Shown here: piece after piece, positions 1 through 64,000 of the stretch
Position numbering within the stretch: the stretch's first letter is position 1
Layout: each line of letters starts with the position of its first letter
Source: Alphaproteobacteria bacterium
GTDB taxonomy: Bacteria; Pseudomonadota; Alphaproteobacteria; Caulobacterales; Caulobacteraceae
Assembly: GCA_025359785.1 (NCBI GenBank)
Contig: JANYET010000035.1
Span: 1-64,000 of the forward strand
Direction: 5' to 3'
Length of the DNA: 64,000 nt
Translations under genes and position numbers: made by a program
Notes under the pieces: model-generated
Databases searched by the model: none
The model's input: the letters and a program-made list of their open reading frames with translations, nothing else
What the model was told of the DNA's origin: nothing

Positions 1-18
1 TGCGGGCTGTGGCGCGAC

Positions 19-70
19 AGCCTTCGCGTTGGCGGGCTTGCCAGGCCGAAGCGCCGCAGGCGCGAAGGCT
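19..70. repeat. Inverted repeat beyond the tRNA 3' end
   Basis: AGCCTTCGCG at 19-28 and CGCGAAGGCT at 61-70 form a perfect 10-bp inverted repeat just past the 3' end of the split tRNA-Leu. It could form a stem in the tRNA trailer and act as a terminator, although no T-run follows on the minus strand. No gene is visible in 1-69. Confidence 0.5.
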
Positions 71-125
71 GGTGGGGACTCCGGGAGTCGAACCCGGACG
101 GATTACTCCGAGCGATTTTAAGTCG
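70..125 (-). pseudogene. 3' half of split host tRNA-Leu(UAA)
   Basis: Read on the minus strand this gives CTTAAAA (anticodon loop with anticodon UAA), the anticodon-stem strand TCGCT, a long class II variable arm, a CCGGG/CCCGG T-arm with TTCGACT loop, acceptor strand AGTCCCC, discriminator A and encoded CCA (70-72). It has no 5' half here. The matching half, starting GGGGACT, lies 26 kb away at 26192-26230. The two halves pair perfectly in the acceptor stem (GGGGACT with AGTCCCC) and anticodon stem (AGCGA with TCGCT). The gene has therefore been cut by integration and is presumably silent while the element is present. Confidence 0.93.
116..125. other. Left attachment core (att)
   Basis: TTTTAAGTCG is identical to 26192-26201 and in the same orientation. 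On the minus strand it is CGACTTAAAA, the 5' anticodon-stem end plus the full anticodon loop of tRNA-Leu(UAA). Sequence to the left belongs to the tRNA; sequence to the right is element DNA. Confidence 0.9.
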
Positions 126-351
126 GTTCAGGAAAACGTAAGTTCCTGATATTGCAACCGAAAATGTCTTTTGCTCGACTTTATGTGTAAGAGAATGTGT
201 AAGTTTTGGGGCTTGCTCCGCTGTGGATGGGTCGCCCCACGTCCGCGTGCGGTCGCCGACTAGGTCTCACCGATCCCGTAGCTCGACGCAAGCCTAGCGC
301 GCAATCCTTCCACAATCCTTTAGGGGCGCGGCGACGGCCGCGCCCTCCCTG
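126..351. other. Left end of element, candidate integrase arm sites
   Basis: No gene is seen here. Two copies of TGTGTAAG lie at 184-191 and 196-203, 12 bp apart. The same octamer occurs twice at the other end of the element (26096-26103 and 26107-26114), 11 bp apart and in the same orientation. Helically phased repeats near both ends of a tyrosine-recombinase element are typical of integrase arm-type binding sites; this role is inferred. Confidence 0.55.
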
Positions 352-708
352 TCAGCCGTACAGGTCGCGCTGCTCCCAGCGCGCCCACGCCACGCGCCAA
401 GACAGGCGATCCGAAAACTCGTTCAGCAGCGCTGACGTGAGCATCACGGGGCCGCCAGCTTCCTCGGCGTCTCCGGGCTCAAGGAACTCGGACCAGTAGC
501 CGTTTTCCCCCAAAGGAATTGGAGCGCCCGGCGGGTGCAGCACCTGAAGCTCAAGGTGAGAACAGGCGTCCTGAAATCCTCCGGATGCCAAGCCAAGCCA
601 GTCCGCCTCGTAGCTCACCAGAATGGTGATTTCATTCCAGACCAGCGCCTCTGTGCTGATGCACCGCTGCCAGGCGGTGAAGCCTTCTGCTGAGCTATGA
701 GAGGTCAT
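352..708 (-). CDS. Small element protein, paralogue of the 1005-1307 product
   Basis: A 118-aa protein of unknown function. The ATG at 708 is chosen because GAGGAGC precedes it at good spacing; an in-frame ATG at 723 lacks this. The protein resembles the 100-aa product at 1005-1307: both have a VSYEA(D/E)W motif near the N-terminus, a G-Y-x-S-x-F segment, then E-AGGPV in the middle, and a Trp/Arg-rich C-terminus. It has no signal peptide or membrane segment. A repeated leader (738-878) lies directly upstream. It may be a small regulator or anti-defence protein carried by such elements, but nothing shows the function. Confidence 0.6.
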   Translation of the reverse strand: MTSHSSAEGFTAWQRCISTEALVWNEITILVSYEADWLGLASGGFQDACSHLELQVLHPPGAPIPLGENGYWSEFLEPGDAEEAGGPVMLTSALLNEFSDRLSWRVAWARWEQRDLYG

Positions 709-737
709 GTGGAAGCTCCTCATTCCACCGCGAGACC

Positions 738-878
738 ATCCCGCGGCTTCATGGGGAGCCCTGGGATTGGGCCATTGAGCCGGCAGTCCACCTCGAGCGA
801 AGCGAGCCCGAAGGGAGCAAGCTGCACGGAGCGCGAAGCGCGTAGGAAGCGCAGCTGGGTTGACGGCCGGCGGGCCCG
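738..878 (-). repeat. Leader repeat copy 1
   Basis: This stretch shares blocks in the same order with 1719-1862 and, less fully, with 12958-13045. Shared blocks with copy 2 include CGCGGCTTCATGGGGAGCCC, AGCTGCACG and GCTGGGTTGAC. It contains several short GCGAAGCG-type inverted repeats able to form stems in minus-strand RNA. It sits immediately before the start codon at 708. The longest competing reading frames overlap in several frames and look spurious, so I treat it as a non-coding 5' leader. Confidence 0.6.
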
Positions 879-1004
879 GTCCACCCTTCCCTGGATGATG
901 CCGCGCACTGGTCTGTCGCCGGGTGAATGAGATTCTGAGATGGCCCCCCGCTGCGAGCCAAACCGTTCCCGCAGCGCCTTGCAGCCGAAGTCCGTGTCAT
1001 TTGA

Positions 1005-1307
1005 CTAGAAGAGCGAGCCTTGCCGCGCTGCCTCCATATGACTGCGCCATTCCTCGCTCGACGCTTCCTCCTCCAGCCAGGCACAAACATAGGCTACCGG
1101 CCCACCGGCGGCCTCGACCTCGCCCAGCGGCACGAAGTGCGAACGGTAGCCGGTCCTCGTGATCGGCAGCGGCGTTCGTTGGGTGGTCTCAACTTGCAGA
1201 TGGGCGATGCACCCACCGGTCCCGAACCACTCGGCCTCGTAGGAGACTGACAGGGCTATGCCCTGCCAGTCGATGGCGCTGCTGACGATATGGCGTTCCC
1301 TTTTCAT
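1005..1307 (-). CDS. Small element protein, paralogue of the 352-708 product
   Basis: A 100-aa hypothetical protein with the same layout as the 118-aa product at 352-708: WQGIALSVSYEAEWFG near the N-terminus, then G-Y-R-S-H-F and EAAGGPV. Its start codon lies 8 bp after the stop of the DUF3768 gene, so the two probably form one operon behind leader repeat copy 2. Duplication of a gene within a few hundred bases suggests local amplification of a useful accessory function, but no function can be assigned. Confidence 0.6.
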   Translation of the reverse strand: MKRERHIVSSAIDWQGIALSVSYEAEWFGTGGCIAHLQVETTQRTPLPITRTGYRSHFVPLGEVEAAGGPVAYVCAWLEEEASSEEWRSHMEAARQGSLF

Positions 1308-1315
1308 GGCTCGCC

Positions 1316-1693
1316 TCAGTATTCTGAGGCGAGCATGACGGTGAGGACGCGGTGCGTCAGGGCGGGGTCCGACGGGTCCTCGGAACCGTGCGACAGCGAC
1401 GGGTCATAGTAGTCGATCTTCCAGAAGAGGGTTTCGCCGCCAAGATTGAGCGAGCCGAAATCATGCTCGCCGTAAGGGTCGTTGCTGGCGGTGAAGTCAT
1501 TGAACCCGCGCACCGCGCAGACCGCCTGGGCCACGAAGTCCGCTCCGAGGGCCTGGACCCCATCGGTGAGCATCCACTGGCCGAGAGCCGATGTTCCTGA
1601 CATGCGCAGCGTGTCATTGAGCGTGCGCACCCGGTTGAGCCGGGCAGCGGGTGTGGGTTCGGGAAGCCCCGGTTGTGATTGATGCTGGGCCAT
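1316..1693 (-). CDS. DUF3768 family protein
   Basis: A 125-aa protein with the hallmark DUF3768 motifs: an LNDTLRMSG start, the NDPYGEHDFG centre, FWKIDYYD, then a DPSDPALTHR-VLTVMLASEY ending. The family is common on alphaproteobacterial plasmids and integrative elements, and its function is unknown. The ATG at 1693 is preceded by GGAAGGAGAACCACC, a strong ribosome site; the longer frame back to 1882 runs through the leader repeat and is rejected. It is the first gene of a pair with the 100-aa product downstream. Confidence 0.82.
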   Translation of the reverse strand: MAQHQSQPGLPEPTPAARLNRVRTLNDTLRMSGTSALGQWMLTDGVQALGADFVAQAVCAVRGFNDFTASNDPYGEHDFGSLNLGGETLFWKIDYYDPSLSHGSEDPSDPALTHRVLTVMLASEY

Positions 1694-1718
1694 GGTGGTT
1701 CTCCTTCCAAGTTGCCAC

Positions 1719-1862
1719 GGACCATTCCGCGGCTTCATGGGGAGCCCTTGGCGCGGGCCATCGAGGCGGCGGTCACACCCCGCGCGAAGCGTGCCCGCAG
1801 GGAGCGGAGCTGCACGAAGCCGAAGGCGAAGGAAGCGAGCTGGGTTGACCGTTGCCGGGCCT
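1719..1862 (-). repeat. Leader repeat copy 2
   Basis: Homologous to 738-878, and to 12958-13045 through AGCTGCAC, GAAGCGAGC and GTTGCCGGGCC. It precedes the DUF3768 gene. It could be a structured, regulatory 5' leader RNA on the minus strand. Confidence 0.6.
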
Positions 1863-2020
1863 GTGCCAGACCTGCTCACCAATAGAAGACGTGAGTGACC
1901 GGAGCGACCTGAAGACCAACTTCATGGCCTTGGGCAATGCCGACAACGACGGGGACGTTTCCTTCGCATCCCAATCGCCGAGACAGCCCGAGTTGTCTTG
2001 GGCCGCTGACAATTGGCGGG

Positions 2021-4699
2021 CTAGGAATACTGCTTGAGCAGGAAGTCGAGGGTCATGTTCTCGGCAATCGCGTCGTGGGGGATCAGGGCATATTGCCATG
2101 GCTTCCCGCCATAGGATCTCGCGTGCTCTGACGCCCAACCGCACCATTGGATGGCGACATCTCGCTTAGCCAGAACGTCCTTGTCCTGCATCTGCGTCGC
2201 CATTTTTGGCTCCAGCATCAGGATGCGATCTTCGGTTTCAGCGACAAAGTCCGGCTGATATTCGAGGTGGTCGTTGCCGCTGCGATAGAACATCTGAAAC
2301 TGCCCCTTCGCAGGACGCATCCATTTGAGCGACTCCCGCTCCAAGATGACAGACAGTTTGCGTTCCGAATCCGATTGGAACTTGGTCACGGTCGAAAGGC
2401 ACTTCGCGAAGCCACCGAACAGGTAGCGCGCCATGTTGCTCTTGTCGGCCGGCGCGACCCGATAGTCCAAGGGAGCTTCACGGAGCGCTGTGTAGGCGCT
2501 CTCACGTAGTTCCGTGAAGCCCTGCCTGACCTCGTGGTGATACTCCACGGTGTCGTCTTTCCAGAAATGGTCCTGCATCTGGGCGTGCACGGCGCGAGCG
2601 ATTTCCCGCTGGTGCAGCGCCAGCACTTGGCCGACTTCACTCTCCGGGAGATAGCCGAGCAGGTGGCTGACTACCTGTCCGGCCAGCTCGTAGAGCAAAT
2701 CGGCGTGGTCGTCGTAGGCGATGTCGGGGAAGTCGATGAGGCCGCTGACGACGTAGTCCTCCAGCCGTCGCTCCACGAGACTGCTTTGGGATAGTCCGAT
2801 GACGTCAACCTGGTCGGTGCGCAGGTGCTTGGCCCAAAGTTCAGCGCTGGGCGCTGGGTAGCGCATCCCCGCAAGGTCGAGAGTAAACGACTTAAACCCT
2901 GCCTTGACCTCCCCTTTTGGCATGACCGTGATGCGGGGGATGTCGATCGTGCGTTCGACCATGAGTTTTGCGGTAGCGGCGATGACGGCCGCCATGTCGG
3001 GCATCGGTTTGGCGAGGCCCTCCAATTCCAACTGGGCAGGCTGATACTGGGCTTGCACCTCGCGAACGACTTGCTCCTGCACGTCCGGGCGCGAGAGGTA
3101 GGAGACGCTCGGAACCTTGTCGGGCTCGCGCGCCAGTTTGCGGAAGGCGTCATACGCCAGGCGGGCGACGCGGAGGTCTTCTGGATCGGCAAAGGCCGGC
3201 GCTGGTGCTGGACCGGCAACCTCCGCGCCGCCTTCGCTCTGAGCTGTTTGAAGGCCCAGGCTGCCAAGGATCGTGGGCGCGGCGACGACCGTCACTGTCT
3301 TGCGTTCAAAGTCGCCGGCGTCGAGCACCAACTGCTTCAGGCGGATCGGCGAATTCGGGTTGTTCGCCTCGTCCACGATTTCCTGAAACCGGTCATGCGC
3401 GACAATGTTGAGCCGGTCGACAGAGGTCACGCCTGTTCGCTTGCCATAGGGAAGGCGCAGCCCTCGGCCGATACTTTGCTCGATGAGCGTTCGGGCATTG
3501 GCGGCGCGCAGCGGGATGATCGTGTAGAGGTTGGTTACGTCCCACCCCTCTTTCAGCATGTTGACGTGGATGACGATCTCAACGGGGTTGTCGTTCTGCT
3601 CAACGGTCAGCAGCTTTTCGACCGTCTCCTCCTCCTTCACGCTTGAATCCACCTGGATAACTTTGGCGGCGTAGCGGCCCTCGAAAAACGCATCGGACTG
3701 AATCAGCGCCGTCAGCTCGGCTGCATGGGTCGTGTCGCGGGCGATCACGAGGACGAACGGCTTGACGATCCGCTCACCGTTCTCACGGGCGTAGGTCTCA
3801 AGATCGACCTTGACGCTCTCGTGCAAGCGAACGCCGTCCTCCAGCTTCATAAGCTGAACAGCGTCGGGCGACTTGCCCGCCGGATTGAAGTCTTTGCGGG
3901 TGACGACGGCGGGCTCTTTGACGAACCCGTCTTCCATGGCGCGGGCGAGCGGGTAGTCGAAAATGACGTTACGAAAAGCCACCGGGCCACGCGGGCTTTC
4001 GACGAACGGGGTGGCGGTAAGTTCGAGGCCCAGAACCGGCTTCAATTCGTTGATGGCTCGCATTCCCGCCGTGGCGCGGTAGCGGTGCGATTCGTCCATC
4101 AACAGGACCAAGTCCGGCAAGCTCGCGAGATAGTCGAAGTAGCTCTCGCCGATCTCTTCACGGAAGGAGCGGATGCGCGGCGAACGCCCCCCGCGCACTT
4201 CCGACGAGATCTTCGCAATGTTGAAAATGTTGATGGTGGTTGGGAAGAGCTGGCCGCCCGATGCAATCTGGCGCTCGTAGGTTTCGCCGGTCGTCAGAAC
4301 GGGCGGCGAAATGGCGAACTCCGAGATACCCTTGAAAACGTACTTGGACGTGTTCGGCGTGAAGTCGGCGATCAGCTTGTTATAGATGGTCAGGTTGGGC
4401 GCCAGGACGAAGAAGTTGTCGATGCCGTGCGCGAGCTTCAGGTAGGCGATGAACGCCCCCATGAGCCGCGTCTTCCCGACGCCTGTCGCCAGCGCGAAAC
4501 AGAGCGACGGGAAGTCGCGTTCGAAGTCCTGAACCCCAGGGAACTCGCTCTTGATTATGTCGAGCGCGGCAGCCAGGTCGCCAGCCTTGGCCGGCGATAC
4601 GATCTCGGTCACGCGGTCCAGAATTTCGAGGCTGCGCCGCTGAGGCGGACGCAGACTCAAGCGGCTAGCGATGGCGTTCACATGACGAAAGTTGCTCAT
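2021..4699 (-). CDS. Type III restriction-like helicase-nuclease (Res)
   Basis: An 892-aa superfamily 2 helicase. ATGVGKT (Walker A) is at residues 71-77, a DESH Walker B at about 202-205, and LTATPF (motif III) follows; a GRGLRLPYG segment matches helicase motif VI. Near the C-terminus PD at 816-817 followed by EPK at 830-832 fits a PD-(D/E)xK nuclease. Together these match type III restriction Res subunits, which translocate on DNA and cut once they meet unmethylated sites. The start overlaps the stop of the methyltransferase gene by 4 bp (ATGA), indicating coupled translation with its Mod partner. It is the last gene of the operon that starts at 11813. Confidence 0.88.
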   Translation of the reverse strand: MSNFRHVNAIASRLSLRPPQRRSLEILDRVTEIVSPAKAGDLAAALDIIKSEFPGVQDFERDFPSLCFALATGVGKTRLMGAFIAYLKLAHGIDNFFVLAPNLTIYNKLIADFTPNTSKYVFKGISEFAISPPVLTTGETYERQIASGGQLFPTTINIFNIAKISSEVRGGRSPRIRSFREEIGESYFDYLASLPDLVLLMDESHRYRATAGMRAINELKPVLGLELTATPFVESPRGPVAFRNVIFDYPLARAMEDGFVKEPAVVTRKDFNPAGKSPDAVQLMKLEDGVRLHESVKVDLETYARENGERIVKPFVLVIARDTTHAAELTALIQSDAFFEGRYAAKVIQVDSSVKEEETVEKLLTVEQNDNPVEIVIHVNMLKEGWDVTNLYTIIPLRAANARTLIEQSIGRGLRLPYGKRTGVTSVDRLNIVAHDRFQEIVDEANNPNSPIRLKQLVLDAGDFERKTVTVVAAPTILGSLGLQTAQSEGGAEVAGPAPAPAFADPEDLRVARLAYDAFRKLAREPDKVPSVSYLSRPDVQEQVVREVQAQYQPAQLELEGLAKPMPDMAAVIAATAKLMVERTIDIPRITVMPKGEVKAGFKSFTLDLAGMRYPAPSAELWAKHLRTDQVDVIGLSQSSLVERRLEDYVVSGLIDFPDIAYDDHADLLYELAGQVVSHLLGYLPESEVGQVLALHQREIARAVHAQMQDHFWKDDTVEYHHEVRQGFTELRESAYTALREAPLDYRVAPADKSNMARYLFGGFAKCLSTVTKFQSDSERKLSVILERESLKWMRPAKGQFQMFYRSGNDHLEYQPDFVAETEDRILMLEPKMATQMQDKDVLAKRDVAIQWCGWASEHARSYGGKPWQYALIPHDAIAENMTLDFLLKQYS

Positions 4700-6453
4700 T
4701 GTGCATCCCCGTCATCGAACAAATCTGGAGGCCCCGCAGCGACTATGGGCGCTTCTGCCTGCGGAAGGTTGGCGACGTTCAAGCTGTAGTCGTCATGACC
4801 CCATTCGCAGCGAGCGCGGATATGGTTGGGTATCTTGCGTAGCGTCAGGTTGGGCCAGAGTTCAGCATTGCCCCGGAACGCCGAACAAAGAATCAAAAGC
4901 GAGCGACCTTCGCCGACGTCTTCGCTAAGCGCTGCGAGTTCCTCGGGTCCAAGCGATTGTGTAGTGACATAGAGGAAGTCTCGCTCAGACGAATGTCCCT
5001 GTTGCCAATACACGTCGAGGCTGGGCTCGTAGATGAATCCCTCCAGCTTGCACAAAGCCTGCGCCAGCATCGACGAATTATAATCCTTCGAGATAACCTC
5101 GCGACCCCACTTGTCCATTTCCAAGAGTGATGGCGCCAGCTCGTAGTAGCGGAATCCGCCGCCACCCTTCCAATCGACAGCCTTGCTGATACCGCCCTGA
5201 TCGGCACCGCCGATCACTTTCGTTAGTCGTGGCACAATGTGACTGGTGCAATGATCGCCAAGCTCGACCATGATCCAACGGCGGCCCAGCTTTTGGGCTA
5301 CCGCGCCTGTGGTCCCCGATCCCGCAAACGAGTCGAGCACCAGGTCTCCTGGATCGGTGCACATCTCGATCACGCGTTGCAAAAGAGCTTCGGGCTTTTT
5401 CCCTTTTGGGAATGCAACGCCGCCTTCTTCGCCAACACCGCCTGCCGTCTTTATGTCAGTCCAAAAGTCACCTGGATTGTAGGTGAGATACTTATCGGCA
5501 AATAGAAGCCTAATTCTTGGATCTCGGCTCGTGTGATCGAAGTTCGTTTTGAAGACGGACAACTTGCGGCGGGCCGATAAAACAGCGCTAATTTCATTGT
5601 CTGTGCGTGCGTTGAGTGCGCGCTCCTTTAGGCTTCCTGCGCCGACAGCCTGCACAATTCGCCAAGCATTTTGCCATTTCCAAGTGTCACGATCACCGGA
5701 AGCTATACTGTTGTCTCGGAAAAAACTCGACAGCGATACAATTTTTACTTCAGATAAAAGCCTATTGGCCTCAGCAACTGCGCGATTTTCCGACTCTTCG
5801 GCATCGAGCATCCCCTTGAGGATTTCTAAATTATCCTCTTCGATGCCCACCAAAACTTCTTTATATTCGTCGTTCCATGTTTCTCGCGGAATTCTGATGG
5901 GCCGCACTTTTGGTGAGCCGTCACCTTTATAGACGAGTATATATTCCTTCTGCTTGGGCATACGTTTCTCGGCGTGGGCCATCTTCACGCCGGTTGCCTC
6001 GCTCATTTTTACAGCAATAATATTTAGACGGTTACTACGCCCAAATATTTCGTCCAACAATACAGTCAAATAAGCGACTTCATTGTCATCGATCTGTACG
6101 AAAAATAGCCCGTCCGGGGAAAGAAGGCGCTTCAAGAGCTCCATCCGATCCCTCATCAATGATAGCCAAACCGAATGCTCAAGGCCATCGTCATAGTGCT
6201 CAAACGCACTTCCGGTATTGTAGGGCGGGTCGATATAAATGCACTTCACCTTCCCGGCGTAGTCTGCTTCCAACGCTTTAAGTGCGAGCAGATTGTCCCC
6301 GTGGATCAGCACATTGTCGAATATGTCATCGGGAGAGAGGCGTGCAGCGGCGTGGAAGCTCTTCTCGACATCCTCGATGAGAATGCGCGGCTCCAGGCGA
6401 GGGCGATTGCTCTTACCTACCCATGTCAGTTCGAGTTTCTGTTTCTTACTCAT
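4696..6453 (-). CDS. Type III-like adenine DNA methyltransferase (Mod)
   Basis: A 585-aa site-specific DNA methyltransferase. DPPYNTG at residues 75-81 is catalytic motif IV, and DSFAGSGTTG at 374-383 is the AdoMet-binding motif I. The order IV then I is that of beta-class enzymes such as type III Mod. The intervening region (about residues 114-334, DNA 5450-6110) should hold the target recognition domain and is clearly more AT-rich than the rest, suggesting replacement by recombination. Mod would give sequence specificity to the helicase-nuclease downstream, whose start overlaps this stop. The start codon lies 7 bp after the ATPase gene. Confidence 0.88.
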   Translation of the reverse strand: MSKKQKLELTWVGKSNRPRLEPRILIEDVEKSFHAAARLSPDDIFDNVLIHGDNLLALKALEADYAGKVKCIYIDPPYNTGSAFEHYDDGLEHSVWLSLMRDRMELLKRLLSPDGLFFVQIDDNEVAYLTVLLDEIFGRSNRLNIIAVKMSEATGVKMAHAEKRMPKQKEYILVYKGDGSPKVRPIRIPRETWNDEYKEVLVGIEEDNLEILKGMLDAEESENRAVAEANRLLSEVKIVSLSSFFRDNSIASGDRDTWKWQNAWRIVQAVGAGSLKERALNARTDNEISAVLSARRKLSVFKTNFDHTSRDPRIRLLFADKYLTYNPGDFWTDIKTAGGVGEEGGVAFPKGKKPEALLQRVIEMCTDPGDLVLDSFAGSGTTGAVAQKLGRRWIMVELGDHCTSHIVPRLTKVIGGADQGGISKAVDWKGGGGFRYYELAPSLLEMDKWGREVISKDYNSSMLAQALCKLEGFIYEPSLDVYWQQGHSSERDFLYVTTQSLGPEELAALSEDVGEGRSLLILCSAFRGNAELWPNLTLRKIPNHIRARCEWGHDDYSLNVANLPQAEAPIVAAGPPDLFDDGDAQ

Positions 6454-6460
6454 ACGCGGC

Positions 6461-8779
6461 CTAGCTAGGTTTCTTGAGTGGATGCAGACGGCGTGAATCG
6501 GCGCTGTTGCGCCAGTAGCTGCCGGATTTGTCGTTGTTCGGCCACCCGTGAAGCGGATGGATCAGTGCATCGACCAACTGCTCAACTTGCTTGGCAAAAC
6601 CCACCGCATCGCTGTCCAGAAGTTCGAACGAGATTTCCTTGAAGTGAGCACCAAAGATATTTCGCGCTTGGCCAATTTTCGCCAGCTCATCCAGGATTGG
6701 TTTTAGCGCGATTGTGTTCGATGGCGGGGCCGCAGGGTCGGCGATGCCGTCCCGAATTTCCACCTTTAGCGCGTCCCGCAGCTTGCCACTTATGGCGGGC
6801 AGCAGATCGCCCAAAGTGTAGGCCGCGCCGTGGCGACGGGGGACCGCGCATTCATATTTTTGGGTGAGGTAGTCCAGCGCCGCCTCGAGGATCACTCCCG
6901 CCTTGCTGCAAATCGCCTGCGGATCAACGGGCGAAGCGTTGAGAAGCAATTTGAGACGGTCGATCTCAGGCAACGAGCTGGTGAGACGAAGTCCATGGTC
7001 AATGCCCCATTTCGTCAGCTCAACGAACTGGCAGGGCTGGTCTGGCTTCAACGTCCCCCAGCGGAAGCGCTCCCGCCATGGGCGATAGTGGGTGGTTACG
7101 ATGGTATGGCGGAACTTGCTGCTCACCTCGTAGACCATGCCGATCACGCGCTCGACATGCGGCTCGTCTACGCTGCCCAGCACGTCGTCCAAAATCAGTA
7201 CCGTGTCATCCGGCCGGTCGCGCGCGGCCAACGCCAGGAACACGCAGAGGCCTAGCGTATCCAAATGAGATTGGCTGAAATAGGCCTGCGGCGGCGCATC
7301 CTGGCCGGCGAACTTGGCCATCAACTCCATTGAGGCGCGCTTGGCAGGATCGAGTGGGAGCGCAATCGCGTCCAAGCCCTCGCCTGGGTGAACGGCCTCA
7401 TAGAGCTTGCCCACGTCCTGGGCTATTTCCGAAATGATGCCGTCCGTGAACTTCTGGCGTTCCTCCATGCACTGCGTCAGAGCGAGGTCGACCTTGGGCG
7501 TCAACGCCGCGAGATCCTTGCGGCGAGTGACATTGGACTCGTAGCGTTCAGCGGCGCTCTTCAAGGCCGCGATGAATTTCGATTCTTCGTGCCAGGAGGC
7601 TTCGACCGCGGGCCAAGACGCCGCGACATCGGCGTTGTCCGCTAGCCATTCGGTGAGCTTGGCAGGATCGGCTTGCTGCGCGGGCGGGAGTTTGACTTCA
7701 GCCTTCCAGGTATGCGCCGTCTGGGCAGTAGCAAATGCAGCAGCTGCCTTCAGATAGTCCGCCTCGGTCCTCGTTGCCGCGCCTTCTGCGCTGCCTAGCG
7801 CAGCCTGGGCGGTCTTCTTGGTCGCGTCGGCGGTTTTGAGGGACGCGAGATTCTTGAGCCGCTCTCCGATTGAATCCGCCAAGCCAGCCATGTTCTCTTC
7901 GCTGCCGCAGAGTGGGCATTCGGCGGCGTCTGGATGCGCGTGCAGATACTCGCGGCCGGTCTCAAGAACGGCCAGCGCCTCCCCAGCGCCCTCGGTCGCC
8001 ACCGCGATTGCGTCGGTCAAAGCTTTTTCTGCCGCCGCTAGAGACCCCTTCGCGGCAACGACTGCGGCCTGACCAGTCGCAAACTTCTCTGGAAACGGCT
8101 TGAGGGCTTCAAACGTCGTCCGCAGTTTACCGATCGCTGCGATGTCGGCGGCCAAATCTGCCACGGGCTCTGCAAGCTTCTGCTTTGCCCATGTGACAGG
8201 GTTGAGGCTGGCGGGTTTGCCTGCCGCTTCGTAGAAGCCCTGCAAGGCTGCCAGGTTTTCGTTCTCGGCGTCCTGGGCCTGTTGTTTCTCGGTTGCGAGC
8301 GATTTTCCGAGCTGCCGAAGCGTCTCCTCGGAGCGCTCGATTGCTTCGATGTCGATGAAGCGCTTTATCTTTTCGTAGCGCGCCGCCGGTTGGGCTTGGA
8401 TCAGTTCCAGAATTTGGCGCTGGCGTAGCAGTTCGATGCGCGGTCGCGCCGTCTCCGGTGAAACGGACACCTTCTTGTTGACGATCTTGCCGGTGCATTT
8501 GGCAGCGCTGGTTTCCAACTCTACGTGCACTGCGGAAGCGGGCTTTCCAGCGGTGGGCCAGAACTTGTCCAGCCCCTTACCCATGCCTCGGTCTTCAATC
8601 GAGCCGACCTTGTCAGACGCGAGAAACTCGAATGCGTCGCAGATGGTCGTCTTGCCGGTGCCGTTCTCGCCGTAAATAAGCGTGAGCTTCTTGCCCTTCT
8701 CGAAGTCGAGATTGAACGTCGCGGCAGACCCGCGAAAGGCTGTCAGCTTTAGGGATTTCAAGGTCGCGGGAGCAGTCAT
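6461..8779 (-). CDS. SMC/RloC-like ATPase with zinc hook
   Basis: A 772-aa AAA-type ATPase of the ABC/SMC class. GENGTGKTT (Walker A) is at residues 37-45. A CPLCG half zinc-hook lies near residue 290 within Ala-rich, coiled-coil-like stretches. Near the C-terminal third are a SQSHLDTLGL signature-like stretch and the Walker B segment LILDDVLGSVD. This is the layout of Rad50, RecF and RloC-like proteins that sense DNA ends or damage. RloC itself carries an anticodon nuclease; I see no clear equivalent here. The start overlaps the small gene upstream (ATGA) and the methyltransferase follows at 7 bp, so it belongs to the restriction-like operon. Confidence 0.82.
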   Translation of the reverse strand: MTAPATLKSLKLTAFRGSAATFNLDFEKGKKLTLIYGENGTGKTTICDAFEFLASDKVGSIEDRGMGKGLDKFWPTAGKPASAVHVELETSAAKCTGKIVNKKVSVSPETARPRIELLRQRQILELIQAQPAARYEKIKRFIDIEAIERSEETLRQLGKSLATEKQQAQDAENENLAALQGFYEAAGKPASLNPVTWAKQKLAEPVADLAADIAAIGKLRTTFEALKPFPEKFATGQAAVVAAKGSLAAAEKALTDAIAVATEGAGEALAVLETGREYLHAHPDAAECPLCGSEENMAGLADSIGERLKNLASLKTADATKKTAQAALGSAEGAATRTEADYLKAAAAFATAQTAHTWKAEVKLPPAQQADPAKLTEWLADNADVAASWPAVEASWHEESKFIAALKSAAERYESNVTRRKDLAALTPKVDLALTQCMEERQKFTDGIISEIAQDVGKLYEAVHPGEGLDAIALPLDPAKRASMELMAKFAGQDAPPQAYFSQSHLDTLGLCVFLALAARDRPDDTVLILDDVLGSVDEPHVERVIGMVYEVSSKFRHTIVTTHYRPWRERFRWGTLKPDQPCQFVELTKWGIDHGLRLTSSLPEIDRLKLLLNASPVDPQAICSKAGVILEAALDYLTQKYECAVPRRHGAAYTLGDLLPAISGKLRDALKVEIRDGIADPAAPPSNTIALKPILDELAKIGQARNIFGAHFKEISFELLDSDAVGFAKQVEQLVDALIHPLHGWPNNDKSGSYWRNSADSRRLHPLKKPS

Positions 8780-8961
8780 GACTTGCTCGCTTTCATCGAC
8801 GCGAGGTCGATTTCACTCTTCCAGTCTTCACCCTTCATGGAGCCACCGGCGAGCTTCGCGATGAGTGCATCGCGCTTGTCTGCGCGCAGCAGGCCCGACT
8901 GGATCAAGCGATCCACCGTGATTGCCGCGAGCTTATCGGAAGGACTGCCACTGTCGCTCAT
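8776..8961 (-). CDS. Small operon protein between SNF2 and ATPase genes
   Basis: A 61-aa protein of unknown function. ATG at 8961 is chosen over ATG at 8973 because AGGTGGAGG lies at correct spacing and because this ATG overlaps the helicase stop (ATGA). Its own stop overlaps the ATPase start the same way. The sequence has a helical, charged middle with an LIQSGLLRADKRDALIAKL stretch. Because it is translationally coupled on both sides it is probably a real subunit or adaptor rather than noise. No homologue is recognised. Confidence 0.68.
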   Translation of the reverse strand: MSDSGSPSDKLAAITVDRLIQSGLLRADKRDALIAKLAGGSMKGEDWKSEIDLASMKASKS

Positions 8962-11813
8962 TTGAGCCTCCACCTGATTGTGAAGAGCGGCTGAAGGTCG
9001 ATCTTCTGCTCAAGCTTACCTTCAATCTGAGCGATTAGTGCAGATCTTTGCTCGTCAATCTTGTCCTGCGCATCAAACAGTGAACGGCGCTTCGTCGAGC
9101 GCTCGGCCTCAAGCGCCTTGACGGCCCGCTGACCCGCCAGTTTCTCTTCGAGTGTCAGGGCAACGGTTGCCGCGCGGCGAGCTTCCTTGATCTGACGGTC
9201 GAGTTCTTTCAGCTCCCGCTCCAGCCCAACCTTCAAGTCGTCAGACCAACCGTCGAGCTTGTCAGCCTCGGCCTCGAAGAAGCGCGCATTGCGCTCGGAG
9301 ATATTCCGACGAATGTCGGCCTGCTGAGCGGACAAGGCTTCGGTGAGGGTCAACGACGCGGCGTCAGGCAGGGACGCTTCCGCCGCGACCATCCCGCCAA
9401 CGGTCATGAGCCTGGAGGATACCTCGTTGCTTAGCGACATGCCGCCGTCTGTCACACCAGACAGCAGGAGGTGGTCTTCGCTCTGGCCGAGCGCATCGAC
9501 GGACAGGAGCGATGCAGTCAACCAGCCCGCTTGTCCGACGAGTGGCTCCACCTGCGAGATGCGGCCCTCGTGATGCGCATAGTCGAACTCGATTTCGACA
9601 GTGGGCAGCTCACGTGCGCGAGCGCGGGAGACAATGGCTTCCCCGAGGGGGTGATTGACGCGGAAGAGATGAGCCTCGCCAGTGCGCCGGGGCAGCTCGT
9701 AGAGGCCTGTTGGAACCTTCGTTTTGTCGACCCAATCCGGCAACGCATTGAGCCGGAAGGACGAGGTGTCGACAAACTCGGCCACACCGTCCAACTCATG
9801 TTTGGCAAGCCGCATTAGCTGCTGCTCAAACTGGTTGAGATGGAGATTCGTGTCCGCGTTGCGGACCTTCAGTTTCTCCCGCACCTCGTCGTCGAAATTC
9901 TCCAACAGCTTCCGGCGAGCGTGGGTCATCGCCTCGTTTATTTCGAGGGTCAGCTCTTGCTGGAGTTGGTCAAAGGCAGCGCGAATTTCGCCCGTCTGCC
10001 GGCATTGCTGATAGATCCCCGCGATGCGTTTCTCAAAATCAACACCAGACTCGATAGCGCCCAACACCTCATCGCTTGCGCCAAAAACGCCTTCGAACAG
10101 TTGGAATTTCTCCGAGAGAAGTTCGTAGACCCGCTGGTCGGCTTCGTTCTTCTGATTGAGGAAATTGACCACAACCACGTCGTGCTTTTGGCCGTAGCGA
10201 TGGCAGCGACCGATGCGTTGCTCGATCCTTTGCGGGTTCCAGGGAAGGTCGTAATTCACGACCATCGCGCAGAACTGGAGGTTGATCCCCTCTGCGCCAG
10301 CCTCCGTGGCAATCATGATTTTGCCCTGCTCACGGAAATAGTCGACCAACGCAGACCGCATGTCCGCGGTCTTTGATCCCGTGACACGATCCGAGCCGAC
10401 GTGACGCGCCAACCACGCCTGGTAGATAGCTTTGGATTGGTCGTCGGTGTTTGAACCGTTGAACAGAACGATGTGATCGGCGAACGGGCTGTCCGCTAGG
10501 ACGCGGAGCAAATAGGATTGGGTACGACGCGACTCCGTGAAGATGATTGCCTTCTCGTCCGCGCCGAATTCGCGCGCTTTTGCGAAGCCAACCTCAAGCG
10601 CCTTTAGCAGCGCCCGTCCTTTGGCGTTCTGCTCGATGGAGGTCGCGAGCGCAGCGAACTCTTGCAGCTCTATGATTTCCAACTCAAGCGCGCGCTGGTC
10701 CGCCTCGGTAAGCGGCTCGTTCTCGTCGTCCGACCACTCTTCGGCCGTCTCATCGAGCGCCTCGTAGTCCTCATCCAATTCTTCGATCAGCGGAGCAGGC
10801 TTGCTTTGGTCGAGGCGCTTTTGAAGGCGGTTGGAGATCGACGATAGTGCGCCGGCAATCGCAAATGTGGATGAGGCCAGGAGCTTCCGCAGCACGAGCG
10901 TCATCAGTGATCGCTGGCTAGGCGGAAGCGCCTGAAGATTGTCGCGCTGCAGGTACGCGGTAACGAGATTGTAGAGCCTGTCCTCAGCCTCGTCGGGATC
11001 GAACTTCTCAAGAATGGCGTGGCGCTTGGTGTAGGGCACGTAGGCCGTCACCTGGCGTCGCAATGTGCGGTGACAGATGGGCTTGAGGCGCTCCTTCAAA
11101 ATCTGAAACGTGCGCTCCTGCGACGTGTTCGAGAACTGCTCGCGGAAGCTCTTGAGGTCGCCGAATGTATGTTCGTCGATGAAGCTGATGAGCCCGTAAA
11201 GCTCCAGGAGGGAATTCTGCAACGGGGTGGCAGTCAGAAGGAGCTTATTGCGCTCAGCCAATGCGCCCTTCAGCGTATTGGCGATGATGTTGGAGGGCTT
11301 GTAGACGTTGCGAAGCCGGTGGGCCTCGTCAATTACGACCAAGTCCCACGGCGTGGCGTGCACATCCGCCGCCTTGTTACGAGCAAATTGGTAGGAGCAA
11401 ATGACAATGCTGTCCGGCTGCTCAAACGGCCGGAAGTTTCCCGCCTTGATGTCCGCGTTGTAGGACTTCGATTCTAGGATCGTGCACGGGATGAAGAACT
11501 TCTCGTTCAACTCCTGGTGCCACTGCTTGCGGAGATTGGACGGGGCGATAATGAGAATCCGCCGCTTTCTCTCGGCCCATCGCTGCGAAATAACCAGCCC
11601 GGCCTCAATCGTCTTCCCGAGGCCGACCTCATCCGCGAGCAGCGCGCCCTTTGATAGAGGTGAGGCAAACGCAAAAAGCGCCGCATCAACCTGGTGCGGG
11701 TTCATATCGACCTGCGCACCCGCTACAGCGACGGCCAGCTTGTCGCTGCTATCCGAAGAGCGCCTTCGAACTAGGTCGTTCGAAATATATTTCGAATGAT
11801 AGTCGGTAATCAT
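8958..11813 (-). CDS. SNF2-family helicase (HepA/RapA-like)
   Basis: A 951-aa SNF2/Swi2 ATPase. DEVGLGKT at residues 61-68 is motif I, DEAH at 162-165 motif II, LLTATP motif III, and QRIGRCHRYGQ motif VI. The C-terminal 350 residues are strongly charged and probably coiled coil. SNF2 proteins translocate on double-stranded DNA and occur in several anti-phage systems (DISARM DrmD, Zorya ZorD). It is the first gene of the five-gene operon: its promoter should lie in the AT-richer 11814-11978 stretch. No other DISARM or Zorya core gene is present, so this looks like a different architecture. Confidence 0.85.
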   Translation of the reverse strand: MITDYHSKYISNDLVRRRSSDSSDKLAVAVAGAQVDMNPHQVDAALFAFASPLSKGALLADEVGLGKTIEAGLVISQRWAERKRRILIIAPSNLRKQWHQELNEKFFIPCTILESKSYNADIKAGNFRPFEQPDSIVICSYQFARNKAADVHATPWDLVVIDEAHRLRNVYKPSNIIANTLKGALAERNKLLLTATPLQNSLLELYGLISFIDEHTFGDLKSFREQFSNTSQERTFQILKERLKPICHRTLRRQVTAYVPYTKRHAILEKFDPDEAEDRLYNLVTAYLQRDNLQALPPSQRSLMTLVLRKLLASSTFAIAGALSSISNRLQKRLDQSKPAPLIEELDEDYEALDETAEEWSDDENEPLTEADQRALELEIIELQEFAALATSIEQNAKGRALLKALEVGFAKAREFGADEKAIIFTESRRTQSYLLRVLADSPFADHIVLFNGSNTDDQSKAIYQAWLARHVGSDRVTGSKTADMRSALVDYFREQGKIMIATEAGAEGINLQFCAMVVNYDLPWNPQRIEQRIGRCHRYGQKHDVVVVNFLNQKNEADQRVYELLSEKFQLFEGVFGASDEVLGAIESGVDFEKRIAGIYQQCRQTGEIRAAFDQLQQELTLEINEAMTHARRKLLENFDDEVREKLKVRNADTNLHLNQFEQQLMRLAKHELDGVAEFVDTSSFRLNALPDWVDKTKVPTGLYELPRRTGEAHLFRVNHPLGEAIVSRARARELPTVEIEFDYAHHEGRISQVEPLVGQAGWLTASLLSVDALGQSEDHLLLSGVTDGGMSLSNEVSSRLMTVGGMVAAEASLPDAASLTLTEALSAQQADIRRNISERNARFFEAEADKLDGWSDDLKVGLERELKELDRQIKEARRAATVALTLEEKLAGQRAVKALEAERSTKRRSLFDAQDKIDEQRSALIAQIEGKLEQKIDLQPLFTIRWRLK

Positions 11814-11978
11814 CCTGCCGATTGCTCGTCATTAGGTTTTTCAACGGCCGTTATTCAACAGGACCTATTCCTAGTGAAACTTACCGCTATTCAATTTACG
11901 CCGATACTGTAGCGACGGCTTCGACACTTCGCCAATCGAAAGTTGGCTCCGCACACAGGCAATACAGAACGCCGGCCT

Positions 11979-12881
11979 TCATGGAGTGGCCCCCTGTTGA
12001 GCGTGAAGCCAATCCACGGCGGTCTGCGCCTTGCCGGCGGCGGTGAAGATGGCGCGAGTGTCGCCCTTCAGCACCTTGAGCCAGGATTCGATATAGCCAG
12101 CATGGTCCAAGCGAGGCTCTGAGGATAGGCCGAGGTCGGCACAGAGAAATGCCGCACCCAACTCGGCGACGAGTTCCTCAACAGCGTAGGATTCCGAGCC
12201 GAAGCGGCCGGTCAGATCACGGTCAAGCCGAGCCTTTGCGCCGGTGGCATGGACGCACTCGTGACCACGCGTGGCGTAGTAAGCGTTTGCGTCCTTGAAG
12301 AGACCGAATGGCGGCAGGTGCACGGTGTCGGTGCTGGGTCGATAGAAGGCCTGGCTGCCCTCATGGTGGACCTCGATCGGCAGGCCGGTGAAGAAGGCTT
12401 CGGCCCTGGCATCACGCTCATTGTCGGACAGGATCGAAACGCTCGGCGGCGTAAAACCCTCGACCTGCGCGGCGTTGAAGACGTGGTAGGCGCGGGCCAG
12501 GATTGGGCGGTGGCCATCGCTGGCTTCCCCCTCCACGGCGGTTTCGGGGGCATCTGAGCCTCGTTCACCGAGTTGCTTCCAGAAGACCACGGTGGCGGAC
12601 TTTTCGCCGGCGCGGACAGGGTGGCCCAGCTCTCGCCACTGCTTGAAGGTTGCCCAGTAGGGGGTGGTGAACCCCTTCGAATTTCCGATCAGCCAGAGAA
12701 GAACGGTGTTGATCCCGCGATAGCTGCGATTGCTGGCGACGTTCTTCGGCATGCCCGGCACGCTCTGCCAGGGAAGGCTGTAGGTCGCTGCTCCAGCTTC
12801 GATGGCGGCGACGATCTGGTTGGTAACGTCGGCGTAGAGATCGCTCTTCGGCCGTTCGTGAGATGACTGCTTCTGGTACAT
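11979..12881 (-). CDS. ardC: ArdC-like antirestriction protein
   Basis: A 300-aa protein. The N-terminal domain (DLYADVTNQIVAAIEAG, then YRGINTVLLW) is the ssDNA-binding domain of ArdC (DUF1738), and the C-terminal part is a zincin-like metallopeptidase with HECVH at residues 207-211. ArdC of IncW plasmids protects incoming plasmid DNA from host restriction during conjugation. ATG at 12881 is chosen for its upstream AAGGGAGCC and the family start; the longer frame to 13007 lies in leader repeat copy 3. Carrying both a restriction-like operon and an antirestriction gene is common on mobile elements. Confidence 0.87.
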   Translation of the reverse strand: MYQKQSSHERPKSDLYADVTNQIVAAIEAGAATYSLPWQSVPGMPKNVASNRSYRGINTVLLWLIGNSKGFTTPYWATFKQWRELGHPVRAGEKSATVVFWKQLGERGSDAPETAVEGEASDGHRPILARAYHVFNAAQVEGFTPPSVSILSDNERDARAEAFFTGLPIEVHHEGSQAFYRPSTDTVHLPPFGLFKDANAYYATRGHECVHATGAKARLDRDLTGRFGSESYAVEELVAELGAAFLCADLGLSSEPRLDHAGYIESWLKVLKGDTRAIFTAAGKAQTAVDWLHAQQGATP

Positions 12882-12957
12882 GGTTCGGCTCCCTTTTGAG
12901 CCGCGCGCGATTGCGCGGCTGACGGAGCCAGGTCGCCCGCCCGTAGCAGGCGGACCG

Positions 12958-13045
12958 GCAAACGCCGCGGCCTTGGCCGAGCCGCGTGGCGGGGCGGAGC
13001 TGCACAAGCCGCAGGTGCGGAAGCGAGCCGCGTTGCCGGGCCGGC
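12958..13045 (-). repeat. Leader repeat copy 3
   Basis: Upstream of ardC this stretch carries AGCTGCAC (12998-13005), GAAGCGAGCC and GTTGCCGGGCC (13032-13042), the same blocks in the same order as in copy 2 before the DUF3768 gene. It is shorter and more diverged. Three unrelated genes sharing one leader points to a common control element. Confidence 0.5.
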
Positions 13046-13145
13046 ACGGGCGGGCATGGTTCCGCCGGTCAGCCGTGTTCGTGCGCAGAGATTTTGAGCC
13101 GAGCCCGCCGGAATTCAGATCCGAACCTCGGGCTAGTGAGCAGCT

Positions 13146-13613
13146 TTAGTAGTCCTCCAGATCGACAGACTGTTTGAAGTCAATCGACTGGCAGGGGCTC
13201 TTCCCCCGTGACAGAGGCGGGCCGTAGAGAAGGGCATACCGAAACAAGCCCTGCGCCAGTGCGGCGCTCAGCGGCGTCATGCTGTCGTTGGGGATGGATG
13301 CGTAGAACCGTCCACCCGAAGGCGGCAATTCGAGCACGCCCACGCAGAGTGGCCGCCAGTTCTTGTCCTGCTGCCACTCAAAGGGCGTCCACACGTCCCG
13401 CTGGCCCACGAGTTTGAACAGCGCCGGCCTTCCGGCGACTTTTGGAGGGAAGATGCAGGCAGTCGCCACCTCAACCTCGATGTGTTCCCACCAGGGCTCA
13501 TCCCGGTATCGAAAGTGATTCACTCCGAACGTGTATTTCGGAGCGAAATCGGTGATTTCAAAGATGAAGTGTTCCGGCAATGATTGCCGAACCTTTCGCG
13601 CTCTCTTGGCCAT
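13146..13613 (-). CDS. Hypothetical protein
   Basis: A 155-aa soluble protein rich in aromatic residues (PWWEHIEVEV, WTPFEWQQDKNW). It has no recognised domain, signal peptide or membrane segment. Its start at 13613 faces the nuclease gene that starts at 13659, so the 45-bp gap between them must hold two divergent promoters. The C-terminus is acidic (SVDLEDY). Codon use and a full-length frame support a real gene, but its function is unknown. Confidence 0.55.
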   Translation of the reverse strand: MAKRARKVRQSLPEHFIFEITDFAPKYTFGVNHFRYRDEPWWEHIEVEVATACIFPPKVAGRPALFKLVGQRDVWTPFEWQQDKNWRPLCVGVLELPPSGGRFYASIPNDSMTPLSAALAQGLFRYALLYGPPLSRGKSPCQSIDFKQSVDLEDY

Positions 13614-13658
13614 ACGATCTCCTTATCATCGCAACCTAAAGTCTACTATAAGTTGTTG

Positions 13659-15149
13659 ATGGCGCCACCGATCACAGCATCGCTGCTCTACGACCTCGTT
13701 CAGTGCCCTAAGCGGGTAGAGCTTGACCTGTTCGGCGATCCCAAAGATCGCAGCGAGGTGAGCCCGTTCGTTCAAATGCTTTGGGAGCGAGGCGCACTGT
13801 ACGAGCGTGAGGTAGTCTCAGGCGGTGACATGACGTTGCTCGATCTCTCCGGCGAGGACGCTGGTGCAAGAGAGCAGCTCACTCTGGATGCAATGCGACG
13901 CGGCGAGCCTCTGATCTACGGAGGCCGTATCTCGGCCGATGGCTTGCTCGGCGTGCCCGATCTCCTGCGCAGGGTCGGGTCCGCCTATGTGCCGGTCGAC
14001 ATCAAATCAGGCCGTGGAGAAGAAGGCAGCGACGATGGCGATGGGAAGCCGAAACTGCATTACGCGGTGCAGCTCGCGCTCTATGTGGACGTGTTGGAGC
14101 GCCTGGAACTCTCTGCCGGGCGATACGGGATCATCCTCGACGTCGCTGGCGAGGAGGTCGTCTACCATCTTGAGATGCCGCGTGGCGTCCGGATGGCCGA
14201 CACGTTGTGGGACGAATACCAATCCCATCTCGCTACCGCCCGCGCCATCGCCGATGAGACCCTGACTCTGAAGGGCGCTTCAGCCAGTTCCTGCAAGCTC
14301 TGCCATTGGTATTCCGCCTGCTCAACGGCTCTAAAAGAAGCCGACGATTTGACGCTCATTCCCATGCTTGGGCGCACCGTACGCGATGCGATGGAGGCCA
14401 GTGTGCCGACAGTCGCGGCGCTCGCGTCGAGCGACCTCTCCGACTTTCTCGTGAAGGGCAAACCCATCTTCAAGGGTGTCGGAGCCGAGCGGCTCGCGAC
14501 GTTTCAGGCACGGGCGAAACTGCTTACCGATCCGCTCGCCACGCCGTACCTGAAGGCTCCGATTGCCCTGCCGTTTTCCGAGGTCGAGTTCTTCTTCGAC
14601 ATCGAAGTCGATCCGCTGAGGGACTTCACCTACCTGCACGGGATCGTGGAAAGGCGCGGCGGCGATAGCGCCAACGAGCGCTTCATCGCCTTCTTCACCG
14701 ACGACGAGACCGCCGAGTCGGAATGCGATGCCTTCGCCAGGTCGGTCGCCTACCTCAACAGCGAGCCATCGGCGACAATCTGGTACTATTCGAAATACGA
14801 GCGGACGCTCTACCGGAAGCTTCGGGCGCGCTATCCGGACGTTTGCTCGGCGCAGGACATCGAAAAGCTGTTCGATGCCCAGCGCGCCATCGACCTCTAT
14901 AACGACGTGGTAACGAAGGCGACGGAGTGGCCAACGCACGACCATTCGATCAAGACCCTGGCGAAGTATCTCGGCTTTTCATGGCGAGATTCGAACCCCT
15001 CCGGGGCCGCTTCCATCGAATGGTTTGACCGCTGGGTGCGGGAGCGCGACCCGGCGGTAAAGGCCCGAATCCTCGACTACAATGAGGACGATTGCAAAGC
15101 GACCCGAGTGCTGCTCGATGGCATTCGCGGACTGACGATCGAAGGCTGA
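13659..15149 (+). CDS. TM0106-type RecB-like putative nuclease
   Basis: A 496-aa protein. The N-terminal half begins with ITASLLYDLVQCPKRVELD and includes PVDIKSG, a RecB/Cas4-like nuclease core. SCKLCHWYSAC near residue 215 is a Cys cluster of the kind that binds an Fe-S centre. The C-terminal half has FFDIEVDPL, YYSKYERTLYRKL and ILDYNEDDC, an RNase H/DnaQ-like 3'-5' exonuclease domain. This fits the TM0106 RecB-like family, whose biological role is not established. ATG at 13659 is chosen because the longer frame would overlap the divergent gene. No clear ribosome site precedes it; a TACTAT stretch 15 bp upstream may be a -10 box of a near-leaderless transcript. Confidence 0.78.
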   Translation: MAPPITASLLYDLVQCPKRVELDLFGDPKDRSEVSPFVQMLWERGALYEREVVSGGDMTLLDLSGEDAGAREQLTLDAMRRGEPLIYGGRISADGLLGVPDLLRRVGSAYVPVDIKSGRGEEGSDDGDGKPKLHYAVQLALYVDVLERLELSAGRYGIILDVAGEEVVYHLEMPRGVRMADTLWDEYQSHLATARAIADETLTLKGASASSCKLCHWYSACSTALKEADDLTLIPMLGRTVRDAMEASVPTVAALASSDLSDFLVKGKPIFKGVGAERLATFQARAKLLTDPLATPYLKAPIALPFSEVEFFFDIEVDPLRDFTYLHGIVERRGGDSANERFIAFFTDDETAESECDAFARSVAYLNSEPSATIWYYSKYERTLYRKLRARYPDVCSAQDIEKLFDAQRAIDLYNDVVTKATEWPTHDHSIKTLAKYLGFSWRDSNPSGAASIEWFDRWVRERDPAVKARILDYNEDDCKATRVLLDGIRGLTIEG

Positions 15150-15152
15150 CGC

Positions 15153-15170
15153 CATACATCGAGATGTATG
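15153..15170. promoter_or_regulatory. 18-bp palindrome, operator candidate A
   Basis: CATACATC and GATGTATG are perfect 8-bp inverted repeats with a 2-bp spacer. They lie 4 bp after the nuclease stop codon. A close relative lies at 15372-15389. Confidence 0.5.
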
Positions 15171-15371
15171 GGCCTGGTCGTGGGCAGGGATAGCTGCCGG
15201 CTTGGACGCGCTGTGCCTTCGGCGCGTAGTCGTTGAGCGACGTCTTAGCCTCGGGGCGTTGCGGGGTGTCCCCGCTGGAAGGGGTCGGGCGAGCCTGGAT
15301 GGCTCGACCGCAGGGGAAGGCCTTCCCCTCCCGGCTTCTGCCTAACTCACGAAAGCCGGCGCAGTCGTTCC

Positions 15372-15389
15372 ATACATTGCAACGTATGA
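15372..15389. promoter_or_regulatory. 18-bp palindrome, operator candidate B
   Basis: CATACATTGCAACGTATG is a palindrome with one mismatched pair and the same outer CATAC/GTATG arms as candidate A, 219 bp away. It is upstream of the relaxase gene, so it could serve its control. Confidence 0.5.
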
Positions 15390-15698
15390 AGACTGCCATG
15401 AGCGCGAGGGTGTCGGGGCGTGCGCTGAACTCTCTGACCAGGGTGCGGGACGGCGTCCTGCTCCAGCGTTGGAAGCCCGCCTAAACGCTGGCTGCGGGGG
15501 TGAAACGGGGGCGGCACGGAGCCCCCTGACGACCGCCCGAACTGTTGCTGACAAGACTCACACTCAGATTGTGTGGATCGGAAACGCAACCAAAACGAGA
15601 ACACTTAGTGAGCACGTCGCGCCAGCGATGTATAAGTGCACACATACTGGTTTTCTTCTGTTCTCGTTCACATCTGAAAAGGTGAAAGGGCGGTTGTA

Positions 15699-16685
15699 AT
15701 GGCGGTCTACCACCTCAGACTAAAGGTGCATTCCCGCTCTCTCGGCCGTGCTGCGAGGGAGGGCGGAGCTACCCGCAGATCAGCAGTGGCCGCTGCCGCA
15801 TATCGCTCAGGTCAACGCCTCTACGACGATTCCCAGGGCCGGTGGTTCAGCTTCGACAAACCCGACGTCGTCCATACCGAGATCCTCGCGCCGGGTCCTG
15901 ACGCGCCGGCATGGGTGTTCGACCGGCAGACACTTTGGAACATGGTGGAGAAATCCGAGAAGCGGCAGGATGCGCAGCTCTGTCGCGAGATAGAACTCAC
16001 CCTCCCCCGCGAACTCACCCCCGATCAGCGCATCAGCCTGGTCCGCGAATTCGTGCAGGGGGAGTTCGTGAGCAAGGGCATGGTCGCCGACTTTTCGGTG
16101 CATGTGCCTGACGCCGCGGACGGGCGCGAGCAACCGCACGCGCATGTTCTCCTCACCCTGCGTCGGCTCGATCCTGCGACGCCGACGGGCTTCGCGGCGA
16201 CCAAGGATCGGGACTGGAACGAGCCTGAAAATATCGCGCGCCTCGTGGCCGAGGCGCGCAAGCGTTTCAACGACACAGAGCTTCCCGAGGACAAGGAAGC
16301 GCTCGATGCAGCGGAGGCACTCCGCAACGTGAATGTGTGGCGCCGTGAGTGGGCCGAACACGCAAACGCGGCGCTCGCCGACGCGGGCTCGGAGGCCCGC
16401 ATCGACCATCGGACGCTTGAAGCGCAGGGCATCCACCGCATCCCTCAGATCAGCCTGGGCATCGCCCGTCACATCGAGCGCGCATACAACTACGTGCGCG
16501 ACCGCGTCACCCAATGGGTGTCGATCAAGAAGCGGGCCGACCTCTTTAAGGAGGCCCAGCATTACCAGCAGCGCGACCCGGCCAAGTTGGCGGATTTCGT
16601 AATGCGCCTATCTGAGATGGCGGAGAGCTTCACCGCTCAGTTCCGCAAAGAACCGCCAACACCAGAGGCCGACTATGAGCGATGA
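15699..16685 (+). CDS. mobA: MobA/MobL family relaxase (MOBQ type)
   Basis: A 328-aa relaxase domain protein. The N-terminal start MAVYHLRLKVHSRSLGR with SAVAAAAYRSGQ is the MobA/MobL signature; Tyr in AAYRSG is the likely nicking residue. PHAHVLL holds the HUH metal-binding pair His147 and His149. It would nick oriT in one strand and pilot it into the recipient. It lacks the long helicase or primase extension of TraA proteins, as expected for a mobilizable element. GAAAGGGCGG precedes the ATG. The next gene starts within its last codons (11-bp overlap), so the two are co-translated. Confidence 0.87.
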   Translation: MAVYHLRLKVHSRSLGRAAREGGATRRSAVAAAAYRSGQRLYDDSQGRWFSFDKPDVVHTEILAPGPDAPAWVFDRQTLWNMVEKSEKRQDAQLCREIELTLPRELTPDQRISLVREFVQGEFVSKGMVADFSVHVPDAADGREQPHAHVLLTLRRLDPATPTGFAATKDRDWNEPENIARLVAEARKRFNDTELPEDKEALDAAEALRNVNVWRREWAEHANAALADAGSEARIDHRTLEAQGIHRIPQISLGIARHIERAYNYVRDRVTQWVSIKKRADLFKEAQHYQQRDPAKLADFVMRLSEMAESFTAQFRKEPPTPEADYER

Positions 16686-17160
16686 CTTCGACCAGGTGTT
16701 TGGAAGACGGCCGGAGGCGCGTCCGCGCTTCACGGAACGTGTCGTGCAGAGCCAGGCCTTCGGCGGGCGCGCTGATCCGGTCGCCGCAATGGCGCTCGAA
16801 GCAGCCACTGAGAATACGCCCCCCGGCCTCTACAAGGCCTATGGCTTCATCCCCTCTGGCACGGTCAACCAGAGCTGCGAAATCCGCAGCTGGGTTGACG
16901 GGACGGACGTCGCCGATGGGGTGGTGTTCTTCTACCGCCTGCTCATGCAGATCGGTTTCACCGGCACGAACGAGCTGAAGCTCATGCTGCCGGACAGCAT
17001 TGTCGTGCTGACCGGCCGGAACCTCGAACCGCTGCGCCTGGCGCTAACCCGCCAGCTCGCGACCTACATCCAGCAATACTCGAAACGGATTTGGCCAGCC
17101 CCCGTGCCGGGTGTCGACACGATGATCGAGCGAATCGAGATCATTCGACCCGGCGCTTAG
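16675..17160 (+). CDS. Hypothetical protein co-translated with relaxase
   Basis: A 161-aa soluble protein with no recognised domain. It overlaps the relaxase stop by 11 bp, so a role in mobilization (for example oriT binding or relaxase accessory) is plausible but only by context. The N-terminal 40 residues look disordered and basic; the rest, including DGVVFFYRLLMQIGF and a C-terminal helix, appears folded. Its stop overlaps the stop of the convergent STAND gene by 4 bp. Confidence 0.62.
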   Translation: MSDDFDQVFGRRPEARPRFTERVVQSQAFGGRADPVAAMALEAATENTPPGLYKAYGFIPSGTVNQSCEIRSWVDGTDVADGVVFFYRLLMQIGFTGTNELKLMLPDSIVVLTGRNLEPLRLALTRQLATYIQQYSKRIWPAPVPGVDTMIERIEIIRPGA

Positions 17161-19592
17161 GCAGAGCTCAGATTACGGAGCTTCTCGGCACAAGCCCGTT
17201 CTGCCCGTAATTCCTTCGCGCGCTGATAGAGTGGCAAGGCTTTCTCATAGTACGCTTTCGCGCTCTCTGGGCTGAGCGCGATTAGTTCAAGGTCGCCTAA
17301 AGCTTCGAGACAGATCGCCTCTTCCGAGAGGACGGAAGCCTGTCGGGCTAGCGCGAGCGCCTGTTCGTACAGATTGCGAGCAACGTCATAGCGAAAGCGC
17401 GCACGCGCCACGTCGCCTAATCCTTTGATGCAATTGGCGTGGCCCCACGTGAGGCCGACCCTCACAAAAATCGCGCACGCTGACTCAAAGGCTTTTTGAG
17501 CCGCATCAAGGTCTCCCTGCTCAAGGGCGATCTGTCCGAGGTGGCGGATACAGCCCGCTTCGCTGAGGTAGGCATCTGACTTTTGACTCAGCGTCAGTGC
17601 CTCATGGAAGAAGCTGGTCGCCTCATCGTAGTCAGCACGATCAAGTGCCAGCTCTCCAAGTCGCATTAGGCAGGTCGATTCACCGATCAGGAAGTCTATC
17701 TCGCGAAAGAGTTCCAGAGACTCGCGATAGGCGCTCGTCGCCTCCTCGGCCTCTAACCGTGCCCTGGCCACGTTTCCTAACGCGTGGATACAAAGGCCTT
17801 GCCCCTTCCGGTCGCCGATCTGTCGGTAGAAGGAGAGAGCCTCCTCATAGGCAGTCCAGGCGGTGTCTGGATCGCCTCGATAAAATGCGAGCTGAGCATC
17901 CAGATAGAGACATTTTGATTGGGTTTCAGGGTCGGCACCGGCCCTTCCGCTCTCAGCTACTTCTTTGAAGATGGTCGTAGAAATCCCGCGTAATATCGCG
18001 ACCTGATAGATCGTGTCAGCTACCGCCAAGAAAGGGGCGCGCCGCTTCGCAAGTAATTCTCCCCGGATCACACTCTCGACGTTTCGAAAGTCCTGCTCCA
18101 CGCGAACCGCCGCATCACTGTCGCCCTTTTGCATAATCCCTTCGCCCAATTCCTTTGTCAGAGCGACGAAGTGGTTGGTTACGTCGAGTGCGTCGGTTTC
18201 CGTGGTCTTACGGTAGCGCGTCGCGAAGTCACGGATGGGCGGCAGCAGGTCGATGCGCGTGTTGCGCTCCACCGCTAGGCCAAGGTTCAAGAGCCGCTCT
18301 TCGGCGGCGAACGCGTGCTCACCTAGAAGTGCTTCAACACTGTCCCTTGAAAGCCCCTGCGGAAGAGCACCGAGTAGGCTGAACAGACGCATGGCAGGTG
18401 TGGAAATTCGGCTCGACTGGATTGAGAGCCGTATCGAGCGGGCCAGCGATGTCTGCGGGCCGGGCTCGAACGCCGGATTGGTGGCGAACTCAACTCCGAT
18501 GCGACCCCATTCGCGCCAGAGTGGCTCCAGGGCTGTGCGGCCGTGAGCGCGTCGGGCGACAAGCTGAATCGCAAGAGGGATGCCCCCCAGCGCGTCGAGA
18601 AATTGCTGCAAATGTTGATCGCTCAGCACCCACCCGCCAGCGACCTGAGCGAACAATTTCTCGCTCTCAATGTGGGGTAGCGGCTCGACATAGTATGATG
18701 TCCAGCCGGGCTCCTTCACCCATTCACGTCCCCGAAATGAGGCGAGGAGCGAAAGGCCTGGGGTTTGGGCAAGTTCGCTTAGCGTCGCTTCGGTTGTGCC
18801 TCGCTGGTCTGCCGGCTCCCAAGGCGTTTCAAGATTATCGAGGACGAGTAGGCTTGGCTTCGTATCAAGACTAGCCAGTGCGGCGGCCATGCCACCCGCT
18901 GGATCGCCTCCGATGCCGCGGATGATGGCTTCGCGCATAGCATCCGCCGTCATTGCTGTTTCCAGCGCGATGAACCAGCGACGTTCGCCGAAGCGCGCGG
19001 CGACGGAATGATGGTTCGCCACCGCCTTGGTTAGTTCGGTTTTGCCAATGCCTGGTCCGCCCTGGACGAGTATGGCCGCGCACGGTGTTGCGAGCACCTG
19101 CGCGAGGTCCTCGACTTCCACCGACCGACCGACAAATTGGCTCGTAGGCAACGGTAGTCGAGCACGACGCCCCAGCGAGGTAGCGGCCGCCTCTCTCTTT
19201 TTCGCCCTTATGACCGCTTTCTGACGGCGCCGATCTCGCTCTAGTGCGCGCTCCCTCGATAGCGCACGTTCGAGGTCCTCCTTCCACGTAAGGAGGTTCG
19301 GGTCGTCGCCGAACAGCTCCGCAAAGATCCGAACGATGCGATCGGACAGTGCCGCCTTCGGAAGCCCGCCTGGCTTTCTCCAATTCCGAAGGCTCCTAGC
19401 AGCGTCGCCTGCAGCGAAACCCGGTTCGTGAACAAGGCTCGCAAAGGACTCCATGATCCAGGGCGTATTCGCTTTCGTCGTGCTGCAATTGGGCCGGGTT
19501 CCCCAATTCAAGTGCCAATCCAGCAGCTCGCCGAAGGTCAAATCCCGAGAATAGGACGAAGGGTGCGCTTCAACGTTCGGGCCATTCGGCAT
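17157..19592 (-). CDS. STAND ATPase (NB-ARC with TPR repeats)
   Basis: An 811-aa protein. Residues 1-110 form a helical domain, followed by a basic coiled-coil stretch, then FVGR and GGPGIGKTE (Walker A, 178-185) and LLVLDNLET (Walker B) of an NB-ARC-type switch, and about 300 residues of TPR-like helices (repeated A-x-x-Y-x-x-A-L patterns). STAND proteins act as sensors that oligomerize on ligand binding; many bacterial ones are anti-phage sensors. The TPRs would be the sensor and the N-terminal domain the effector or partner site. ATG at 19592 is chosen with AAGGCGG upstream; a TTG at 19637 is possible. A defence role is inferred from family and location. Confidence 0.77.
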   Translation of the reverse strand: MPNGPNVEAHPSSYSRDLTFGELLDWHLNWGTRPNCSTTKANTPWIMESFASLVHEPGFAAGDAARSLRNWRKPGGLPKAALSDRIVRIFAELFGDDPNLLTWKEDLERALSRERALERDRRRQKAVIRAKKREAAATSLGRRARLPLPTSQFVGRSVEVEDLAQVLATPCAAILVQGGPGIGKTELTKAVANHHSVAARFGERRWFIALETAMTADAMREAIIRGIGGDPAGGMAAALASLDTKPSLLVLDNLETPWEPADQRGTTEATLSELAQTPGLSLLASFRGREWVKEPGWTSYYVEPLPHIESEKLFAQVAGGWVLSDQHLQQFLDALGGIPLAIQLVARRAHGRTALEPLWREWGRIGVEFATNPAFEPGPQTSLARSIRLSIQSSRISTPAMRLFSLLGALPQGLSRDSVEALLGEHAFAAEERLLNLGLAVERNTRIDLLPPIRDFATRYRKTTETDALDVTNHFVALTKELGEGIMQKGDSDAAVRVEQDFRNVESVIRGELLAKRRAPFLAVADTIYQVAILRGISTTIFKEVAESGRAGADPETQSKCLYLDAQLAFYRGDPDTAWTAYEEALSFYRQIGDRKGQGLCIHALGNVARARLEAEEATSAYRESLELFREIDFLIGESTCLMRLGELALDRADYDEATSFFHEALTLSQKSDAYLSEAGCIRHLGQIALEQGDLDAAQKAFESACAIFVRVGLTWGHANCIKGLGDVARARFRYDVARNLYEQALALARQASVLSEEAICLEALGDLELIALSPESAKAYYEKALPLYQRAKELRAERACAEKLRNLSSA

Positions 19593-19702
19593 CGGTCGCC
19601 GCCTTTTGCAGATTCGGAGCCTGCGAATACGACACAATATTCTTGAATATTTGAGAAGATTATATCAGTATTCGCAAGTGATACTGTGATTTTTGGAGTT
19701 TT
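19593..19702. promoter_or_regulatory. Divergent AT-rich promoter region with nested dyads
   Basis: The 110-bp gap between divergent genes is unusually AT-rich. AATATTC-TT-GAATATT (19636-19651) is a perfect palindrome. It is enclosed by an inverted pair GCGAATAC (19623-19630) and GTATTCGC (19668-19675). This layout suits binding of a dimeric regulator controlling both the STAND gene and the 103-aa gene. Confidence 0.5.
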
Positions 19703-20014
19703 ATGAGCATTTCTAGCGCGGAGATTTCGGTATTATTTGGAGTTGCCGAACTTGCAAAGCGTTGCGGGCTTAAGCCCGGAGATGCCGAGGCATCGATTGG
19801 TACTGATGAAGATGCCCGGGGCCACGATCAAGCCTGCAGACTGACTTTTGTGCTCCGTTATGATCCCGAAACCGACGAGCGGATGGAGAAATTTTGCAAG
19901 CTTATGGGTCTGAAGGGTGAGGACATCGAGAACCTCTACGCAGCTTACACCGATGATATGCAGGACCGCGTCGACAAGGCCCTCGCGGGCGCACCGCGCC
20001 CACGCCACCGCTAA
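19703..20014 (+). CDS. Hypothetical protein divergent to STAND ATPase
   Basis: A 103-aa acidic, helical protein. The segment DERMEKFCKLMGLKGEDIEN and a following YTDDMQDRVDKAL helix suggest a small folded unit; the C-terminus is short and basic. It has no recognised family. GGAG lies 8 bp before the ATG. It shares a palindrome-rich promoter region with the STAND ATPase, so joint regulation or a partner or antagonist role is conceivable. Confidence 0.6.
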   Translation: MSISSAEISVLFGVAELAKRCGLKPGDAEASIGTDEDARGHDQACRLTFVLRYDPETDERMEKFCKLMGLKGEDIENLYAAYTDDMQDRVDKALAGAPRPRHR

Positions 20015-20135
20015 CTAGCTTCGCATCTTCGTTTCCGCCTGATTCCGCCTGTTTCCCTAAACTCGCGTCTGAACGCGGCGCATCTCTCCGCTTGCCCAAT
20101 CACGGGCGGCCCAATTGGCGGGCAGGAGAACTGAA

Positions 20136-20333
20136 ATGACCGACAAGATGCACCCCGGCGTTAAGCACGCCGCCTTCGTGGGGCTGAAAGCCCTCCACGG
20201 CTTCAAAACCGCTCACGGCCCGGCGAAGCTCGCCTCCCGCATCCCGGGCGTCGGGCCGGCCCTGGGCCTGGTCGTGCTCGTCGCCGGCGCGGTGGCTGGC
20301 GCGGCGGCCGGCATCAACGAGTACGAAGGCTAG
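20136..20333 (+). CDS. Small membrane protein
   Basis: A 65-aa protein with one C-terminal transmembrane helix (GPALGLVVLVAGAVAGAAAG). The ATG at 20136 follows GGCAGGAGAACTGAA, a good ribosome site, so the upstream in-frame ATG at 20115 is not used. It opens a plus-strand run of small membrane proteins around the coupling ATPase. Function unknown. Confidence 0.6.
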   Translation: MTDKMHPGVKHAAFVGLKALHGFKTAHGPAKLASRIPGVGPALGLVVLVAGAVAGAAAGINEYEG

Positions 20334-20340
20334 TTGCGCG

Positions 20341-20550
20341 ATGGTGTTCCGCTGCCCCAACTGCGACGGCGCGATGTGGAAACGCGAACGTGGTCTCGTT
20401 CGCGACATCGACTTCTGCCTGACCTGCGGCTTCACGTGCGAAGCCCTCGGGACGGGCCTGGCCATGGCGAGCGCGGTTTCCGCGTTCGTCCTGGGCCTCG
20501 CCTCTGCCGCGTATGCGGAAGTGGGCGAGGTCGATCAGCACCAGACTTAG
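20341..20550 (+). CDS. Zinc-ribbon small membrane protein
   Basis: A 69-aa protein. CPNC (residues 5-8) and CLTC about 18 residues later form a zinc-ribbon, followed by one hydrophobic helix (LAMASAVSAFVLGLASAAYA). It starts 7 bp after the previous gene. Such proteins may anchor or regulate membrane complexes; here a link to the coupling protein downstream is suggested only by position. Confidence 0.6.
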   Translation: MVFRCPNCDGAMWKRERGLVRDIDFCLTCGFTCEALGTGLAMASAVSAFVLGLASAAYAEVGEVDQHQT

Positions 20551-20672
20551 GCGACTGATCGGCGGTCTGGCCCCCGGCTGCAGACGGGGCACCCAGACGG
20601 AAATTGCCGCTTCCACCGACGGCGCAATGGCGTCGCCCAACATCTAATCCGCATCGAACGGAGGGTCCAGCT

Positions 20673-22268
20673 ATGGCCCAACTGGTTTCGCGCGCCCGCA
20701 GCGTCTGGTCGGGTTCGCTCGACGATACGCTGCTGTGGCTGTCGCCCAGCGACGCCTTCCGCATCCGTGATGCGTGCGAGAACGTGCTCGTCCTCGGCGG
20801 CATTGGCAGCGGTAAGACCAGCGGCCCAGGCAAAACGCTGCGCCGCGCTATGTTCCGCGCCGGCTTCGGGGCGTTGGTGCTGGTCACCAAGCCCGACGAA
20901 GTCACGGCGTGCCTGGAAGATGCGTACTCCGCCAACCGCCAGTCGTCGGTGATCCGAGTTGATGGCCGCAGCGGCTTCAACCTGATCGAACACGAGCTGG
21001 CCCGCCAAGGTATCGCTGGCATCAACACGGTCGTCGAATCCCTGATGCGCATCCTCGAGATCGTGCGGGCCGCCGTGCCGAATGGCGGCCGTACGGGCGA
21101 GGCGTTCTGGGAAAACTCCTTCCGCCAACTCCTGCGCATGACGGTGCCGATCCTCTACGCCGCCTTCGGCTCGGTGCGGATCAGCGAAATCATCCGCTTC
21201 ATCCAGACCGCCCCGGCGAGCGCGGCGCAGCTCGTCGATGAAGCGTGGCGCGCTTCTTCCTTCATGTACCAGGTGATGCACCAGGCCCGGACCGAACCGT
21301 CGGTGCCACTCGATGATGACGGCTTCGGCCGGATCGCCAGCTACTGGCAGAACGAGTTCGCGCAGCTTGATAACAAGTTGCGCACGAGCATCACGAGCAC
21401 GCTCTCGACGTCGCTCGACCGCTTCACTCATGGCCGGCTGAAGCGCCTCTTCTGCGAGGACACGACCTTCGTGCCCGAGCTGACGATGCTCGGCGCGATC
21501 ATCGTCCTCGATATGTCCGCCCTCGAATGGAACGAGGACGGCATCATCGCGCAACAGATCATCAAGTTCGCGACGCAGCGCGCGCTGCTGTCCCGCAACG
21601 GCCTGCCCGAGCAATTCCAGCTGCGGCCCGTCGCCATCTTCGTCGACGAGGCGCAGACCTTCTTCAACACGTTCGACCGCGAGTTCATGTCGCTGTCGCG
21701 TTCGTCGCGGTGCGCCACGGTCTGCCTGACGCAGTCGATCCCCAGCGTTATCGCCACCATCGGCGGCGACAACGCCAAGCACCAGGCCGACGCGCTGCTC
21801 GCGCAGTCGGGGACGAAGATCTTCTGCAACAACTCCTGCCCGGAAACGAACCGCTTCGCCGCGGACACGGTGGGCCGTGCGATCCAGCGCCGCGCGAGCT
21901 TCAGCGAGAGCGAAAGCTTCGGTCGCTCTTCCGGCCTCAACATGGGCGAAAGCACGAGCTGGGGAACCAGCTCCGGCGGGGGCTATACCAGCGACGGTCG
22001 TGGCGGCGGGTCGTCGTCCGTCAACTGGAGCAGCAACAGCGGCGGCGGCGATAGCAGCGGCCGCAACCGTGGCGTCAACAGCGGCCAAAGCACCAGCGGC
22101 GGCTACAGCGAGGCGATGGACTACGAGATCGAGCCTGCTGAATTCAGCCGCTCTCTTCTGACCGGCGGCCCCGCCAACGGCGGCATCGTCAGCGCCGTCT
22201 GGTTCCAGGCTGGCCGCCGGTTCGACCTGACCGGCCGCCCCTGGCTTTACGCGAGCTTTCAACAATGA
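20673..22268 (+). CDS. VirD4/TraD-like coupling ATPase
   Basis: A 531-aa P-loop ATPase. LGGIGSGKTSG (Walker A) is at residues 42-49, and VAIFVDEAQTFF is the Walker B. The order and the LTQSIPS segment match type IV coupling proteins of the VirD4/TraD (TraM-recognition) family, which link the relaxosome to the transfer channel. No clear N-terminal membrane helices are present; the separate 180-aa membrane protein downstream, overlapping by 4 bp, may supply the anchor. Residues about 425-490 are a Ser/Gly-rich low-complexity linker, which is unusual. ATG at 20673 follows GGAGGG; the upstream frame to 20604 is rejected. Confidence 0.82.
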   Translation: MAQLVSRARSVWSGSLDDTLLWLSPSDAFRIRDACENVLVLGGIGSGKTSGPGKTLRRAMFRAGFGALVLVTKPDEVTACLEDAYSANRQSSVIRVDGRSGFNLIEHELARQGIAGINTVVESLMRILEIVRAAVPNGGRTGEAFWENSFRQLLRMTVPILYAAFGSVRISEIIRFIQTAPASAAQLVDEAWRASSFMYQVMHQARTEPSVPLDDDGFGRIASYWQNEFAQLDNKLRTSITSTLSTSLDRFTHGRLKRLFCEDTTFVPELTMLGAIIVLDMSALEWNEDGIIAQQIIKFATQRALLSRNGLPEQFQLRPVAIFVDEAQTFFNTFDREFMSLSRSSRCATVCLTQSIPSVIATIGGDNAKHQADALLAQSGTKIFCNNSCPETNRFAADTVGRAIQRRASFSESESFGRSSGLNMGESTSWGTSSGGGYTSDGRGGGSSSVNWSSNSGGGDSSGRNRGVNSGQSTSGGYSEAMDYEIEPAEFSRSLLTGGPANGGIVSAVWFQAGRRFDLTGRPWLYASFQQ

Positions 22269-22807
22269 GGCGCCCCAGCACTCAAACGCTCATCGTCGGC
22301 TATCCGGTCGTGACGATCCCCCTCGCTCTCTTCGGGGGATTCTTCGGCTTCGAGGTCGTGATCGGCAACGCCCCGATCTGGGTCGGCGTCATCACGTTCA
22401 TCTACTGCGGCTGGCTCCACCAATGCTACGAAACGGCGTCGCGCTATCGCGCCTGGCTGCGCGAGTGGAACGCACTCGATCCCGACTATCAGCCTGGTCG
22501 GCCTGTTCTGCGCACGTTGCAGTTCATCGGCTCGCTGGTGGTCGCGGCCGCGCTCTTCTTCGCCTGGCTGAAACTCGGGCCGGCTTTTGCCGATCCGCAG
22601 TCGCCGGCCCGCGCCATCGCGGCTCTCGCGGTCGTCGTGTGGGTGCTGGCCCTGGCTGCGCGCCTGCTTTTCCACCGCCGCAAGAAGCGCGCTGTCACCA
22701 AGGATTGGATTGTGACGCAGGCGGTTGAACGGCCGCTGCCTGCGCCCTCGGCGGACGAGGCCTACGCCTCCCTGCCGGACTATTGCCGGCCGCTTCTGAA
22801 GCTCTAG
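22265..22807 (+). CDS. Membrane protein paired with coupling ATPase
   Basis: A 180-aa integral membrane protein with four predicted helices in two pairs (about residues 10-30, 36-52, 84-102 and 115-134), then a basic cytoplasmic tail. Its ATG overlaps the coupling-protein stop (ATGA). Because that ATPase lacks its own membrane anchor, this protein is a good candidate for the anchoring subunit. No named family is recognised. Confidence 0.65.
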   Translation: MRRPSTQTLIVGYPVVTIPLALFGGFFGFEVVIGNAPIWVGVITFIYCGWLHQCYETASRYRAWLREWNALDPDYQPGRPVLRTLQFIGSLVVAAALFFAWLKLGPAFADPQSPARAIAALAVVVWVLALAARLLFHRRKKRAVTKDWIVTQAVERPLPAPSADEAYASLPDYCRPLLKL

Positions 22808-22825
22808 CGAGAGAAGGAAAAGTGA

Positions 22826-23161
22826 ATGGCTAAACCTCGACACCACGGCGAAACGGCCTGGGACAAGCCCGAACACATTCCCAAGCCTGATCGCCAACAG
22901 AGTGCCATCGGCGAGTTCTTTCGCGATCAGATCACTGAGGCGCGCGACGACCTCTTCAATGTTCTGATCCTCGAAGGGTGGTCTGGGCGTCCGGCCAACC
23001 TGCAGAGCCGCTCCGACGACACTTCGATTTGGACGGAACGTACCGAAGAGAAGCAGGCCGACAAACCAAAAGACCCCTTCGAAAGCCGCTGGTCCGAGCA
23101 GGACCAGGCGCGGACGAAGGGCGATCCCGAGCATGTCCAGGAACTCGATTTCGGCCGGTAA
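22826..23161 (+). CDS. Hypothetical charged protein
   Basis: A 111-aa highly charged, probably partly disordered protein (many Asp, Glu, Lys, Arg and Pro). GAGAGAAGGAAAAG precedes the ATG. It lies in the plus-strand group with the coupling ATPase and membrane proteins, 18 bp after the previous stop. No family is recognised. Confidence 0.55.
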   Translation: MAKPRHHGETAWDKPEHIPKPDRQQSAIGEFFRDQITEARDDLFNVLILEGWSGRPANLQSRSDDTSIWTERTEEKQADKPKDPFESRWSEQDQARTKGDPEHVQELDFGR

Positions 23162-23234
23162 TGGCGTCCCGCCAACTGGCTTCACCCGCGCTTGCGCCCA
23201 TTCGGACGCGACGCACTCAGAAGGAGACTGAGCT

Positions 23235-23447
23235 ATGAACCATCAAGAGCTGAAGGCCCCCGACAAGGGCACGTGGGCCGTCATCGGCTTCCTGTTCTCA
23301 TTCATCATTACCCAGCACTTCGGCGAGGCCGGCTCCATGATCGGCGCCATTGGCGTGATCCTCATTGGAGGATGGGCCATTTCGACGGTTTGCCGCTGGG
23401 CCTGGTTCACCATCAAGCAGCGGATCGACTATCAACCCCGCCGTTAG
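23235..23447 (+). CDS. Small two-helix membrane protein
   Basis: A 70-aa protein with two hydrophobic segments (WAVIGFLFSFIITQHF and MIGAIGVILIGGWAISTV) and a basic C-terminus. AAGGAGACTGAGCT precedes the ATG. It is the last plus-strand gene of the transfer-like cluster before a hairpin at 23484-23511. Function unknown. Confidence 0.6.
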   Translation: MNHQELKAPDKGTWAVIGFLFSFIITQHFGEAGSMIGAIGVILIGGWAISTVCRWAWFTIKQRIDYQPRR

Positions 23448-23483
23448 AGCGGGGACCGCCAAATCCATGTTCGCTTCGATTCA

Positions 23484-23511
23484 ATGGCGGCGCTTCTCGG
23501 AGCGTCGCCAT
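23484..23511. terminator. Hairpin between convergent genes
   Basis: ATGGCG-G-CGCT and AGCG-T-CGCCAT form a long stem with one mismatch and a 6-base loop, followed by CTTT. It lies between the convergent 70-aa and DUF736 genes, so it may end transcription from both sides. Confidence 0.5.
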
Positions 23512-23558
23512 CTTTCGTTCGCGAGAATGACGGGGCGGCTGGGCCGCCCCGCTGGCTG

Positions 23559-23852
23559 TCAGCGACTCCACAGGAGTTGATGCTTGCCGTTCTCCAGCTC
23601 GATCAGCCGGCAGTAGATCGCACCTCCGAAGCTTGGGTCGTCCAGCTTGACGGACAGGTATGGCCTCTCGTTGTCGCTGGTCTTCGCCCAGGCTGCGCCA
23701 ATCTCAGCGCCTGCCGCATAGAGCCGGTAGTCCGGCATCATCGGCTTGGTCTTGTTGAGCGGCTGAAAGGTCACCTTCGACTTCAGCGCCAGAGTGGTGA
23801 TCGCGCCGACGAGTTTGTCGCCGTCGCGAGTGAAGGTTCCGATATTGGCCAT
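23559..23852 (-). CDS. DUF736 family protein
   Basis: A 97-aa protein beginning MANIGTFTRDGDKLVGAI and containing PDYRLYAAGAEIGAAW, the pattern of DUF736, a family common on alphaproteobacterial plasmids and integrative elements. Function unknown. AAAGGAGG lies at ideal spacing before ATG 23852, predicting strong translation. Confidence 0.8.
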   Translation of the reverse strand: MANIGTFTRDGDKLVGAITTLALKSKVTFQPLNKTKPMMPDYRLYAAGAEIGAAWAKTSDNERPYLSVKLDDPSFGGAIYCRLIELENGKHQLLWSR

Positions 23853-24310
23853 CTGTGCCTCCTTTGTTTGGAAGCCGCACCGCGCGGCCTCGTATGCGCA
23901 CCGTCAGGAGCCGATGGCGCGGCGGGATCACGCCGTCAGGCGGTACGTGAATTTTGGAGCGATAGCGTTCGCGAGGAATGGCGGAGCCAGGGGAAAAACT
24001 CTCGTTGAACCCGACGCGCGAGGCTCCAGGTTCGCGCAAATACGAAGTCCGCTGTGTGGCTCTTACCAAGGCCAGCCAGGCGAATTCGGCCCAGATCAGG
24101 CACGTAAAATTCCTCCGCTTCGCTCTCACACTGGCGATCGGCTGAGTGAGGGTGCCTACCCAGCAAATCAGGCAAGGCGTCTTGCTTCGGATGCTCCTGC
24201 AGCATCGCCCGCGGCGCGGTGCTGGCGCAGCCTGGTCCTGACCTGCAAGCGGGTCGGCGGGAGTTCCTCATCCGTCGCGCAATGTGCGCGCGGGCAACAG
24301 AGGAGGACTT
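23853..24310. other. Gap upstream of DUF736
   Basis: No firm gene in 458 bases. A minus-strand frame with ATG at 24205 ending at 23936 encodes 89 residues with plausible composition but no ribosome site or family; it may be a gene remnant. GATGCT-CCTGC-AGCATC near 24189 is a small hairpin. The rest looks like promoter and leader for the DUF736 gene (minus) and the small peptide at 24311 (plus). Confidence 0.35.
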
Positions 24311-24406
24311 ATGACATGCACTGACATCACGGCCCTGATCACCGCAGCGGCGGCGCTCTTCGCGGCACTTGCGAAGTTCGTCAGCGCCTTACGGCGACGC
24401 ACGTAG
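24311..24406 (+). CDS. 31-aa hydrophobic peptide
   Basis: ATG at 24311 follows AGGAGGACTT, a near-perfect ribosome site. The peptide has an acidic start, an Ala/Leu-rich helix (ALITAAAALFAALAKFV) and an Arg-rich tail. Its stop codon lies inside the stem of a terminator-like hairpin. A short membrane-active peptide with strong translation and an immediate terminator resembles type I toxin peptides, but no antisense RNA is shown. It lies 29 bp from the tRNA gene. Too short to be sure. Confidence 0.42.
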   Translation: MTCTDITALITAAAALFAALAKFVSALRRRT

Positions 24407-24425
24407 CGTCGCCGCCGGATTTTTG
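24393..24425 (+). terminator. Rho-independent terminator of the 31-aa peptide gene
   Basis: GGCGACGC (24393-24400) and GCGTCGCC (24406-24413) form a perfect 8-bp stem with loop ACGTA, followed by GCCGGATTTTT. It also lies just past the 3' end of the minus-strand tRNA gene. Confidence 0.7.
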
Positions 24426-24434
24426 GCGCTGGGG

Positions 24435-24731
24435 TGGTGCGGGCGGCCGGAATCGAACCGGCATGGGGTTACCCCCGACGGATTTTCATACCACTTCGGC
24501 TTTCGCCGCCGCGCATAGCGCGTTCGTGGTCTGGACTATCCCTTCACCGTGCGCCGATAGCTCGGCGTGTAGGTGCTGCCCGTCTAGTCTCTACACCTTC
24601 CCCGCAAGGGGCTTGGCTCGGGATTGCCATCTCAGGGTTCCCCGAATTTGAGCAGTTCTACGTCTCGGGTTTCCCCGAGCGCACTCAAGTTTGGCTAAGT
24701 CCGTTGCGTCTACCAGTTCCGCCACGCCCGC
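24435..24731 (-). tRNA. tRNA-Leu(UAA) interrupted by a group I intron
   Basis: Exon 1 is 24697-24731 and exon 2 is 24435-24486, joined to an 87-nt tRNA including encoded CCA. Acceptor strands GCGGGCG and CGCCCGC, anticodon stem ACGGA and TCCGT, loop CTTAAAA, a long variable arm with GGGG/CCCC pairing and a TTCGATT T-loop all fold correctly. The anticodon is UAA. The D-arm block GCGGAACTGGTAGACGC is identical to that of the split host tRNA, but the acceptor, anticodon stem, variable and T arms differ, so it is not a duplicate of the host gene. It probably replaces the host tRNA broken by integration. It lies 32 bp behind the integrase gene on the same strand. Confidence 0.95.
24487..24696 (-). 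ncRNA. Group I self-splicing intron, tRNA-Leu(UAA) type
   Basis: The 210-nt intron lies after the first anticodon base (U|AA), the site used by the well-known cyanobacterial and plastid tRNA-Leu(UAA) introns. It ends in G. Exon ACTT pairs with internal guide GAGT, giving the U-G pair at the 5' splice site. GGCAATCCCGAGCCAAGCC matches the P4-P6 region (elements P and Q), GAGACTAGACGGGCAGC the R element, and GGGATAGTCCAGACC the S element forming P7. No homing endonuclease is encoded. This points to subgroup IC3 and autocatalytic splicing, which is inferred from family knowledge. Confidence 0.95.
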
Positions 24732-24743
24732 AAAGCCGTCGCA

Positions 24744-24772
24744 TCTATAGTCTGACGATCTGGTTAGGCCAA
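24744..24772 (-). promoter_or_regulatory. Promoter candidate of the replacement tRNA
   Basis: On the minus strand TTGGCC and TATAGA are separated by exactly 17 bp, and the -10 box ends 12 bp before the tRNA. The -35 overlaps the last integrase codons. This would let the tRNA be made independently of the integrase. Confidence 0.55.
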
Positions 24773-26074
24773 GCGCGATTTGCGGCTCTTGGCCCGAGTT
24801 TGAGGTTTTGGATTTTCCTCATCCTTGATTTTTGAAGGTGATCTCTTCGGCTTCCGAACATTGATGGCCGATGCATCAAGTGTGTTCTTGATATGAGACG
24901 CGTAGAAGTTCTCGATCATTTCAACACTGGTTCGGCAGTTCTTGGCGATCTGATAGATATCCGCACCTTCCATCAACCGCATGCAGATGTAGGTGTGCCG
25001 TAAGCTGTAAGCGGTGCGGCGCTGGCCCTCGCGGTCCGTCCGCAAATCAAGTTCGGCAAGAAGGGTGTTGAACAGCTCCCGTTGGAAGGATGGGAAGAGC
25101 CTGTCTGTGGGCTGCCCCTTGTTCCGCTCCTTGAGGCGTTTGAAGGGCTGCACTGCCCCAGGCATGCTTTTGCAGTAACCGGTGCCGCGCTTCCCGCGCA
25201 CCGCGATTTCGAGGATGCGTTCGCCTGTCGATTCATCGGTGACGATGTCGACATCTCGAAACTCGACGCGGAGGGCTTCGTCGGGGCGAAGCCCGGTGTT
25301 CACCGCGAAGAGAATGTAGTCATGAAGGTTCTCGCCTGCCGTCCGCCAGCGCTCCTTCTTGGGGTTCTTCGCGCGTTCGCGCGATGCCTCGTAGAGCTGC
25401 TTGTACTCGGCCGGAGAGAACCAGGCCCGGTGACTGATTTTGCCGGATTTCTTGTAGGGAGCCGACATGTCCGGCAGGGCGGCAAGCCAGCCCTTCCGGT
25501 TAGCTGTTTTGAGGATCTGACGAAGGGTGACCATTTCCTGGTGAAGGGTGCTGCGCGACGGCCGCTTCACCGCGCCCGTTTTGCTGTCCTTCCGGGAGGT
25601 GGCCCGGTGGACCCGATAATCCTGGATAAGGCCGGCGTTGATTTCCGAAAGTGCCTTCTCACCGAAGAAGGGCATTAGGTGCACCCGGATATGGGTGTCC
25701 TTCTGGGTCATGTAGCGGTCGCTGCGCTCCCCCTCGGTGATGACCGTGGTTTCCTTGGTGAAGGCGTCAGCCGCTTCACGGAAGGTTGGCCCGGTTGGGC
25801 GAGGCTTGCGTCGCCGGTCGGCGACATCCTCGTTGGCCGCGTTCGCGTCCAAGGTTGAGAACAAGGGAAGACCGCGACGGCGGCGGCGCTCCTCAGCGTA
25901 GCGCTCCATGTACCAGTCGCGGGCAAACTCCTTGGCGAGAGCGAGGCTTTCTTCCTTGGTGCTTTCACGATGATTGCGACGACCGAGGTACGTCGAGCAT
26001 TGCCAGAAACGACTGTTCTCCCGTCGATAGACGTGCAGGCGGCCGTCCATGAGCGCGTGCTTCTCTGACTGCAT
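24764..26074 (-). CDS. int: Tyrosine recombinase (phage-type integrase)
   Basis: A 436-aa integrase. The C-terminal catalytic domain has Arg in NTGLRPDEALR, the box YSLRHT (Arg359, His360; Tyr356 replaces the usual His) and Tyr391 in ENFYASH as nucleophile. The N-terminal half carries the arm- and core-binding domains. ATG at 26074 follows AAGGGAGGTCAGAC; the longer frame to 26107 would run through the TGTGTAAG repeats. It is 118 bp from the right core repeat and reads away from it, in the same direction as the split host tRNA, so the captured tRNA promoter may read into it. It should catalyse integration into and excision from the tRNA-Leu anticodon loop. Confidence 0.92.
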   Translation of the reverse strand: MQSEKHALMDGRLHVYRRENSRFWQCSTYLGRRNHRESTKEESLALAKEFARDWYMERYAEERRRRRGLPLFSTLDANAANEDVADRRRKPRPTGPTFREAADAFTKETTVITEGERSDRYMTQKDTHIRVHLMPFFGEKALSEINAGLIQDYRVHRATSRKDSKTGAVKRPSRSTLHQEMVTLRQILKTANRKGWLAALPDMSAPYKKSGKISHRAWFSPAEYKQLYEASRERAKNPKKERWRTAGENLHDYILFAVNTGLRPDEALRVEFRDVDIVTDESTGERILEIAVRGKRGTGYCKSMPGAVQPFKRLKERNKGQPTDRLFPSFQRELFNTLLAELDLRTDREGQRRTAYSLRHTYICMRLMEGADIYQIAKNCRTSVEMIENFYASHIKNTLDASAINVRKPKRSPSKIKDEENPKPQTRAKSRKSRLA

Positions 26075-26095
26075 GTCTGACCTCCCTTGGGAAAG

Positions 26096-26114
26096 TGTGT
26101 AAGACATGTGTAAG
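26096..26114. repeat. Right-end candidate integrase arm sites
   Basis: TGTGTAAG at 26096-26103 and 26107-26114, matching the pair at 184-203 near the left end. The sites lie directly upstream of the integrase gene, so integrase binding could also repress its own expression. Confidence 0.55.
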
Positions 26115-26191
26115 AGTATCAGAAATTCAAGTTTCGGTCTACTGAATTGTAAGTGTTGACCTTTTTATCGTATTTATTTTTTGGTTTTTGC

Positions 26192-26201
26192 TTTTAAGTC
26201 G
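26192..26201. other. Right attachment core (att)
   Basis: TTTTAAGTCG, identical to 116-125. The outer side (26202 onward) continues into the 5' half of tRNA-Leu; the inner side is AT-rich element DNA. Confidence 0.9.
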
Positions 26202-26230
26202 CTTGCGTCTACCAGTTCCGCCAAGTCCCC
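26192..26230 (-). pseudogene. 5' half of split host tRNA-Leu(UAA)
   Basis: Read on the minus strand it begins GGGGACT (acceptor), continues with the D-arm block GCGGAACTGGTAGACGC, then AAGCGA and the anticodon loop, and stops at the core. Joined to 70-125 it makes a complete tRNA-Leu(UAA). The host tRNA promoter must lie beyond 26230 and now reads toward the integrase gene. Confidence 0.93.
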
Positions 26231-26283
26231 ATCGGTCGGACAGGCTTAGCCGACGCGGGTTTGGCGGTCGATAGCTCGGCGGG

Positions 26284-27000
26284 TCAGGCGAGCGCCGGCG
26301 TGCGCCGCCGCGCGCGGAGCGCCGCGCCCAGGCCGCCGAAGCCCAGCAGCATCAGCCCCCAGGTCGCCGGTTCCGGCACGCCAGCGCCGGTGTCATCCAT
26401 GGCAAAGGTCAGCGGCTGGCCGTCGATACTGATCTCGAAGGCCATGAACGGGTCCGCCATGGTGGTGAAATTGAATTGGCCGGCCAGGACGTCGCCCGGC
26501 GGGTCCGGCTGCGGGTTGAACCCTTTCCAGCTCCCCTGATCGACCTGGTTCGGCCCGAACTGCAGGCTGATCGAGATCGCATGGAGGCCTGACAGGAACC
26601 GGAGACTGGTGAAACCATCGCTGTTCGGTGCGTCCGGCAACGGGATCACCGATCCATCGCCGAACCCCTGCAACGCCAGGCGAAAGCTGAACGCGCCGCC
26701 CGTCGAGGGGCTGATCAGCTTGGGATCGCCCGGGTTGAGCAGGGCGATCAGCAGGCCATCGTCGCCGATGCCGGGCGGATCGGGCTGCGGGTTGAAGCCC
26801 ACCAGGACGCCCGGATTGATCGGCCCGCCATGGCTGGTCAGCTTGAAGCCCTTGGCGCCGTCGGCGAAGGTGTAGTTGGGTGCGAAGTTCGCGGCGCCAC
26901 CGACGCCGCTGGCGTTGGCCGCCCCGGCGCAGAACAGGCCCACGGCCGTCATGGCCGCCGCGGCCGCGGCCGCGAAAAGTCGAAGGCGATTGCCGGACAT
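26284..27000 (-). CDS. PEPxxWA-CTERM secreted protein with FNPQPDPPG repeats
   Basis: A 238-aa secreted protein. An Ala-rich signal peptide covers about residues 1-31. The C-terminus has [26 protein letters not shown], a PEPxxWA-CTERM sorting signal: motif, transmembrane helix, then an Arg cluster. The motif GFNPQPDPPG occurs twice, 100 residues apart, in similar surroundings. GGAAGGG precedes the ATG. Such proteins are sorted by exosortase-like machinery in proteobacteria; the role of this one is unknown. It is the first chromosomal gene next to the element. Confidence 0.78.
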   Translation of the reverse strand: MSGNRLRLFAAAAAAAMTAVGLFCAGAANASGVGGAANFAPNYTFADGAKGFKLTSHGGPINPGVLVGFNPQPDPPGIGDDGLLIALLNPGDPKLISPSTGGAFSFRLALQGFGDGSVIPLPDAPNSDGFTSLRFLSGLHAISISLQFGPNQVDQGSWKGFNPQPDPPGDVLAGQFNFTTMADPFMAFEISIDGQPLTFAMDDTGAGVPEPATWGLMLLGFGGLGAALRARRRTPALA

Positions 27001-27140
27001 CTGCTGACCCTTCCGAAGGAATGAGCCCGCAGGTTGCGCGACGCCCGCGGCGCCGCAACGGCTTGCACCCGGTGTGAGAAGCGTTCGCGTCTCAGGCGAA
27101 TATCGCGGACCTGCGCGCCGAGCGCGCGCCCGCCGGCGCC

Positions 27141-28292
27141 TTAGGCGGCGAGCGCCGGGGTGTCGGTGCTGAGGCCGGCTTCGAAGTCCTGCAGCATGTC
27201 GAGCAGCTCGGCGACATTGGCCTCCAGCGGTTTGCCCTTCGGGAAGCGGAACCTCCAGAACGAGGCAATGTGGCTGACGACCCCCGTGCCCTCGCCCAGC
27301 GCCACCAGCATCTCCGGCGACTTCAGCAGGAAGTCGCGGAAGGCCGTGGCGTTGCCGTCGCGAGTCAGTTCCTCGAACACCCCGTCATAGATCCGCAGAT
27401 AGTCGGCCACCGACTTCACCTGCCGCTCGATGCTGTCCTGCAGCTTGACCTTCATGCCGCGCACCAGGGCTTCAAGCTCATAGTCGCGGGGGCCGACGAT
27501 CTTCACCTGCATCAGCTCGACCATCACCTCGCGCAGCTTCGGCCAGAGGCTGTTCAGCACCCACTTGTAGTAGAGGAAGCCCTTCCAGGCGAAGATGCCC
27601 TCGCGATAGCTCTCGCCCTCCAGGCGCAGCGTCAGCCTCAGCGGCTCGAGCCGCTCGTCGTTGCGGCTGGACAGCAGCGCCTGCACTAGGCGCGATGTGT
27701 TGGCGTCGTTGCTGGACCGCCCCTTGTAGGCAAGGTCGATCAGCTTGGCGATTTCACTGCCGACGAAGGCCTGCATCATTTCCAGATCGCCCTGGGATAT
27801 CTCGAAGTGGGTCTCGGACACCTCGAAGCCACGCCGCTTCATGTGTTCGCGCAGCAGGAAGGGATCGAGCGAGGGCAGTTCGTCCAGCGCCTCCAGCACG
27901 CCGGCGTCGCGGCCGAGTTCATAGGAGGTGCCGGCCAGCTCCTGCAGGCTCTCCATCCAGCCTCGGTCGCCGACGAACAGCGACCGGCCGCCGAGGCTCA
28001 GGTCCGACCGTTCGAAAGGCACGATCAGCTTGGTGGCCGTGCGGTTGCGGGTAGAGACCGTGGCGATCTCGTTGGCGCGCAACCGGTGCTTCAGGATCAC
28101 CGCGGCGTTCAGCGCCGGCGCCACGAACAGCGGCTTCGCCGCGTGCTCCGGATTGTCCGCGTGTTTTACCGCCAGCGCCGCCAGATTGAGCACACGGCTG
28201 GTCGACGCCGTGCGCTCAAGCGCGCGCATACTGCGATAGGTCTCGGCCAAAACGGCCTCCTGAACCCGGCGGGGTGGCGGCGGCGTGGGCAC
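27141..28292 (-). CDS. Conserved hypothetical protein
   Basis: A 383-aa soluble, mainly helical protein with no recognised domain. The start taken is a GTG at 28292 because it gives the longest sensible frame; a later Met at about residue 22 is also possible and no strong ribosome site decides. The C-terminal region (FWRFRFPKGKPLEANVAELLDMLQDFEAGL) ends in an acidic helix. It shows no signal peptide or membrane segment. It stands alone between secreted-protein genes. Function unknown. Confidence 0.65.
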   Translation of the reverse strand: MPTPPPPRRVQEAVLAETYRSMRALERTASTSRVLNLAALAVKHADNPEHAAKPLFVAPALNAAVILKHRLRANEIATVSTRNRTATKLIVPFERSDLSLGGRSLFVGDRGWMESLQELAGTSYELGRDAGVLEALDELPSLDPFLLREHMKRRGFEVSETHFEISQGDLEMMQAFVGSEIAKLIDLAYKGRSSNDANTSRLVQALLSSRNDERLEPLRLTLRLEGESYREGIFAWKGFLYYKWVLNSLWPKLREVMVELMQVKIVGPRDYELEALVRGMKVKLQDSIERQVKSVADYLRIYDGVFEELTRDGNATAFRDFLLKSPEMLVALGEGTGVVSHIASFWRFRFPKGKPLEANVAELLDMLQDFEAGLSTDTPALAA

Positions 28293-28388
28293 GCCAATGC
28301 AACGGTTATCGCGCCCAAAGGCAAAAAGGCCCTTAACTCGCGTGACGCGTTCGCTGAATTGCGCCGCGGTTCTAGGGCCGCCAGCCGA

Positions 28389-28715
28389 TCAGTTGCTGGC
28401 GGCGGCCACCGGCTTGGCGGCCCCGACCTTGGCCTCCCCAGCCTTCGCTTCAGGGCCCTTGGGATCCGGGGCCTTGGCGTCGGTCGTCGGGCGCGGCGCG
28501 ACGCGATAGCAGGTCTTCTTGGTCATCAGCGTACCCACCACGGCTTCGCTGCGACAGACCAGGCGGCCTTCGGGGGGTTTCTCAGCCGGCATGGCGGCGG
28601 CCACCGGCGCCGTGGCGGGAGACGCTGCCGCTGCCGGAGTTACATCAGCCAGCATCACGCTCGCTACAATCAAAGCACTCAGGATCACAGGGTCACTCCG
28701 CAACAGCCAGGGCAT
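28389..28715 (-). CDS. Small secreted protein with CxxEAVxGxL motif
   Basis: A 108-aa exported protein. ATG at 28715 gives a signal peptide (hydrophobic ILSALIVASVMLADV, then AAAAS). The mature part has CRSEAVVGTLMTKKTC, related to CHKEAVIGSLFPKQVC in the products at 48631-48948 and 49032-49340, and then an Ala/Lys/Pro-rich tail. The two cysteines could form a disulfide in the periplasm. Its function is unknown. Confidence 0.6.
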   Translation of the reverse strand: MPWLLRSDPVILSALIVASVMLADVTPAAAASPATAPVAAAMPAEKPPEGRLVCRSEAVVGTLMTKKTCYRVAPRPTTDAKAPDPKGPEAKAGEAKVGAAKPVAAASN

Positions 28716-28761
28716 AAGAAACGCATAGCGGAGCCGAGGCCGCCATACAAACGCCGTCTGA

Positions 28762-29532
28762 TCACGGGTTCGCGGCGATTTCGCGCACGTTCTCCACACC
28801 CTCGGCGGCCAGCGCGGCGATCAGTTCGGCGATCGTCGCTTCCAGCTCGGCCGGATCGCGGCCGCGCAGCACCAGGTTCGACCCATAGCCTTCCGGCCCG
28901 AAGAACGGATAGCTGCCGAGCGACATGTCCGGGTGCGCCTTGGCGACACGCTCCAGGGGCGCGGCGATAACGCCCTCGCCCGTGCCCTCGACGCGGACCG
29001 TGCGGGCGATGGTGACCGCGCCGCCCTTCAGCCGCGGGCCGACATCCTCCAGCATGCCGCGCATGATCGACGGCACGCCGGCCAGCACGAACACATTGCC
29101 GATGGTGAAGCCGGGCGGCCCCTGCACCGCGTTCCTGACCAGCTCGCCGCCCACCGGCACGCGAGCCATCCGCCGGCGCGCCGCGTTCAGCTCCAGGCCC
29201 GGCCGGGCCGCCAACAGGGCGATGATTTCCGGGTGCTCATAGAGCTCCACCCCGAACGCAGCGGCCACCGCGTCGGCGGTGATGTCGTCATGCGTCGGCC
29301 CGATCCCGCCGGTGGTGATCACATAGTCGTAGCGGCCGCGCAGCGCGTCCAAGGCGCCCACGATCTCTTCGTGCACGTCCGACACCGTCCGCGCCTCGGC
29401 CAGGTCCACGCCGTGGACGCCCAGGTACTTGGCGATGTCGCGCAGGTTGGTGTCCTGCGTCCGCCCCGACAGGATTTCGTCGCCGATGATCAGCACCGCG
29501 GCGGTGACACGCTTGGCCGAAGATCCGGTCAT
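28762..29532 (-). CDS. CinA-like molybdopterin-binding domain protein
   Basis: A 256-aa protein with the MoeA/CinA N-terminal fold: AAVLIIGDEILSGRTQDTN, then YDYVITTGGIGPTHDDITADAVA, and the LAGVPSIM segment. This is the CinA nucleotide/competence-damage family domain without the C-terminal amidase domain. Its substrate is uncertain: relatives act on ADP-ribose or bind molybdopterin. ATG at 29532 follows GGGAGCG; upstream codons are rejected. Confidence 0.82.
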   Translation of the reverse strand: MTGSSAKRVTAAVLIIGDEILSGRTQDTNLRDIAKYLGVHGVDLAEARTVSDVHEEIVGALDALRGRYDYVITTGGIGPTHDDITADAVAAAFGVELYEHPEIIALLAARPGLELNAARRRMARVPVGGELVRNAVQGPPGFTIGNVFVLAGVPSIMRGMLEDVGPRLKGGAVTIARTVRVEGTGEGVIAAPLERVAKAHPDMSLGSYPFFGPEGYGSNLVLRGRDPAELEATIAELIAALAAEGVENVREIAANP

Positions 29533-29733
29533 TCGATCGCTCCCAGAGCCCGTTGTACGCGGCGCAAGGTCGCACAATCACGACGCGCCCCTCGGGCGAT
29601 GTCTCCCTGGCCGATCCGCGTATTCCCCCGCAAGGAGAATCCGCTTTGGCCGGCGCGTTGGCGGCGTAAAAGTTAACGACAACTGGCGAGCCGCCCGAGA
29701 TGGGTTGCGGCGCCTCTCGACGGGGTAGACCCA

Positions 29734-30405
29734 ATGACGCTGCGTACGATCAAAAACACGCTTCTGGCCGCAACCTGCGTCGCGGCCTGCACCTGTGCGG
29801 CCTCGGCCAACGCCGGCGCCTTCCAGAACGGCAGCTTCGAGCAGTCGTCCTTCGCGCCGGGCGCGGTGGGCAATTTCGCGACCCTGGCCGCCGGGTCGAC
29901 CGCCATCACCGGCTGGACCGTCACCGGCGGCGGGATCGACTATATCAACACCTACTGGAACGCCGCCGACGGCGCCTACAGCCTCGACCTCTCCGCGCTC
30001 AGCGCCGGCGGTGTCGAACAGACCTTCGATACGGTCCTGGGCCAAGCCTACCTCGTGGACTTCTTCCTGGCCGGCAACCCGGACGGCGGCCTGGGCGTCC
30101 GCTCGGAAGTGACCTCGGCCACGGGTGGCCTGAACCAGACCAACCTCTTCGTGGTGGCCGGCGGCAACACCCGCGCCAACATGGGCTGGACGCAATACAG
30201 CTACAGCTTCACCGCTACCGGCGCCTCGACCACGCTGAGCTTCGCCTCCAATGAGAACAACCCCTACGGTCCCGCCCTGGACAAGGTCTCGGTCACTACC
30301 GCCGGCGTGCCGGAACCGGCGTCCTGGGCCCTGATGATGGTGGGCTTCGGCGGCCTGGGCGCTGTCCTGCGCAGCCGCCGCCGCGCGGCGGTCCTGGGCG
30401 CCTGA
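29734..30405 (+). CDS. PEPxxWA-CTERM secreted protein
   Basis: A 223-aa exported protein. Signal peptide residues 1-28. The mature part begins FQNGSFEQS and includes ITGWTVTGGGIDYIN, a jelly-roll style similar to choice-of-anchor or DUF642-like cell-surface proteins. The C-terminus [18 protein letters not shown] with an Arg cluster is the sorting signal. It is one of three such proteins within 5 kb. A role at the cell surface or in extracellular matrix is inferred. Confidence 0.78.
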   Translation: MTLRTIKNTLLAATCVAACTCAASANAGAFQNGSFEQSSFAPGAVGNFATLAAGSTAITGWTVTGGGIDYINTYWNAADGAYSLDLSALSAGGVEQTFDTVLGQAYLVDFFLAGNPDGGLGVRSEVTSATGGLNQTNLFVVAGGNTRANMGWTQYSYSFTATGASTTLSFASNENNPYGPALDKVSVTTAGVPEPASWALMMVGFGGLGAVLRSRRRAAVLGA

Positions 30406-30591
30406 GCGCCTTACAGCCGAGGACGGCGGATGTGAGAAGCCGCAGTGAAAGCCGCGGTTTTTTCCTGGGCGCGGACGCCGCGAGGTCCGCAGGGCGACAA
30501 CCTGACTATTCCCCTATCGGTTGCGAGCTGTTTCCTTCCGTCATTCCATAACCTAGGGTCAATGCAACCCGAATTCGCGGAGAGCTTCCCG

Positions 30592-31284
30592 ATGTTCCTT
30601 CGAGCCTTCAACGCCCTTGCACTCGGCGCTCTGGCCACCCTGTCGCTCGCCTCCGCCGCCAGCGCCGGGCAGATCGACCTCAGCCCCTACGTGAATACCG
30701 ACATCCACGGCTACACCTCCGGCGCGGATTATCCAGTAGGTCAGGTCACGATCGGCGGCATCGGCTTCAACCTGGCGCCTATCGGCACAGACGGCGCCGG
30801 CATCATCCAGCTGGGCAACGGCTCCTCGGTCTCGATCGCCGACAACGAAAGCGGCGTGAACATCGCCTACGTGATCGTCAACTCGGGGTTCGGCTCCGCC
30901 GGATCCAATATCGGCAACCTCACCTTCTTCGGCGCGGGGGCCGCCCAGGTGTCGTTCGACCTGATCGAGGGCGTCAACGTCCGCGACCACTTCAACGGCG
31001 TCTTCAACAACGTGGCGACCGGCGTCTTCGCCACCCAGGACTATGACGGCGGCAACCGCTACGACGTCTACCGCTATGACATTTCCGCCCTGGGCGGGAC
31101 ACTGACCTCCATCGGCTTCAGCTCGACCAACGTAGACTTCGTCCAGGGACAGCCGTTCCTCGCCGCCGTGACCACTGCGGGCGGCGTGCCGGAGCCAGCC
31201 TCTTGGGCGATGATGCTGCTGGGCTTCGGCGGCCTGGGCGCAGTCATGCGCCGCACCCGCCGCCCGGCGACCGTGACCGCCTAA
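30592..31284 (+). CDS. PEPxxWA-CTERM secreted protein
   Basis: A 230-aa exported protein. ATG at 30592 is preceded by GGAGAG and starts a clean signal peptide ([20 protein letters not shown]); an upstream ATG at 30562 would put a charged stretch before it. The mature part is Gly/Asn-rich and the C-terminus has [20 protein letters not shown] plus an Arg cluster. A terminator follows at 31316. It and the 29734 gene share similar downstream sequence, suggesting an old tandem duplication. Confidence 0.77.
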
Positions 31285-31315
31285 GCCACTTCACGGGGCG
31301 AGACTTCAAGATCCC

Positions 31316-31345
31316 AAAAGCCCCGGTGAAAGCCGGGGCTTTTTC
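31316..31345 (+). terminator. Rho-independent terminator
   Basis: AGCCCCGG (31319-31326) and CCGGGGCT form an 8-bp stem with loop TGAAAG followed by TTTTT. It ends the upstream PEPxxWA gene. A degenerate copy of the same sequence with a T-run lies at 30439-30470 behind the other PEPxxWA gene. Confidence 0.8.
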
Positions 31346-31387
31346 CTGGGCGCGGCCCCGGCGTTACCGGTGTATTCGGCTGGTGAC

Positions 31388-32173
31388 ATGCAATTCCCCT
31401 CGCCTCTCGCCCGCGGCGTCCTGGTCAGCCGCTACAAACGCTTCTTCGCCGACGTCGCGCTGGATGACGGCGCCGAGATCACCGCCCACTGCCCGAACCC
31501 GGGCGCCATGCTGGGCCTGAACACGCCGGGCCTGCGGGCTTGGGTCTCCCGCTCCGACAACCCGAAACGCAAGCTCGCCTACACCCTGGAACTGGTGGAG
31601 GCCGACGGGGGCCTGGTCGGCATCAACACCATGCACCCCAACCGGCTGGTGGCAGAGGCCCTAGCCGCCGACCATTTCCCCGAACTTACCGGCTACGCCA
31701 CCCACCGCCGCGAGGTGAAGTATGGGACCAATTCGCGCGTGGACTTCCTGCTGGAAGCGCCGGAGCGGCCGCGATGCTGGCTGGAGGTGAAGAACTGCCA
31801 CCTGCGCCGATCCGGGACCCTGGCGGAATTCCCCGATTGCGTGGCGGCCCGCTCGCTGAAGCACCTGCGCGAACTCACCGCCATGGTCGAGGCCGGCGAG
31901 CGCGCCGTGATGCTGTTCGTGATCCAGCGCACCGACTGCGATGCCTTTTCCGCCTGTGCTGACCTCGACCCGGCCTACGCCAGGGGCCTGACCGAAGCGG
32001 CCGCCCGCGGCGTGGAGGTGCTGGCCCATGCCTGCGAGATCAGCGCCGAAGCCGTCCGAATCGCAAAACCCGTCCCCTGGATCGGCGCGAACCTCGCGGC
32101 GTGGCCGGCAGGGCTGGCGCAAGATCTCCGGTTGGGCGCAGGATGGGTGAACCCTCGGGGAGATCGATCGTGA
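31388..32173 (+). CDS. sfsA: SfsA DNA/RNA nuclease family protein
   Basis: A 261-aa SfsA homologue. [17 protein letters not shown] at the start, [11 protein letters not shown], and SRVDFLLE...[10 protein letters not shown], where Asp/Glu/Lys fit a PD-(D/E)xK-like nuclease core. SfsA was first described as affecting sugar fermentation in E. coli; it binds DNA and its cellular role is not settled. The ATG at 31388 matches the family start; an upstream ATG at 31370 is also in frame. A small membrane protein gene overlaps its stop (GTGA). Confidence 0.88.
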
Positions 32174-32385
32174 ACAACCTCTTCAATATCGTCATGCGGA
32201 TCGTCTCCAGCCTTTTGGGGGTGTTCATGGTCGCGATCGGCGGGGTGTGGATCCTCCAGGGCCTCGATCTGGCCTTCCGGGTCGGGTTCATGGTCGGCGA
32301 CAAGCGCTGGGTGGCCTGGGGCGTGTTGCTGGCTGCGGTCGGCGTGGCGCAGGTCGTCTGGAGCAACAGCCGCCAGCGGCGCTAG
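32170..32385 (+). CDS. Small two-helix membrane protein
   Basis: A 71-aa protein starting at a GTG that overlaps the sfsA stop, with GGGGAGA upstream; the ATG at 32101 lies inside sfsA and would add a spurious tail. Two hydrophobic helices ([20 protein letters not shown] and [18 protein letters not shown]) are separated by a basic loop. Function unknown; coupled to sfsA. Confidence 0.6.
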
Positions 32386-32478
32386 GCCCGGTCACGGCGG
32401 CAGCGGTGAAGCCCTGGTTGAATTTTCGTGGTATCGTTGCGACTTAAGGGCCTGTCCCCAGCCGCGAACGCCTGAGCC

Positions 32479-33312
32479 ATGACCGACATTTCCTCTCTTG
32501 ACCGGATCGACGCCGACTACCGCACCGGCCAGATCAAGATCCACTCGGCCGCCGACTTCGAGGGCATGCGTGTCGCCGGCAAGCTGGCTGCCGAATGCCT
32601 GGATATGCTGGGCCCGCATGTCGCGCCCGGCGTCGTCACCGACCATCTAGACACGCTGGCCCGCGAGTTCATCCTCGACCACGGCGCGATCCCGGCCTGC
32701 CTGGGCTATCGCGGCTATACCAAGACGGTCTGCATCAGCGCCAACCACGTGGTCTGCCACGGCATTCCCGGCGAGCGGGTGTTGCGTGAGGGCGACATCG
32801 CCAACATCGACGTCACCGTCATCGTCGATGGCTGGCACGGCGATACATCGCGCATGTATGGCGTGGGCCCCGTGGCCCCGCGCGCCAAGCGCCTGATCGA
32901 CGTGACCTATGAGGCGATCCAGCGCGGCCTCGACGCGGTCAAGCCCGGCGCGCGCACCGGCGACATCGGCTGGGCGATCCAGCAGTACGTCGAGTCCATG
33001 CGTTGCTCGGTGGTCCGCGACTTCTGCGGCCACGGCCTGGGCAAGGTGTTCCACGATGCACCCAACATCCTGCACTTCGGCCAGCGCGGCACGGGCGAGC
33101 TCTTGCGTCCCGGCATGTTCTTCACCATCGAGCCGATGGTGAACCTGGGCAAACACCAGGTGAAGCTGCTGGCCGACGGTTGGACGGCGGTGACCCGCGA
33201 CAAATCGCTGTCCGCCCAGTGCGAGCATTCCATCGGCGTCACCGAGACCGGCTACGAGGTCTTCACCGGCTCGCCCACCGGCCAGTTCAAGCCGCCGGTG
33301 CTTAGCGCCTAG
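32479..33312 (+). CDS. map: Type I methionine aminopeptidase
   Basis: A 277-aa enzyme that removes the initiator methionine from new proteins in the cytoplasm. Metal ligands of the family are all visible: two Asp in NIDVTVIVDGWHGDTSRM, His in FCGHGLGKVFHDAP, Glu in FFTIEPMV and Glu in CEHSIGVTETGYE. Length is normal for the bacterial class with a short N-terminal extension. It stands alone in its own transcription unit. Confidence 0.93.
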   Translation: MTDISSLDRIDADYRTGQIKIHSAADFEGMRVAGKLAAECLDMLGPHVAPGVVTDHLDTLAREFILDHGAIPACLGYRGYTKTVCISANHVVCHGIPGERVLREGDIANIDVTVIVDGWHGDTSRMYGVGPVAPRAKRLIDVTYEAIQRGLDAVKPGARTGDIGWAIQQYVESMRCSVVRDFCGHGLGKVFHDAPNILHFGQRGTGELLRPGMFFTIEPMVNLGKHQVKLLADGWTAVTRDKSLSAQCEHSIGVTETGYEVFTGSPTGQFKPPVLSA

Positions 33313-33400
33313 GACTTGTCGATTTAACGGCGCGACGCTCTTGCCGAGGCCGCAAAAACGCCCGACGCTCCGCCGTCAGAGTTCGCGTGGAGCCACCGCC

Positions 33401-35086
33401 ATGAAAGCCGCCGCCGCTATCGCCGCCCTTCTGCTGGCGGTACCCGGCGTGGTCGGCGCGGACGCCACGGCGCTGGGCGTCGGCTACATCTGCGGCGCTG
33501 AGCGGAATGCGACGCCCACGGCGGCCGGCGCAGTGATGCTGGCCGGCGTCGGCAACGGCGCCTCGCCCGCCGACACCGCCAACCGCGAGGCCCAGGCCTG
33601 GTACGATGAGGGCCTCAACCTCTATCACGCCTTCAACCACAACGAGGCGATCGCCGCCTTCGCCAAGGCCGCGGCGCTCGACCCCAACTGTGCGCTCTGC
33701 GAGCGGGGCGTGGCCCTGTCGCTGGGGCCGACACTGAACTACGGCGTCACCGCCGACCAGACGGCGCTGGCGCTCACCCACGCCCAGCGCGCGGTCAAGC
33801 TGGTCAAGCCGGGCGACACCCGCGCCGCCGCCCTGACCGAGGCCCTGCTGGTCCGCTTCGACAGGGACAAGGCGGACCGCGACACCCTCTACGCCAAGGC
33901 CATGGACAGCCTGGCCGCCCGCTATCCGGCCGACGACGAGATCGCCAACGAGGCGGCCCAGGCCCTGATGCTGCCGGGCCGGGGCGGCAACGCGGAGAAC
34001 AACGCGCGGGCCATCGCACTGATCAAGGGCGTGCTGGCCCGCCGTCCGAACGACACCGCCGCCATCCACTACTATATTCACGCCACCGAGTTCGTGGGCC
34101 GGCCGGCCGACGCCCTGCCCTACGCCGAGAAGCTCGCGGGCCTGGCGCCTGGCGCCAGCCACCTGGTGCACATGGCGGCCCACACCCTGATGCACGTCGG
34201 CCAGTACGAGCAGGTGGCCGTGGTCGATGCCGCGGCCTTGAAAGTCGACGCCGACACCGAAAAGCGGTTGGCCTATCCGGGCCCGCTCAGCGCCCAGATG
34301 TACTATCTCCACAACTACACCTTCGGCCTTGCCGGCGCCCTGATGGCGGGTGACGGCCGGCTGGCGCTGAAGTACGCCGACCACGCCGAGGTGGCCTTCC
34401 CGGTCGGGGACAAGACGCCCGTGGCGCTTCCGACCGGCCTGACCCGCGTCGAGAGTGCGCCGGACCGCCGCGCCACGGCCATCGCCAAGAGCCTGGTGGC
34501 CTATGGCCGCTATCAGCCCGCCAAGGCGCTCGCGCTCACCGAACAGCCCGGCGACACGCGGATGGTGAAGATCTACCGCCACTACGCCCGTGGCGAGGCC
34601 TTCGCCACGCGGGGCGATGTCGCTGCGGTCAATGCCGAGGCGGCGGCGATCGCGACCCTCAGCGCCGAGGCCTCCAAGGCCGGTGATCCCGGCAGTGTCA
34701 GCATCGCCGACATCGCCACCGGCGTGCTGCACGGCCGCGCGGCCCTGCTGGACCACCAGCCCGCCAGGGCCGTCGAGCTGTTCGCCGCCGCCACAACGCG
34801 GCAGGAAAAGACCTATCCGGTGGCCAAGAATTTCGATCCGCCGCCCTGGTGGTATCCGGTCCGCCGCAGCCTCGCCGCCGCCGACCTTGCCGCCGGCAAG
34901 CCGCAGGACGCGGTCCGCGAAGCCCAGGCCAGCCTCAAGGACTGGCCCGACGACGCGCTGGCCCTCAAGGTGCTCTCAGAGGCCGAGGCCGCACAGGGCC
35001 ACGACGCCGCCGCCCGGAAGGCGATGGCCCAGGCCAAGCGGGTCTGGCGCGGCGACCTGGCCAAGGTCTCGCTGAACCTCGTCTAA
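33401..35086 (+). CDS. Exported TPR protein
   Basis: A 561-aa protein with a signal peptide (residues 1-22) and TPR-like repeats: YDEGLNLYHAFNHNEAIAAF near residue 70 and several Ala-rich helical pairs later, including a C-terminal ALKVLSEAEAAQGHDAAARK. GTGGAGCC precedes the ATG at 33401. TPRs mediate protein binding; this one would act in the periplasm. Conserved HYYIHATEF and HLVHMAAHTLMHVGQY stretches are His-rich and might bind metal. Function unknown. Confidence 0.75.
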   Translation: MKAAAAIAALLLAVPGVVGADATALGVGYICGAERNATPTAAGAVMLAGVGNGASPADTANREAQAWYDEGLNLYHAFNHNEAIAAFAKAAALDPNCALCERGVALSLGPTLNYGVTADQTALALTHAQRAVKLVKPGDTRAAALTEALLVRFDRDKADRDTLYAKAMDSLAARYPADDEIANEAAQALMLPGRGGNAENNARAIALIKGVLARRPNDTAAIHYYIHATEFVGRPADALPYAEKLAGLAPGASHLVHMAAHTLMHVGQYEQVAVVDAAALKVDADTEKRLAYPGPLSAQMYYLHNYTFGLAGALMAGDGRLALKYADHAEVAFPVGDKTPVALPTGLTRVESAPDRRATAIAKSLVAYGRYQPAKALALTEQPGDTRMVKIYRHYARGEAFATRGDVAAVNAEAAAIATLSAEASKAGDPGSVSIADIATGVLHGRAALLDHQPARAVELFAAATTRQEKTYPVAKNFDPPPWWYPVRRSLAAADLAAGKPQDAVREAQASLKDWPDDALALKVLSEAEAAQGHDAAARKAMAQAKRVWRGDLAKVSLNLV

Positions 35087-35089
35087 GCC

Positions 35090-35569
35090 TTAGAACGGGA
35101 TTTCGTCGTCCAGGTCGGCGGAGAAATCCTCGCGCGGCGCGGCGCTGGTCTGAGCCCGCGGGCCCGACGAGAAGCCGCCGTTGTAGCCGCCGCCTTCGCC
35201 CGCCTCGGCGTTGTCGCCACGGCCGTCGAGCATGGTCAGCTCGCCGCGGAACTTCTGCAGCACGATCTCCGTGGAGTATTTCTCCACGCCCGACTGGTCG
35301 GACCATTTGCGCGTCTGGATCGCGCCCTCGACATAGACCTTGGCGCCCTTGCGCAGATACTGCTCGCAGACCTTCACGATGTTCTCGTTGAACACCACGA
35401 CCCGGTGCCACTCGGTCTTTTCCTTGCGCTCGCCCGAGGTGCGGTCACGCCAGTTTTCCGACGTCGCGATCCGCAGGTTCGCCACCCGATCGCCGGAGGT
35501 TAGCGAGCGGATTTCGGGATCGGCCCCGAGATTGCCCACCAGAATGACCTTGTTGACGCTGCCCGCCAT
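35090..35569 (-). CDS. ssb: Single-stranded DNA-binding protein
   Basis: A 159-aa SSB. The OB fold begins [19 protein letters not shown] and includes [19 protein letters not shown]; a Gly-rich linker follows and the C-terminus is DDEIPF, the acidic tip that recruits replication and repair proteins. ATG at 35569 is the family start; the longer frame to 35617 is rejected. It is convergent with the TPR gene, 3 bp apart, so transcripts overlap. Confidence 0.95.
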
Positions 35570-35735
35570 GTCGATGTCCCAAGCTTCCGTGGTTGCGGGC
35601 GATGCGCCCCATTCCAAAACCGTGGAACCACGCTAGCGGGCCATTAACGCTTGAGCAAGGACTTTGTTCTTGTTTCGTTCATGTTTGAGGGGAACCGTCC
35701 ACAGGCATTCGTCGCGGCGGCTTGGCGTGGGGCCC

Positions 35736-36131
35736 TCAGCGTTGCGCCGGCATGGCGCCGGGGATCGCCAGCCGCCCGTCGCCGGTGCGCACGAGGGCGG
35801 TGTAGCGAGGCCCCTCCAGACTCTGGGAAGTCTGGACGCCCTCCGGCACCAGGAACAGGAAGTTGGCCTGGAAGGCGCCGTAGAGCTCCTGCTGATTGCC
35901 ACCCATGCGCAGGAATTTCAGGCGCATGGCCTCCAGGTTGGCCGCGCAAGACTCCAGACTCGTGGTATTCACGAGCTTGAAATACTTTAGCTTTCCGCCC
36001 TTCTGGGGCACGACGTTGTAGCAGACTCCCACATCGCCCGGCGGCTCGGTGCGCGCCTGGCAGGCGGTGAGCGTGACGCCCAGGACGAGCGTGGCGAGAA
36101 GGGTGGCGGTGCGTGGGATCGGGCGGGTCAT
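35736..36131 (-). CDS. Hypothetical lipoprotein
   Basis: A 131-aa lipoprotein. Signal peptide with lipobox LTAC, Cys at residue 24. The mature part contains GVCYNVVPQKGGKLKYFKLV and a central LEAMRLKFLRMGG helix. No family recognised; it resembles other small Caulobacter envelope lipoproteins. It is on the same strand as, but apart from, the 223-aa membrane protein gene. Confidence 0.65.
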   Translation of the reverse strand: MTRPIPRTATLLATLVLGVTLTACQARTEPPGDVGVCYNVVPQKGGKLKYFKLVNTTSLESCAANLEAMRLKFLRMGGNQQELYGAFQANFLFLVPEGVQTSQSLEGPRYTALVRTGDGRLAIPGAMPAQR

Positions 36132-36196
36132 CGCTAAATCTTACACAAGTCAAACGCGATGCGCGAGCCGTCAGCCGGGGGCCCCCTCGATGAGGG

Positions 36197-36868
36197 TCAG
36201 TTCGCCGGCGGCGGACAGCCGGGCTGGTCCATCAAGGGGCGGAAACTGCGGTTGTCGCTCGAGATCTCCACCCGGCCCGGCACCAGACGCAGCGTCTGCT
36301 GGCCCCAGCGTCCGTAGGCGGCGTCCCCGGCCCGCTCGCAGCGCCCGGCGAACAGCGCCTGGACGCAGGCGTTCAGAGGCATGTCCGGCGTCAGCCGACG
36401 CCACTGGCCACCCGCATAGCGCAGGCAGATGTCGGGCGGCCCACTGGCGACAGAAGCCGCCGCGCCCTGTTGCGGCTGGGGCGCCGGTTCTTCCGCTGCC
36501 GGCTTCGCTGTCGGCGGCAGGGGCGTCACCATGGCGGCCTGATCGGCGGCGGCCAGCGCGCCGGTCTGGTCCAGGCCCACGTCGAGGGCGTCGGTGGCCA
36601 CCCCGTTGCGTTTGGCGCAGTCGGCCAGGGTCATCTCGCCCACCGGCTGGCCGGCGACGAAGCAGCGGAGCGGCTTGGTGGGGTCCATGCGCCCGTTTGG
36701 CGCGTCGCGGGTATCGATCACCAGGCCGGCGCGCGAGGCCGGTGACGGCGCGGCCGTCTCGCCACGATGCTGCGACACCAGCGCCCAGGCGATCGCCAGG
36801 CCGGCCAGCAACGCGACCGCGGCGCCGGCCAGCACCAGCACGGTCCGGCGATCCTTCAGGAAATCCAT
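36197..36868 (-). CDS. Hypothetical single-pass membrane protein
   Basis: A 223-aa protein anchored by one N-terminal helix (VLVLAGAAVALLAGLAIAWAL), followed by a Pro/Ala-rich linker and two Cys pairs (CFVAG and LADCAK; CLRY and NACVQALFAGRCE). It looks periplasmic. The first ATG with the helix close behind is preferred. Function unknown. Confidence 0.6.
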   Translation of the reverse strand: MDFLKDRRTVLVLAGAAVALLAGLAIAWALVSQHRGETAAPSPASRAGLVIDTRDAPNGRMDPTKPLRCFVAGQPVGEMTLADCAKRNGVATDALDVGLDQTGALAAADQAAMVTPLPPTAKPAAEEPAPQPQQGAAASVASGPPDICLRYAGGQWRRLTPDMPLNACVQALFAGRCERAGDAAYGRWGQQTLRLVPGRVEISSDNRSFRPLMDQPGCPPPAN

Positions 36869-36935
36869 GGCCTTCGCTAAACCCCGGCGCCGCCCGATTC
36901 AAGGCCGCGTCCGCAGTAGCGGCGAAGCATGGCGG

Positions 36936-39800
36936 TCAGGCTTTGGTGCTGATGTTGAAGGCGCTGCCGCTTTTGCCACCGGTCAGGCGCTGCAGGCCCG
37001 CGGTCAGGTTGGCCAGCTCATTGGTGAGGTATTGCGGGACCGTGCCGGCGGGCTTGCCGTTGGCCGCCTTGGCGGCCCCGGTCTGAGGCGTCGCGGCGAT
37101 GACCAGGTCCTGATAGGCCCGGCGGACCACCCCCATCGACGCCAGGACGACCGCCTTGACGTGACTGATCTGCGCGGCGTCGTCGATATTCAGGGTGCTC
37201 GACAGGTTCAGGCCATAGATCTTGCTGCCGCCATCGGTCTGCTTGGTCACGCCCTTGGTCGTGGTGGTCTTCGACAGGACGCCTTCGGGAATCCCCAGCG
37301 TCGTCAGCGCGTTCTTACCCTCCGGCCCGGCGCCGAATTTCACGACGGAAGACCCGTAGGCCGGGACGATCTTGAGTTGATACTGACCACCAATGTTCGA
37401 GACGGTGGCCGTGGCCTGCGAGCCGCTGGCGCGCTGGATCTTTACCGCCAGGGTGTCGAGGGTCTCGTTGGCGGCGATGGTGATGGTTGTGGACGGGCCG
37501 GTGGCCGATCCGACGGTGAATTGCTCGCCCGCGCGCAGGGTGCTCTGAGCTGTCAGCTGCTTGGAAGTGTCCACGCCAAGCACGCCCTTCGGCAGGCCGA
37601 GGCGGTCGAGGACGCTGGCGCCGGTGGTGTCGACCGCGATGGCCGTCGGCGCCGCCAGGCCCGCCCTCCCGGTAAAGCGCTCCGAGGTGATCACGGCGCC
37701 CGTCGCAATGTCCAGCTGAGCGAGGAAGCCGTCCTTGATCCCGACCGGAGCCTGCCCCGGAAGGTCCGTGCCCGCCTGGCCCGCAATCCACACCTGCCCC
37801 CCGGAAACCGCCAGCGCGGTCGCCCGGTCGCTGCCGGTCCCGCCGTAATAGGCGATGGCGTCAGTACCGCTGGCGGAAAGGTTCTCGGCGATCTGCGCCG
37901 CGAAGGCGTCCGAACCGCCGGACGCCGCACTGGTAATGGTCCCGGCGGCGAGCGCGCCATTGGTGGTGGTGCCGGCGATCACCAGCTGGCCGCCGTTCAA
38001 GGCCAGGCCGGTGATATTGCCGCCTTGCAGATCGCCCAGGTCGCGGGTCGCCGACAGCACGGGCGTCCCCGACGAAATATCGTAGTTGCGGAGCACTGCG
38101 TGTCCGTCCTCGACGCTGGCGGTAATCAACGCATTGCCATCGACCACGAGGCCTCGGGGCGTATCCTGGCCAGCGGTCCCGAAGGACTGGGTGAAGGTGG
38201 CCTGCGGCGTCCCGGCCGCCGACGTCTGGAACGCCGCGATATAGCCGTCGTAGCCGCCGGCCGGGGCCACGGGACTGCCCGGCAGGGAGCCCTGCGCCTG
38301 GCCGGCGACATAGACTGTCTTGCCGTCGGCGCTGAAAGCCACCTGGCTCGCCTGGTCCTGCAGGGTCGCGCCGCGGCGCGCGGTCCAGGTCTCGTTGCCG
38401 CTCGCGTCATACAGGGTGACGAAGCTGTCGCTCTGAGGGGCCGGGCCGGAGGGCGTGGAATTGAGAGGCCCGTTGACCGCGCCGTTGAGCGTGCCGGTGA
38501 CGGCGCCGACAATCGCGACCTGTCCGTCAGCCGAGACCGCGAGCCCCAGGCCCGAGGCGCTGTTCGAGGCGCCGAGGGTGCGGGTGTAGATCAGGTGGCC
38601 GGCGGAATCGTACTTCATCAGGGCGACGTCCTGGGTCCCCTTGACCCCCTGGCCCTCGACCGAACGGGTTACGTCGGCCAGCATGTAGACCGAGCCGTCG
38701 GCGCCGGTCTGCATGGCGTGCACCGTGCCTACGCCGGTATCCAGATTGTAGGCGAAGGTCCGTCCGTCGACGAAATTCGGCTGGGTCGCGATCTGCGGCG
38801 GCGCGGCGACGTTGGTGGTGTCGGTCTGGAACTTCACGATCTGGCTGCGGGTGGTGGAGTCCTTGGTCGTGAGCTTGCCGTCGGGATTCGGGTCGCCGAC
38901 GGTCTGACCGACATAGACCGCGCCGGCGGTCTGGGGCGCGCTGAAATTGATCGTCTCGCTGGTCCCGATGTTGATCTTCAACGCGTACTGATCCGGAGTC
39001 GCCGGTAGCTTCACGCCGCCTGTGCCGGTGGTCGCGGCGGCCCCGGGAATCCGGTTGCTGGCGACCCGGGTCTGCACCCCGGCCGACGCCAGCTGCGAAT
39101 TGATATAGGTAATGACGTTCGCGAGGCTGCGGGGCTGCGCGCCCAGGTCGTTGAGATCGATCGCCACATTGGTGGTCGCGTGGTTCAGGGTCACGCCGAT
39201 GTTGAACTTCACCGCACCGGCGAACGCCGGCACATCGGTGATCTGCGAGGTCGCCAACGGCGGGGTGAAATAGGTCGTCGCGGGCTTGGCGATCGCCAGC
39301 TTGGCGGTGTCGGTCGTATCGTTCTCGCCCTCGGCCAGGCGCAGCTTCGCGAACGTGCTGCTGTCGATATATTTGGTGACCTGCCGAAGACCGCTATCGA
39401 AGGTTTTTGATAGCTGCGCCTGATCCTGCGGCGAGAGGCCCTTCGACGCGTGATTGGCGATATCCATCAGGGTGGACAGGCCCTGATAGAGCGCGAACAT
39501 TTTCTTGTAGTCGGTTGATGCACCGGGCAAATCAAGCTTTGCAGCGTCTTCGTTGATGAACGCCTGACCAGCCAGAGCGCCCTGTACCTTCGCGTTGGCC
39601 TGCGTGGGGGTTTCGCTGGCGTTCCAGGGCGGCGTCGGCGCGATCCGCCGGGTGGCGCTCGACCCCGAGGTCGCGCTTGAGCTTGCCGTCGCCAGGCCGG
39701 AGAGGTCCATGCTGATGAAGCCGTTGCTGTCGGTGTTCGACCCGGAACTCGACCCGGTGTTGAACAGCCCCAGCACGTAGCTCTGATCGCCAATCTGCAT
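36936..39800 (-). CDS. Large flagellin-locus protein, beta-propeller-like
   Basis: A 954-aa protein without a signal peptide. The N-terminal 170 residues are helical, followed by long repeated beta segments (ADGQVAIVGAVTG, ADGKTVYVAGQAQG, SGGQVWIAGQAG) like SBBP/beta-propeller blades, and Gly/Thr-rich stretches. Two GxxFTVGxxxGxxTxITIxxxET-type segments resemble flagellin IN modules. It ends with AGLQRLTGGKSG. The place next to flagellins fits the C. crescentus flaEY gene of the flagellin cluster, needed for filament assembly or modification; I infer that identity from position and general type only. GGAAGG precedes the ATG. Confidence 0.7.
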   Translation of the reverse strand: MQIGDQSYVLGLFNTGSSSGSNTDSNGFISMDLSGLATASSSATSGSSATRRIAPTPPWNASETPTQANAKVQGALAGQAFINEDAAKLDLPGASTDYKKMFALYQGLSTLMDIANHASKGLSPQDQAQLSKTFDSGLRQVTKYIDSSTFAKLRLAEGENDTTDTAKLAIAKPATTYFTPPLATSQITDVPAFAGAVKFNIGVTLNHATTNVAIDLNDLGAQPRSLANVITYINSQLASAGVQTRVASNRIPGAAATTGTGGVKLPATPDQYALKINIGTSETINFSAPQTAGAVYVGQTVGDPNPDGKLTTKDSTTRSQIVKFQTDTTNVAAPPQIATQPNFVDGRTFAYNLDTGVGTVHAMQTGADGSVYMLADVTRSVEGQGVKGTQDVALMKYDSAGHLIYTRTLGASNSASGLGLAVSADGQVAIVGAVTGTLNGAVNGPLNSTPSGPAPQSDSFVTLYDASGNETWTARRGATLQDQASQVAFSADGKTVYVAGQAQGSLPGSPVAPAGGYDGYIAAFQTSAAGTPQATFTQSFGTAGQDTPRGLVVDGNALITASVEDGHAVLRNYDISSGTPVLSATRDLGDLQGGNITGLALNGGQLVIAGTTTNGALAAGTITSAASGGSDAFAAQIAENLSASGTDAIAYYGGTGSDRATALAVSGGQVWIAGQAGTDLPGQAPVGIKDGFLAQLDIATGAVITSERFTGRAGLAAPTAIAVDTTGASVLDRLGLPKGVLGVDTSKQLTAQSTLRAGEQFTVGSATGPSTTITIAANETLDTLAVKIQRASGSQATATVSNIGGQYQLKIVPAYGSSVVKFGAGPEGKNALTTLGIPEGVLSKTTTTKGVTKQTDGGSKIYGLNLSSTLNIDDAAQISHVKAVVLASMGVVRRAYQDLVIAATPQTGAAKAANGKPAGTVPQYLTNELANLTAGLQRLTGGKSGSAFNISTKA

Positions 39801-39967
39801 GATGGCCTTCCGACGGACAAAGCTCCGCAGTCCTACCCTGCGGCCAAAACAGCTTAGGTTCTGTTAAGCGCCACCGCGAAGTGTGCGGAAATTATTGCAA
39901 AAACCGGTCAGGCGAGGACTAGGGCGCCGCATCATTTCAGGTGCCCGCTACGCCCGGATAGGCACCG

Positions 39968-40795
39968 CTATTTGAACAGCGACAGGATGATCTGCGGCGC
40001 TTGGTTGGCGATCGAAAGGGCCTGGGTGCCGAGCTGCTGCTGCACCTGCAGGGCCTGCAGGCGGGCGCTTTCGCGGGCCAGATCGGCGTCCACCAGATTG
40101 CCGATGCCGGTGGTGAGCTGATCGGACAATTTCTGGACGAAGAGGTTGTGATTGCTGATTTCCTTGGACTGCGACCCAAGGTTGCCGAGCGCCTGGTTGG
40201 TGTTCAGGATCGAGGCCGAGAGCTGGGCCAGCGCGACACTGGCGGCGGCGACGCTGGTGATCGACGAAGCCGCCGGCACGGTGACGATCGCGCCCCCGAG
40301 CGAGAGGTTCTGGCTCGTCAGGGTGATGAAGCCGGTGGCATCGGCATTGGCGATGAATTTGATCTGCGAAACGGCGCCGCTCAGCAGATTCGCGCCGTCG
40401 AAGGTCGCGTTCTGCACGATGGAGGTGATCTGGCGGAGCTCGGACTTGTAGGCGGAGTCCAGGGCGTTGCGGGACGCGGTGTCGATGGATGGGTCCAGCG
40501 CGGCCACCACATTGGCCTTCATCTGCACCAGGAGGTCGGAGATTGTCGCGCCGGCCGCCGAGGCGACATCGGCGATGGACGTCGCCCGGTCGAGACTGGA
40601 CTTGACGGCGCCGAGCGAGCCGATATCCGCCCGCTGACCCTGCGCGATGGCCCAGACCGCGGCATTGTCCTTGGCGCCGTTGATGGCGAGGCCCGTGCTG
40701 ATGCGGTTTTGAACCTCGTGCAGCAGCCCGCCTGTGGTGTTCAGGTTCTGCAGCGCGATAAGGGCGGCATCGTTGGTATGTACGCTCAACGCCAT
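39968..40795 (-). CDS. Flagellin
   Basis: A 275-aa short alphaproteobacterial flagellin without a variable central domain. N-terminal ND0 helix has NDAALIALQNLN and NRISTGLAINGAKDNAA; the C-terminal helix has SARLQALQVQQQLGTQALSIANQAPQIILSLFK, the usual end. It polymerizes into the filament after export by the flagellar secretion system. It is about half identical to the flagellin at 41356-42183, and less typical, so may be a minor or structural flagellin. GAGGAG lies before the ATG; no clear sigma-54 promoter was found upstream. Confidence 0.93.
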   Translation of the reverse strand: MALSVHTNDAALIALQNLNTTGGLLHEVQNRISTGLAINGAKDNAAVWAIAQGQRADIGSLGAVKSSLDRATSIADVASAAGATISDLLVQMKANVVAALDPSIDTASRNALDSAYKSELRQITSIVQNATFDGANLLSGAVSQIKFIANADATGFITLTSQNLSLGGAIVTVPAASSITSVAAASVALAQLSASILNTNQALGNLGSQSKEISNHNLFVQKLSDQLTTGIGNLVDADLARESARLQALQVQQQLGTQALSIANQAPQIILSLFK

Positions 40796-40973
40796 CGGCG
40801 GATCTCCTCGTCGCCCCCGGTCGCCATTGCGAGTCGCGGGGCCCGTTCGAGGCTGAAACTAGGGAATCGTGGTTGGCAGATGGTTAACGCCAACGCAGAT
40901 CGCCGCCGCCGGGCTACCGGGGCGGTCTTAAGGTTTGCCGTGTCGCGACCTTTTTAAGGGCGCGTCTTGAGGA

Positions 40974-41264
40974 TCAAGCCTTGGCGCGGACCACGTCTCC
41001 GGCTTCGTAGTTGAGCTGTTCTCGCAACTGCAGGACGGTTTCCCGGGGCAGCTGCTGGATCACCTCGCCTGTGAGCCGGTTGACCGTCTTGTAGACGTAG
41101 GAATTGCTGGCTTTGTCCTCTTCGATGATCAGTCGCATATCCACGAGATCCGGGCCTTGGACGGGGCGGCTTGCGGAGGTCCGGTTGTCGGCACTCTGCG
41201 AAGCGGCCTTCTGACCAAAGGTGGGGTCGGACGTGGCTGCGAAAGCCGTGACTTTGCTTTCCAT
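40974..41264 (-). CDS. flaG: FlaG family protein
   Basis: A 96-aa protein. The C-terminal half, MRLIIEEDKASNSYVYKTVNRLTGEVIQQLPRE, is the FlaG domain; the N-terminal half is disordered. FlaG proteins influence filament length in other bacteria. It lies between the two flagellin genes on the same strand, 92 bp behind the upstream flagellin, so could be read through from its promoter. Confidence 0.78.
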   Translation of the reverse strand: MESKVTAFAATSDPTFGQKAASQSADNRTSASRPVQGPDLVDMRLIIEEDKASNSYVYKTVNRLTGEVIQQLPRETVLQLREQLNYEAGDVVRAKA

Positions 41265-41355
41265 CGCTCCTGTCGAAAGCGCGTCTCGCGCCTACGCTCC
41301 ATTGAAGGAAAAATCGGACGGCGGGAGGGCGAACCCTCCCGCCGCCGCCGACCAC

Positions 41356-42183
41356 CTACTTGAAGAGGCCGAGGAGGATCGAAGACGACTGGTTGGCGAT
41401 CGAGAGCGCTTGAATGCCCAGTTGCTGCTTCGTCTGCAGCGCCTGGAGATTGGCGCTTTCCTTCGCCAGGTCGGCGTCCACCAGGTTGCCGATACCCACG
41501 TCGATCGAGTTCTGCAGGTTGGTGATGAAGGTCTGGTGAGACCCCAGCGCCTTGCTGCCCGTGCCGAGCTTGCCAAGCGCGCTCGAAACGTTGGCGATCG
41601 AAGTGTTCAGAGCCGCGATCTGGATCGAGGCCGCAGCCGTGGTCCCGATCGAAGCCGCCGCGGTGATCGTGACGTTCGCACCGCCGAGAGCGAGGCTCTG
41701 GTGGGCGACGCTGATCACCTGGCTGCCGGACTCGTTGGCCAGAGCCTGGATCTGCGTGGCGCCGCTGTCGATCAGGTTCGCGCCGTTGAACACGGCGTTG
41801 GACGTCACGGTCGTGATCTGATTGCGCAACGAGATGAATTCGTTGTTCAGAGCCGCGCGGCTGGTGGTGTCCAGCGTGACGTCAACCGCCGCCAGAGCCT
41901 TCTCCTTCAGTTGTTGCAGAAGGTCCGAAACCGAGGAGCCGGCCGAAAGCGCCACGTCGACGGTCGATTGACCGCGTTGCAGTGAGCCAATGACCGAGTT
42001 CAGGGAGTTCGAGGTGGCGCGCTGGTTTTGCGCGATACCGAAGACGGCCGCGTTGTCCTTGGCCGAAGAAATCTTCAGGCCGGTGTTGATGCGGTTTTCA
42101 GTGGTGGAGAGTTGGCGCGTGGTCGCGCTCAGATTTTGGAGCGCGATAAGGGCGCCGGCATTGGTATTGACCGAAAAGCTCAT
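41356..42183 (-). CDS. Flagellin
   Basis: A 275-aa flagellin. MSFSVNTNAGALIALQNLS and NRINTGLKISSAKDNAAV form the N-terminal coil; SANLQALQTKQQLGIQALSIANQSS-ILLGLFK the C-terminal coil. Its Ser/Thr/Asn-rich centre is the likely target for glycosylation by the neighbouring FlmG-type enzyme. A sigma-54 promoter candidate and two FlbD-like dyads precede it, so it is probably a late (class IV) flagellar gene. This appears to be the main flagellin of the locus. Confidence 0.95.
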   Translation of the reverse strand: MSFSVNTNAGALIALQNLSATTRQLSTTENRINTGLKISSAKDNAAVFGIAQNQRATSNSLNSVIGSLQRGQSTVDVALSAGSSVSDLLQQLKEKALAAVDVTLDTTSRAALNNEFISLRNQITTVTSNAVFNGANLIDSGATQIQALANESGSQVISVAHQSLALGGANVTITAAASIGTTAAASIQIAALNTSIANVSSALGKLGTGSKALGSHQTFITNLQNSIDVGIGNLVDADLAKESANLQALQTKQQLGIQALSIANQSSSILLGLFK

Positions 42184-42503
42184 GGGGTCGTCCTTTTCTC
42201 AGGTCTTCGGCCGTCATTTTGGCAGCCGTGAGCGTTTTGCTCGGAAACCTAATGAGCAAGCTTCGGGCCACCGCGGGCCGCCCGCCGACACTCCATAAGT
42301 TACTGGAAAAGCTTCGTTAAATGTCTGTTAGTCATGTTCTTTGCCGGCAATTCCTGCCGGGCCAAGCCGGCGGGCGGCAGAAATTGCCGGGCAGGGCGGC
42401 AAGAAGCGTCGAAGTCGGAGGTCTGGTCGGCGCGGGCTGGATGAATATCCGAGCGCGACGGCGGGGCGCAGCTATCGCGACCCCTTGCGGCCGACGCCGG
42501 CGG
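42184..42503 (-). promoter_or_regulatory. Flagellin promoter region
   Basis: No gene in these 320 bases. On the minus strand TGGCCCGAAGCTTGCTC (42255-42271) fits the sigma-54 consensus TGGCAC-N5-TTGC with GG-N10-GC spacing, about 70 bp before the flagellin start. Further upstream, CCGGCAATTCCTGCCG (42344-42359) and CGGCAGAAATTGCCGG (42375-42390) are each CGGCA-N5-TGCCG-type dyads and are inverted copies of each other with one mismatch; they suit binding of the enhancer activator FlbD. Confidence 0.7.
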
Positions 42504-42884
42504 TCAGGCCGCGGCGCTGGTCGCGACGGAGGCCGGGGCGAGCCCCTGCATGATCATCCGGTTGACCTCGATCAGAGGTTCAATCTGCTCTTGGCGCCGG
42601 ATCACGGCGCTGGTGTGCCGGCCCACCCAGATGGCCAGAGAAATGATCGAGGCGCGCAGGGGCGCTGGCAGGCGGTTTTCCGAGCTGCTGCAGTCTTCGC
42701 GCAGCGCCGTCCAGATACGACGGTTCCAATCGAGCACGTCAACACGCGCCGCGATATCGTGCGGGTCGGACTTCGCCGCCTCGATCAACGCAAGCGTAAC
42801 CTGCGCGAACAGGCGGTATTCCATCTGACGCGGGCTTTCAGCCCAGGTCGCCGCTGTTTGGTACGCCTGATGGGACATGCCCAA
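42504..42884 (-). CDS. flaF: Flagellar biosynthesis regulator FlaF
   Basis: A 126-aa FlaF protein: [28 protein letters not shown] at the start and [13 protein letters not shown] in the centre are family hallmarks. FlaF acts after export starts to promote flagellin synthesis and filament assembly in Caulobacter, opposing FlbT. Start could be Met1 (42884) or Met3 (42878), the latter matching homologues. It overlaps the end of flbT by over 40 bp, so the two are in one operon and translated together. Confidence 0.93.
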
Positions 42885-43263
42885 GCCTCTCGTCTTCGTA
42901 ATCCATAAGTTTCCGGCAGCGCATCAGAGCCTTGTAGTACTCGCGCTCCATGCAGTTTTTCGAGATCTCCACGCACTCGGTGAGGACCACCGGGTTGCCG
43001 ATGACGTTCATGAACTCGGTCAAGCGCCGCACGAACTCGTCGTAGTATCGCTGTGCGCCAGCCTCATCGAGGTACATCATCATCACCGGGAAATAGATGC
43101 GGCGCGCCGGCGTGGTCGCCTCCTCCTCCTGCATGATGTCCTTTTCCCGCAGGACCGAGGCCTTGTTCTGCAGGACCAGCACCCCGCGGCGGTCGCCGTT
43201 CTGAACGACGGCGCCGTTGAGTACGAATTTCTCACCCGGCTTCAGCGACAATTTTAGCGGCAA
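42838..43263 (-). CDS. flbT: Flagellin mRNA regulator FlbT
   Basis: A 141-aa FlbT protein. [32 protein letters not shown] and [13 protein letters not shown] are typical. FlbT binds the 5' region of flagellin mRNA in C. crescentus and lowers its stability or translation until the hook is complete. The start codon is TTG (43263), with GGGAGG 7 bp upstream; no ATG fits, so translation may be deliberately weak. It is divergent from flmG and overlaps flaF. Confidence 0.94.
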
Positions 43264-43435
43264 ACCCCGCCTCCCGATCCCAGCGCGTACGAATCCAACG
43301 TGCGATTCGAATGATCCATTGTCGCCTTCTGCGGAGACCTGCGCACGGCAGACTTAAACGCCAGCGAGTTAACGGCCCCTTGCTGGGCAAAACCGCTGCG
43401 GTAACTACGTAGCCGACCGCCATTCCCGCCGGGCC

Positions 43436-43450
43436 TTAAGCTCTCGTTAG
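43436..43450. promoter_or_regulatory. Candidate CtrA box before flmG
   Basis: TTAA-GCTCTCG-TTAG fits the CtrA motif TTAA-N7-TTAAC with one mismatch, about 50 bp before the flmG start codon and within the flbT/flmG divergent region (43264-43496). This would give cell-cycle control. Confidence 0.45.
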
Positions 43451-43496
43451 CCATGTTCGCCGAGGAGTCTTTCGTCCTCTCGGAGTCCGTCGTCAC

Positions 43497-45299
43497 ATGC
43501 CGCGTCCGGCCCAGTCCACAGACACATCCCTTCACGCGCTGCAGATCGCGGCTCCGACGCCGCAAGGGCTCTCCGCCGAGGTTGCCGGCCAGGCTGGTTC
43601 CAACGCCGCGCTGGCGAAGCTGAACGGCGCCATGGCCGAACTCAAGGCGATGGCGATCGCGCCGCTGTTGCAGCGCGCGATCGACGCGATCCGGGCTGAA
43701 GACGCCAAGAGCGCCTACGACTGGGCGATCAAGGCCCTGGAGCAGGACGAATACAGCGGCGTCGGCTGGTACCTCCTCGGCATCGCCCTGGAGCGCGCCG
43801 GCGATCTCGCCACGTCCGTGCGCGCCTACGAGGCCGCGCTGAAGCTGCTTCCGGAGCACGAGGACGTCGCCTGCGACCTCGGCCGCCTGGCGCTAAGGCT
43901 GGGCATGAAGCCGCAGGCCGAGGACCTGTTCCGCCGCTATCTTGAGCGCTATCCCGACGACCCGGAGGCGGCCAACAACCTGGTCTGCGCAATCCGCGAC
44001 CAGGGGCGGCATGAAGAGGCGATCGAGACCCTGCGACCGGCGATCCTCAAGACGCCGTCCAACGCGATGCTCTGGAACACCATGGGCACCATCGTCTCCG
44101 ACCAGGGCGACTTCGAGAACACCAAGCTGTTTCTGCTGGAAGCGCTGCGCCTCAAGCCGGATTTCGCCAAGGCCCGGCACAATCTCGGCAGCGCGATGCT
44201 GATGCTCGGCGAGACCGAGGCCGCGCTCGTGGAAAACGCCGCCGCGCTGGCCGACGTCAAGGCCGAGGACGACCGGCAGATGATCCGTCTGGCCCGCTCG
44301 TCGATGCTGCTGTGCGCCGGACGCCTCGGCGAGGGTTGGGATGCGTACGAATCCCGCATCCATCCGCAATTCACCGGCCGCACAGCCTATGCGGTCGATC
44401 GCCCGCGGTGGGAGCCTGGGGCCGATCTGCGCGGCAGGTCTCTACTGGTGGTTGCCGAACAGGGGTTGGGCGACGAGGTCCTGTTCGCCAATGTCCTGCC
44501 CGATGTGCTCGAACGCCTGGGGCCGGAGGGAAAGCTGACCCTTGCCGTGGAAAAGCGTCTCGTGCCGCTTTTCCAGCGCTCATTCCCGACGGCCACGGTC
44601 GGTGAGCATGCGACCTATCTCGTCAATGGGCGGCTGAACCGCATCATCCCCTTCCTCGAAGGCGGCGCGCCGGTGGACCTCTGGACGCCGATGGGCTCGC
44701 TGCTGCGCGAGTTCCGCCGCGCATTAGAGGACTTCCCTTCGCGCCCGAGCTTCCTGGCGGCCGACCCCAAGCGTGTCGCACACTGGCGCAAGGTGCTGAG
44801 GACGGCGCCGGCCGGCCCGAAGATCGGCCTGCTCTGGAAGAGCGCGATCACCGCCGATGCGCGCCACCGATACTACTCGCCCTTCGCCGGCTGGGCGCCG
44901 GTGCTGGCCCAGAAGGGTGTGACCTTCGTCAACCTGCAGTACGGCGACTGCACCGAGGAGCTGGAGGCCGCCGAGCGCGACTTCGGAGCCCAAATCTGGT
45001 CGCCGCCGGGCATCGACCTGAAGCAGGACCTCGACGAGGTCGCTGCCCTCTGCTGCGCGATGGATCTGATCGTGGGCTTCGCCAACGCCACCCTGAACAT
45101 CGCCGCGGCCTGCGGGGTCCCGACCTATCTGATCTCGGTGCCCGGCGCCTGGACCCGGCTCGGGACGACGTCCTCCCCCTGGTATCCCTCGACCACGACC
45201 TTCCTGCCCCCGGGCTATGGCCAATGGGACGAGGTGATGGGCGAGGTGGCCGAGGCTGTCGGCGCGTTCGCCGCGGCGGCGGGCCATCCGGGCCGCTAA
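43497..45299 (+). CDS. flmG: Flagellin glycosyltransferase FlmG (TPR plus GT domain)
   Basis: A 600-aa modular protein. Residues about 55-260 are TPR repeats (GWYLLGIALERAGDLATSVRAYE, WNTMGTIVSDQGDFENTK, ARHNLGSAMLMLGETEAA). The C-terminal half has EQGLGDEVLFANVLPDV and KIGLLWKSA, then GFANATLNIAAACGVPTYLI, a GT-B-like sugar transferase fold. This is the layout of C. crescentus FlmG, historically flbA, which binds flagellins through TPRs and glycosylates them with pseudaminic-type sugar. It neighbours flbT/flaF, flagellins and sugar-activation genes. Codon 410 is the rare TTA. A CtrA box lies upstream. Confidence 0.85.
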   Translation: MPRPAQSTDTSLHALQIAAPTPQGLSAEVAGQAGSNAALAKLNGAMAELKAMAIAPLLQRAIDAIRAEDAKSAYDWAIKALEQDEYSGVGWYLLGIALERAGDLATSVRAYEAALKLLPEHEDVACDLGRLALRLGMKPQAEDLFRRYLERYPDDPEAANNLVCAIRDQGRHEEAIETLRPAILKTPSNAMLWNTMGTIVSDQGDFENTKLFLLEALRLKPDFAKARHNLGSAMLMLGETEAALVENAAALADVKAEDDRQMIRLARSSMLLCAGRLGEGWDAYESRIHPQFTGRTAYAVDRPRWEPGADLRGRSLLVVAEQGLGDEVLFANVLPDVLERLGPEGKLTLAVEKRLVPLFQRSFPTATVGEHATYLVNGRLNRIIPFLEGGAPVDLWTPMGSLLREFRRALEDFPSRPSFLAADPKRVAHWRKVLRTAPAGPKIGLLWKSAITADARHRYYSPFAGWAPVLAQKGVTFVNLQYGDCTEELEAAERDFGAQIWSPPGIDLKQDLDEVAALCCAMDLIVGFANATLNIAAACGVPTYLISVPGAWTRLGTTSSPWYPSTTTFLPPGYGQWDEVMGEVAEAVGAFAAAAGHPGR

Positions 45300-45872
45300 C
45301 TAAGCCGGCAGGTCGAAGCCCCGGGCGTTGAGCCGTGTGCGGCTGGCTTCGCGGCTGGCCGCCCAGTCTGATTTGAGCAGGCCCAGCCCCACCACGTCGG
45401 TCAGTTCGCCACCCTTGCGGACCTGCTGGCGGAACAGCGCCTCGCGCCGGAACCCGAAGCCCTCGTGCAATCGCCAGACGCCCTCGTTGCCGATCAGCAC
45501 CTCGCACCAGAGCTTGTTCAACCCGAGCTCGCCGAACACATGCTCGATCACCCAGTACTCGACGAACGCCCCGATCCCCTGCCCGCGGGTCGACGGGTCG
45601 GCCAGGTAGTAGGCCCAGGACGTCCGGCTGTGTTCTGGCGCCAGGTCATAGAGGTTGGCCAGCCCAACCGGCAGACCGTCGGCCTCGATCACCCAGTATC
45701 GGCGGCGTGCATCGGCCAGCGCGCCCCTGAACCATCCGGCGTGTTCTTGCGCCCCGATCGAATGGTCGCTGTACATCCAGCGCGCGATCTCCGGCTGGTT
45801 GCGCCAGGCCAGAAGCCGGTCGCGATCACCGTCCGCCAGCGGGCGCAGGGCAACGTGCGGCGCGGCGCTCAT
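45300..45872 (-). CDS. pseH: PseH-type N-acetyltransferase
   Basis: A 190-aa GNAT enzyme. LLAWRNQPEIARWMYSDHSI, YWVIEADGLPVGLANLYD and DPSTRGQGIGAFVEYWVIE (acetyl-CoA binding) match PseH, which acetylates UDP-4-amino-4,6-dideoxy-N-acetyl-beta-L-altrosamine in pseudaminic acid synthesis (FlmH in Caulobacter). Its start overlaps the stop of the cytidylyltransferase gene (ATGA). Both are convergent with flmG, which would use the sugar they help make. Confidence 0.87.
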   Translation of the reverse strand: MSAAPHVALRPLADGDRDRLLAWRNQPEIARWMYSDHSIGAQEHAGWFRGALADARRRYWVIEADGLPVGLANLYDLAPEHSRTSWAYYLADPSTRGQGIGAFVEYWVIEHVFGELGLNKLWCEVLIGNEGVWRLHEGFGFRREALFRQQVRKGGELTDVVGLGLLKSDWAASREASRTRLNARGFDLPA

Positions 45873-46567
45873 GCCGGCGCCTCGGCGGAATTGACCTCGA
45901 GGCCCGCGATCGCCTCGCTGTCGAAGGTCGGATCGCGGGGATAAAGTCGCGCGTAGACGTCGCGCACGAAAGCCAGATCCTGGGGCAGGTCCACCGTCCA
46001 GCGCAGCGTCGCCCGCGACGGGCGACGCGCCACGCCGGCCAGACGATAGACCTCCGGCCGCCTGTAGATATAGGGCGTCACATGCTCCCGCTCGTAGGGA
46101 TCGCGCGCGCGGTCGGCGGCCTGGATCAGCACGTCGGGCCGGATCACCTCGGTATCGAGCCCGTGCGGATAGGTGCGGGTTTCCAGGGTGTTGGAGGTGT
46201 AGTCGGCGCCGACCTCATGATGGTGCGCGATCACTTGATCGATCAGCGCGGGGTCGGCCAGCGGGCAGTCGGCCGTAAGGCGCACGACCGCCGTGGCGTC
46301 GGCGTGCGGCGCCAGCGCCAGGCGGAAGCGCTCCAGCACGTCGGCCAGCGGGCCGCGGATGACGGCCAGGTCGAGGCTCTCGCAATAGGCAGCCAGGGGA
46401 TCGTCGCTGGGATCGGTGCTGGTGGCCACGACCAGGCGATCGATGCGCTGGGCGCGGCGCAGCCGTTCCACCTGGCGGCCGATCATCGGCTCGCCCAGCA
46501 CCGGCACCATGACCTTGCCCGGCAGGCGGGTCGAGGTCATGCGGGCCTGGAGGATGGCGAGGTTCAC
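45869..46567 (-). CDS. Acylneuraminate/SpsF-type cytidylyltransferase (PseF-like)
   Basis: A 232-aa nucleotidyltransferase: NLAILQARMTSTRLPGKVM at the start, VRLTADCPLADPALID and EHVTPYIYRRPE. This is the SpsF/NeuA family that joins CMP to nonulosonic acids, here most likely pseudaminic acid for flagellin glycosylation. The start is GTG at 46567 where homology begins; the frame extends open to 47536 but that is only antisense to moxR. Coupled to pseH. The -35/-10 region would overlap the gap before the divergent moxR gene. Confidence 0.83.
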   Translation of the reverse strand: MNLAILQARMTSTRLPGKVMVPVLGEPMIGRQVERLRRAQRIDRLVVATSTDPSDDPLAAYCESLDLAVIRGPLADVLERFRLALAPHADATAVVRLTADCPLADPALIDQVIAHHHEVGADYTSNTLETRTYPHGLDTEVIRPDVLIQAADRARDPYEREHVTPYIYRRPEVYRLAGVARRPSRATLRWTVDLPQDLAFVRDVYARLYPRDPTFDSEAIAGLEVNSAEAPA

Positions 46568-46729
46568 GCCGCCAGCAGTAGCGCCGAATCTGGCTGCACC
46601 ACAACGCGGGCTATCGGTCGCGGCGCCTGGGGCTTGAAGCCGCTTGCATGGCGCGCGTCTGCCTTTAGGCTGGCCGATGCAAACAACTGTTCGAACTCGG
46701 GCGTAAGGCCCGCTGCGGGGACCCCCTTT

Positions 46730-47599
46730 ATGCGCCAGCGTTTCGAAGGCACGGAAAACTACATCGCCACCGAGGACCTGAAGGTCGCGGTCAACGCCGC
46801 GGTGGCGCTGGAGCGGCCCCTGCTGATCAAGGGCGAGCCCGGCACCGGCAAGACGGTTCTCGCCTACGAGATCGCCGCCGCCCTGGGCGCGCCGCTGATC
46901 ACCTGGCACATCAAGTCGACCACAAAGGCTCATCAGGGCCTCTACGAATATGACGCGGTGACACGCCTGCGCGACAGCCAACTGGGCGAAGTCGGCGTCA
47001 AGGACGTCAAGAACTACATCAAGAAGGGCAAGCTCTGGGAAGCGTTCGAAAGCCCCGTGCGCCCCGTCCTGCTGATCGACGAGATCGACAAGGCCGACAT
47101 CGAATTCCCCAACGACCTGCTCCAAGAGCTCGATCGGATGGAATTCTACGTCTACGAGACCAACGAGACGATCAAGGCGGCGATACGGCCGATCGTGCTG
47201 ATCACCTCCAACAACGAAAAGGAACTGCCGGACGCCTTCCTGCGCCGCTGTTTCTTCCACTACATCCGCTTCCCCGAAGCCGAGACGATGAACGAGATCG
47301 TCGAGGTCCACTATCCGGGGATCAAACAGAAGCTGGTCGCCGAGGCGCTGCGCATTTTCTACGACATGCGCAAGGTGCCGGGTCTGAAGAAGAAGCCGTC
47401 GACGTCGGAGTTGCTCGACTGGCTGAAGCTGCTGATGGTCGAAGACATAGATGCCGACGCGCTGCGGGAAAAAGACACCACGAAGCTGATCCCGCCCCTG
47501 CACGGCGCCTTGCTGAAGAACGAGCAGGACGTCCACCTCTTCGAGCGCCTGGCCTTTCTCGCCCGCCGCGAGGGCGCGGGCTCGCGTCCCGGGCAGTAG
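46730..47599 (+). CDS. MoxR-family AAA+ ATPase
   Basis: A 289-aa ATPase. MRQRFEGTENYIATEDLKVAVN start, GEPGTGKT (Walker A, residues 36-43), LLIDEIDKAD (Walker B), and LITSNNEKELPDAFLRRC (sensor 1 and Arg finger). MoxR proteins act as chaperones for complex assembly, usually with a von Willebrand (CoxE-like) partner encoded next door. Here the next gene is a lipoprotein, so that partner is missing locally. ATG at 46730 fits the family start. Confidence 0.9.
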   Translation: MRQRFEGTENYIATEDLKVAVNAAVALERPLLIKGEPGTGKTVLAYEIAAALGAPLITWHIKSTTKAHQGLYEYDAVTRLRDSQLGEVGVKDVKNYIKKGKLWEAFESPVRPVLLIDEIDKADIEFPNDLLQELDRMEFYVYETNETIKAAIRPIVLITSNNEKELPDAFLRRCFFHYIRFPEAETMNEIVEVHYPGIKQKLVAEALRIFYDMRKVPGLKKKPSTSELLDWLKLLMVEDIDADALREKDTTKLIPPLHGALLKNEQDVHLFERLAFLARREGAGSRPGQ

Positions 47600-47658
47600 T
47601 TTCGGCCATTTGGTTGGCGCTGACGGGCGTTACGTCGAATTCACTCGCCTTTTGAAAG

Positions 47659-47700
47659 GGCTCCGGTCACGTTCTGGCTTGAACGGACTGGAGCTTTTTT
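47659..47700 (+). terminator. Terminator hairpin overlapping next gene's ribosome site
   Basis: GCTCCGGTC and GACTGGAGC pair (one G-U) across a 17-base loop and are followed by six Ts, as expected for the end of moxR. The T-run ends 1 bp before the lipoprotein ATG, and the GGAG in the 3' arm is its only ribosome site. Confidence 0.65.
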
Positions 47701-47701
47701 C

Positions 47702-48529
47702 ATGAAATCGCTGCTCTTTCTCTCGGCCTGCGGGCTGGTGCTCACCGGCCTTTCGGCCTGCGGGCCGATGACGCGGCCCGCCGCGCGCGTGGCGCTCGAC
47801 TGCCCCAACGATCAGGGCGAGCTCAAGCTGACCAACACCTCGGCGGACAAAAAGACCTGCCTCTACGCCACCCGTGACGGCGACCAGGTGTCGCTGCGGC
47901 TGATCGCGGTCTCGGCCGGCTACCAGGCCGCGCTGACGCCCATCGAGCAGGAGCTTCAAGGCGAAGTCGCGGCGCCCGCTGACGCAAAGGCCGCCGATGC
48001 CAAGGCCGCCGACGCCGGCGCCAAGGTCACCACGGGTCAGGCTAGCGCCACAGCGACCTCGCAGGCCGCCAAGGCCGCGCAAGAGGCCGAGGCCGACGCA
48101 AAGGGTGCGGTCACCAAGACCAGGAAAGACGCTGACGACGACGGCAAGATCGAGATCGGCGGCAGCAGCGACCATGGCGATCACGCCCATATCGACCTGC
48201 CGGGCATCCACATCAACGCCGACAACGACAAGGCCAATGTCAGCGTCGGCGGCATCAACGTCGACGCCGGCGAGAACGGCGCCACGGTGCGGATGTCCCG
48301 CGACGTGCGCCTGCGGGGCGAAGCGTTTTCGTCCCGGCGCGACGGCTTCCGCGCCACCTACATCCTGGCGCGCGACGACCTCAAGGACGGCTGGAAGTCG
48401 GTGGGATACGAAGCCGCCGGCCCCAAGACCGGTCCGATCACCGTCGCCGTGTTCAAGGCCCACGAGGGCCGCCATCGCGATGTCTCCGAGGACGTCAAAC
48501 GCCTGGTGCGCCGTAACGGCGGGGTCTAG
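47702..48529 (+). CDS. Lipoprotein with Ala-rich linker
   Basis: A 275-aa lipoprotein. Signal peptide with lipobox LSAC (Cys20); short Cys-containing N-terminal domain, an Ala/Lys/Asp linker with KAADAKAADAGAK repeats, then an acidic His-rich patch (DHGDHAHIDLPGIHINAD) that may bind metal, and a C-terminal folded domain. The only ribosome site (GGAG) lies in the 3' arm of the preceding hairpin. No family is recognised; it probably sits in the outer membrane facing the periplasm. Confidence 0.68.
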   Translation: MKSLLFLSACGLVLTGLSACGPMTRPAARVALDCPNDQGELKLTNTSADKKTCLYATRDGDQVSLRLIAVSAGYQAALTPIEQELQGEVAAPADAKAADAKAADAGAKVTTGQASATATSQAAKAAQEAEADAKGAVTKTRKDADDDGKIEIGGSSDHGDHAHIDLPGIHINADNDKANVSVGGINVDAGENGATVRMSRDVRLRGEAFSSRRDGFRATYILARDDLKDGWKSVGYEAAGPKTGPITVAVFKAHEGRHRDVSEDVKRLVRRNGGV

Positions 48530-48630
48530 CCCCGCGCTCAACGCGCTGGCCGAACCGCCGATGATGACACTGGGGATGACAAACCGACCGCCTTCGATAG
48601 TCTGATAGGCGAAAACCCTGGGGAAGCCTG

Positions 48631-48948
48631 ATGATCGCCGCCATGTTCGCTGCCGCCATGGTCTTGCTGGCGCAAGGCGCGCCCGCATCCGCGCCCGATA
48701 CCGCGCCGTCGCCCGCACCCCCCGGGTCGAAGTCGCCGAACAAGGTCTCCGGCGTCACGGTGCAGGGCGAGAAGCCCAAGAAGAACGCCCCCGACCCGAC
48801 GGAGGTGGTCTGTCACAAGGAGGCTGTGATCGGCAGCCTGTTCCCGAAACAGGTCTGCGCCCAGCGCCAGGAAATCGCGGAGCGGACGCGCGAGGACCAG
48901 AAGCAGTTGCAGGACTCGACGCTGCTCAACCCGCTCAAGGGTAACTGA
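48631..48948 (+). CDS. Small secreted protein, CHKEAV family
   Basis: A 105-aa exported protein: signal peptide, Pro/Ala linker, VSGVTVQGEKPKK, then VVCHKEAVIGSLFPKQVCAQ, two Cys 15 residues apart, and a charged helix. It is a tandem paralogue of the gene at 49032-49340, with the same layout and motif, and a distant relative of the product at 28389-28715. Function unknown; a disulfide-bonded loop in the periplasm is likely. Confidence 0.7.
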   Translation: MIAAMFAAAMVLLAQGAPASAPDTAPSPAPPGSKSPNKVSGVTVQGEKPKKNAPDPTEVVCHKEAVIGSLFPKQVCAQRQEIAERTREDQKQLQDSTLLNPLKGN

Positions 48949-49031
48949 CCGGCCAGACGCCTTCCCCTAGGGCAGGTGACAAGGCCGCGCCTTACGCTAA
49001 GCTGCCGGCATAGCCTGTTCGGGGATGACCT

Positions 49032-49340
49032 ATGATCGCAGTTGTTTTCGCCGCGGCCGTGGTGCTGGCCCAGGCCGCGCCAGCCGCCGCGCCCAACGCC
49101 TCCGCCCCGCCCGCCTCCACCCCACATGGGGTTTCCGGGGTCACCGTCACCGGTGACAAACCGAAGAAGCGCGTCGTCGATCCGACGGAAGTGATCTGCC
49201 ACAAGGAGGCTGTGCTTGGCAGCCTCTTCCCCAAGCAGGTGTGCGCTCAGCGTCAGGAGTTCGCGCAACGCACGCGCGAAGACCAGAAAGACGTGCGGGA
49301 TTCGGTCCTCTACAACCCGCTGATCATCGAGGGCCGATGA
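49032..49340 (+). CDS. Small secreted protein, CHKEAV family
   Basis: A 102-aa exported protein and tandem copy of the gene at 48631-48948: signal peptide, SGVTVTGDKPKK, VICHKEAVLGSLFPKQVCAQRQEF, then a helical tail ending YNPLIIEGR. The two copies are about 80 bp apart and on the same strand. Conservation of the Cys motif while the linkers diverge supports a functional protein family. Function unknown. Confidence 0.7.
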   Translation: MIAVVFAAAVVLAQAAPAAAPNASAPPASTPHGVSGVTVTGDKPKKRVVDPTEVICHKEAVLGSLFPKQVCAQRQEFAQRTREDQKDVRDSVLYNPLIIEGR

Positions 49341-49402
49341 CCGCCGGCGTTTCGCATGGGCTTTCAAGGCGATAGCGTGCCCGGAACGACCCGCTTGGCC
49401 GA

Positions 49403-49777
49403 TCAGCCCGCGGACTGAACCTCGACCACCTTGTAAGTCAGGGGCCGACCGTCCTCATCGGTTATCGTGACGTATTCGCCCACGGCGAACCTGTGCTCGC
49501 CCAGGCGGTAGAGGGGCTCATCCTCGCCCACGTCGTCGCCGTCATAGTCGAAGAACCAGCGCTGGCCCTTGCGGGCGAGCTTGCCGTCGCTGGGGTCCTC
49601 ATCCGGCATGAAGCGGCGAACGGTGCAGGCGTCGCGCGCCTTGGCATAGGCGGCCTCATCCAGATGGCCATCGTCGGTGAGCGGGGCGGTCAGAGCATAG
49701 CCTCGGTGGTCATCGCCTCCGGCGAACTCGGTGCCAGGGTTGCGGGCAAGCCGCATGACAATGCGCGACAGGATCAT
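49403..49777 (-). CDS. Hypothetical protein
   Basis: A 124-aa acidic soluble protein. MILSRIVMRLARNPGTEFAGGD at the start, a WFFDYDGDDVGEDEP acidic segment and YVTITDEDGRPLTYKVVEVQ at the end, a small beta-rich domain. It is common in style to Caulobacter conserved hypotheticals. It lies 19 bp after the universal stress gene on the same strand, so may share its transcript and stress response. Confidence 0.65.
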   Translation of the reverse strand: MILSRIVMRLARNPGTEFAGGDDHRGYALTAPLTDDGHLDEAAYAKARDACTVRRFMPDEDPSDGKLARKGQRWFFDYDGDDVGEDEPLYRLGEHRFAVGEYVTITDEDGRPLTYKVVEVQSAG

Positions 49778-49796
49778 TGGACGTCCTCGTTCGAAA

Positions 49797-50609
49797 CTAA
49801 TGAGACAAGAACAGCGAAGGCGCGTCGGAGTTCAAAAGCGATCGCGTCGTGCCACCGAAGATGAACTCCTGCAGGCGAGGATGGCCGAAGGCGCCGGCCA
49901 CCAGAACATCGGCCCCGGACTTCTTGGCGGCGTAGAGCAGCAGGGGGGCGGCATCGCCGCTGTCCGGCAGGATATCCACCTCGGCGTCTACGCCGCGCGC
50001 GGCATAGTAGGATTTCAGCCGCCCGGCGTCGAAGCTGCGGGAACTGGCCTTCGGCGCGGCCAGGATCACCACCCTTTCGGCCTTTTCCAGCAGCGGCAAC
50101 GCCAGGCGGGCCGCGCGGCTGGCCTCCTTGCCGCCGTCCCACGCTACCGCCACAACGCCGCCGATCTTCAGGCCCTCGCGGGCGATCAGCACTGGCCGCT
50201 GCTCGTCGGCCATCATCTGCTGGAAGGCCTCGGACAGAGGACCGCGCCCACGGCCGGGGTCGGAGGTGAACACAACCACGTCGGAGAGCCGGCTTTCAGC
50301 CGACAGGCCGGCCCAGATGGGCGTCTGCAGGGAAATGAAGCGGCTTTTGGCGTAGTCGGTGGTCTCCATGGCGGCGCGGGCGCTCTTTTCGCCCACCTGC
50401 GCGGCCTCTTTCAGCGACTCCAGAGCCGTGGCCTGGACGCCGCCCAGGAAGCCCTCGCCCATCCAGGGCATGACGTCGGCGACATCGGCGGGGGTATAGA
50501 CCCCGATCATCTCGGCCTCGAAGGGCCGCGCCAGCATCACCGCGGCGGCGACCGCGGCGGCGTCGCCCTGGCCGCCGGATAGCGGCGCCATGATCCTGGC
50601 CCAGCTCAT
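49797..50609 (-). CDS. Universal stress protein (UspA family)
   Basis: A 270-aa Usp protein with one recognisable C-terminal domain ending GAFGHPRLQEFIFGGTTRSLL (the G-x2-G-x9-G-[ST] ATP-binding motif) and a degenerate N-terminal domain. Tandem Usp proteins respond to starvation and low oxygen. It heads a two-gene minus-strand unit with the 124-aa gene. Confidence 0.86.
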   Translation of the reverse strand: MSWARIMAPLSGGQGDAAAVAAAVMLARPFEAEMIGVYTPADVADVMPWMGEGFLGGVQATALESLKEAAQVGEKSARAAMETTDYAKSRFISLQTPIWAGLSAESRLSDVVVFTSDPGRGRGPLSEAFQQMMADEQRPVLIAREGLKIGGVVAVAWDGGKEASRAARLALPLLEKAERVVILAAPKASSRSFDAGRLKSYYAARGVDAEVDILPDSGDAAPLLLYAAKKSGADVLVAGAFGHPRLQEFIFGGTTRSLLNSDAPSLFLSH

Positions 50610-50733
50610 CGGTTCGTCTCCTTCGAGGTGAACTTCAACGCCTGCACGCCTATGCTCGCATTGATATTTGTAAGCCCATGGGTCACGTCACGAGCACGCT
50701 TGCGAACAACTTGACTGTGGAGGGAATGCTTTC

Positions 50734-51396
50734 GTGAGGAAAGGGCTGCGTCGAGCGGGCGAATTGCGCGGGGCGCGGGCTGAGCCGCGGGCCTGGCAAC
50801 GCATGCTGTCCGGCCGCCGGCTGGACCTGCTCGACCCGTCGCCGATGGATATCGAGATCGAGGATATCGCCCACGGCCTGGCCCGCGTCGCCCGCTGGAA
50901 CGGCCAGACCACCGGCGAGCATGCCTTTTCGGTGGCCCAACACTCGGTGGTGGTCGAGGAGATCGTCGCCCACATCCAGCCCGGCGTGGCGCCGCGCTGG
51001 CGACTGGCCGCCCTGCTGCACGACGCCTCCGAATATGTGATCGGCGACATGATCTCACCGTTCAAGGCCGCGCTCGGCGTCAACTACAAGGACTTCGAGG
51101 AGCGGCTGGAGCATGCGATCCACGTCCGCTTCAGCCTGCCGGCCACGACGCCGCCGGAAATAAAGGCGTTGATCAAACAGGCGGACCGGGCCTGCGCCTT
51201 CTTCGAGGCGACCCAGCTGGCCGGCTTCAGCCATGAGGAGTCGCTGGCCTTCTTCGACGCCCCGCCGCCCGGCTACCGCCTGACGATCGACCCGCAGCCG
51301 CCGGCGGTGGCCCAGGCGCGCTATATCGAGCGCTTCCACGTGCTCTCGGATGCGGCCGGCTACACCTCGGGCGCGGGCGCCTTCGACACCGAATGA
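50734..51396 (+). CDS. HD-domain phosphohydrolase
   Basis: A 220-aa HD protein similar to YfbR-like 5'-nucleotidases: TGEHAFSVAQHSVVV, LLHDASEYVIGDMISPFK (the HD pair) and a later ADRACAFFEA. A metal-dependent nucleotidase is likely. The start is GTG at 50734 with GGAGGG 9 bp upstream. Its last codons overlap the next gene (ATGA), linking it to an NrtR-like regulator and hence perhaps to NAD or nucleotide salvage. Confidence 0.82.
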   Translation: MRKGLRRAGELRGARAEPRAWQRMLSGRRLDLLDPSPMDIEIEDIAHGLARVARWNGQTTGEHAFSVAQHSVVVEEIVAHIQPGVAPRWRLAALLHDASEYVIGDMISPFKAALGVNYKDFEERLEHAIHVRFSLPATTPPEIKALIKQADRACAFFEATQLAGFSHEESLAFFDAPPPGYRLTIDPQPPAVAQARYIERFHVLSDAAGYTSGAGAFDTE

Positions 51397-52391
51397 GCGG
51401 TCCCTCCGACAACCCCCTGCTTGACGGGCGCGTGGTCATTGGCCTGTCGGCGGTGGTCGTGGCCATCCAGGAGGATGACGCCGTCGTCCTGACGGTGCGG
51501 CCGCCGGGCGCCAGCGCCGAGGGCCTGCCCTTCGGTCCGTTCGATCCCCAGGGCCACCGCACCTTCGAGCTCGCCATGCGGGCCTTCGTCACCCAGCAGA
51601 CCCGCTTCACCCTGGGCTACGTCGAACAGCTCTACACTTTCGGCGACAAGGGCCGCGACGCCCCGCTGGCAGACATGGGTCCGGTCAGCGGCAACGCACA
51701 GCCGGGCCATGCGCGGGTGATCTCGGTGGGCTACCTGGCGCTCGCCACCGCCGCCGTCGACACCCATGCGCCCGGCTCCGAATGGCGGCCCTGGACGCGG
51801 TTCTTCCCCTACGAGGATTGGCGCGAGGGCCGCCCGCCCGCGATGGTCCTGATCGAAGAAGCGCTTTGGCGCTGGGCCGACGGCGATCCGCAGCGCATGG
51901 CCCGCGTGCGCCTGCACTTCGCCCTCGACGGCTCGCCCTGGAACGAGGAACGCGTGCTGGAACGCTACGAGCTGCTTTACGAGGCGGGCCTAGCCCGCGA
52001 GGCGGCGCGCGACCGCGGCGAGGCCGCCACCGCCCTGCCCGCCCCGCTGGCCGCAGCCCTCGGCGAGCCCATGCTCTCCGATCACCGCCGCATCCTGGCC
52101 ACCGCCGTCAGTCGGCTGCGCGGCAAGCTGAAGTACCGCCCGGTGGTTTTCGAACTGATGCCGGAAGCCTTCACGCTCTCGGCCCTGCAGCGCGCCGTGG
52201 AAGCCATCGCCGGGGTGCCGCTGCACAAGCAGAACTTCCGCCGCGCCCTGGAGCGCGCCGACCTCGTCCAGGGCCTCGGGCGCATGGACGCCGAAACCGG
52301 CGGTCGCCCCGCCGAACTCTACCGCTTCCGCCGCGAGATCCTGGGCGCGAGGCCGGTGTCCGGGCTCAGCCTGCCGCTGCTGCGCGACTAG
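51393..52391 (+). CDS. NrtR-like NUDIX regulator
   Basis: A 332-aa protein. The N-terminal NUDIX-fold domain lacks a clear GxxxxxExxxxxREUxEExGU box, so is probably not catalytic. The C-terminal part, KLKYRPVVFELMPEAFTLSALQRAVEAIAG, LHKQNFRR and AELYRFRRE, is the winged-helix domain of NrtR-type regulators, which sense ADP-ribose and control NAD genes. Its ATG overlaps the HD gene. Regulation of the HD enzyme itself is possible. Confidence 0.8.
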   Translation: MSGPSDNPLLDGRVVIGLSAVVVAIQEDDAVVLTVRPPGASAEGLPFGPFDPQGHRTFELAMRAFVTQQTRFTLGYVEQLYTFGDKGRDAPLADMGPVSGNAQPGHARVISVGYLALATAAVDTHAPGSEWRPWTRFFPYEDWREGRPPAMVLIEEALWRWADGDPQRMARVRLHFALDGSPWNEERVLERYELLYEAGLAREAARDRGEAATALPAPLAAALGEPMLSDHRRILATAVSRLRGKLKYRPVVFELMPEAFTLSALQRAVEAIAGVPLHKQNFRRALERADLVQGLGRMDAETGGRPAELYRFRREILGARPVSGLSLPLLRD

Positions 52392-52394
52392 CCA

Positions 52395-52409
52395 TTACCT
52401 CTGAGGTCA
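52395..52409. promoter_or_regulatory. Operator candidate upstream of the XRE gene
   Basis: TTACCTCTGAGGTCA is a TTACCTC-N-GAGGTAA-type palindrome with one mismatch. A second copy lies at 53260-53274, just downstream of the same gene and before the hydrolase. Confidence 0.6.
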
Positions 52410-52444
52410 TGGAATCCGCGCCGCGAGGCCGCTAGCATCGCGTC

Positions 52445-53257
52445 ATGAGCGGAACAGTCACGGCGGTCGGCGACCATCTTCGCGAATGGCGTCAGCGTCG
52501 GCGGATGAGCCAGCTCGACCTCGCCTGCGAGGCCGAGATCTCCACACGGCACCTGAGTTTCATGGAGACCGGCCGTTCCCAGCCCAGCCGCGAGATGGTC
52601 CTGCGCCTGGCGGAACGGCTGGAGGTGCCGCTTCGCGAGCGTAACGCGCTCCTGGTCGCCGCCGGCTTCGCGCCGATCTTCCCGCAACGGCCCCTGGACG
52701 ACCCGGCTCTGGCCAGCGCCCGACGCGCCGTCGACCTGATCCTGAAGGGTCACGAACCCTTTCCGGCGCTGGCCGTCGATCGCGACTGGAACATGGTGGC
52801 CGCCAACCGGATGATCGCGCCCTTGATGGCCAGCGCCGCCGATGAGCTCAAGGCCGCGCCCGTCAACATCATCCGGCTGAGCCTGCATCCGCGGGGCCTG
52901 GCGCCGCGGATCGTGAATTTCGTTGAGTGGCGCGCCCATCTGCTCGAGCGCCTGCGCCGCGACGCCGAGATCACCGCCAACCCAAAACTCCGGGACCTGC
53001 TGGCTGAGGTCCTGGCCTATCCGACCCCGCCGGGAACCAAGCTGAAGCAACCCGCCAACGATTTCACCGGCATCGCCGTGCCGTTCCAGTTCAGCAGCCC
53101 GGCTGGGACACTGTCCTTTTATTCGACCACCACCGTCTTCGGCACGCCGGTCGATGTGACGCTTTCCGAGCTGATGCTGGAGACCTTCTTCCCGGCTGAC
53201 GAGGCGACCGCGGCCTACGTCCGCGCGGTCGACGCCGATCTGGCGAAATCGACCTGA
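52445..53257 (+). CDS. XRE-family regulator with MmyB-like ligand domain
   Basis: A 270-aa regulator. Residues 8-70 form an XRE helix-turn-helix (LREWRQRRRMSQLDLACEAEISTRHLSFMETGRSQPS). The rest (AVDRDWNMVAANRM, LSLHPRGLAPRIVNF, then VTLSELMLETFFPAD) is the MmyB-like ligand-binding domain, a PAS-like fold that may bind fatty acids or other small molecules. It is flanked by two copies of a palindrome, so it likely controls itself and the hydrolase gene downstream. Confidence 0.88.
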   Translation: MSGTVTAVGDHLREWRQRRRMSQLDLACEAEISTRHLSFMETGRSQPSREMVLRLAERLEVPLRERNALLVAAGFAPIFPQRPLDDPALASARRAVDLILKGHEPFPALAVDRDWNMVAANRMIAPLMASAADELKAAPVNIIRLSLHPRGLAPRIVNFVEWRAHLLERLRRDAEITANPKLRDLLAEVLAYPTPPGTKLKQPANDFTGIAVPFQFSSPAGTLSFYSTTTVFGTPVDVTLSELMLETFFPADEATAAYVRAVDADLAKST

Positions 53258-53259
53258 CG

Positions 53260-53274
53260 TTACTTGAGAGGTAA
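53260..53274. promoter_or_regulatory. Operator candidate upstream of the hydrolase gene
   Basis: TTACTTGAGAGGTAA matches the outer arms TTAC and AGGTAA of the site at 52395-52409. It lies 3 bp after the XRE stop and 56 bp before the hydrolase start. Confidence 0.6.
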
Positions 53275-53329
53275 TCGTCAGCACGACCTCGATGCGGAAT
53301 CCTTGCGCCATCACCAAGGAGATCGCCCC

Positions 53330-54234
53330 ATGCAACGCCGTCAAATCCTCGCCACGGGCTTCGGCCTGGCCGCCCTTGGCGCCGTCGCCGGCGGAAGCGC
53401 CGCGGTGGCCGCGCGCCCCGCACCCCGCCGGGTCAATGAGATCCGCGCCAAGGACGGGGCGCGGCTGTTCCACCGCGACTGGGGCGAAGGCCCGGCGATC
53501 GTTTTCGCCGCTTCCTGGGCCCTCTCCAGCGAGATGTGGGCCTATCAGGTCGCCCACCTCTCCGAGGCCGGTTTCCGCTGCATCGCCTTCGACCGGCGCG
53601 GTCACGGCCGTTCAGACGCCCCGGCGACCGGCTACGACATGGACACCTTCGCCGACGACCTGCAGAGCGTCATCGAGACGCTCGACCTGCGCGAGGTCAT
53701 TCTGGTGGGCCACTCCGCCGGCGGGGCGGAGGTCGTGCGCTACCTGGGCCGCCACGGAACCACGCGAGTTCACAAGGCCGTGCTGATCGCCCCGGTGACG
53801 CCCTATCTGCTGCACACCGCGGACAACCCCAATGGAGCGCCGCAGGCCTATTTCGACGCCACCATGGCCCAGTGGGCTCTCGACTTCCCCAAGTGGGTTT
53901 ACGACAATACCCCGCCGTTCTTCACGTCGGAGACGTCACCGGGGATGGTCGCCTGGCTGCGCGACCAGCTCCTCACGACGCCGGCGCCGGTGGCGATCGC
54001 CACCATGCGGGCGGTGATCGGCAAGGACCTGCGGCCGGACCTGGCGAAGATCGACCGCCCGGTTCTGGTGATGCACGGCACGAAGGACGTCTCAGCGCCC
54101 ATCGAGATCACCGGCCGGCCGACCGCCGCCGGCATCCGCGGCGCTGAACTGAAGGTCTACGACAGCGCGCCGCACGGTCTCTTCGTGACGCATATGGCGC
54201 AGATCAACCGAGACCTCGAGGCTTTCATCCGAGC

Positions 54235-54238
<4 letters not shown>
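53330..54238 (+). CDS. Exported alpha/beta hydrolase (Tat signal)
   Basis: A 302-aa alpha/beta hydrolase. The N-terminus MQRRQILATGFGLAALGAV looks like a Tat signal (twin Arg, hydrophobic core). GHSAGG holds the nucleophile Ser, and the acid (GTKDVSAP) and His (SAPHGLFVTH) follow, the chloroperoxidase/esterase-like subfamily. AAGGAGATCGCCCC precedes the ATG at 53330. Likely periplasmic; substrate unknown. Control by the upstream XRE/MmyB-like regulator is suggested by the operator copy. Confidence 0.86.
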
Positions 54239-55148
<910 letters not shown>

Positions 55149-55152
<4 letters not shown>

Positions 55153-55535
55153 GCGGAAAATTCCTTCGGCGGCCAAGCGGCCATGGCCAGCACCGCGCGC
55201 GGCGCGGCGACATCCGCCAGAGGTATGCGGACGCGGCCGTCCTTGACGGTGGCGGCTTCGGCCTTGACCCAAGCCACCCTCCGGGCGGCGTAGCCGACGC
55301 CCATCCGGCTCAGCACCAGCGCATCATCACCCGACTTCGCGATCGCGCCCTTGCCGTCGCTGGCGAGCCAGAGGCCATCGATGGCCCGGCCCGGAAATTC
55401 GTCGGCCAGCCAGCGCCGCGCGGTCGCCTCGTCCAGCGCCGGTCTGGCCCGGCCGCGGGTTCCCCAGGCGGCCAGGGCCACCATCAGGGCCACCGCCACG
55501 GCGGAGACGGCAAATTGGATGAGGAGGGCGTTCAC
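55149..55535 (-). CDS. Hypothetical membrane-anchored protein
   Basis: A 128-aa protein with one N-terminal helix (IQFAVSAVAVALMVALAAW) and a soluble domain with GLWLASDGKGAIAKSGDDALVLSRMG. Translation is coupled to the lipid hydroxylase by a GTGA overlap, so it may be an accessory subunit. No family recognised. Confidence 0.7.
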
Positions 55536-55573
55536 GGCCGGGAACCTGCCCGTCGCCTGCCTGTCCGGTCAAG

Positions 55574-55600
55574 AAAAAGCCCTCCCCGCGAAGGGAGGGC
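55574..55600 (-). terminator. Rho-independent terminator
   Basis: On the minus strand GCCCTCCC-TTCGCG-GGGAGGGC is followed by TTTTTC. It lies behind the outer membrane barrel gene (55629-56177). Confidence 0.82.
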
Positions 55601-55628
55601 CTTCCCCTACAACCGATGCGGCTGCGGT

Positions 55629-56177
55629 CTAGAACTTCCGGACGTAGGACACGGCGTAGACATTGGCCGTGCCAGAGTTGGAGCCGGTGTATTCCTCGCG
55701 CGTGTAGTCGGCGCGGACGCCGTTCTTGTCGTCGAAGTGGTACTGGGCGCCGACGCCGTAGTTCCAGCTGTTGCCGTTCGCGCTGTCGGCCACGCCAAAG
55801 GCGCTGGCCTTGGCCTTGGCGCGGGTGTCGCCGTAGCCGATGCGGGCGAGCAGGTCCCACTGCGCGTTCAGCGGCAAGAAGCCCACGGCGTAGATCGCCT
55901 CCTGGTTCTGGATCTTGGCCTTCACGTCGACGCCACCGACGGTGGTCTTGTCGTTGGTCACGCCGAAGCCGAGTTCGCCTTCCACACCCAGGTACTGGCC
56001 GAATCGCGCGCCGACCCGCCCCTGGATCGTGCCCAGGTTCAGGTGGTCGGTGCTGGAATCCGCATAACCAAGCGTGCCGTAGAAGCTCGGGCTAGCCATG
56101 GCGTTCTGGGCCTGGGCGGCGGCGGGGATGAGAGCGCAGAGGGCCAGGGCCGAAGCGGCGGTGATCAGAGTCTTCAT
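55629..56177 (-). CDS. Outer membrane beta-barrel protein
   Basis: A 182-aa small barrel. Signal peptide to AQAQ at about residue 23, alternating beta strands (YGTLGYADSS, GVGAQYHFDDKNGVRADYT) and terminal Phe (YAVSYVRKF), typical for BAM insertion. OmpW/OmpA-type small porins or structural proteins look like this. A strong terminator follows. Confidence 0.82.
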   Translation of the reverse strand: MKTLITAASALALCALIPAAAQAQNAMASPSFYGTLGYADSSTDHLNLGTIQGRVGARFGQYLGVEGELGFGVTNDKTTVGGVDVKAKIQNQEAIYAVGFLPLNAQWDLLARIGYGDTRAKAKASAFGVADSANGNSWNYGVGAQYHFDDKNGVRADYTREEYTGSNSGTANVYAVSYVRKF

Positions 56178-56377
56178 CTGGATAGATCCTTACAGGTACA
56201 CAAAAACAGCCCAACCCGCGTGGGGTTCGGCTCAAAACGCGGCCCTGGATTGTCAGTTCGGCCTTATTGATATGGCGAACACCGTGTGTGGCTCGCGAGC
56301 CACGCGGTTGCGGGGCCACTAGCCTGCGGACCGTCCGGGCGTGCTATCACTGAGCCTTCGTTGTCGGAGACGCCCCC

Positions 56378-57508
56378 TTGACCGCTGCCGTGATCGCCGC
56401 CACCGGCCTCTACACCCCGCCCAACAGCCTCTCGAACGCCGAGCTGGTGGAAACCTTCAACGCCTATGTTGCGCGCTTCAACGCGACCAACGCCGCCGCC
56501 ATCGAAGCCGGCGAGGTCGCGGCGCTGACGCCCTCCTCCGTCGAATTCATCGAGAAGGCTTCCGGCATCAAGGCCCGCTACGTCGTCGACAAGAGCGGCC
56601 TCGTCGATCCCGAGATCATGCGGCCCAACATTCCCGAGCGTTCCAATGACGAAATCTCGGTCCTGGCCGAGATGGCCGTGGAAGCCGCCAAACAAGCCAT
56701 CGCCCGTTGGGGCAAGCCGGCCAGCGAGATCGACGCGGTGATCTGCGCAGCCTCGAACATGCAGCGCGCCTACCCGGCCATGGCCATCGAGGTGCAGCAG
56801 GCGCTCGGCATCGCGGGCTTCGCCTTCGACATGAACGTCGCCTGTTCCTCCGCAACCTTCGGCATCAAGACCGCCGCCGACTTCGTGGCCTCAGGCTCGG
56901 CGCGCGCCGTTCTGATGGTCAATCCGGAGATCTGCTCGGGTCACCTCAACTTCCGCGACCGCGACAGCCACTTCATCTTCGGCGACGTGGCGACCGCCGT
57001 GATTGTCGAAGCGGCGGATCAGGCGCCCAAATCCGGCGAGAACGCCGGTTGGGACATCCTGGGCACCCGGCTGAAGACTCAGTTCTCCAACAACATCCGC
57101 AACAACTTCGGCTTCCTGAACCGCGCGGCGCCGGACGGCATCGGGGCCATCGACAAGCTGTTCGTGCAGGAGGGGCGAAAAGTCTTCCGCGAGGTGGTGC
57201 CGATGGTCGCCGACATGATCGTCGAACATGCCAACGACCTTGGCGTCGATCCGACGGGATTGAAGCGGCTGTGGCTGCACCAGGCGAACATCAACATGAA
57301 CGAGATGATCGGTCGCAAGGTGCTAGGCCGCGATCCGGCGCCCGGCGAGAATGTGATTATCCTCGACGAATTCGCCAACACCTCGTCGGCCGGCTCGATC
57401 ATCGCCTTCCACCGCGCCAACGACGACTTCGCCACAGGCGAGACCGGCCTGATCTGCTCCTTCGGCGCCGGCTATTCCGCCGGCACGGTGTTCGTCCGGA
57501 AGCGCTGA
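56378..57508 (+). CDS. Beta-ketoacyl-ACP synthase III-type enzyme
   Basis: A 376-aa FabH-like thiolase-fold enzyme. Catalytic Cys156 in NVACSSATFG, His in WLHQANINMNEMIG and Asn in EFANTSSAGS form the Cys-His-Asn triad. It is longer than E. coli FabH (317 aa), with an insertion after residue 35, as in the class annotated as FabH-like ketoacyl synthases in Caulobacter. It starts fatty acid or secondary lipid synthesis; the usual substrate cannot be inferred. Confidence 0.88.
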   Translation: MTAAVIAATGLYTPPNSLSNAELVETFNAYVARFNATNAAAIEAGEVAALTPSSVEFIEKASGIKARYVVDKSGLVDPEIMRPNIPERSNDEISVLAEMAVEAAKQAIARWGKPASEIDAVICAASNMQRAYPAMAIEVQQALGIAGFAFDMNVACSSATFGIKTAADFVASGSARAVLMVNPEICSGHLNFRDRDSHFIFGDVATAVIVEAADQAPKSGENAGWDILGTRLKTQFSNNIRNNFGFLNRAAPDGIGAIDKLFVQEGRKVFREVVPMVADMIVEHANDLGVDPTGLKRLWLHQANINMNEMIGRKVLGRDPAPGENVIILDEFANTSSAGSIIAFHRANDDFATGETGLICSFGAGYSAGTVFVRKR

Positions 57509-57509
57509 G

Positions 57510-58310
57510 CTACGGCTTCGGCCCCGGAGCGGGCGTCCTCGGTCCGGCCGGCGCGTGCTTGGGCAGGACGCGCAGGTTGCCGATCATCCCGTCCGGTCGA
57601 GCCTTGGCCAGCATCCGCTTGTAGGCAGGGCGCGCCTCGATCTTCGTCTTCCAGGCCGCGACCTTGGGAAACTGGGCGACGTCGACAATGTTCAGGCTGG
57701 TGGCCACGTTCAGAGGGAACATCATCATGATGTCGGCCCCGGAGAAGTCCGCGCCGCCGAACCAGGGATGGGCGGCCAGGAAGTTCTCGGCGAACTGCAC
57801 CACCGCCTCCGAATCCACCAGCGGCGAGCGCGCGGTTGGCGGGCTGGTCAGCCAGGCGCGATAGTCCGAGAACAGCCGGGCCGCCAGCGAGCCTTCGGCA
57901 TAGTGCATCCACATCAAGTGGCTGGGATAGTCGCGGCTGGTAAGCGCCGGCTGGAGGCGTCCGCCCGCGTGACGGTTGAGCACCATCTCGATTATCGCGC
58001 CCGACTCCACCAGGATCTGGTCGCCGTATTGCACGGTCGGCGCCATCGGCACCACCGGGCTCAGCGCGCGGATCGCGGCCATCGACTTGCCGAGGTCACC
58101 GCGGGTGAACACCAGCTTGTAGGGCATCTCCAGCTCTTCCATCAGCCACACGATGCGCTCCGAGCGGCGGCCCTCGAGATGATAAATCGTGAAGTCAGGC
58201 ATCGGCGCGGCCGGTCCGGCAGACTTGCGGCCGGGCGCGGCCAGGGCGGCCGGCGCGAGCGCCAGGCCGGCCAGCAGCGCGAGGGATCGGCGTGCGATCG
58301 GGTGGGTCAT
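57510..58310 (-). CDS. Glutathione S-transferase with export signal
   Basis: A 266-aa GST. The N-terminal domain has FTIYHLEGRRSERIVWLMEELEMPY and VPMAPTVQYGD, ESGAIIEMVL (glutathione site), then the C-terminal helical domain. Unusually, about 35 residues precede it and form a signal peptide (RRSLALLAGLALAPAALA). An internal Met37 at the domain start has no ribosome site, so export seems real. GSTs are usually cytosolic, so a periplasmic role would be unusual. Confidence 0.78.
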   Translation of the reverse strand: MTHPIARRSLALLAGLALAPAALAAPGRKSAGPAAPMPDFTIYHLEGRRSERIVWLMEELEMPYKLVFTRGDLGKSMAAIRALSPVVPMAPTVQYGDQILVESGAIIEMVLNRHAGGRLQPALTSRDYPSHLMWMHYAEGSLAARLFSDYRAWLTSPPTARSPLVDSEAVVQFAENFLAAHPWFGGADFSGADIMMMFPLNVATSLNIVDVAQFPKVAAWKTKIEARPAYKRMLAKARPDGMIGNLRVLPKHAPAGPRTPAPGPKP

Positions 58311-58371
58311 GAGATGTGTCTCGTTTTCTGGACTGTGATGGTTGGGACGGTGCGACGACTTGCGAGCGGCT

Positions 58372-59574
58372 TTAGGGTTGGACGCTCGCCGGACCGGGCT
58401 TCGGATGCGCCGCCTTCCAGTCCATCATCGCCTGGACCCGCGCGCGCACGCTCGGGTGGTCGTAGAAGATGAATTCCTCAAGCTGGGAGGGGCTGTCGGC
58501 GCGGTACTCAATGGTCTTCACCAGCGCCTTGGCCAGGCCGTCCGGCTCATTGAAATGAACCACCGAGAAGTGGTCGGCGTCGGACTCCACCCATCGGCTG
58601 AAGGTGTTGCTGAGCGGCGTCGCCAGCAGGCCGAGGATCGCGAACAGCACCGAAATGACCGGCAGGCCCGCCGGGTCGGCGATCCCGGTCACGCCCTTGG
58701 CGCCCAGCATCCGCGTGGCGGCTGGGAACAGGCGATCCACCAAGAACAGGCCGACCAGCGTCATCAGGGCCGCCTCGATGACCCCGATCAGCACGTGTTT
58801 GCGCACATAGTGGCCCATCTCATGGCCGACGACGCCACGCACCTCGGCGATATCCGCGTCCTTCTTGAACATCACGTCGCTCATCGCCACCCGGCCAAAG
58901 CCGAACAGGCCGCCGGCGTTGGCGGTGTAGCGGTTGGACTGCTTGGAGCCGTCGTAGATCAGGATCTTGTCGGAGGGCACGCCAACCTGCTTGGCCATGG
59001 CGACGACCTCCTCGCGGACCGCCCCAGGCGGCGCCACCTTGTAGGAATTGAACAAGGGCTCGATCAGGAAGATGCCGATGATGAAGAAGATCAGCGAGAC
59101 GAACCCCATGCCAACGCCGGCCCAGAGCCACCAGGTTTTCGGAAATCGCCGGACCAGGAGGTAGAGCAGCGAAAAGATGATCAGCGCCGCGATGACCCCG
59201 ATCGCCATCTTCTGAAGATGCTCGACCAGCCAGCCCGTAAAGGCGCGGCTGGTCAGGCCATAGCTCTTCTCGCGCCACCAGTTGGAGTAGCTGTCCCAAG
59301 GTATGGCGATAAGGCCCTCAAGGATCGAGTCCGCCACCACCACGGCGGCCACGGCCAGCCACGGACGGGCCTTCTTCGCCTCCACGCCGCCGCGGATGCG
59401 CACCAGCACGCCGGTCCTGATGACGATCCAGGACACCAGGATGCTGACCAGGGCCCCCCAGAGCAGCACCCAGTGTCCGCCTTGGGTATAGGCCGTCGCC
59501 TTGGCGTGCGCAGCCGGCGACAGCGTCGCGAGATACGTCGCCGTCGCCGCGACCGGATCGAATCCCTGAGCCAT
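58372..59574 (-). CDS. M48 family membrane metalloprotease (Ste24-like)
   Basis: A 400-aa integral membrane protease. HEMGH at residues 251-255 is the zinc motif; VESDADHFSV supplies the third ligand (Glu). About six hydrophobic helices, the N-terminal ones typical of CAAX prenyl protease 1 (Ste24) and its bacterial relatives. It would process or degrade membrane proteins. It stands 62 bp from the convergent GST stop, and divergent from the amidohydrolase. Confidence 0.9.
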   Translation of the reverse strand: MAQGFDPVAATATYLATLSPAAHAKATAYTQGGHWVLLWGALVSILVSWIVIRTGVLVRIRGGVEAKKARPWLAVAAVVVADSILEGLIAIPWDSYSNWWREKSYGLTSRAFTGWLVEHLQKMAIGVIAALIIFSLLYLLVRRFPKTWWLWAGVGMGFVSLIFFIIGIFLIEPLFNSYKVAPPGAVREEVVAMAKQVGVPSDKILIYDGSKQSNRYTANAGGLFGFGRVAMSDVMFKKDADIAEVRGVVGHEMGHYVRKHVLIGVIEAALMTLVGLFLVDRLFPAATRMLGAKGVTGIADPAGLPVISVLFAILGLLATPLSNTFSRWVESDADHFSVVHFNEPDGLAKALVKTIEYRADSPSQLEEFIFYDHPSVRARVQAMMDWKAAHPKPGPASVQP

Positions 59575-59677
59575 TTCGGCCTCCCCGTTTCCTCTACAGC
59601 GCAGGTGGCCAGAGAATACCGGGCTTGTCAGGCCCCAATCGGCGCCACTCTATGCCGCAAAATCAGGGAGTCGCCGG

Positions 59678-61420
59678 ATGAAGTTGGTCGCCTTGTCGGC
59701 TCTCGGGGCTACATCGCTGACGATCATGGCCGCCGCCATGACGCTCGGAGCGGCCAAGCCCGCCATCTATGATTACGTGATCCGTGGCGGCGAAATCCTC
59801 GATGGGTCGGGCGGCAAGGCGGTCCACGGCGACGTGGCGGTCAGGGGTGACCGGATCGCCTACGTCGGCCCGCATGCGCCCGGCCGCGGCAAGGCCGAGA
59901 TCGACGCCCACGGCAAGGTGGTCGCGCCAGGCTTCATCAACATGCTTTCCCACTCCGAGGACAGCCTGATCGCCGACGGCCGCGGCCAGTCGGAGCTGCG
60001 CCAGGGCGTGACGCTCGAGGTGATGGGCGAAGGCGGCTCCATCGGCCCGCTGACCCCCAAGATGCAGCGGCTGGAGGAACAGCGGCAACACGACATCAAG
60101 TACCCGGTAGACTGGACCACACTCGACGGCGGCCTGGAGTCGTTGGCCAAGCGCGGCCTGTCGATGAATGTCGCCTCGTTCGTCGGCGCGGCCACGGTGC
60201 GGGTCAATGTCCTGGGCGAGGACGACGTCCAGCCGACACCGGCGCAGCTGGCCGACATGCGCAAGATCGTCCGCAGGGCCATGGAGGACGGCGCCATGGG
60301 CGTGGGCTCGGCGTTGATCTACGCGCCCGGAACTTTCGCCAGGACCGACGAGCTAGCGGCCTTGACCACGGAGGCCGGCCGGTGCGGCGGCATCTACATC
60401 AGCCATATGCGCTCGGAAGGCGACCGGCTGATCGAGGCGGCGGACGAACTGATCGAGATTTCCCGGCGATCGGGCGCGCCGGCCGAAATCTTCCACATGA
60501 AGGTGGGTGGGCGCGACAACTGGCCGAAGGAAGACATGTTGATCGCCCATATCGAGGCGGCCCGCGCCAAGGGCCAGCGGATCACCGCGGACATGTATAC
60601 CTACCCCGCCGGCTCCACGGGCTTCGATGCGGCGATGCCGACCTGGGTGCAGGCGGGCGGCACGGAGGCCTGGATCGCGCGGCTGAGGGACCCCGCCACC
60701 CGCGCCAAGGTGCTGGCCGAGATGCACGAAGCCCATCCCAAGGACTGGGAGAACCTCTTCGCTCAGGCCGGACCCGAGGGCACGCTGCTTGTGGGCTTCA
60801 AGTCGGCGGCGCTGAAGCCGCTGACCGGCAAGTCGCTGGCCGAGGTGGCCAAGGCTCGCGGCACGTCGCCGGAAGACACCATCATCGACCTGATTATCGC
60901 CGACGGCAGCCGCGTCCAGGTGGTCTATTTCCTGATGGACGAGGCCAACGTCACCCAGCAGATGAAACTGCCCTGGATGAGCTTCGGATCCGACGCCTCC
61001 GCCCAGGCGCCGGAGGGCGCGTTCCTGCTGTCGTCCACCCATCCGCGCGCCTACGGCAACTTCGTGCGGGTGCTTGGCAAGTATGCGCGCGACGAGCAGG
61101 CGCTGACCCTGCCTGAGGCCGTACGGCGGCTGTCCGCCCTGCCGGCCCATAACCTCGGCCTGCACGACCGGGGCCAGCTGAAGGCCGGCTACTACGCCGA
61201 CGTGGTGGTGTTCGATCCGAAGACCGTCACCGACCACGCCACCTTCGTGAAGCCCCAGCAGTACGCCACCGGCGTCAGCGACGTGCTGGTCAACGGCCAG
61301 GCGGTGCTGAAGGCCGGCGAGCCCACCGGGGCCGCCGCCGGTCGCGTGGTGCGCGGGCGCGGCTGGACCGGCTGGAAGGACGGCGGCTGCCGCCAGAGCG
61401 CCAAGGCCTGGACATGGTGA
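59678..61420 (+). CDS. D-aminoacylase-like amidohydrolase, exported
   Basis: A 580-aa protein with a signal peptide (residues 1-27), then the amidohydrolase fold: GGEILDGSGGKAVHGDVAV, APGFINMLSHSEDSL, ISHMRSEGDRLIEA, EIFHMKVGG and FGSDAS. In classic D-aminoacylases the first segment is HTH and a Cys follows in GNCG; here only one His remains and the Cys is Gly (GEGGS), so one metal site is altered. Its stop overlaps the start of the M1 peptidase gene by 7 bp, suggesting joint peptide or N-acyl amino acid breakdown in the periplasm. Confidence 0.83.
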   Translation: MKLVALSALGATSLTIMAAAMTLGAAKPAIYDYVIRGGEILDGSGGKAVHGDVAVRGDRIAYVGPHAPGRGKAEIDAHGKVVAPGFINMLSHSEDSLIADGRGQSELRQGVTLEVMGEGGSIGPLTPKMQRLEEQRQHDIKYPVDWTTLDGGLESLAKRGLSMNVASFVGAATVRVNVLGEDDVQPTPAQLADMRKIVRRAMEDGAMGVGSALIYAPGTFARTDELAALTTEAGRCGGIYISHMRSEGDRLIEAADELIEISRRSGAPAEIFHMKVGGRDNWPKEDMLIAHIEAARAKGQRITADMYTYPAGSTGFDAAMPTWVQAGGTEAWIARLRDPATRAKVLAEMHEAHPKDWENLFAQAGPEGTLLVGFKSAALKPLTGKSLAEVAKARGTSPEDTIIDLIIADGSRVQVVYFLMDEANVTQQMKLPWMSFGSDASAQAPEGAFLLSSTHPRAYGNFVRVLGKYARDEQALTLPEAVRRLSALPAHNLGLHDRGQLKAGYYADVVVFDPKTVTDHATFVKPQQYATGVSDVLVNGQAVLKAGEPTGAAAGRVVRGRGWTGWKDGGCRQSAKAWTW

Positions 61421-64000
61421 GCGGCCGCCTGAGAGCCACGCTCGGCCTTCTGGCCGCCCTTGTCCTGGCGTCCGGCGCCGCGGCGGCGCCAGCGATCCCC
61501 ACCCAGTTGCCGGCCGGCATCGACCCGGTCTCCTACGACCTCGCCATCGTCCCGGACGCCAAGGCGCTGACCTTCTCCGGCCACGTGACGGTGACGGTCG
61601 AGGCGAGGCGTAGCGCTGACCGGCTGGTGCTGAACGCCCTCAACCTGACGTTCGGCGCCGTGACCATCGACGGGGCCGCGGCCACCGCCGCCATCGACGA
61701 AAAGACCCAGACGGTCGCCTTCTCCACCGGCCGGTCGCTCGCCTCTGGCCGTCATGTGCTGGTCATCGACTACACCGGCAGGATCGCCAGCAGCGCCACC
61801 GGCTTCTTCCATGTCGACTATGCCGGCGGCCGGATGCTCACCACCCAGTTCGAGCCCTCGGATTCCCGCCGCTTCCTGCCGGTCCTCGACGAGCCGGCCA
61901 AGAAGGCGACCTTCACCTTGTCCGCCGTGGTCCCGGCCGACCAGCTCGCTGTCTCCAACATGCCGGAGGCGGCCAGCGAGGGTCTCCCCGGCGGCCTGAA
62001 GCGCGTGCGCTTCCAGCCGACGCCGAAGATGAGCAGCTACCTGCTGTTCTTCGGCCTGGGCGACCTGGAGCGGCTCAGCCGCGACGTGGACGGCACGACC
62101 GTCAGCGTCGTCATCCGGCGCGGCCAGACAGCACGCGGCGCCTATGCGCTCGACACCGCCGAGCAGCTGCTGCGCTTTTACAATGACTATTTCGGCCGCA
62201 AGTACCCGCTGCCCAAGCTCGACCTGGTGGCCGCGCCCGGCGATGTCTCCGGCTCCATGGAGAACTGGGGCGCGATCCTGTTCTCCCAGACCAACGTCAT
62301 TGTCGATCCCAAGCTGTCCAACGTCGGCGACCGGCAGGACGTCTACCGGATCATCGCCCACGAGATGGCCCATCTGTGGTCCGGCGACCTCGTCACCATG
62401 GCCTGGTGGGACGACCTCTGGCTCAATGAGGGGTTCGCCAGCTGGATGGCGACCAAGGCCACCGATCACTTCCACCCCGAGTGGCGTCCGCTGCTGACCG
62501 CGCTCGGCGACAAGGACGAGGCCATGCTGCTGGACGCGCGCGCCGGGTCCCACCCGATCGTGCAGCGGATCAGCAACGTCTCCCAGGCCGAGCAGGCCTT
62601 CGACGCCATCACCTACAAGAAGGGCGAGGCGGTCATCCGCATGCTCGAGACCTACGCCGGGGCCGACGCCTGGCGGGACGGCGTGCGCGCCTATCTGGCC
62701 GAGCATGCCTATGGGAACGCCACCAGCGAAGACCTGTGGCGAGCTATCGACAAAGCGGCGGGCAAGCCGGTTTCCGTCGTGGCGCGCGACTTCACCACCC
62801 AACCTGGGGTGCCGCTGATCCATGTGGCATCCAGCGCTGCTGGCACGACCATGACCCTGACGCGGCTCGCCGACGACACCCAGATGGCCGGCGTCACCAT
62901 GGCCCAGGACCGGCTGGACCTGCAGGCCCAGACCTCCCGGATTCTGTCCTGGCGCACCCCCATGCTGATCCGCGAACTCGATCAGGCCGCACCCAAGACC
63001 CGGATGATCTCGCGGACTTCGCCGCAGTCCGCCGGCCCCGCCGTGATCGTCAACGCCGGCCAGGGCGGCTATTTCCGCGTGACCTACGACCGGCCGGCCT
63101 TCGCGCCACTGGTGGACAATTTCGCCAAGCTGTCAGCCGCCGATCAGTTCGGCCTGCTCAACGACGGCTTGGCGCTCGGGATGGCCGGCGAGCAGCCGAT
63201 CTCCAACTACCTGCGCCTGACCGCCGCCCTGCCCGCCGACGCCGATCCCCTGGTCTGGCGCGAGCAGGCCCGCACGCTGGCGGGCATCGACGGCTACTAT
63301 GGCGCCGGCCCCAAGCGCGCCGCCTTCCGCGCCTGGACCTCGCGGCTCTTCGCACCGGTCCTGGCCCGGATCGGGTTCGACGCCAAAGCGGGTGAGCCGC
63401 CGACCGACGCGGTCCTGCGCGAAACCCTGCTGCTGGCGCTCAGCCAGATCAACGACCCGACAGTGAACGGCGAGGCGCGGCGCCGCTTCTTCGCCGCGTC
63501 CAGCGATCTGGTGAAACTCGCGCCCGGCGAGCGCCGCTGGGTGCTGGTCGGCGCGGCGCGCTCGGCGGACGCGGCGACCTTCCAGACCCTGCGCGCGCTG
63601 GCCCGCAACGCCAGGGACCCGCTGGAGCGCAACGACCTCTACGTGGACCTGGCCGCCGTCGAGGACGAGGCCCTGGCCGCCCAGGTCCTGGCGCTCACCC
63701 TCACCGACGAGGTACCGACCAATCTAGCGCCTGGGCTGGTGCGCGAGGTGTCCCAGGCCCATCCGGCGCTCGCCTGGCGGTTCACCGTGGACAATCTGCC
63801 GGCGCTCACCCGGCACCTCGACACCCTGGGCCGCTCGACCTTCGTGCCCCGCGTGGCGGAGGGATCGACCGACCTGAAGATGGTCAAGGAGCTCACCGAC
63901 TTCGCGGTGAAGAACATTCCGCCCGACGCCCGCGGCGGCGTGCAGGTGGCGATCTCGCGGATCCGCAACAACGCCGACATCCAGACCCGCCGCCTCCCCC
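61414..64000 (+). CDS. M1 family aminopeptidase (partial, runs off window)
   Basis: At least 862 residues; the 3' end lies beyond 64000. ATG at 61414 overlaps the amidohydrolase stop by 7 bp. Signal peptide to about residue 27, then GSMENWG (residues 280-286, exopeptidase signature) and HEMAH (316-320) with Glu339 (HExxH-x18-E), the zinc site of M1 aminopeptidases. A C-terminal ERAP1-like domain follows. It releases N-terminal amino acids, probably in the periplasm, and pairs with the amidohydrolase upstream. Confidence 0.92.
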   Translation, partial: MVSGRLRATLGLLAALVLASGAAAAPAIPTQLPAGIDPVSYDLAIVPDAKALTFSGHVTVTVEARRSADRLVLNALNLTFGAVTIDGAAATAAIDEKTQTVAFSTGRSLASGRHVLVIDYTGRIASSATGFFHVDYAGGRMLTTQFEPSDSRRFLPVLDEPAKKATFTLSAVVPADQLAVSNMPEAASEGLPGGLKRVRFQPTPKMSSYLLFFGLGDLERLSRDVDGTTVSVVIRRGQTARGAYALDTAEQLLRFYNDYFGRKYPLPKLDLVAAPGDVSGSMENWGAILFSQTNVIVDPKLSNVGDRQDVYRIIAHEMAHLWSGDLVTMAWWDDLWLNEGFASWMATKATDHFHPEWRPLLTALGDKDEAMLLDARAGSHPIVQRISNVSQAEQAFDAITYKKGEAVIRMLETYAGADAWRDGVRAYLAEHAYGNATSEDLWRAIDKAAGKPVSVVARDFTTQPGVPLIHVASSAAGTTMTLTRLADDTQMAGVTMAQDRLDLQAQTSRILSWRTPMLIRELDQAAPKTRMISRTSPQSAGPAVIVNAGQGGYFRVTYDRPAFAPLVDNFAKLSAADQFGLLNDGLALGMAGEQPISNYLRLTAALPADADPLVWREQARTLAGIDGYYGAGPKRAAFRAWTSRLFAPVLARIGFDAKAGEPPTDAVLRETLLLALSQINDPTVNGEARRRFFAASSDLVKLAPGERRWVLVGAARSADAATFQTLRALARNARDPLERNDLYVDLAAVEDEALAAQVLALTLTDEVPTNLAPGLVREVSQAHPALAWRFTVDNLPALTRHLDTLGRSTFVPRVAEGSTDLKMVKELTDFAVKNIPPDARGGVQVAISRIRNNADIQTRRLP

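Follow-up and report, generated by a model that had tools for sequence, protein, structure and literature searches.

The locus described here raises the question of why a mobile element that breaks a host tRNA-Leu(UAA) gene carries a replacement which is itself interrupted by a group I intron. It belongs to a wider problem, namely, why group I introns occur in the anticodons of certain bacterial tRNA genes; protection from integration has been proposed, an idea not easily tested in hosts. At this locus, the attacker, the loop that it attacks and the intron-bearing substitute all lie within 26 kb, and the intronless CAA, UAG, and Ser branches of the same integrase family serve as natural controls. 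At the level of sequence, the facts are a split host gene, a complete replacement, an intron with a conserved fold, and the recurrence of this design in related elements. From these facts, we suggest, with a probability of about 0.55, that the intron of the replacement, which is predicted to be self-splicing, would prevent the integrase of the element from cutting it.

The Integrated Element and the Split Host Gene

In the window (the whole 64-kb stretch of DNA that was analysed), the host tRNA-Leu(UAA) gene is broken by an integrated element of about 26.1 kb, delimited by its junction sequences at 116..26201 with both att cores included, and the break claimed in the sequence-only reading is thus confirmed. 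The 5′ half of the gene (26192..26231, minus strand) ends in the att core at 26201-26192, and the 3′ half (70..125, minus strand), which includes the T arm and CCA, starts with the att core at 125-116. The split lies inside the anticodon loop, and the 10-bp core common to both halves, CGACTTAAAA, is made up of the anticodon loop and three stem bases and stands as a direct repeat at both element ends. When the junction sequences were compared, neither of the two junctions was found to restore a complete host tRNA. The sequence GACTTAAAA occurs twice in the 64-kb window, at the two junctions only, and it is missing from the DNA of the replacement gene, although it would exist in its spliced RNA. 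The first base of the window, which is also that of the contig, is 70 nt away from the broken 3′ half. Directly upstream of the split tRNA there is a PEP-CTERM-motif gene (26284-27000), with related repeats near 30294-31291.

The ~26-kb element is probably an integrative mobilizable element, judging from its genes. Its tyrosine integrase of 447 aa (24764..26107, minus strand) matches the PHROG integrase profile (E 8e-29) and PF00589 at 25.3 bits, below the cut-off of 27.1, and residues R274, R370, H371, and Y402, which we take to be catalytic, are invariant in the eight sequences compared. The element also encodes a MobA/MobL (MobQ) relaxase (15699..16685, plus strand; PF03389, E 5.4e-66; NF041496, 223 bits for a cut-off of 200), a TraG/VirD4-like coupling protein (20604..22268, plus strand; PF12696, 23.9 bits for a cut-off of 22, with an NF045973 score far below its cut-off), and an ArdC-like anti-restriction protein (11979..13007, minus strand; PF08401, PF18818, and phrog_7245). 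Profile matches place restriction-modification and defence genes at 2021..11813 (minus strand), namely a type III restriction subunit, a type III methylase, an SMC-like ATPase, and a DrmD-like SNF2 helicase, which possibly form a composite defence system. A search of 50,697 phage records with the window integrase gave nothing at E 1e-20; its relatives include eight plasmid records (<60% identity) and three virus-collection contigs.

The Replacement tRNA Gene and Its Intron

The second, complete tRNA-Leu(UAA) that had been read on the element, together with a 210-nt group I intron at U|AA, was recovered by ARAGORN with introns allowed as a tRNA-Leu(taa) at 24435..24731 on the minus strand (L001 c[1417,1713]) having an intron of 210 nt; the default ARAGORN scan does not call this gene, whose near end lies 32 bp from the end of the integrase gene. 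The 5′ exon (24731-24697) and the 3′ exon (24486-24435) enclose the intron at 24487..24696 (minus strand), between U34 and A35 of the anticodon. That this tRNA differs in sequence from the broken host tRNA also holds, the bodies being unlike, with TGGGGAC in one acceptor and GCGGGCG in the other. The Rfam model Intron_gpI (RF00028) aligns from end to end with positions 24519-24706 (minus strand), scoring 47 bits (E 1.5e-10), which is 3 bits below the Rfam gathering score of 50, and a default Rfam scan at the gathering score does not list the window intron; in the same setting, the intron of the relative G158 scores 53 bits.

The preceding 5′ exon ends in U and the last base of the intron is G, and both features, which were part of the search pattern, are present in 50 of the 51 genes tried, the single miss being L177, whose record stops before its spare. 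In the fold of 32 aligned sequences (the window and 31 others) there are 66 predicted pairs, 5 of them belonging to the anticodon stem of the exons; 30 of the 66 show changes on both sides in at least one of the 32 sequences, and the P1 U-G pair at the 5′ splice site is present in all 32. The intron in the replacement tRNA-Leu(UAA) is a predicted self-splicing group I intron. A promoter-like site, TTGGCC-17-TATAGA (24744..24772, minus strand; 8 of 12 consensus matches), lies 12 nt 5′ of the tRNA, with its first box within the end of the integrase gene; by eye, a TTG first box and a TA second box occur at like places in 22 of 28 UAA spares, and a stricter scan called no promoter upstream of the replacement tRNA.

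The tRNA-Leu(UAA) Genes of the Host and Its Relatives

The sequence-only reading had proposed that the carried tRNA compensates for the damage of the insertion, to be checked by scanning the whole genome for other tRNA-Leu(UAA) genes. None was found in this assembly, a draft of 75 contigs, 99.6% complete, with 40 tRNA genes above the cut-off. According to ARAGORN, its leucine anticodons are UAG, CAA, CAG, GAG, and UAA, the latter solely as the intron-bearing gene, and a tRNA-Leu(UAA) pattern search of this genome gave one match, the broken half. Compensation is thus supported at the sequence level, and the same design recurs, since all 32 visible spares of UAA-target elements are UAA tRNAs with an intron. 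The TTA codon at 44724-44726, cited as one that would need this tRNA, is indeed in frame in an ORF at 43497-45299 with TPR repeats, although the gene name flmG given to that ORF was not confirmed.

We extended the comparison to a sample of 199 genomes, the window's own included. Integrase matches are present in 40 of them and group I introns in 30, and all 30 introns sit in tRNA-Leu(UAA) genes, judged by their exon ends. In 8 of these 30 genomes, the intron gene has a related integrase as its neighbour (within 1.5 kb in seven, 4.1 kb away in G010), next to a split intronless tRNA-Leu(UAA), and in the other 22 there is no related integrase within 1.5 kb of the intron gene. Our strict tRNA-Leu(UAA) pattern, which matches nothing in 96 genomes, found 104 places in 103 genomes; 97 of these were fetched, giving 92 intact and 5 split genes, and the remaining 7 are already-known splits. 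By this strict pattern, an intact match and an intron gene do not occur together in any of the 199 genomes. The resident tRNA-Leu(UAA) of the relatives is therefore mostly intronless, with 92 intact places against 22 intron genomes without a nearby integrase.

Among the resident intron-bearing genes, those of L084, L087, L088, L090, L091, L094, L096, and L097 come from genomes of the same genus as the window, have similar flanks and share one chromosomal locus, with no related integrase within 1.5 kb. The resident intron genes L075, L079, and L080 have the TTGG-17-TATA site of the elements upstream, and G063 (L281) also has an integrase fragment about 14 kb away; these are perhaps remains of elements. 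The upstream flank of L078, the resident intron gene of G074, aligns with the flank of the broken gene of the window (75% over 1083 nt), as does the flank of L095 from G070 (81% over 1114 nt), and thus, in sister species, the native locus seems to be occupied by intron genes. The elements may have taken their spares from such intron-bearing hosts, or may have left them there.

Targets and Spares across the Integrase Family

Of 539 relatives in the genome set, the family survey covered 80 loci, to which the loci of the 199 genomes and L280 were added. After the removal of repeated integrase DNA, 92 distinct integrases were kept of 111 matches, and 7 of these 92, having no readable class, were left out of the class counts. 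The family splits Leu(UAA), Leu(CAA), Ser(UGA), and Ser(CGA) genes after the anticodon loop, and in the Leu(UAG) branch, the spare is seen and a split half never. In most of the relatives examined, the anticodon loop of a tRNA-Leu or tRNA-Ser is split and a spare with the same anticodon is carried, usually just downstream. The anticodon of the spare equals that of the target in every readable element of the table, that is, in 28 UAA (3 of them named otherwise by ARAGORN and read as UAA from their exon ends), 31 CAA, 5 Ser(UGA), and 2 Ser(CGA) elements. Up to 5 kb from the integrase, there are 74 spares, of which 69 follow it at 25-165 bp and 5 at 0.6-4.1 kb.

In the table, the intron is present in 28/28 UAA spares and in none of the CAA (0/33), Ser UGA (0/6), Ser CGA (0/2), and UAG (0/5) spares. 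The later UAA finds L303, L304, L307, and L311 (the latter cut by the contig end inside its intron) all carry it, and the later UAG spare L310 is intronless, giving totals of 32/32 visible UAA spares and 0/47 spares of other Leu and Ser anticodons. Altogether, 34 UAA-target elements were seen, and the two not counted as having a visible spare are L300, a virus-collection contig with no tRNA in the 2.2 kb up to its end and no intron in its 44-kb record, and L177, whose record ends 1 nt after the integrase match. In the CAA branch, 10 of 43 elements have no co-directed spare within 5 kb: in L138, L168, and L053 (via the longer duplicates L183/L185), a CAA gene lies 6.4 to 9.2 kb away, in L202 it lies 87 bp away on the opposite strand, and the six others show no spare in the examined stretch, in some cases because the contig or locus ends. 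In L145 (5213-5260), an intronless CAA spare is cut off right after its TTCAAAA loop, possibly by a second integration, with no integrase within the next 1 kb.

Among wider relatives, 18 further loci (L302 and L314 having been excluded by a length filter) comprise 5 with a UAA target, 1 with a UAG spare, 6 near tRNA-Met, 1 near tRNA-Arg, and 5 (L301, L305, L317, L318, and L319) with neither a tRNA target nor a spare, and therefore, the arrangement of split gene plus spare is not universal there. The tRNA-Met near these more distant members is tRNA-Met(CAU). Two intron-bearing element records, L143 and L137, are named Nevskia and Gammaproteobacteria.

Several apparent exceptions and possible counterexamples were examined. 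L188, L195, and L197, called as intron-bearing Ser or Phe tRNAs, have the exon ends of Leu(UAA), and so do several relatives called as Phe(gaa) or Leu(aag), often with one D-loop base fewer. In G118 (L292), a UAA gene is split beside an unrelated integrase and a second intact copy lies 378 kb away. In G077 (L286) and G003 (L296), the UAA gene is split near contig ends, and no UAA tRNA was found among their fetched Leu-like genes and no intron in those assemblies. None of these three genomes, which have a split UAA gene and no intron found, showed an intronless UAA spare.

How the Intron Could Shield the Replacement

We propose that the integrase would exchange strands within the 7-nt anticodon loop CTTAAAA, and that the replacement tRNA would supply UUA decoding once its intron has spliced itself out. 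The intron would split the attacked loop in DNA and be absent from the mature RNA, so that the replacement would have the attacked loop in RNA without offering the attacked site in DNA. Its own spare would then be safe from both integration and recombination by the element, and the host would no longer be open to other elements of this type.

The comparison of loops bears on this proposal directly. Once spliced, the UAA spare has the 7-nt loop of the target in 27 of 28 cases and agrees with the target over the last 10 nt in 13 of the 28, and none of the 28 unspliced spares contains CTTAAAA; since the joined exons have the loop of the target, an intronless version would offer the att core. In all 31 intronless CAA spares located no more than 5 kb from the integrase, these 10 nt are not the same as in the target; the difference falls within the loop in 26 of them (25 with T32 for C32), and 5 keep the target loop and differ in the stem only. 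In L062, the remaining one of the 26, the exchange is reversed, the attacked gene having T32 and the spare C32. These spares thus avoid the att core, which suggests that a spare must not resemble its target in DNA, and the UAA elements would meet that need by means of an intron. The integrase tree also favours shielding: UAA targeting needs 9 changes on the full tree, 8 of them forced by starred branches, and an AU test in which 11 long-branch rows were omitted rejects a single UAA clade (p 1e-38).

Against shielding, the Ser spares keep the attacked loop without any intron in 7 of 7 cases (with the last 10 nt identical in 2 of 7), as do the 5 of 31 CAA spares just mentioned. In addition, an intronless CAA gene at L168:18768-18852, 7.5 kb from an integrase of the CAA-target class, has the last 10 nt of the target unchanged; it is the only one seen downstream there, falls outside the 31 and possibly is not the element's own. 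On balance, we consider shielding slightly favoured. A fuller version, which we put forward tentatively and at somewhat less than even odds, is that the intron works as camouflage in DNA, the gene being the same in RNA and unreadable to the integrase, and that it would protect the element, exclude rivals and, on decay of the element, seed chromosomal intron-bearing tRNA-Leu(UAA) genes.

Alternative Explanations

The most serious rival to shielding is one capture followed by exchange among elements, in which an ancestor captured an intron-bearing tRNA-Leu(UAA) and the spare spread with its intron as a passenger of no benefit; we regard this as quite possible, if improbable on balance. It is favoured by near-identical spares on distant integrases, L135 and L051 having 98.0% identity over tRNA plus intron and 66% in the integrase, and L174 and L182 having 96.6% and 69%, respectively. 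UAA spares are, on these identities, passed between elements, so that the UAA cases do not each count as a capture of their own. Starred branches yielded no more than 4 independent pairs, all of which agree (p 0.125). In the poorly supported intron tree (stars on 3 of 47 inner branches), the introns of elements and of residents are intermixed, which likewise favours a passenger, and the gene of the window pairs with L078 (SH-aLRT 86). Moreover, tRNA-Leu(UAA) genes elsewhere are known to contain group I introns, so a passenger would be expected solely in UAA spares, and the Ser spares and the L168 gene manage without an intron. On the other side, none of the 32 UAA spares is intronless although intronless residents prevail (92 places against 22 genomes), the tRNA bodies of the spares differ (L143, L137, and L303), and the CAA spares near the integrase, differing from the target over 10 nt in 31 of 31 cases, point to avoidance of the att core.

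A very improbable alternative is that the intron gates the supply of the tRNA, its splicing tracking the state of the cell so that the UUA-richer genes of the element would be expressed at certain times only. TTA makes up 12 of 6228 codons in ten ORFs of the element, 1 of 5708 in 13 long chromosomal ORFs of the window and 2 of 14561 elsewhere on the chromosome (ORFs from 30 other loci, some overlapping); the ORFs were picked by length, and in the 30-locus set also by third-position GC, without use of the annotation. TTA is thus commoner in the sampled element ORFs, among them 4696-6453 and 17157-19637, than in the chromosomal ones. Being richer in TTA, the element itself would depend on its own tRNA. 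However, the spare is the only UAA tRNA found, and chromosomal genes would suffer too, one chromosomal TTA being located in a DNA polymerase I ORF, and foreign genes are often richer in TTA for other reasons. Equally hard to credit is that the tRNA is ordinary cargo and another intact tRNA-Leu(UAA) hides in an assembly gap, for which the 75-contig draft and the position of the broken 3′ half 70 nt from the first base of the contig leave some room, given that the assembly is 99.6% complete, that none of the 30 intron genomes also matches the intact tRNA-Leu(UAA) pattern, and that a split gene with a matching spare recurs across the integrase family.

Comparison with Known Systems

The group I introns of cyanobacterial and plastid tRNA-Leu(UAA) are resident and mostly vertically inherited. 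Like the intron of the window, they sit in the same gene at U34|A35 and are small, with no room for an endonuclease gene, whereas here, the introns are found on mobile elements as well as in resident genes, mainly in Alphaproteobacteria. If shielding is true, it would name a vehicle that carries tRNA introns between bacteria. The family also shows integrases that exchange entire host tRNA genes for others.

In a search of literature titles and abstracts, with most subscription journals outside its scope, we found no intron-bearing replacement tRNAs on mobile elements. A replacement tRNA without the att motif (PMC8631192) and introns as protection (Randau and Soll, cited in PMC4390854) are already in print; a complete replacement tRNA whose intron interrupts the core used by the integrase did not come up in that search. 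Group I introns also occur in tmRNA (PMC11915505).

The closest known system is that of temperate Rhizobium phages of the vTRX32-1 type, whose insertion at a 12-bp motif splits a host tRNA-Leu and which bring along a complete tRNA-Leu; their describers proposed that the carried gene replaces the interrupted one and, being without the motif, blocks further integration into the phage (PMC8631192). Like the element of the window, these phages have a complete replacement tRNA of the same type inside, with the att motif absent from its DNA, and by the same reasoning, they support shielding. The difference is that the phage spare is without the motif, with no intron mentioned in the passages on it, whereas the spare of the window would keep the loop in its mature RNA and has its DNA split by the intron. 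Islander islands (PMC4383910) share the tyrosine integrase, the tRNA target and the crossover at the anticodon loop; they carry a tRNA fragment that regenerates the target, whereas the element of the window regenerates it at neither junction and has the full gene inside. Lastly, Randau and Soll, as cited in PMC4390854, proposed that introns and split genes protect tRNA genes from mobile elements by removing the integration site; the protection discussed there concerns host genes, whereas here, it is the element itself that carries the interrupted gene.
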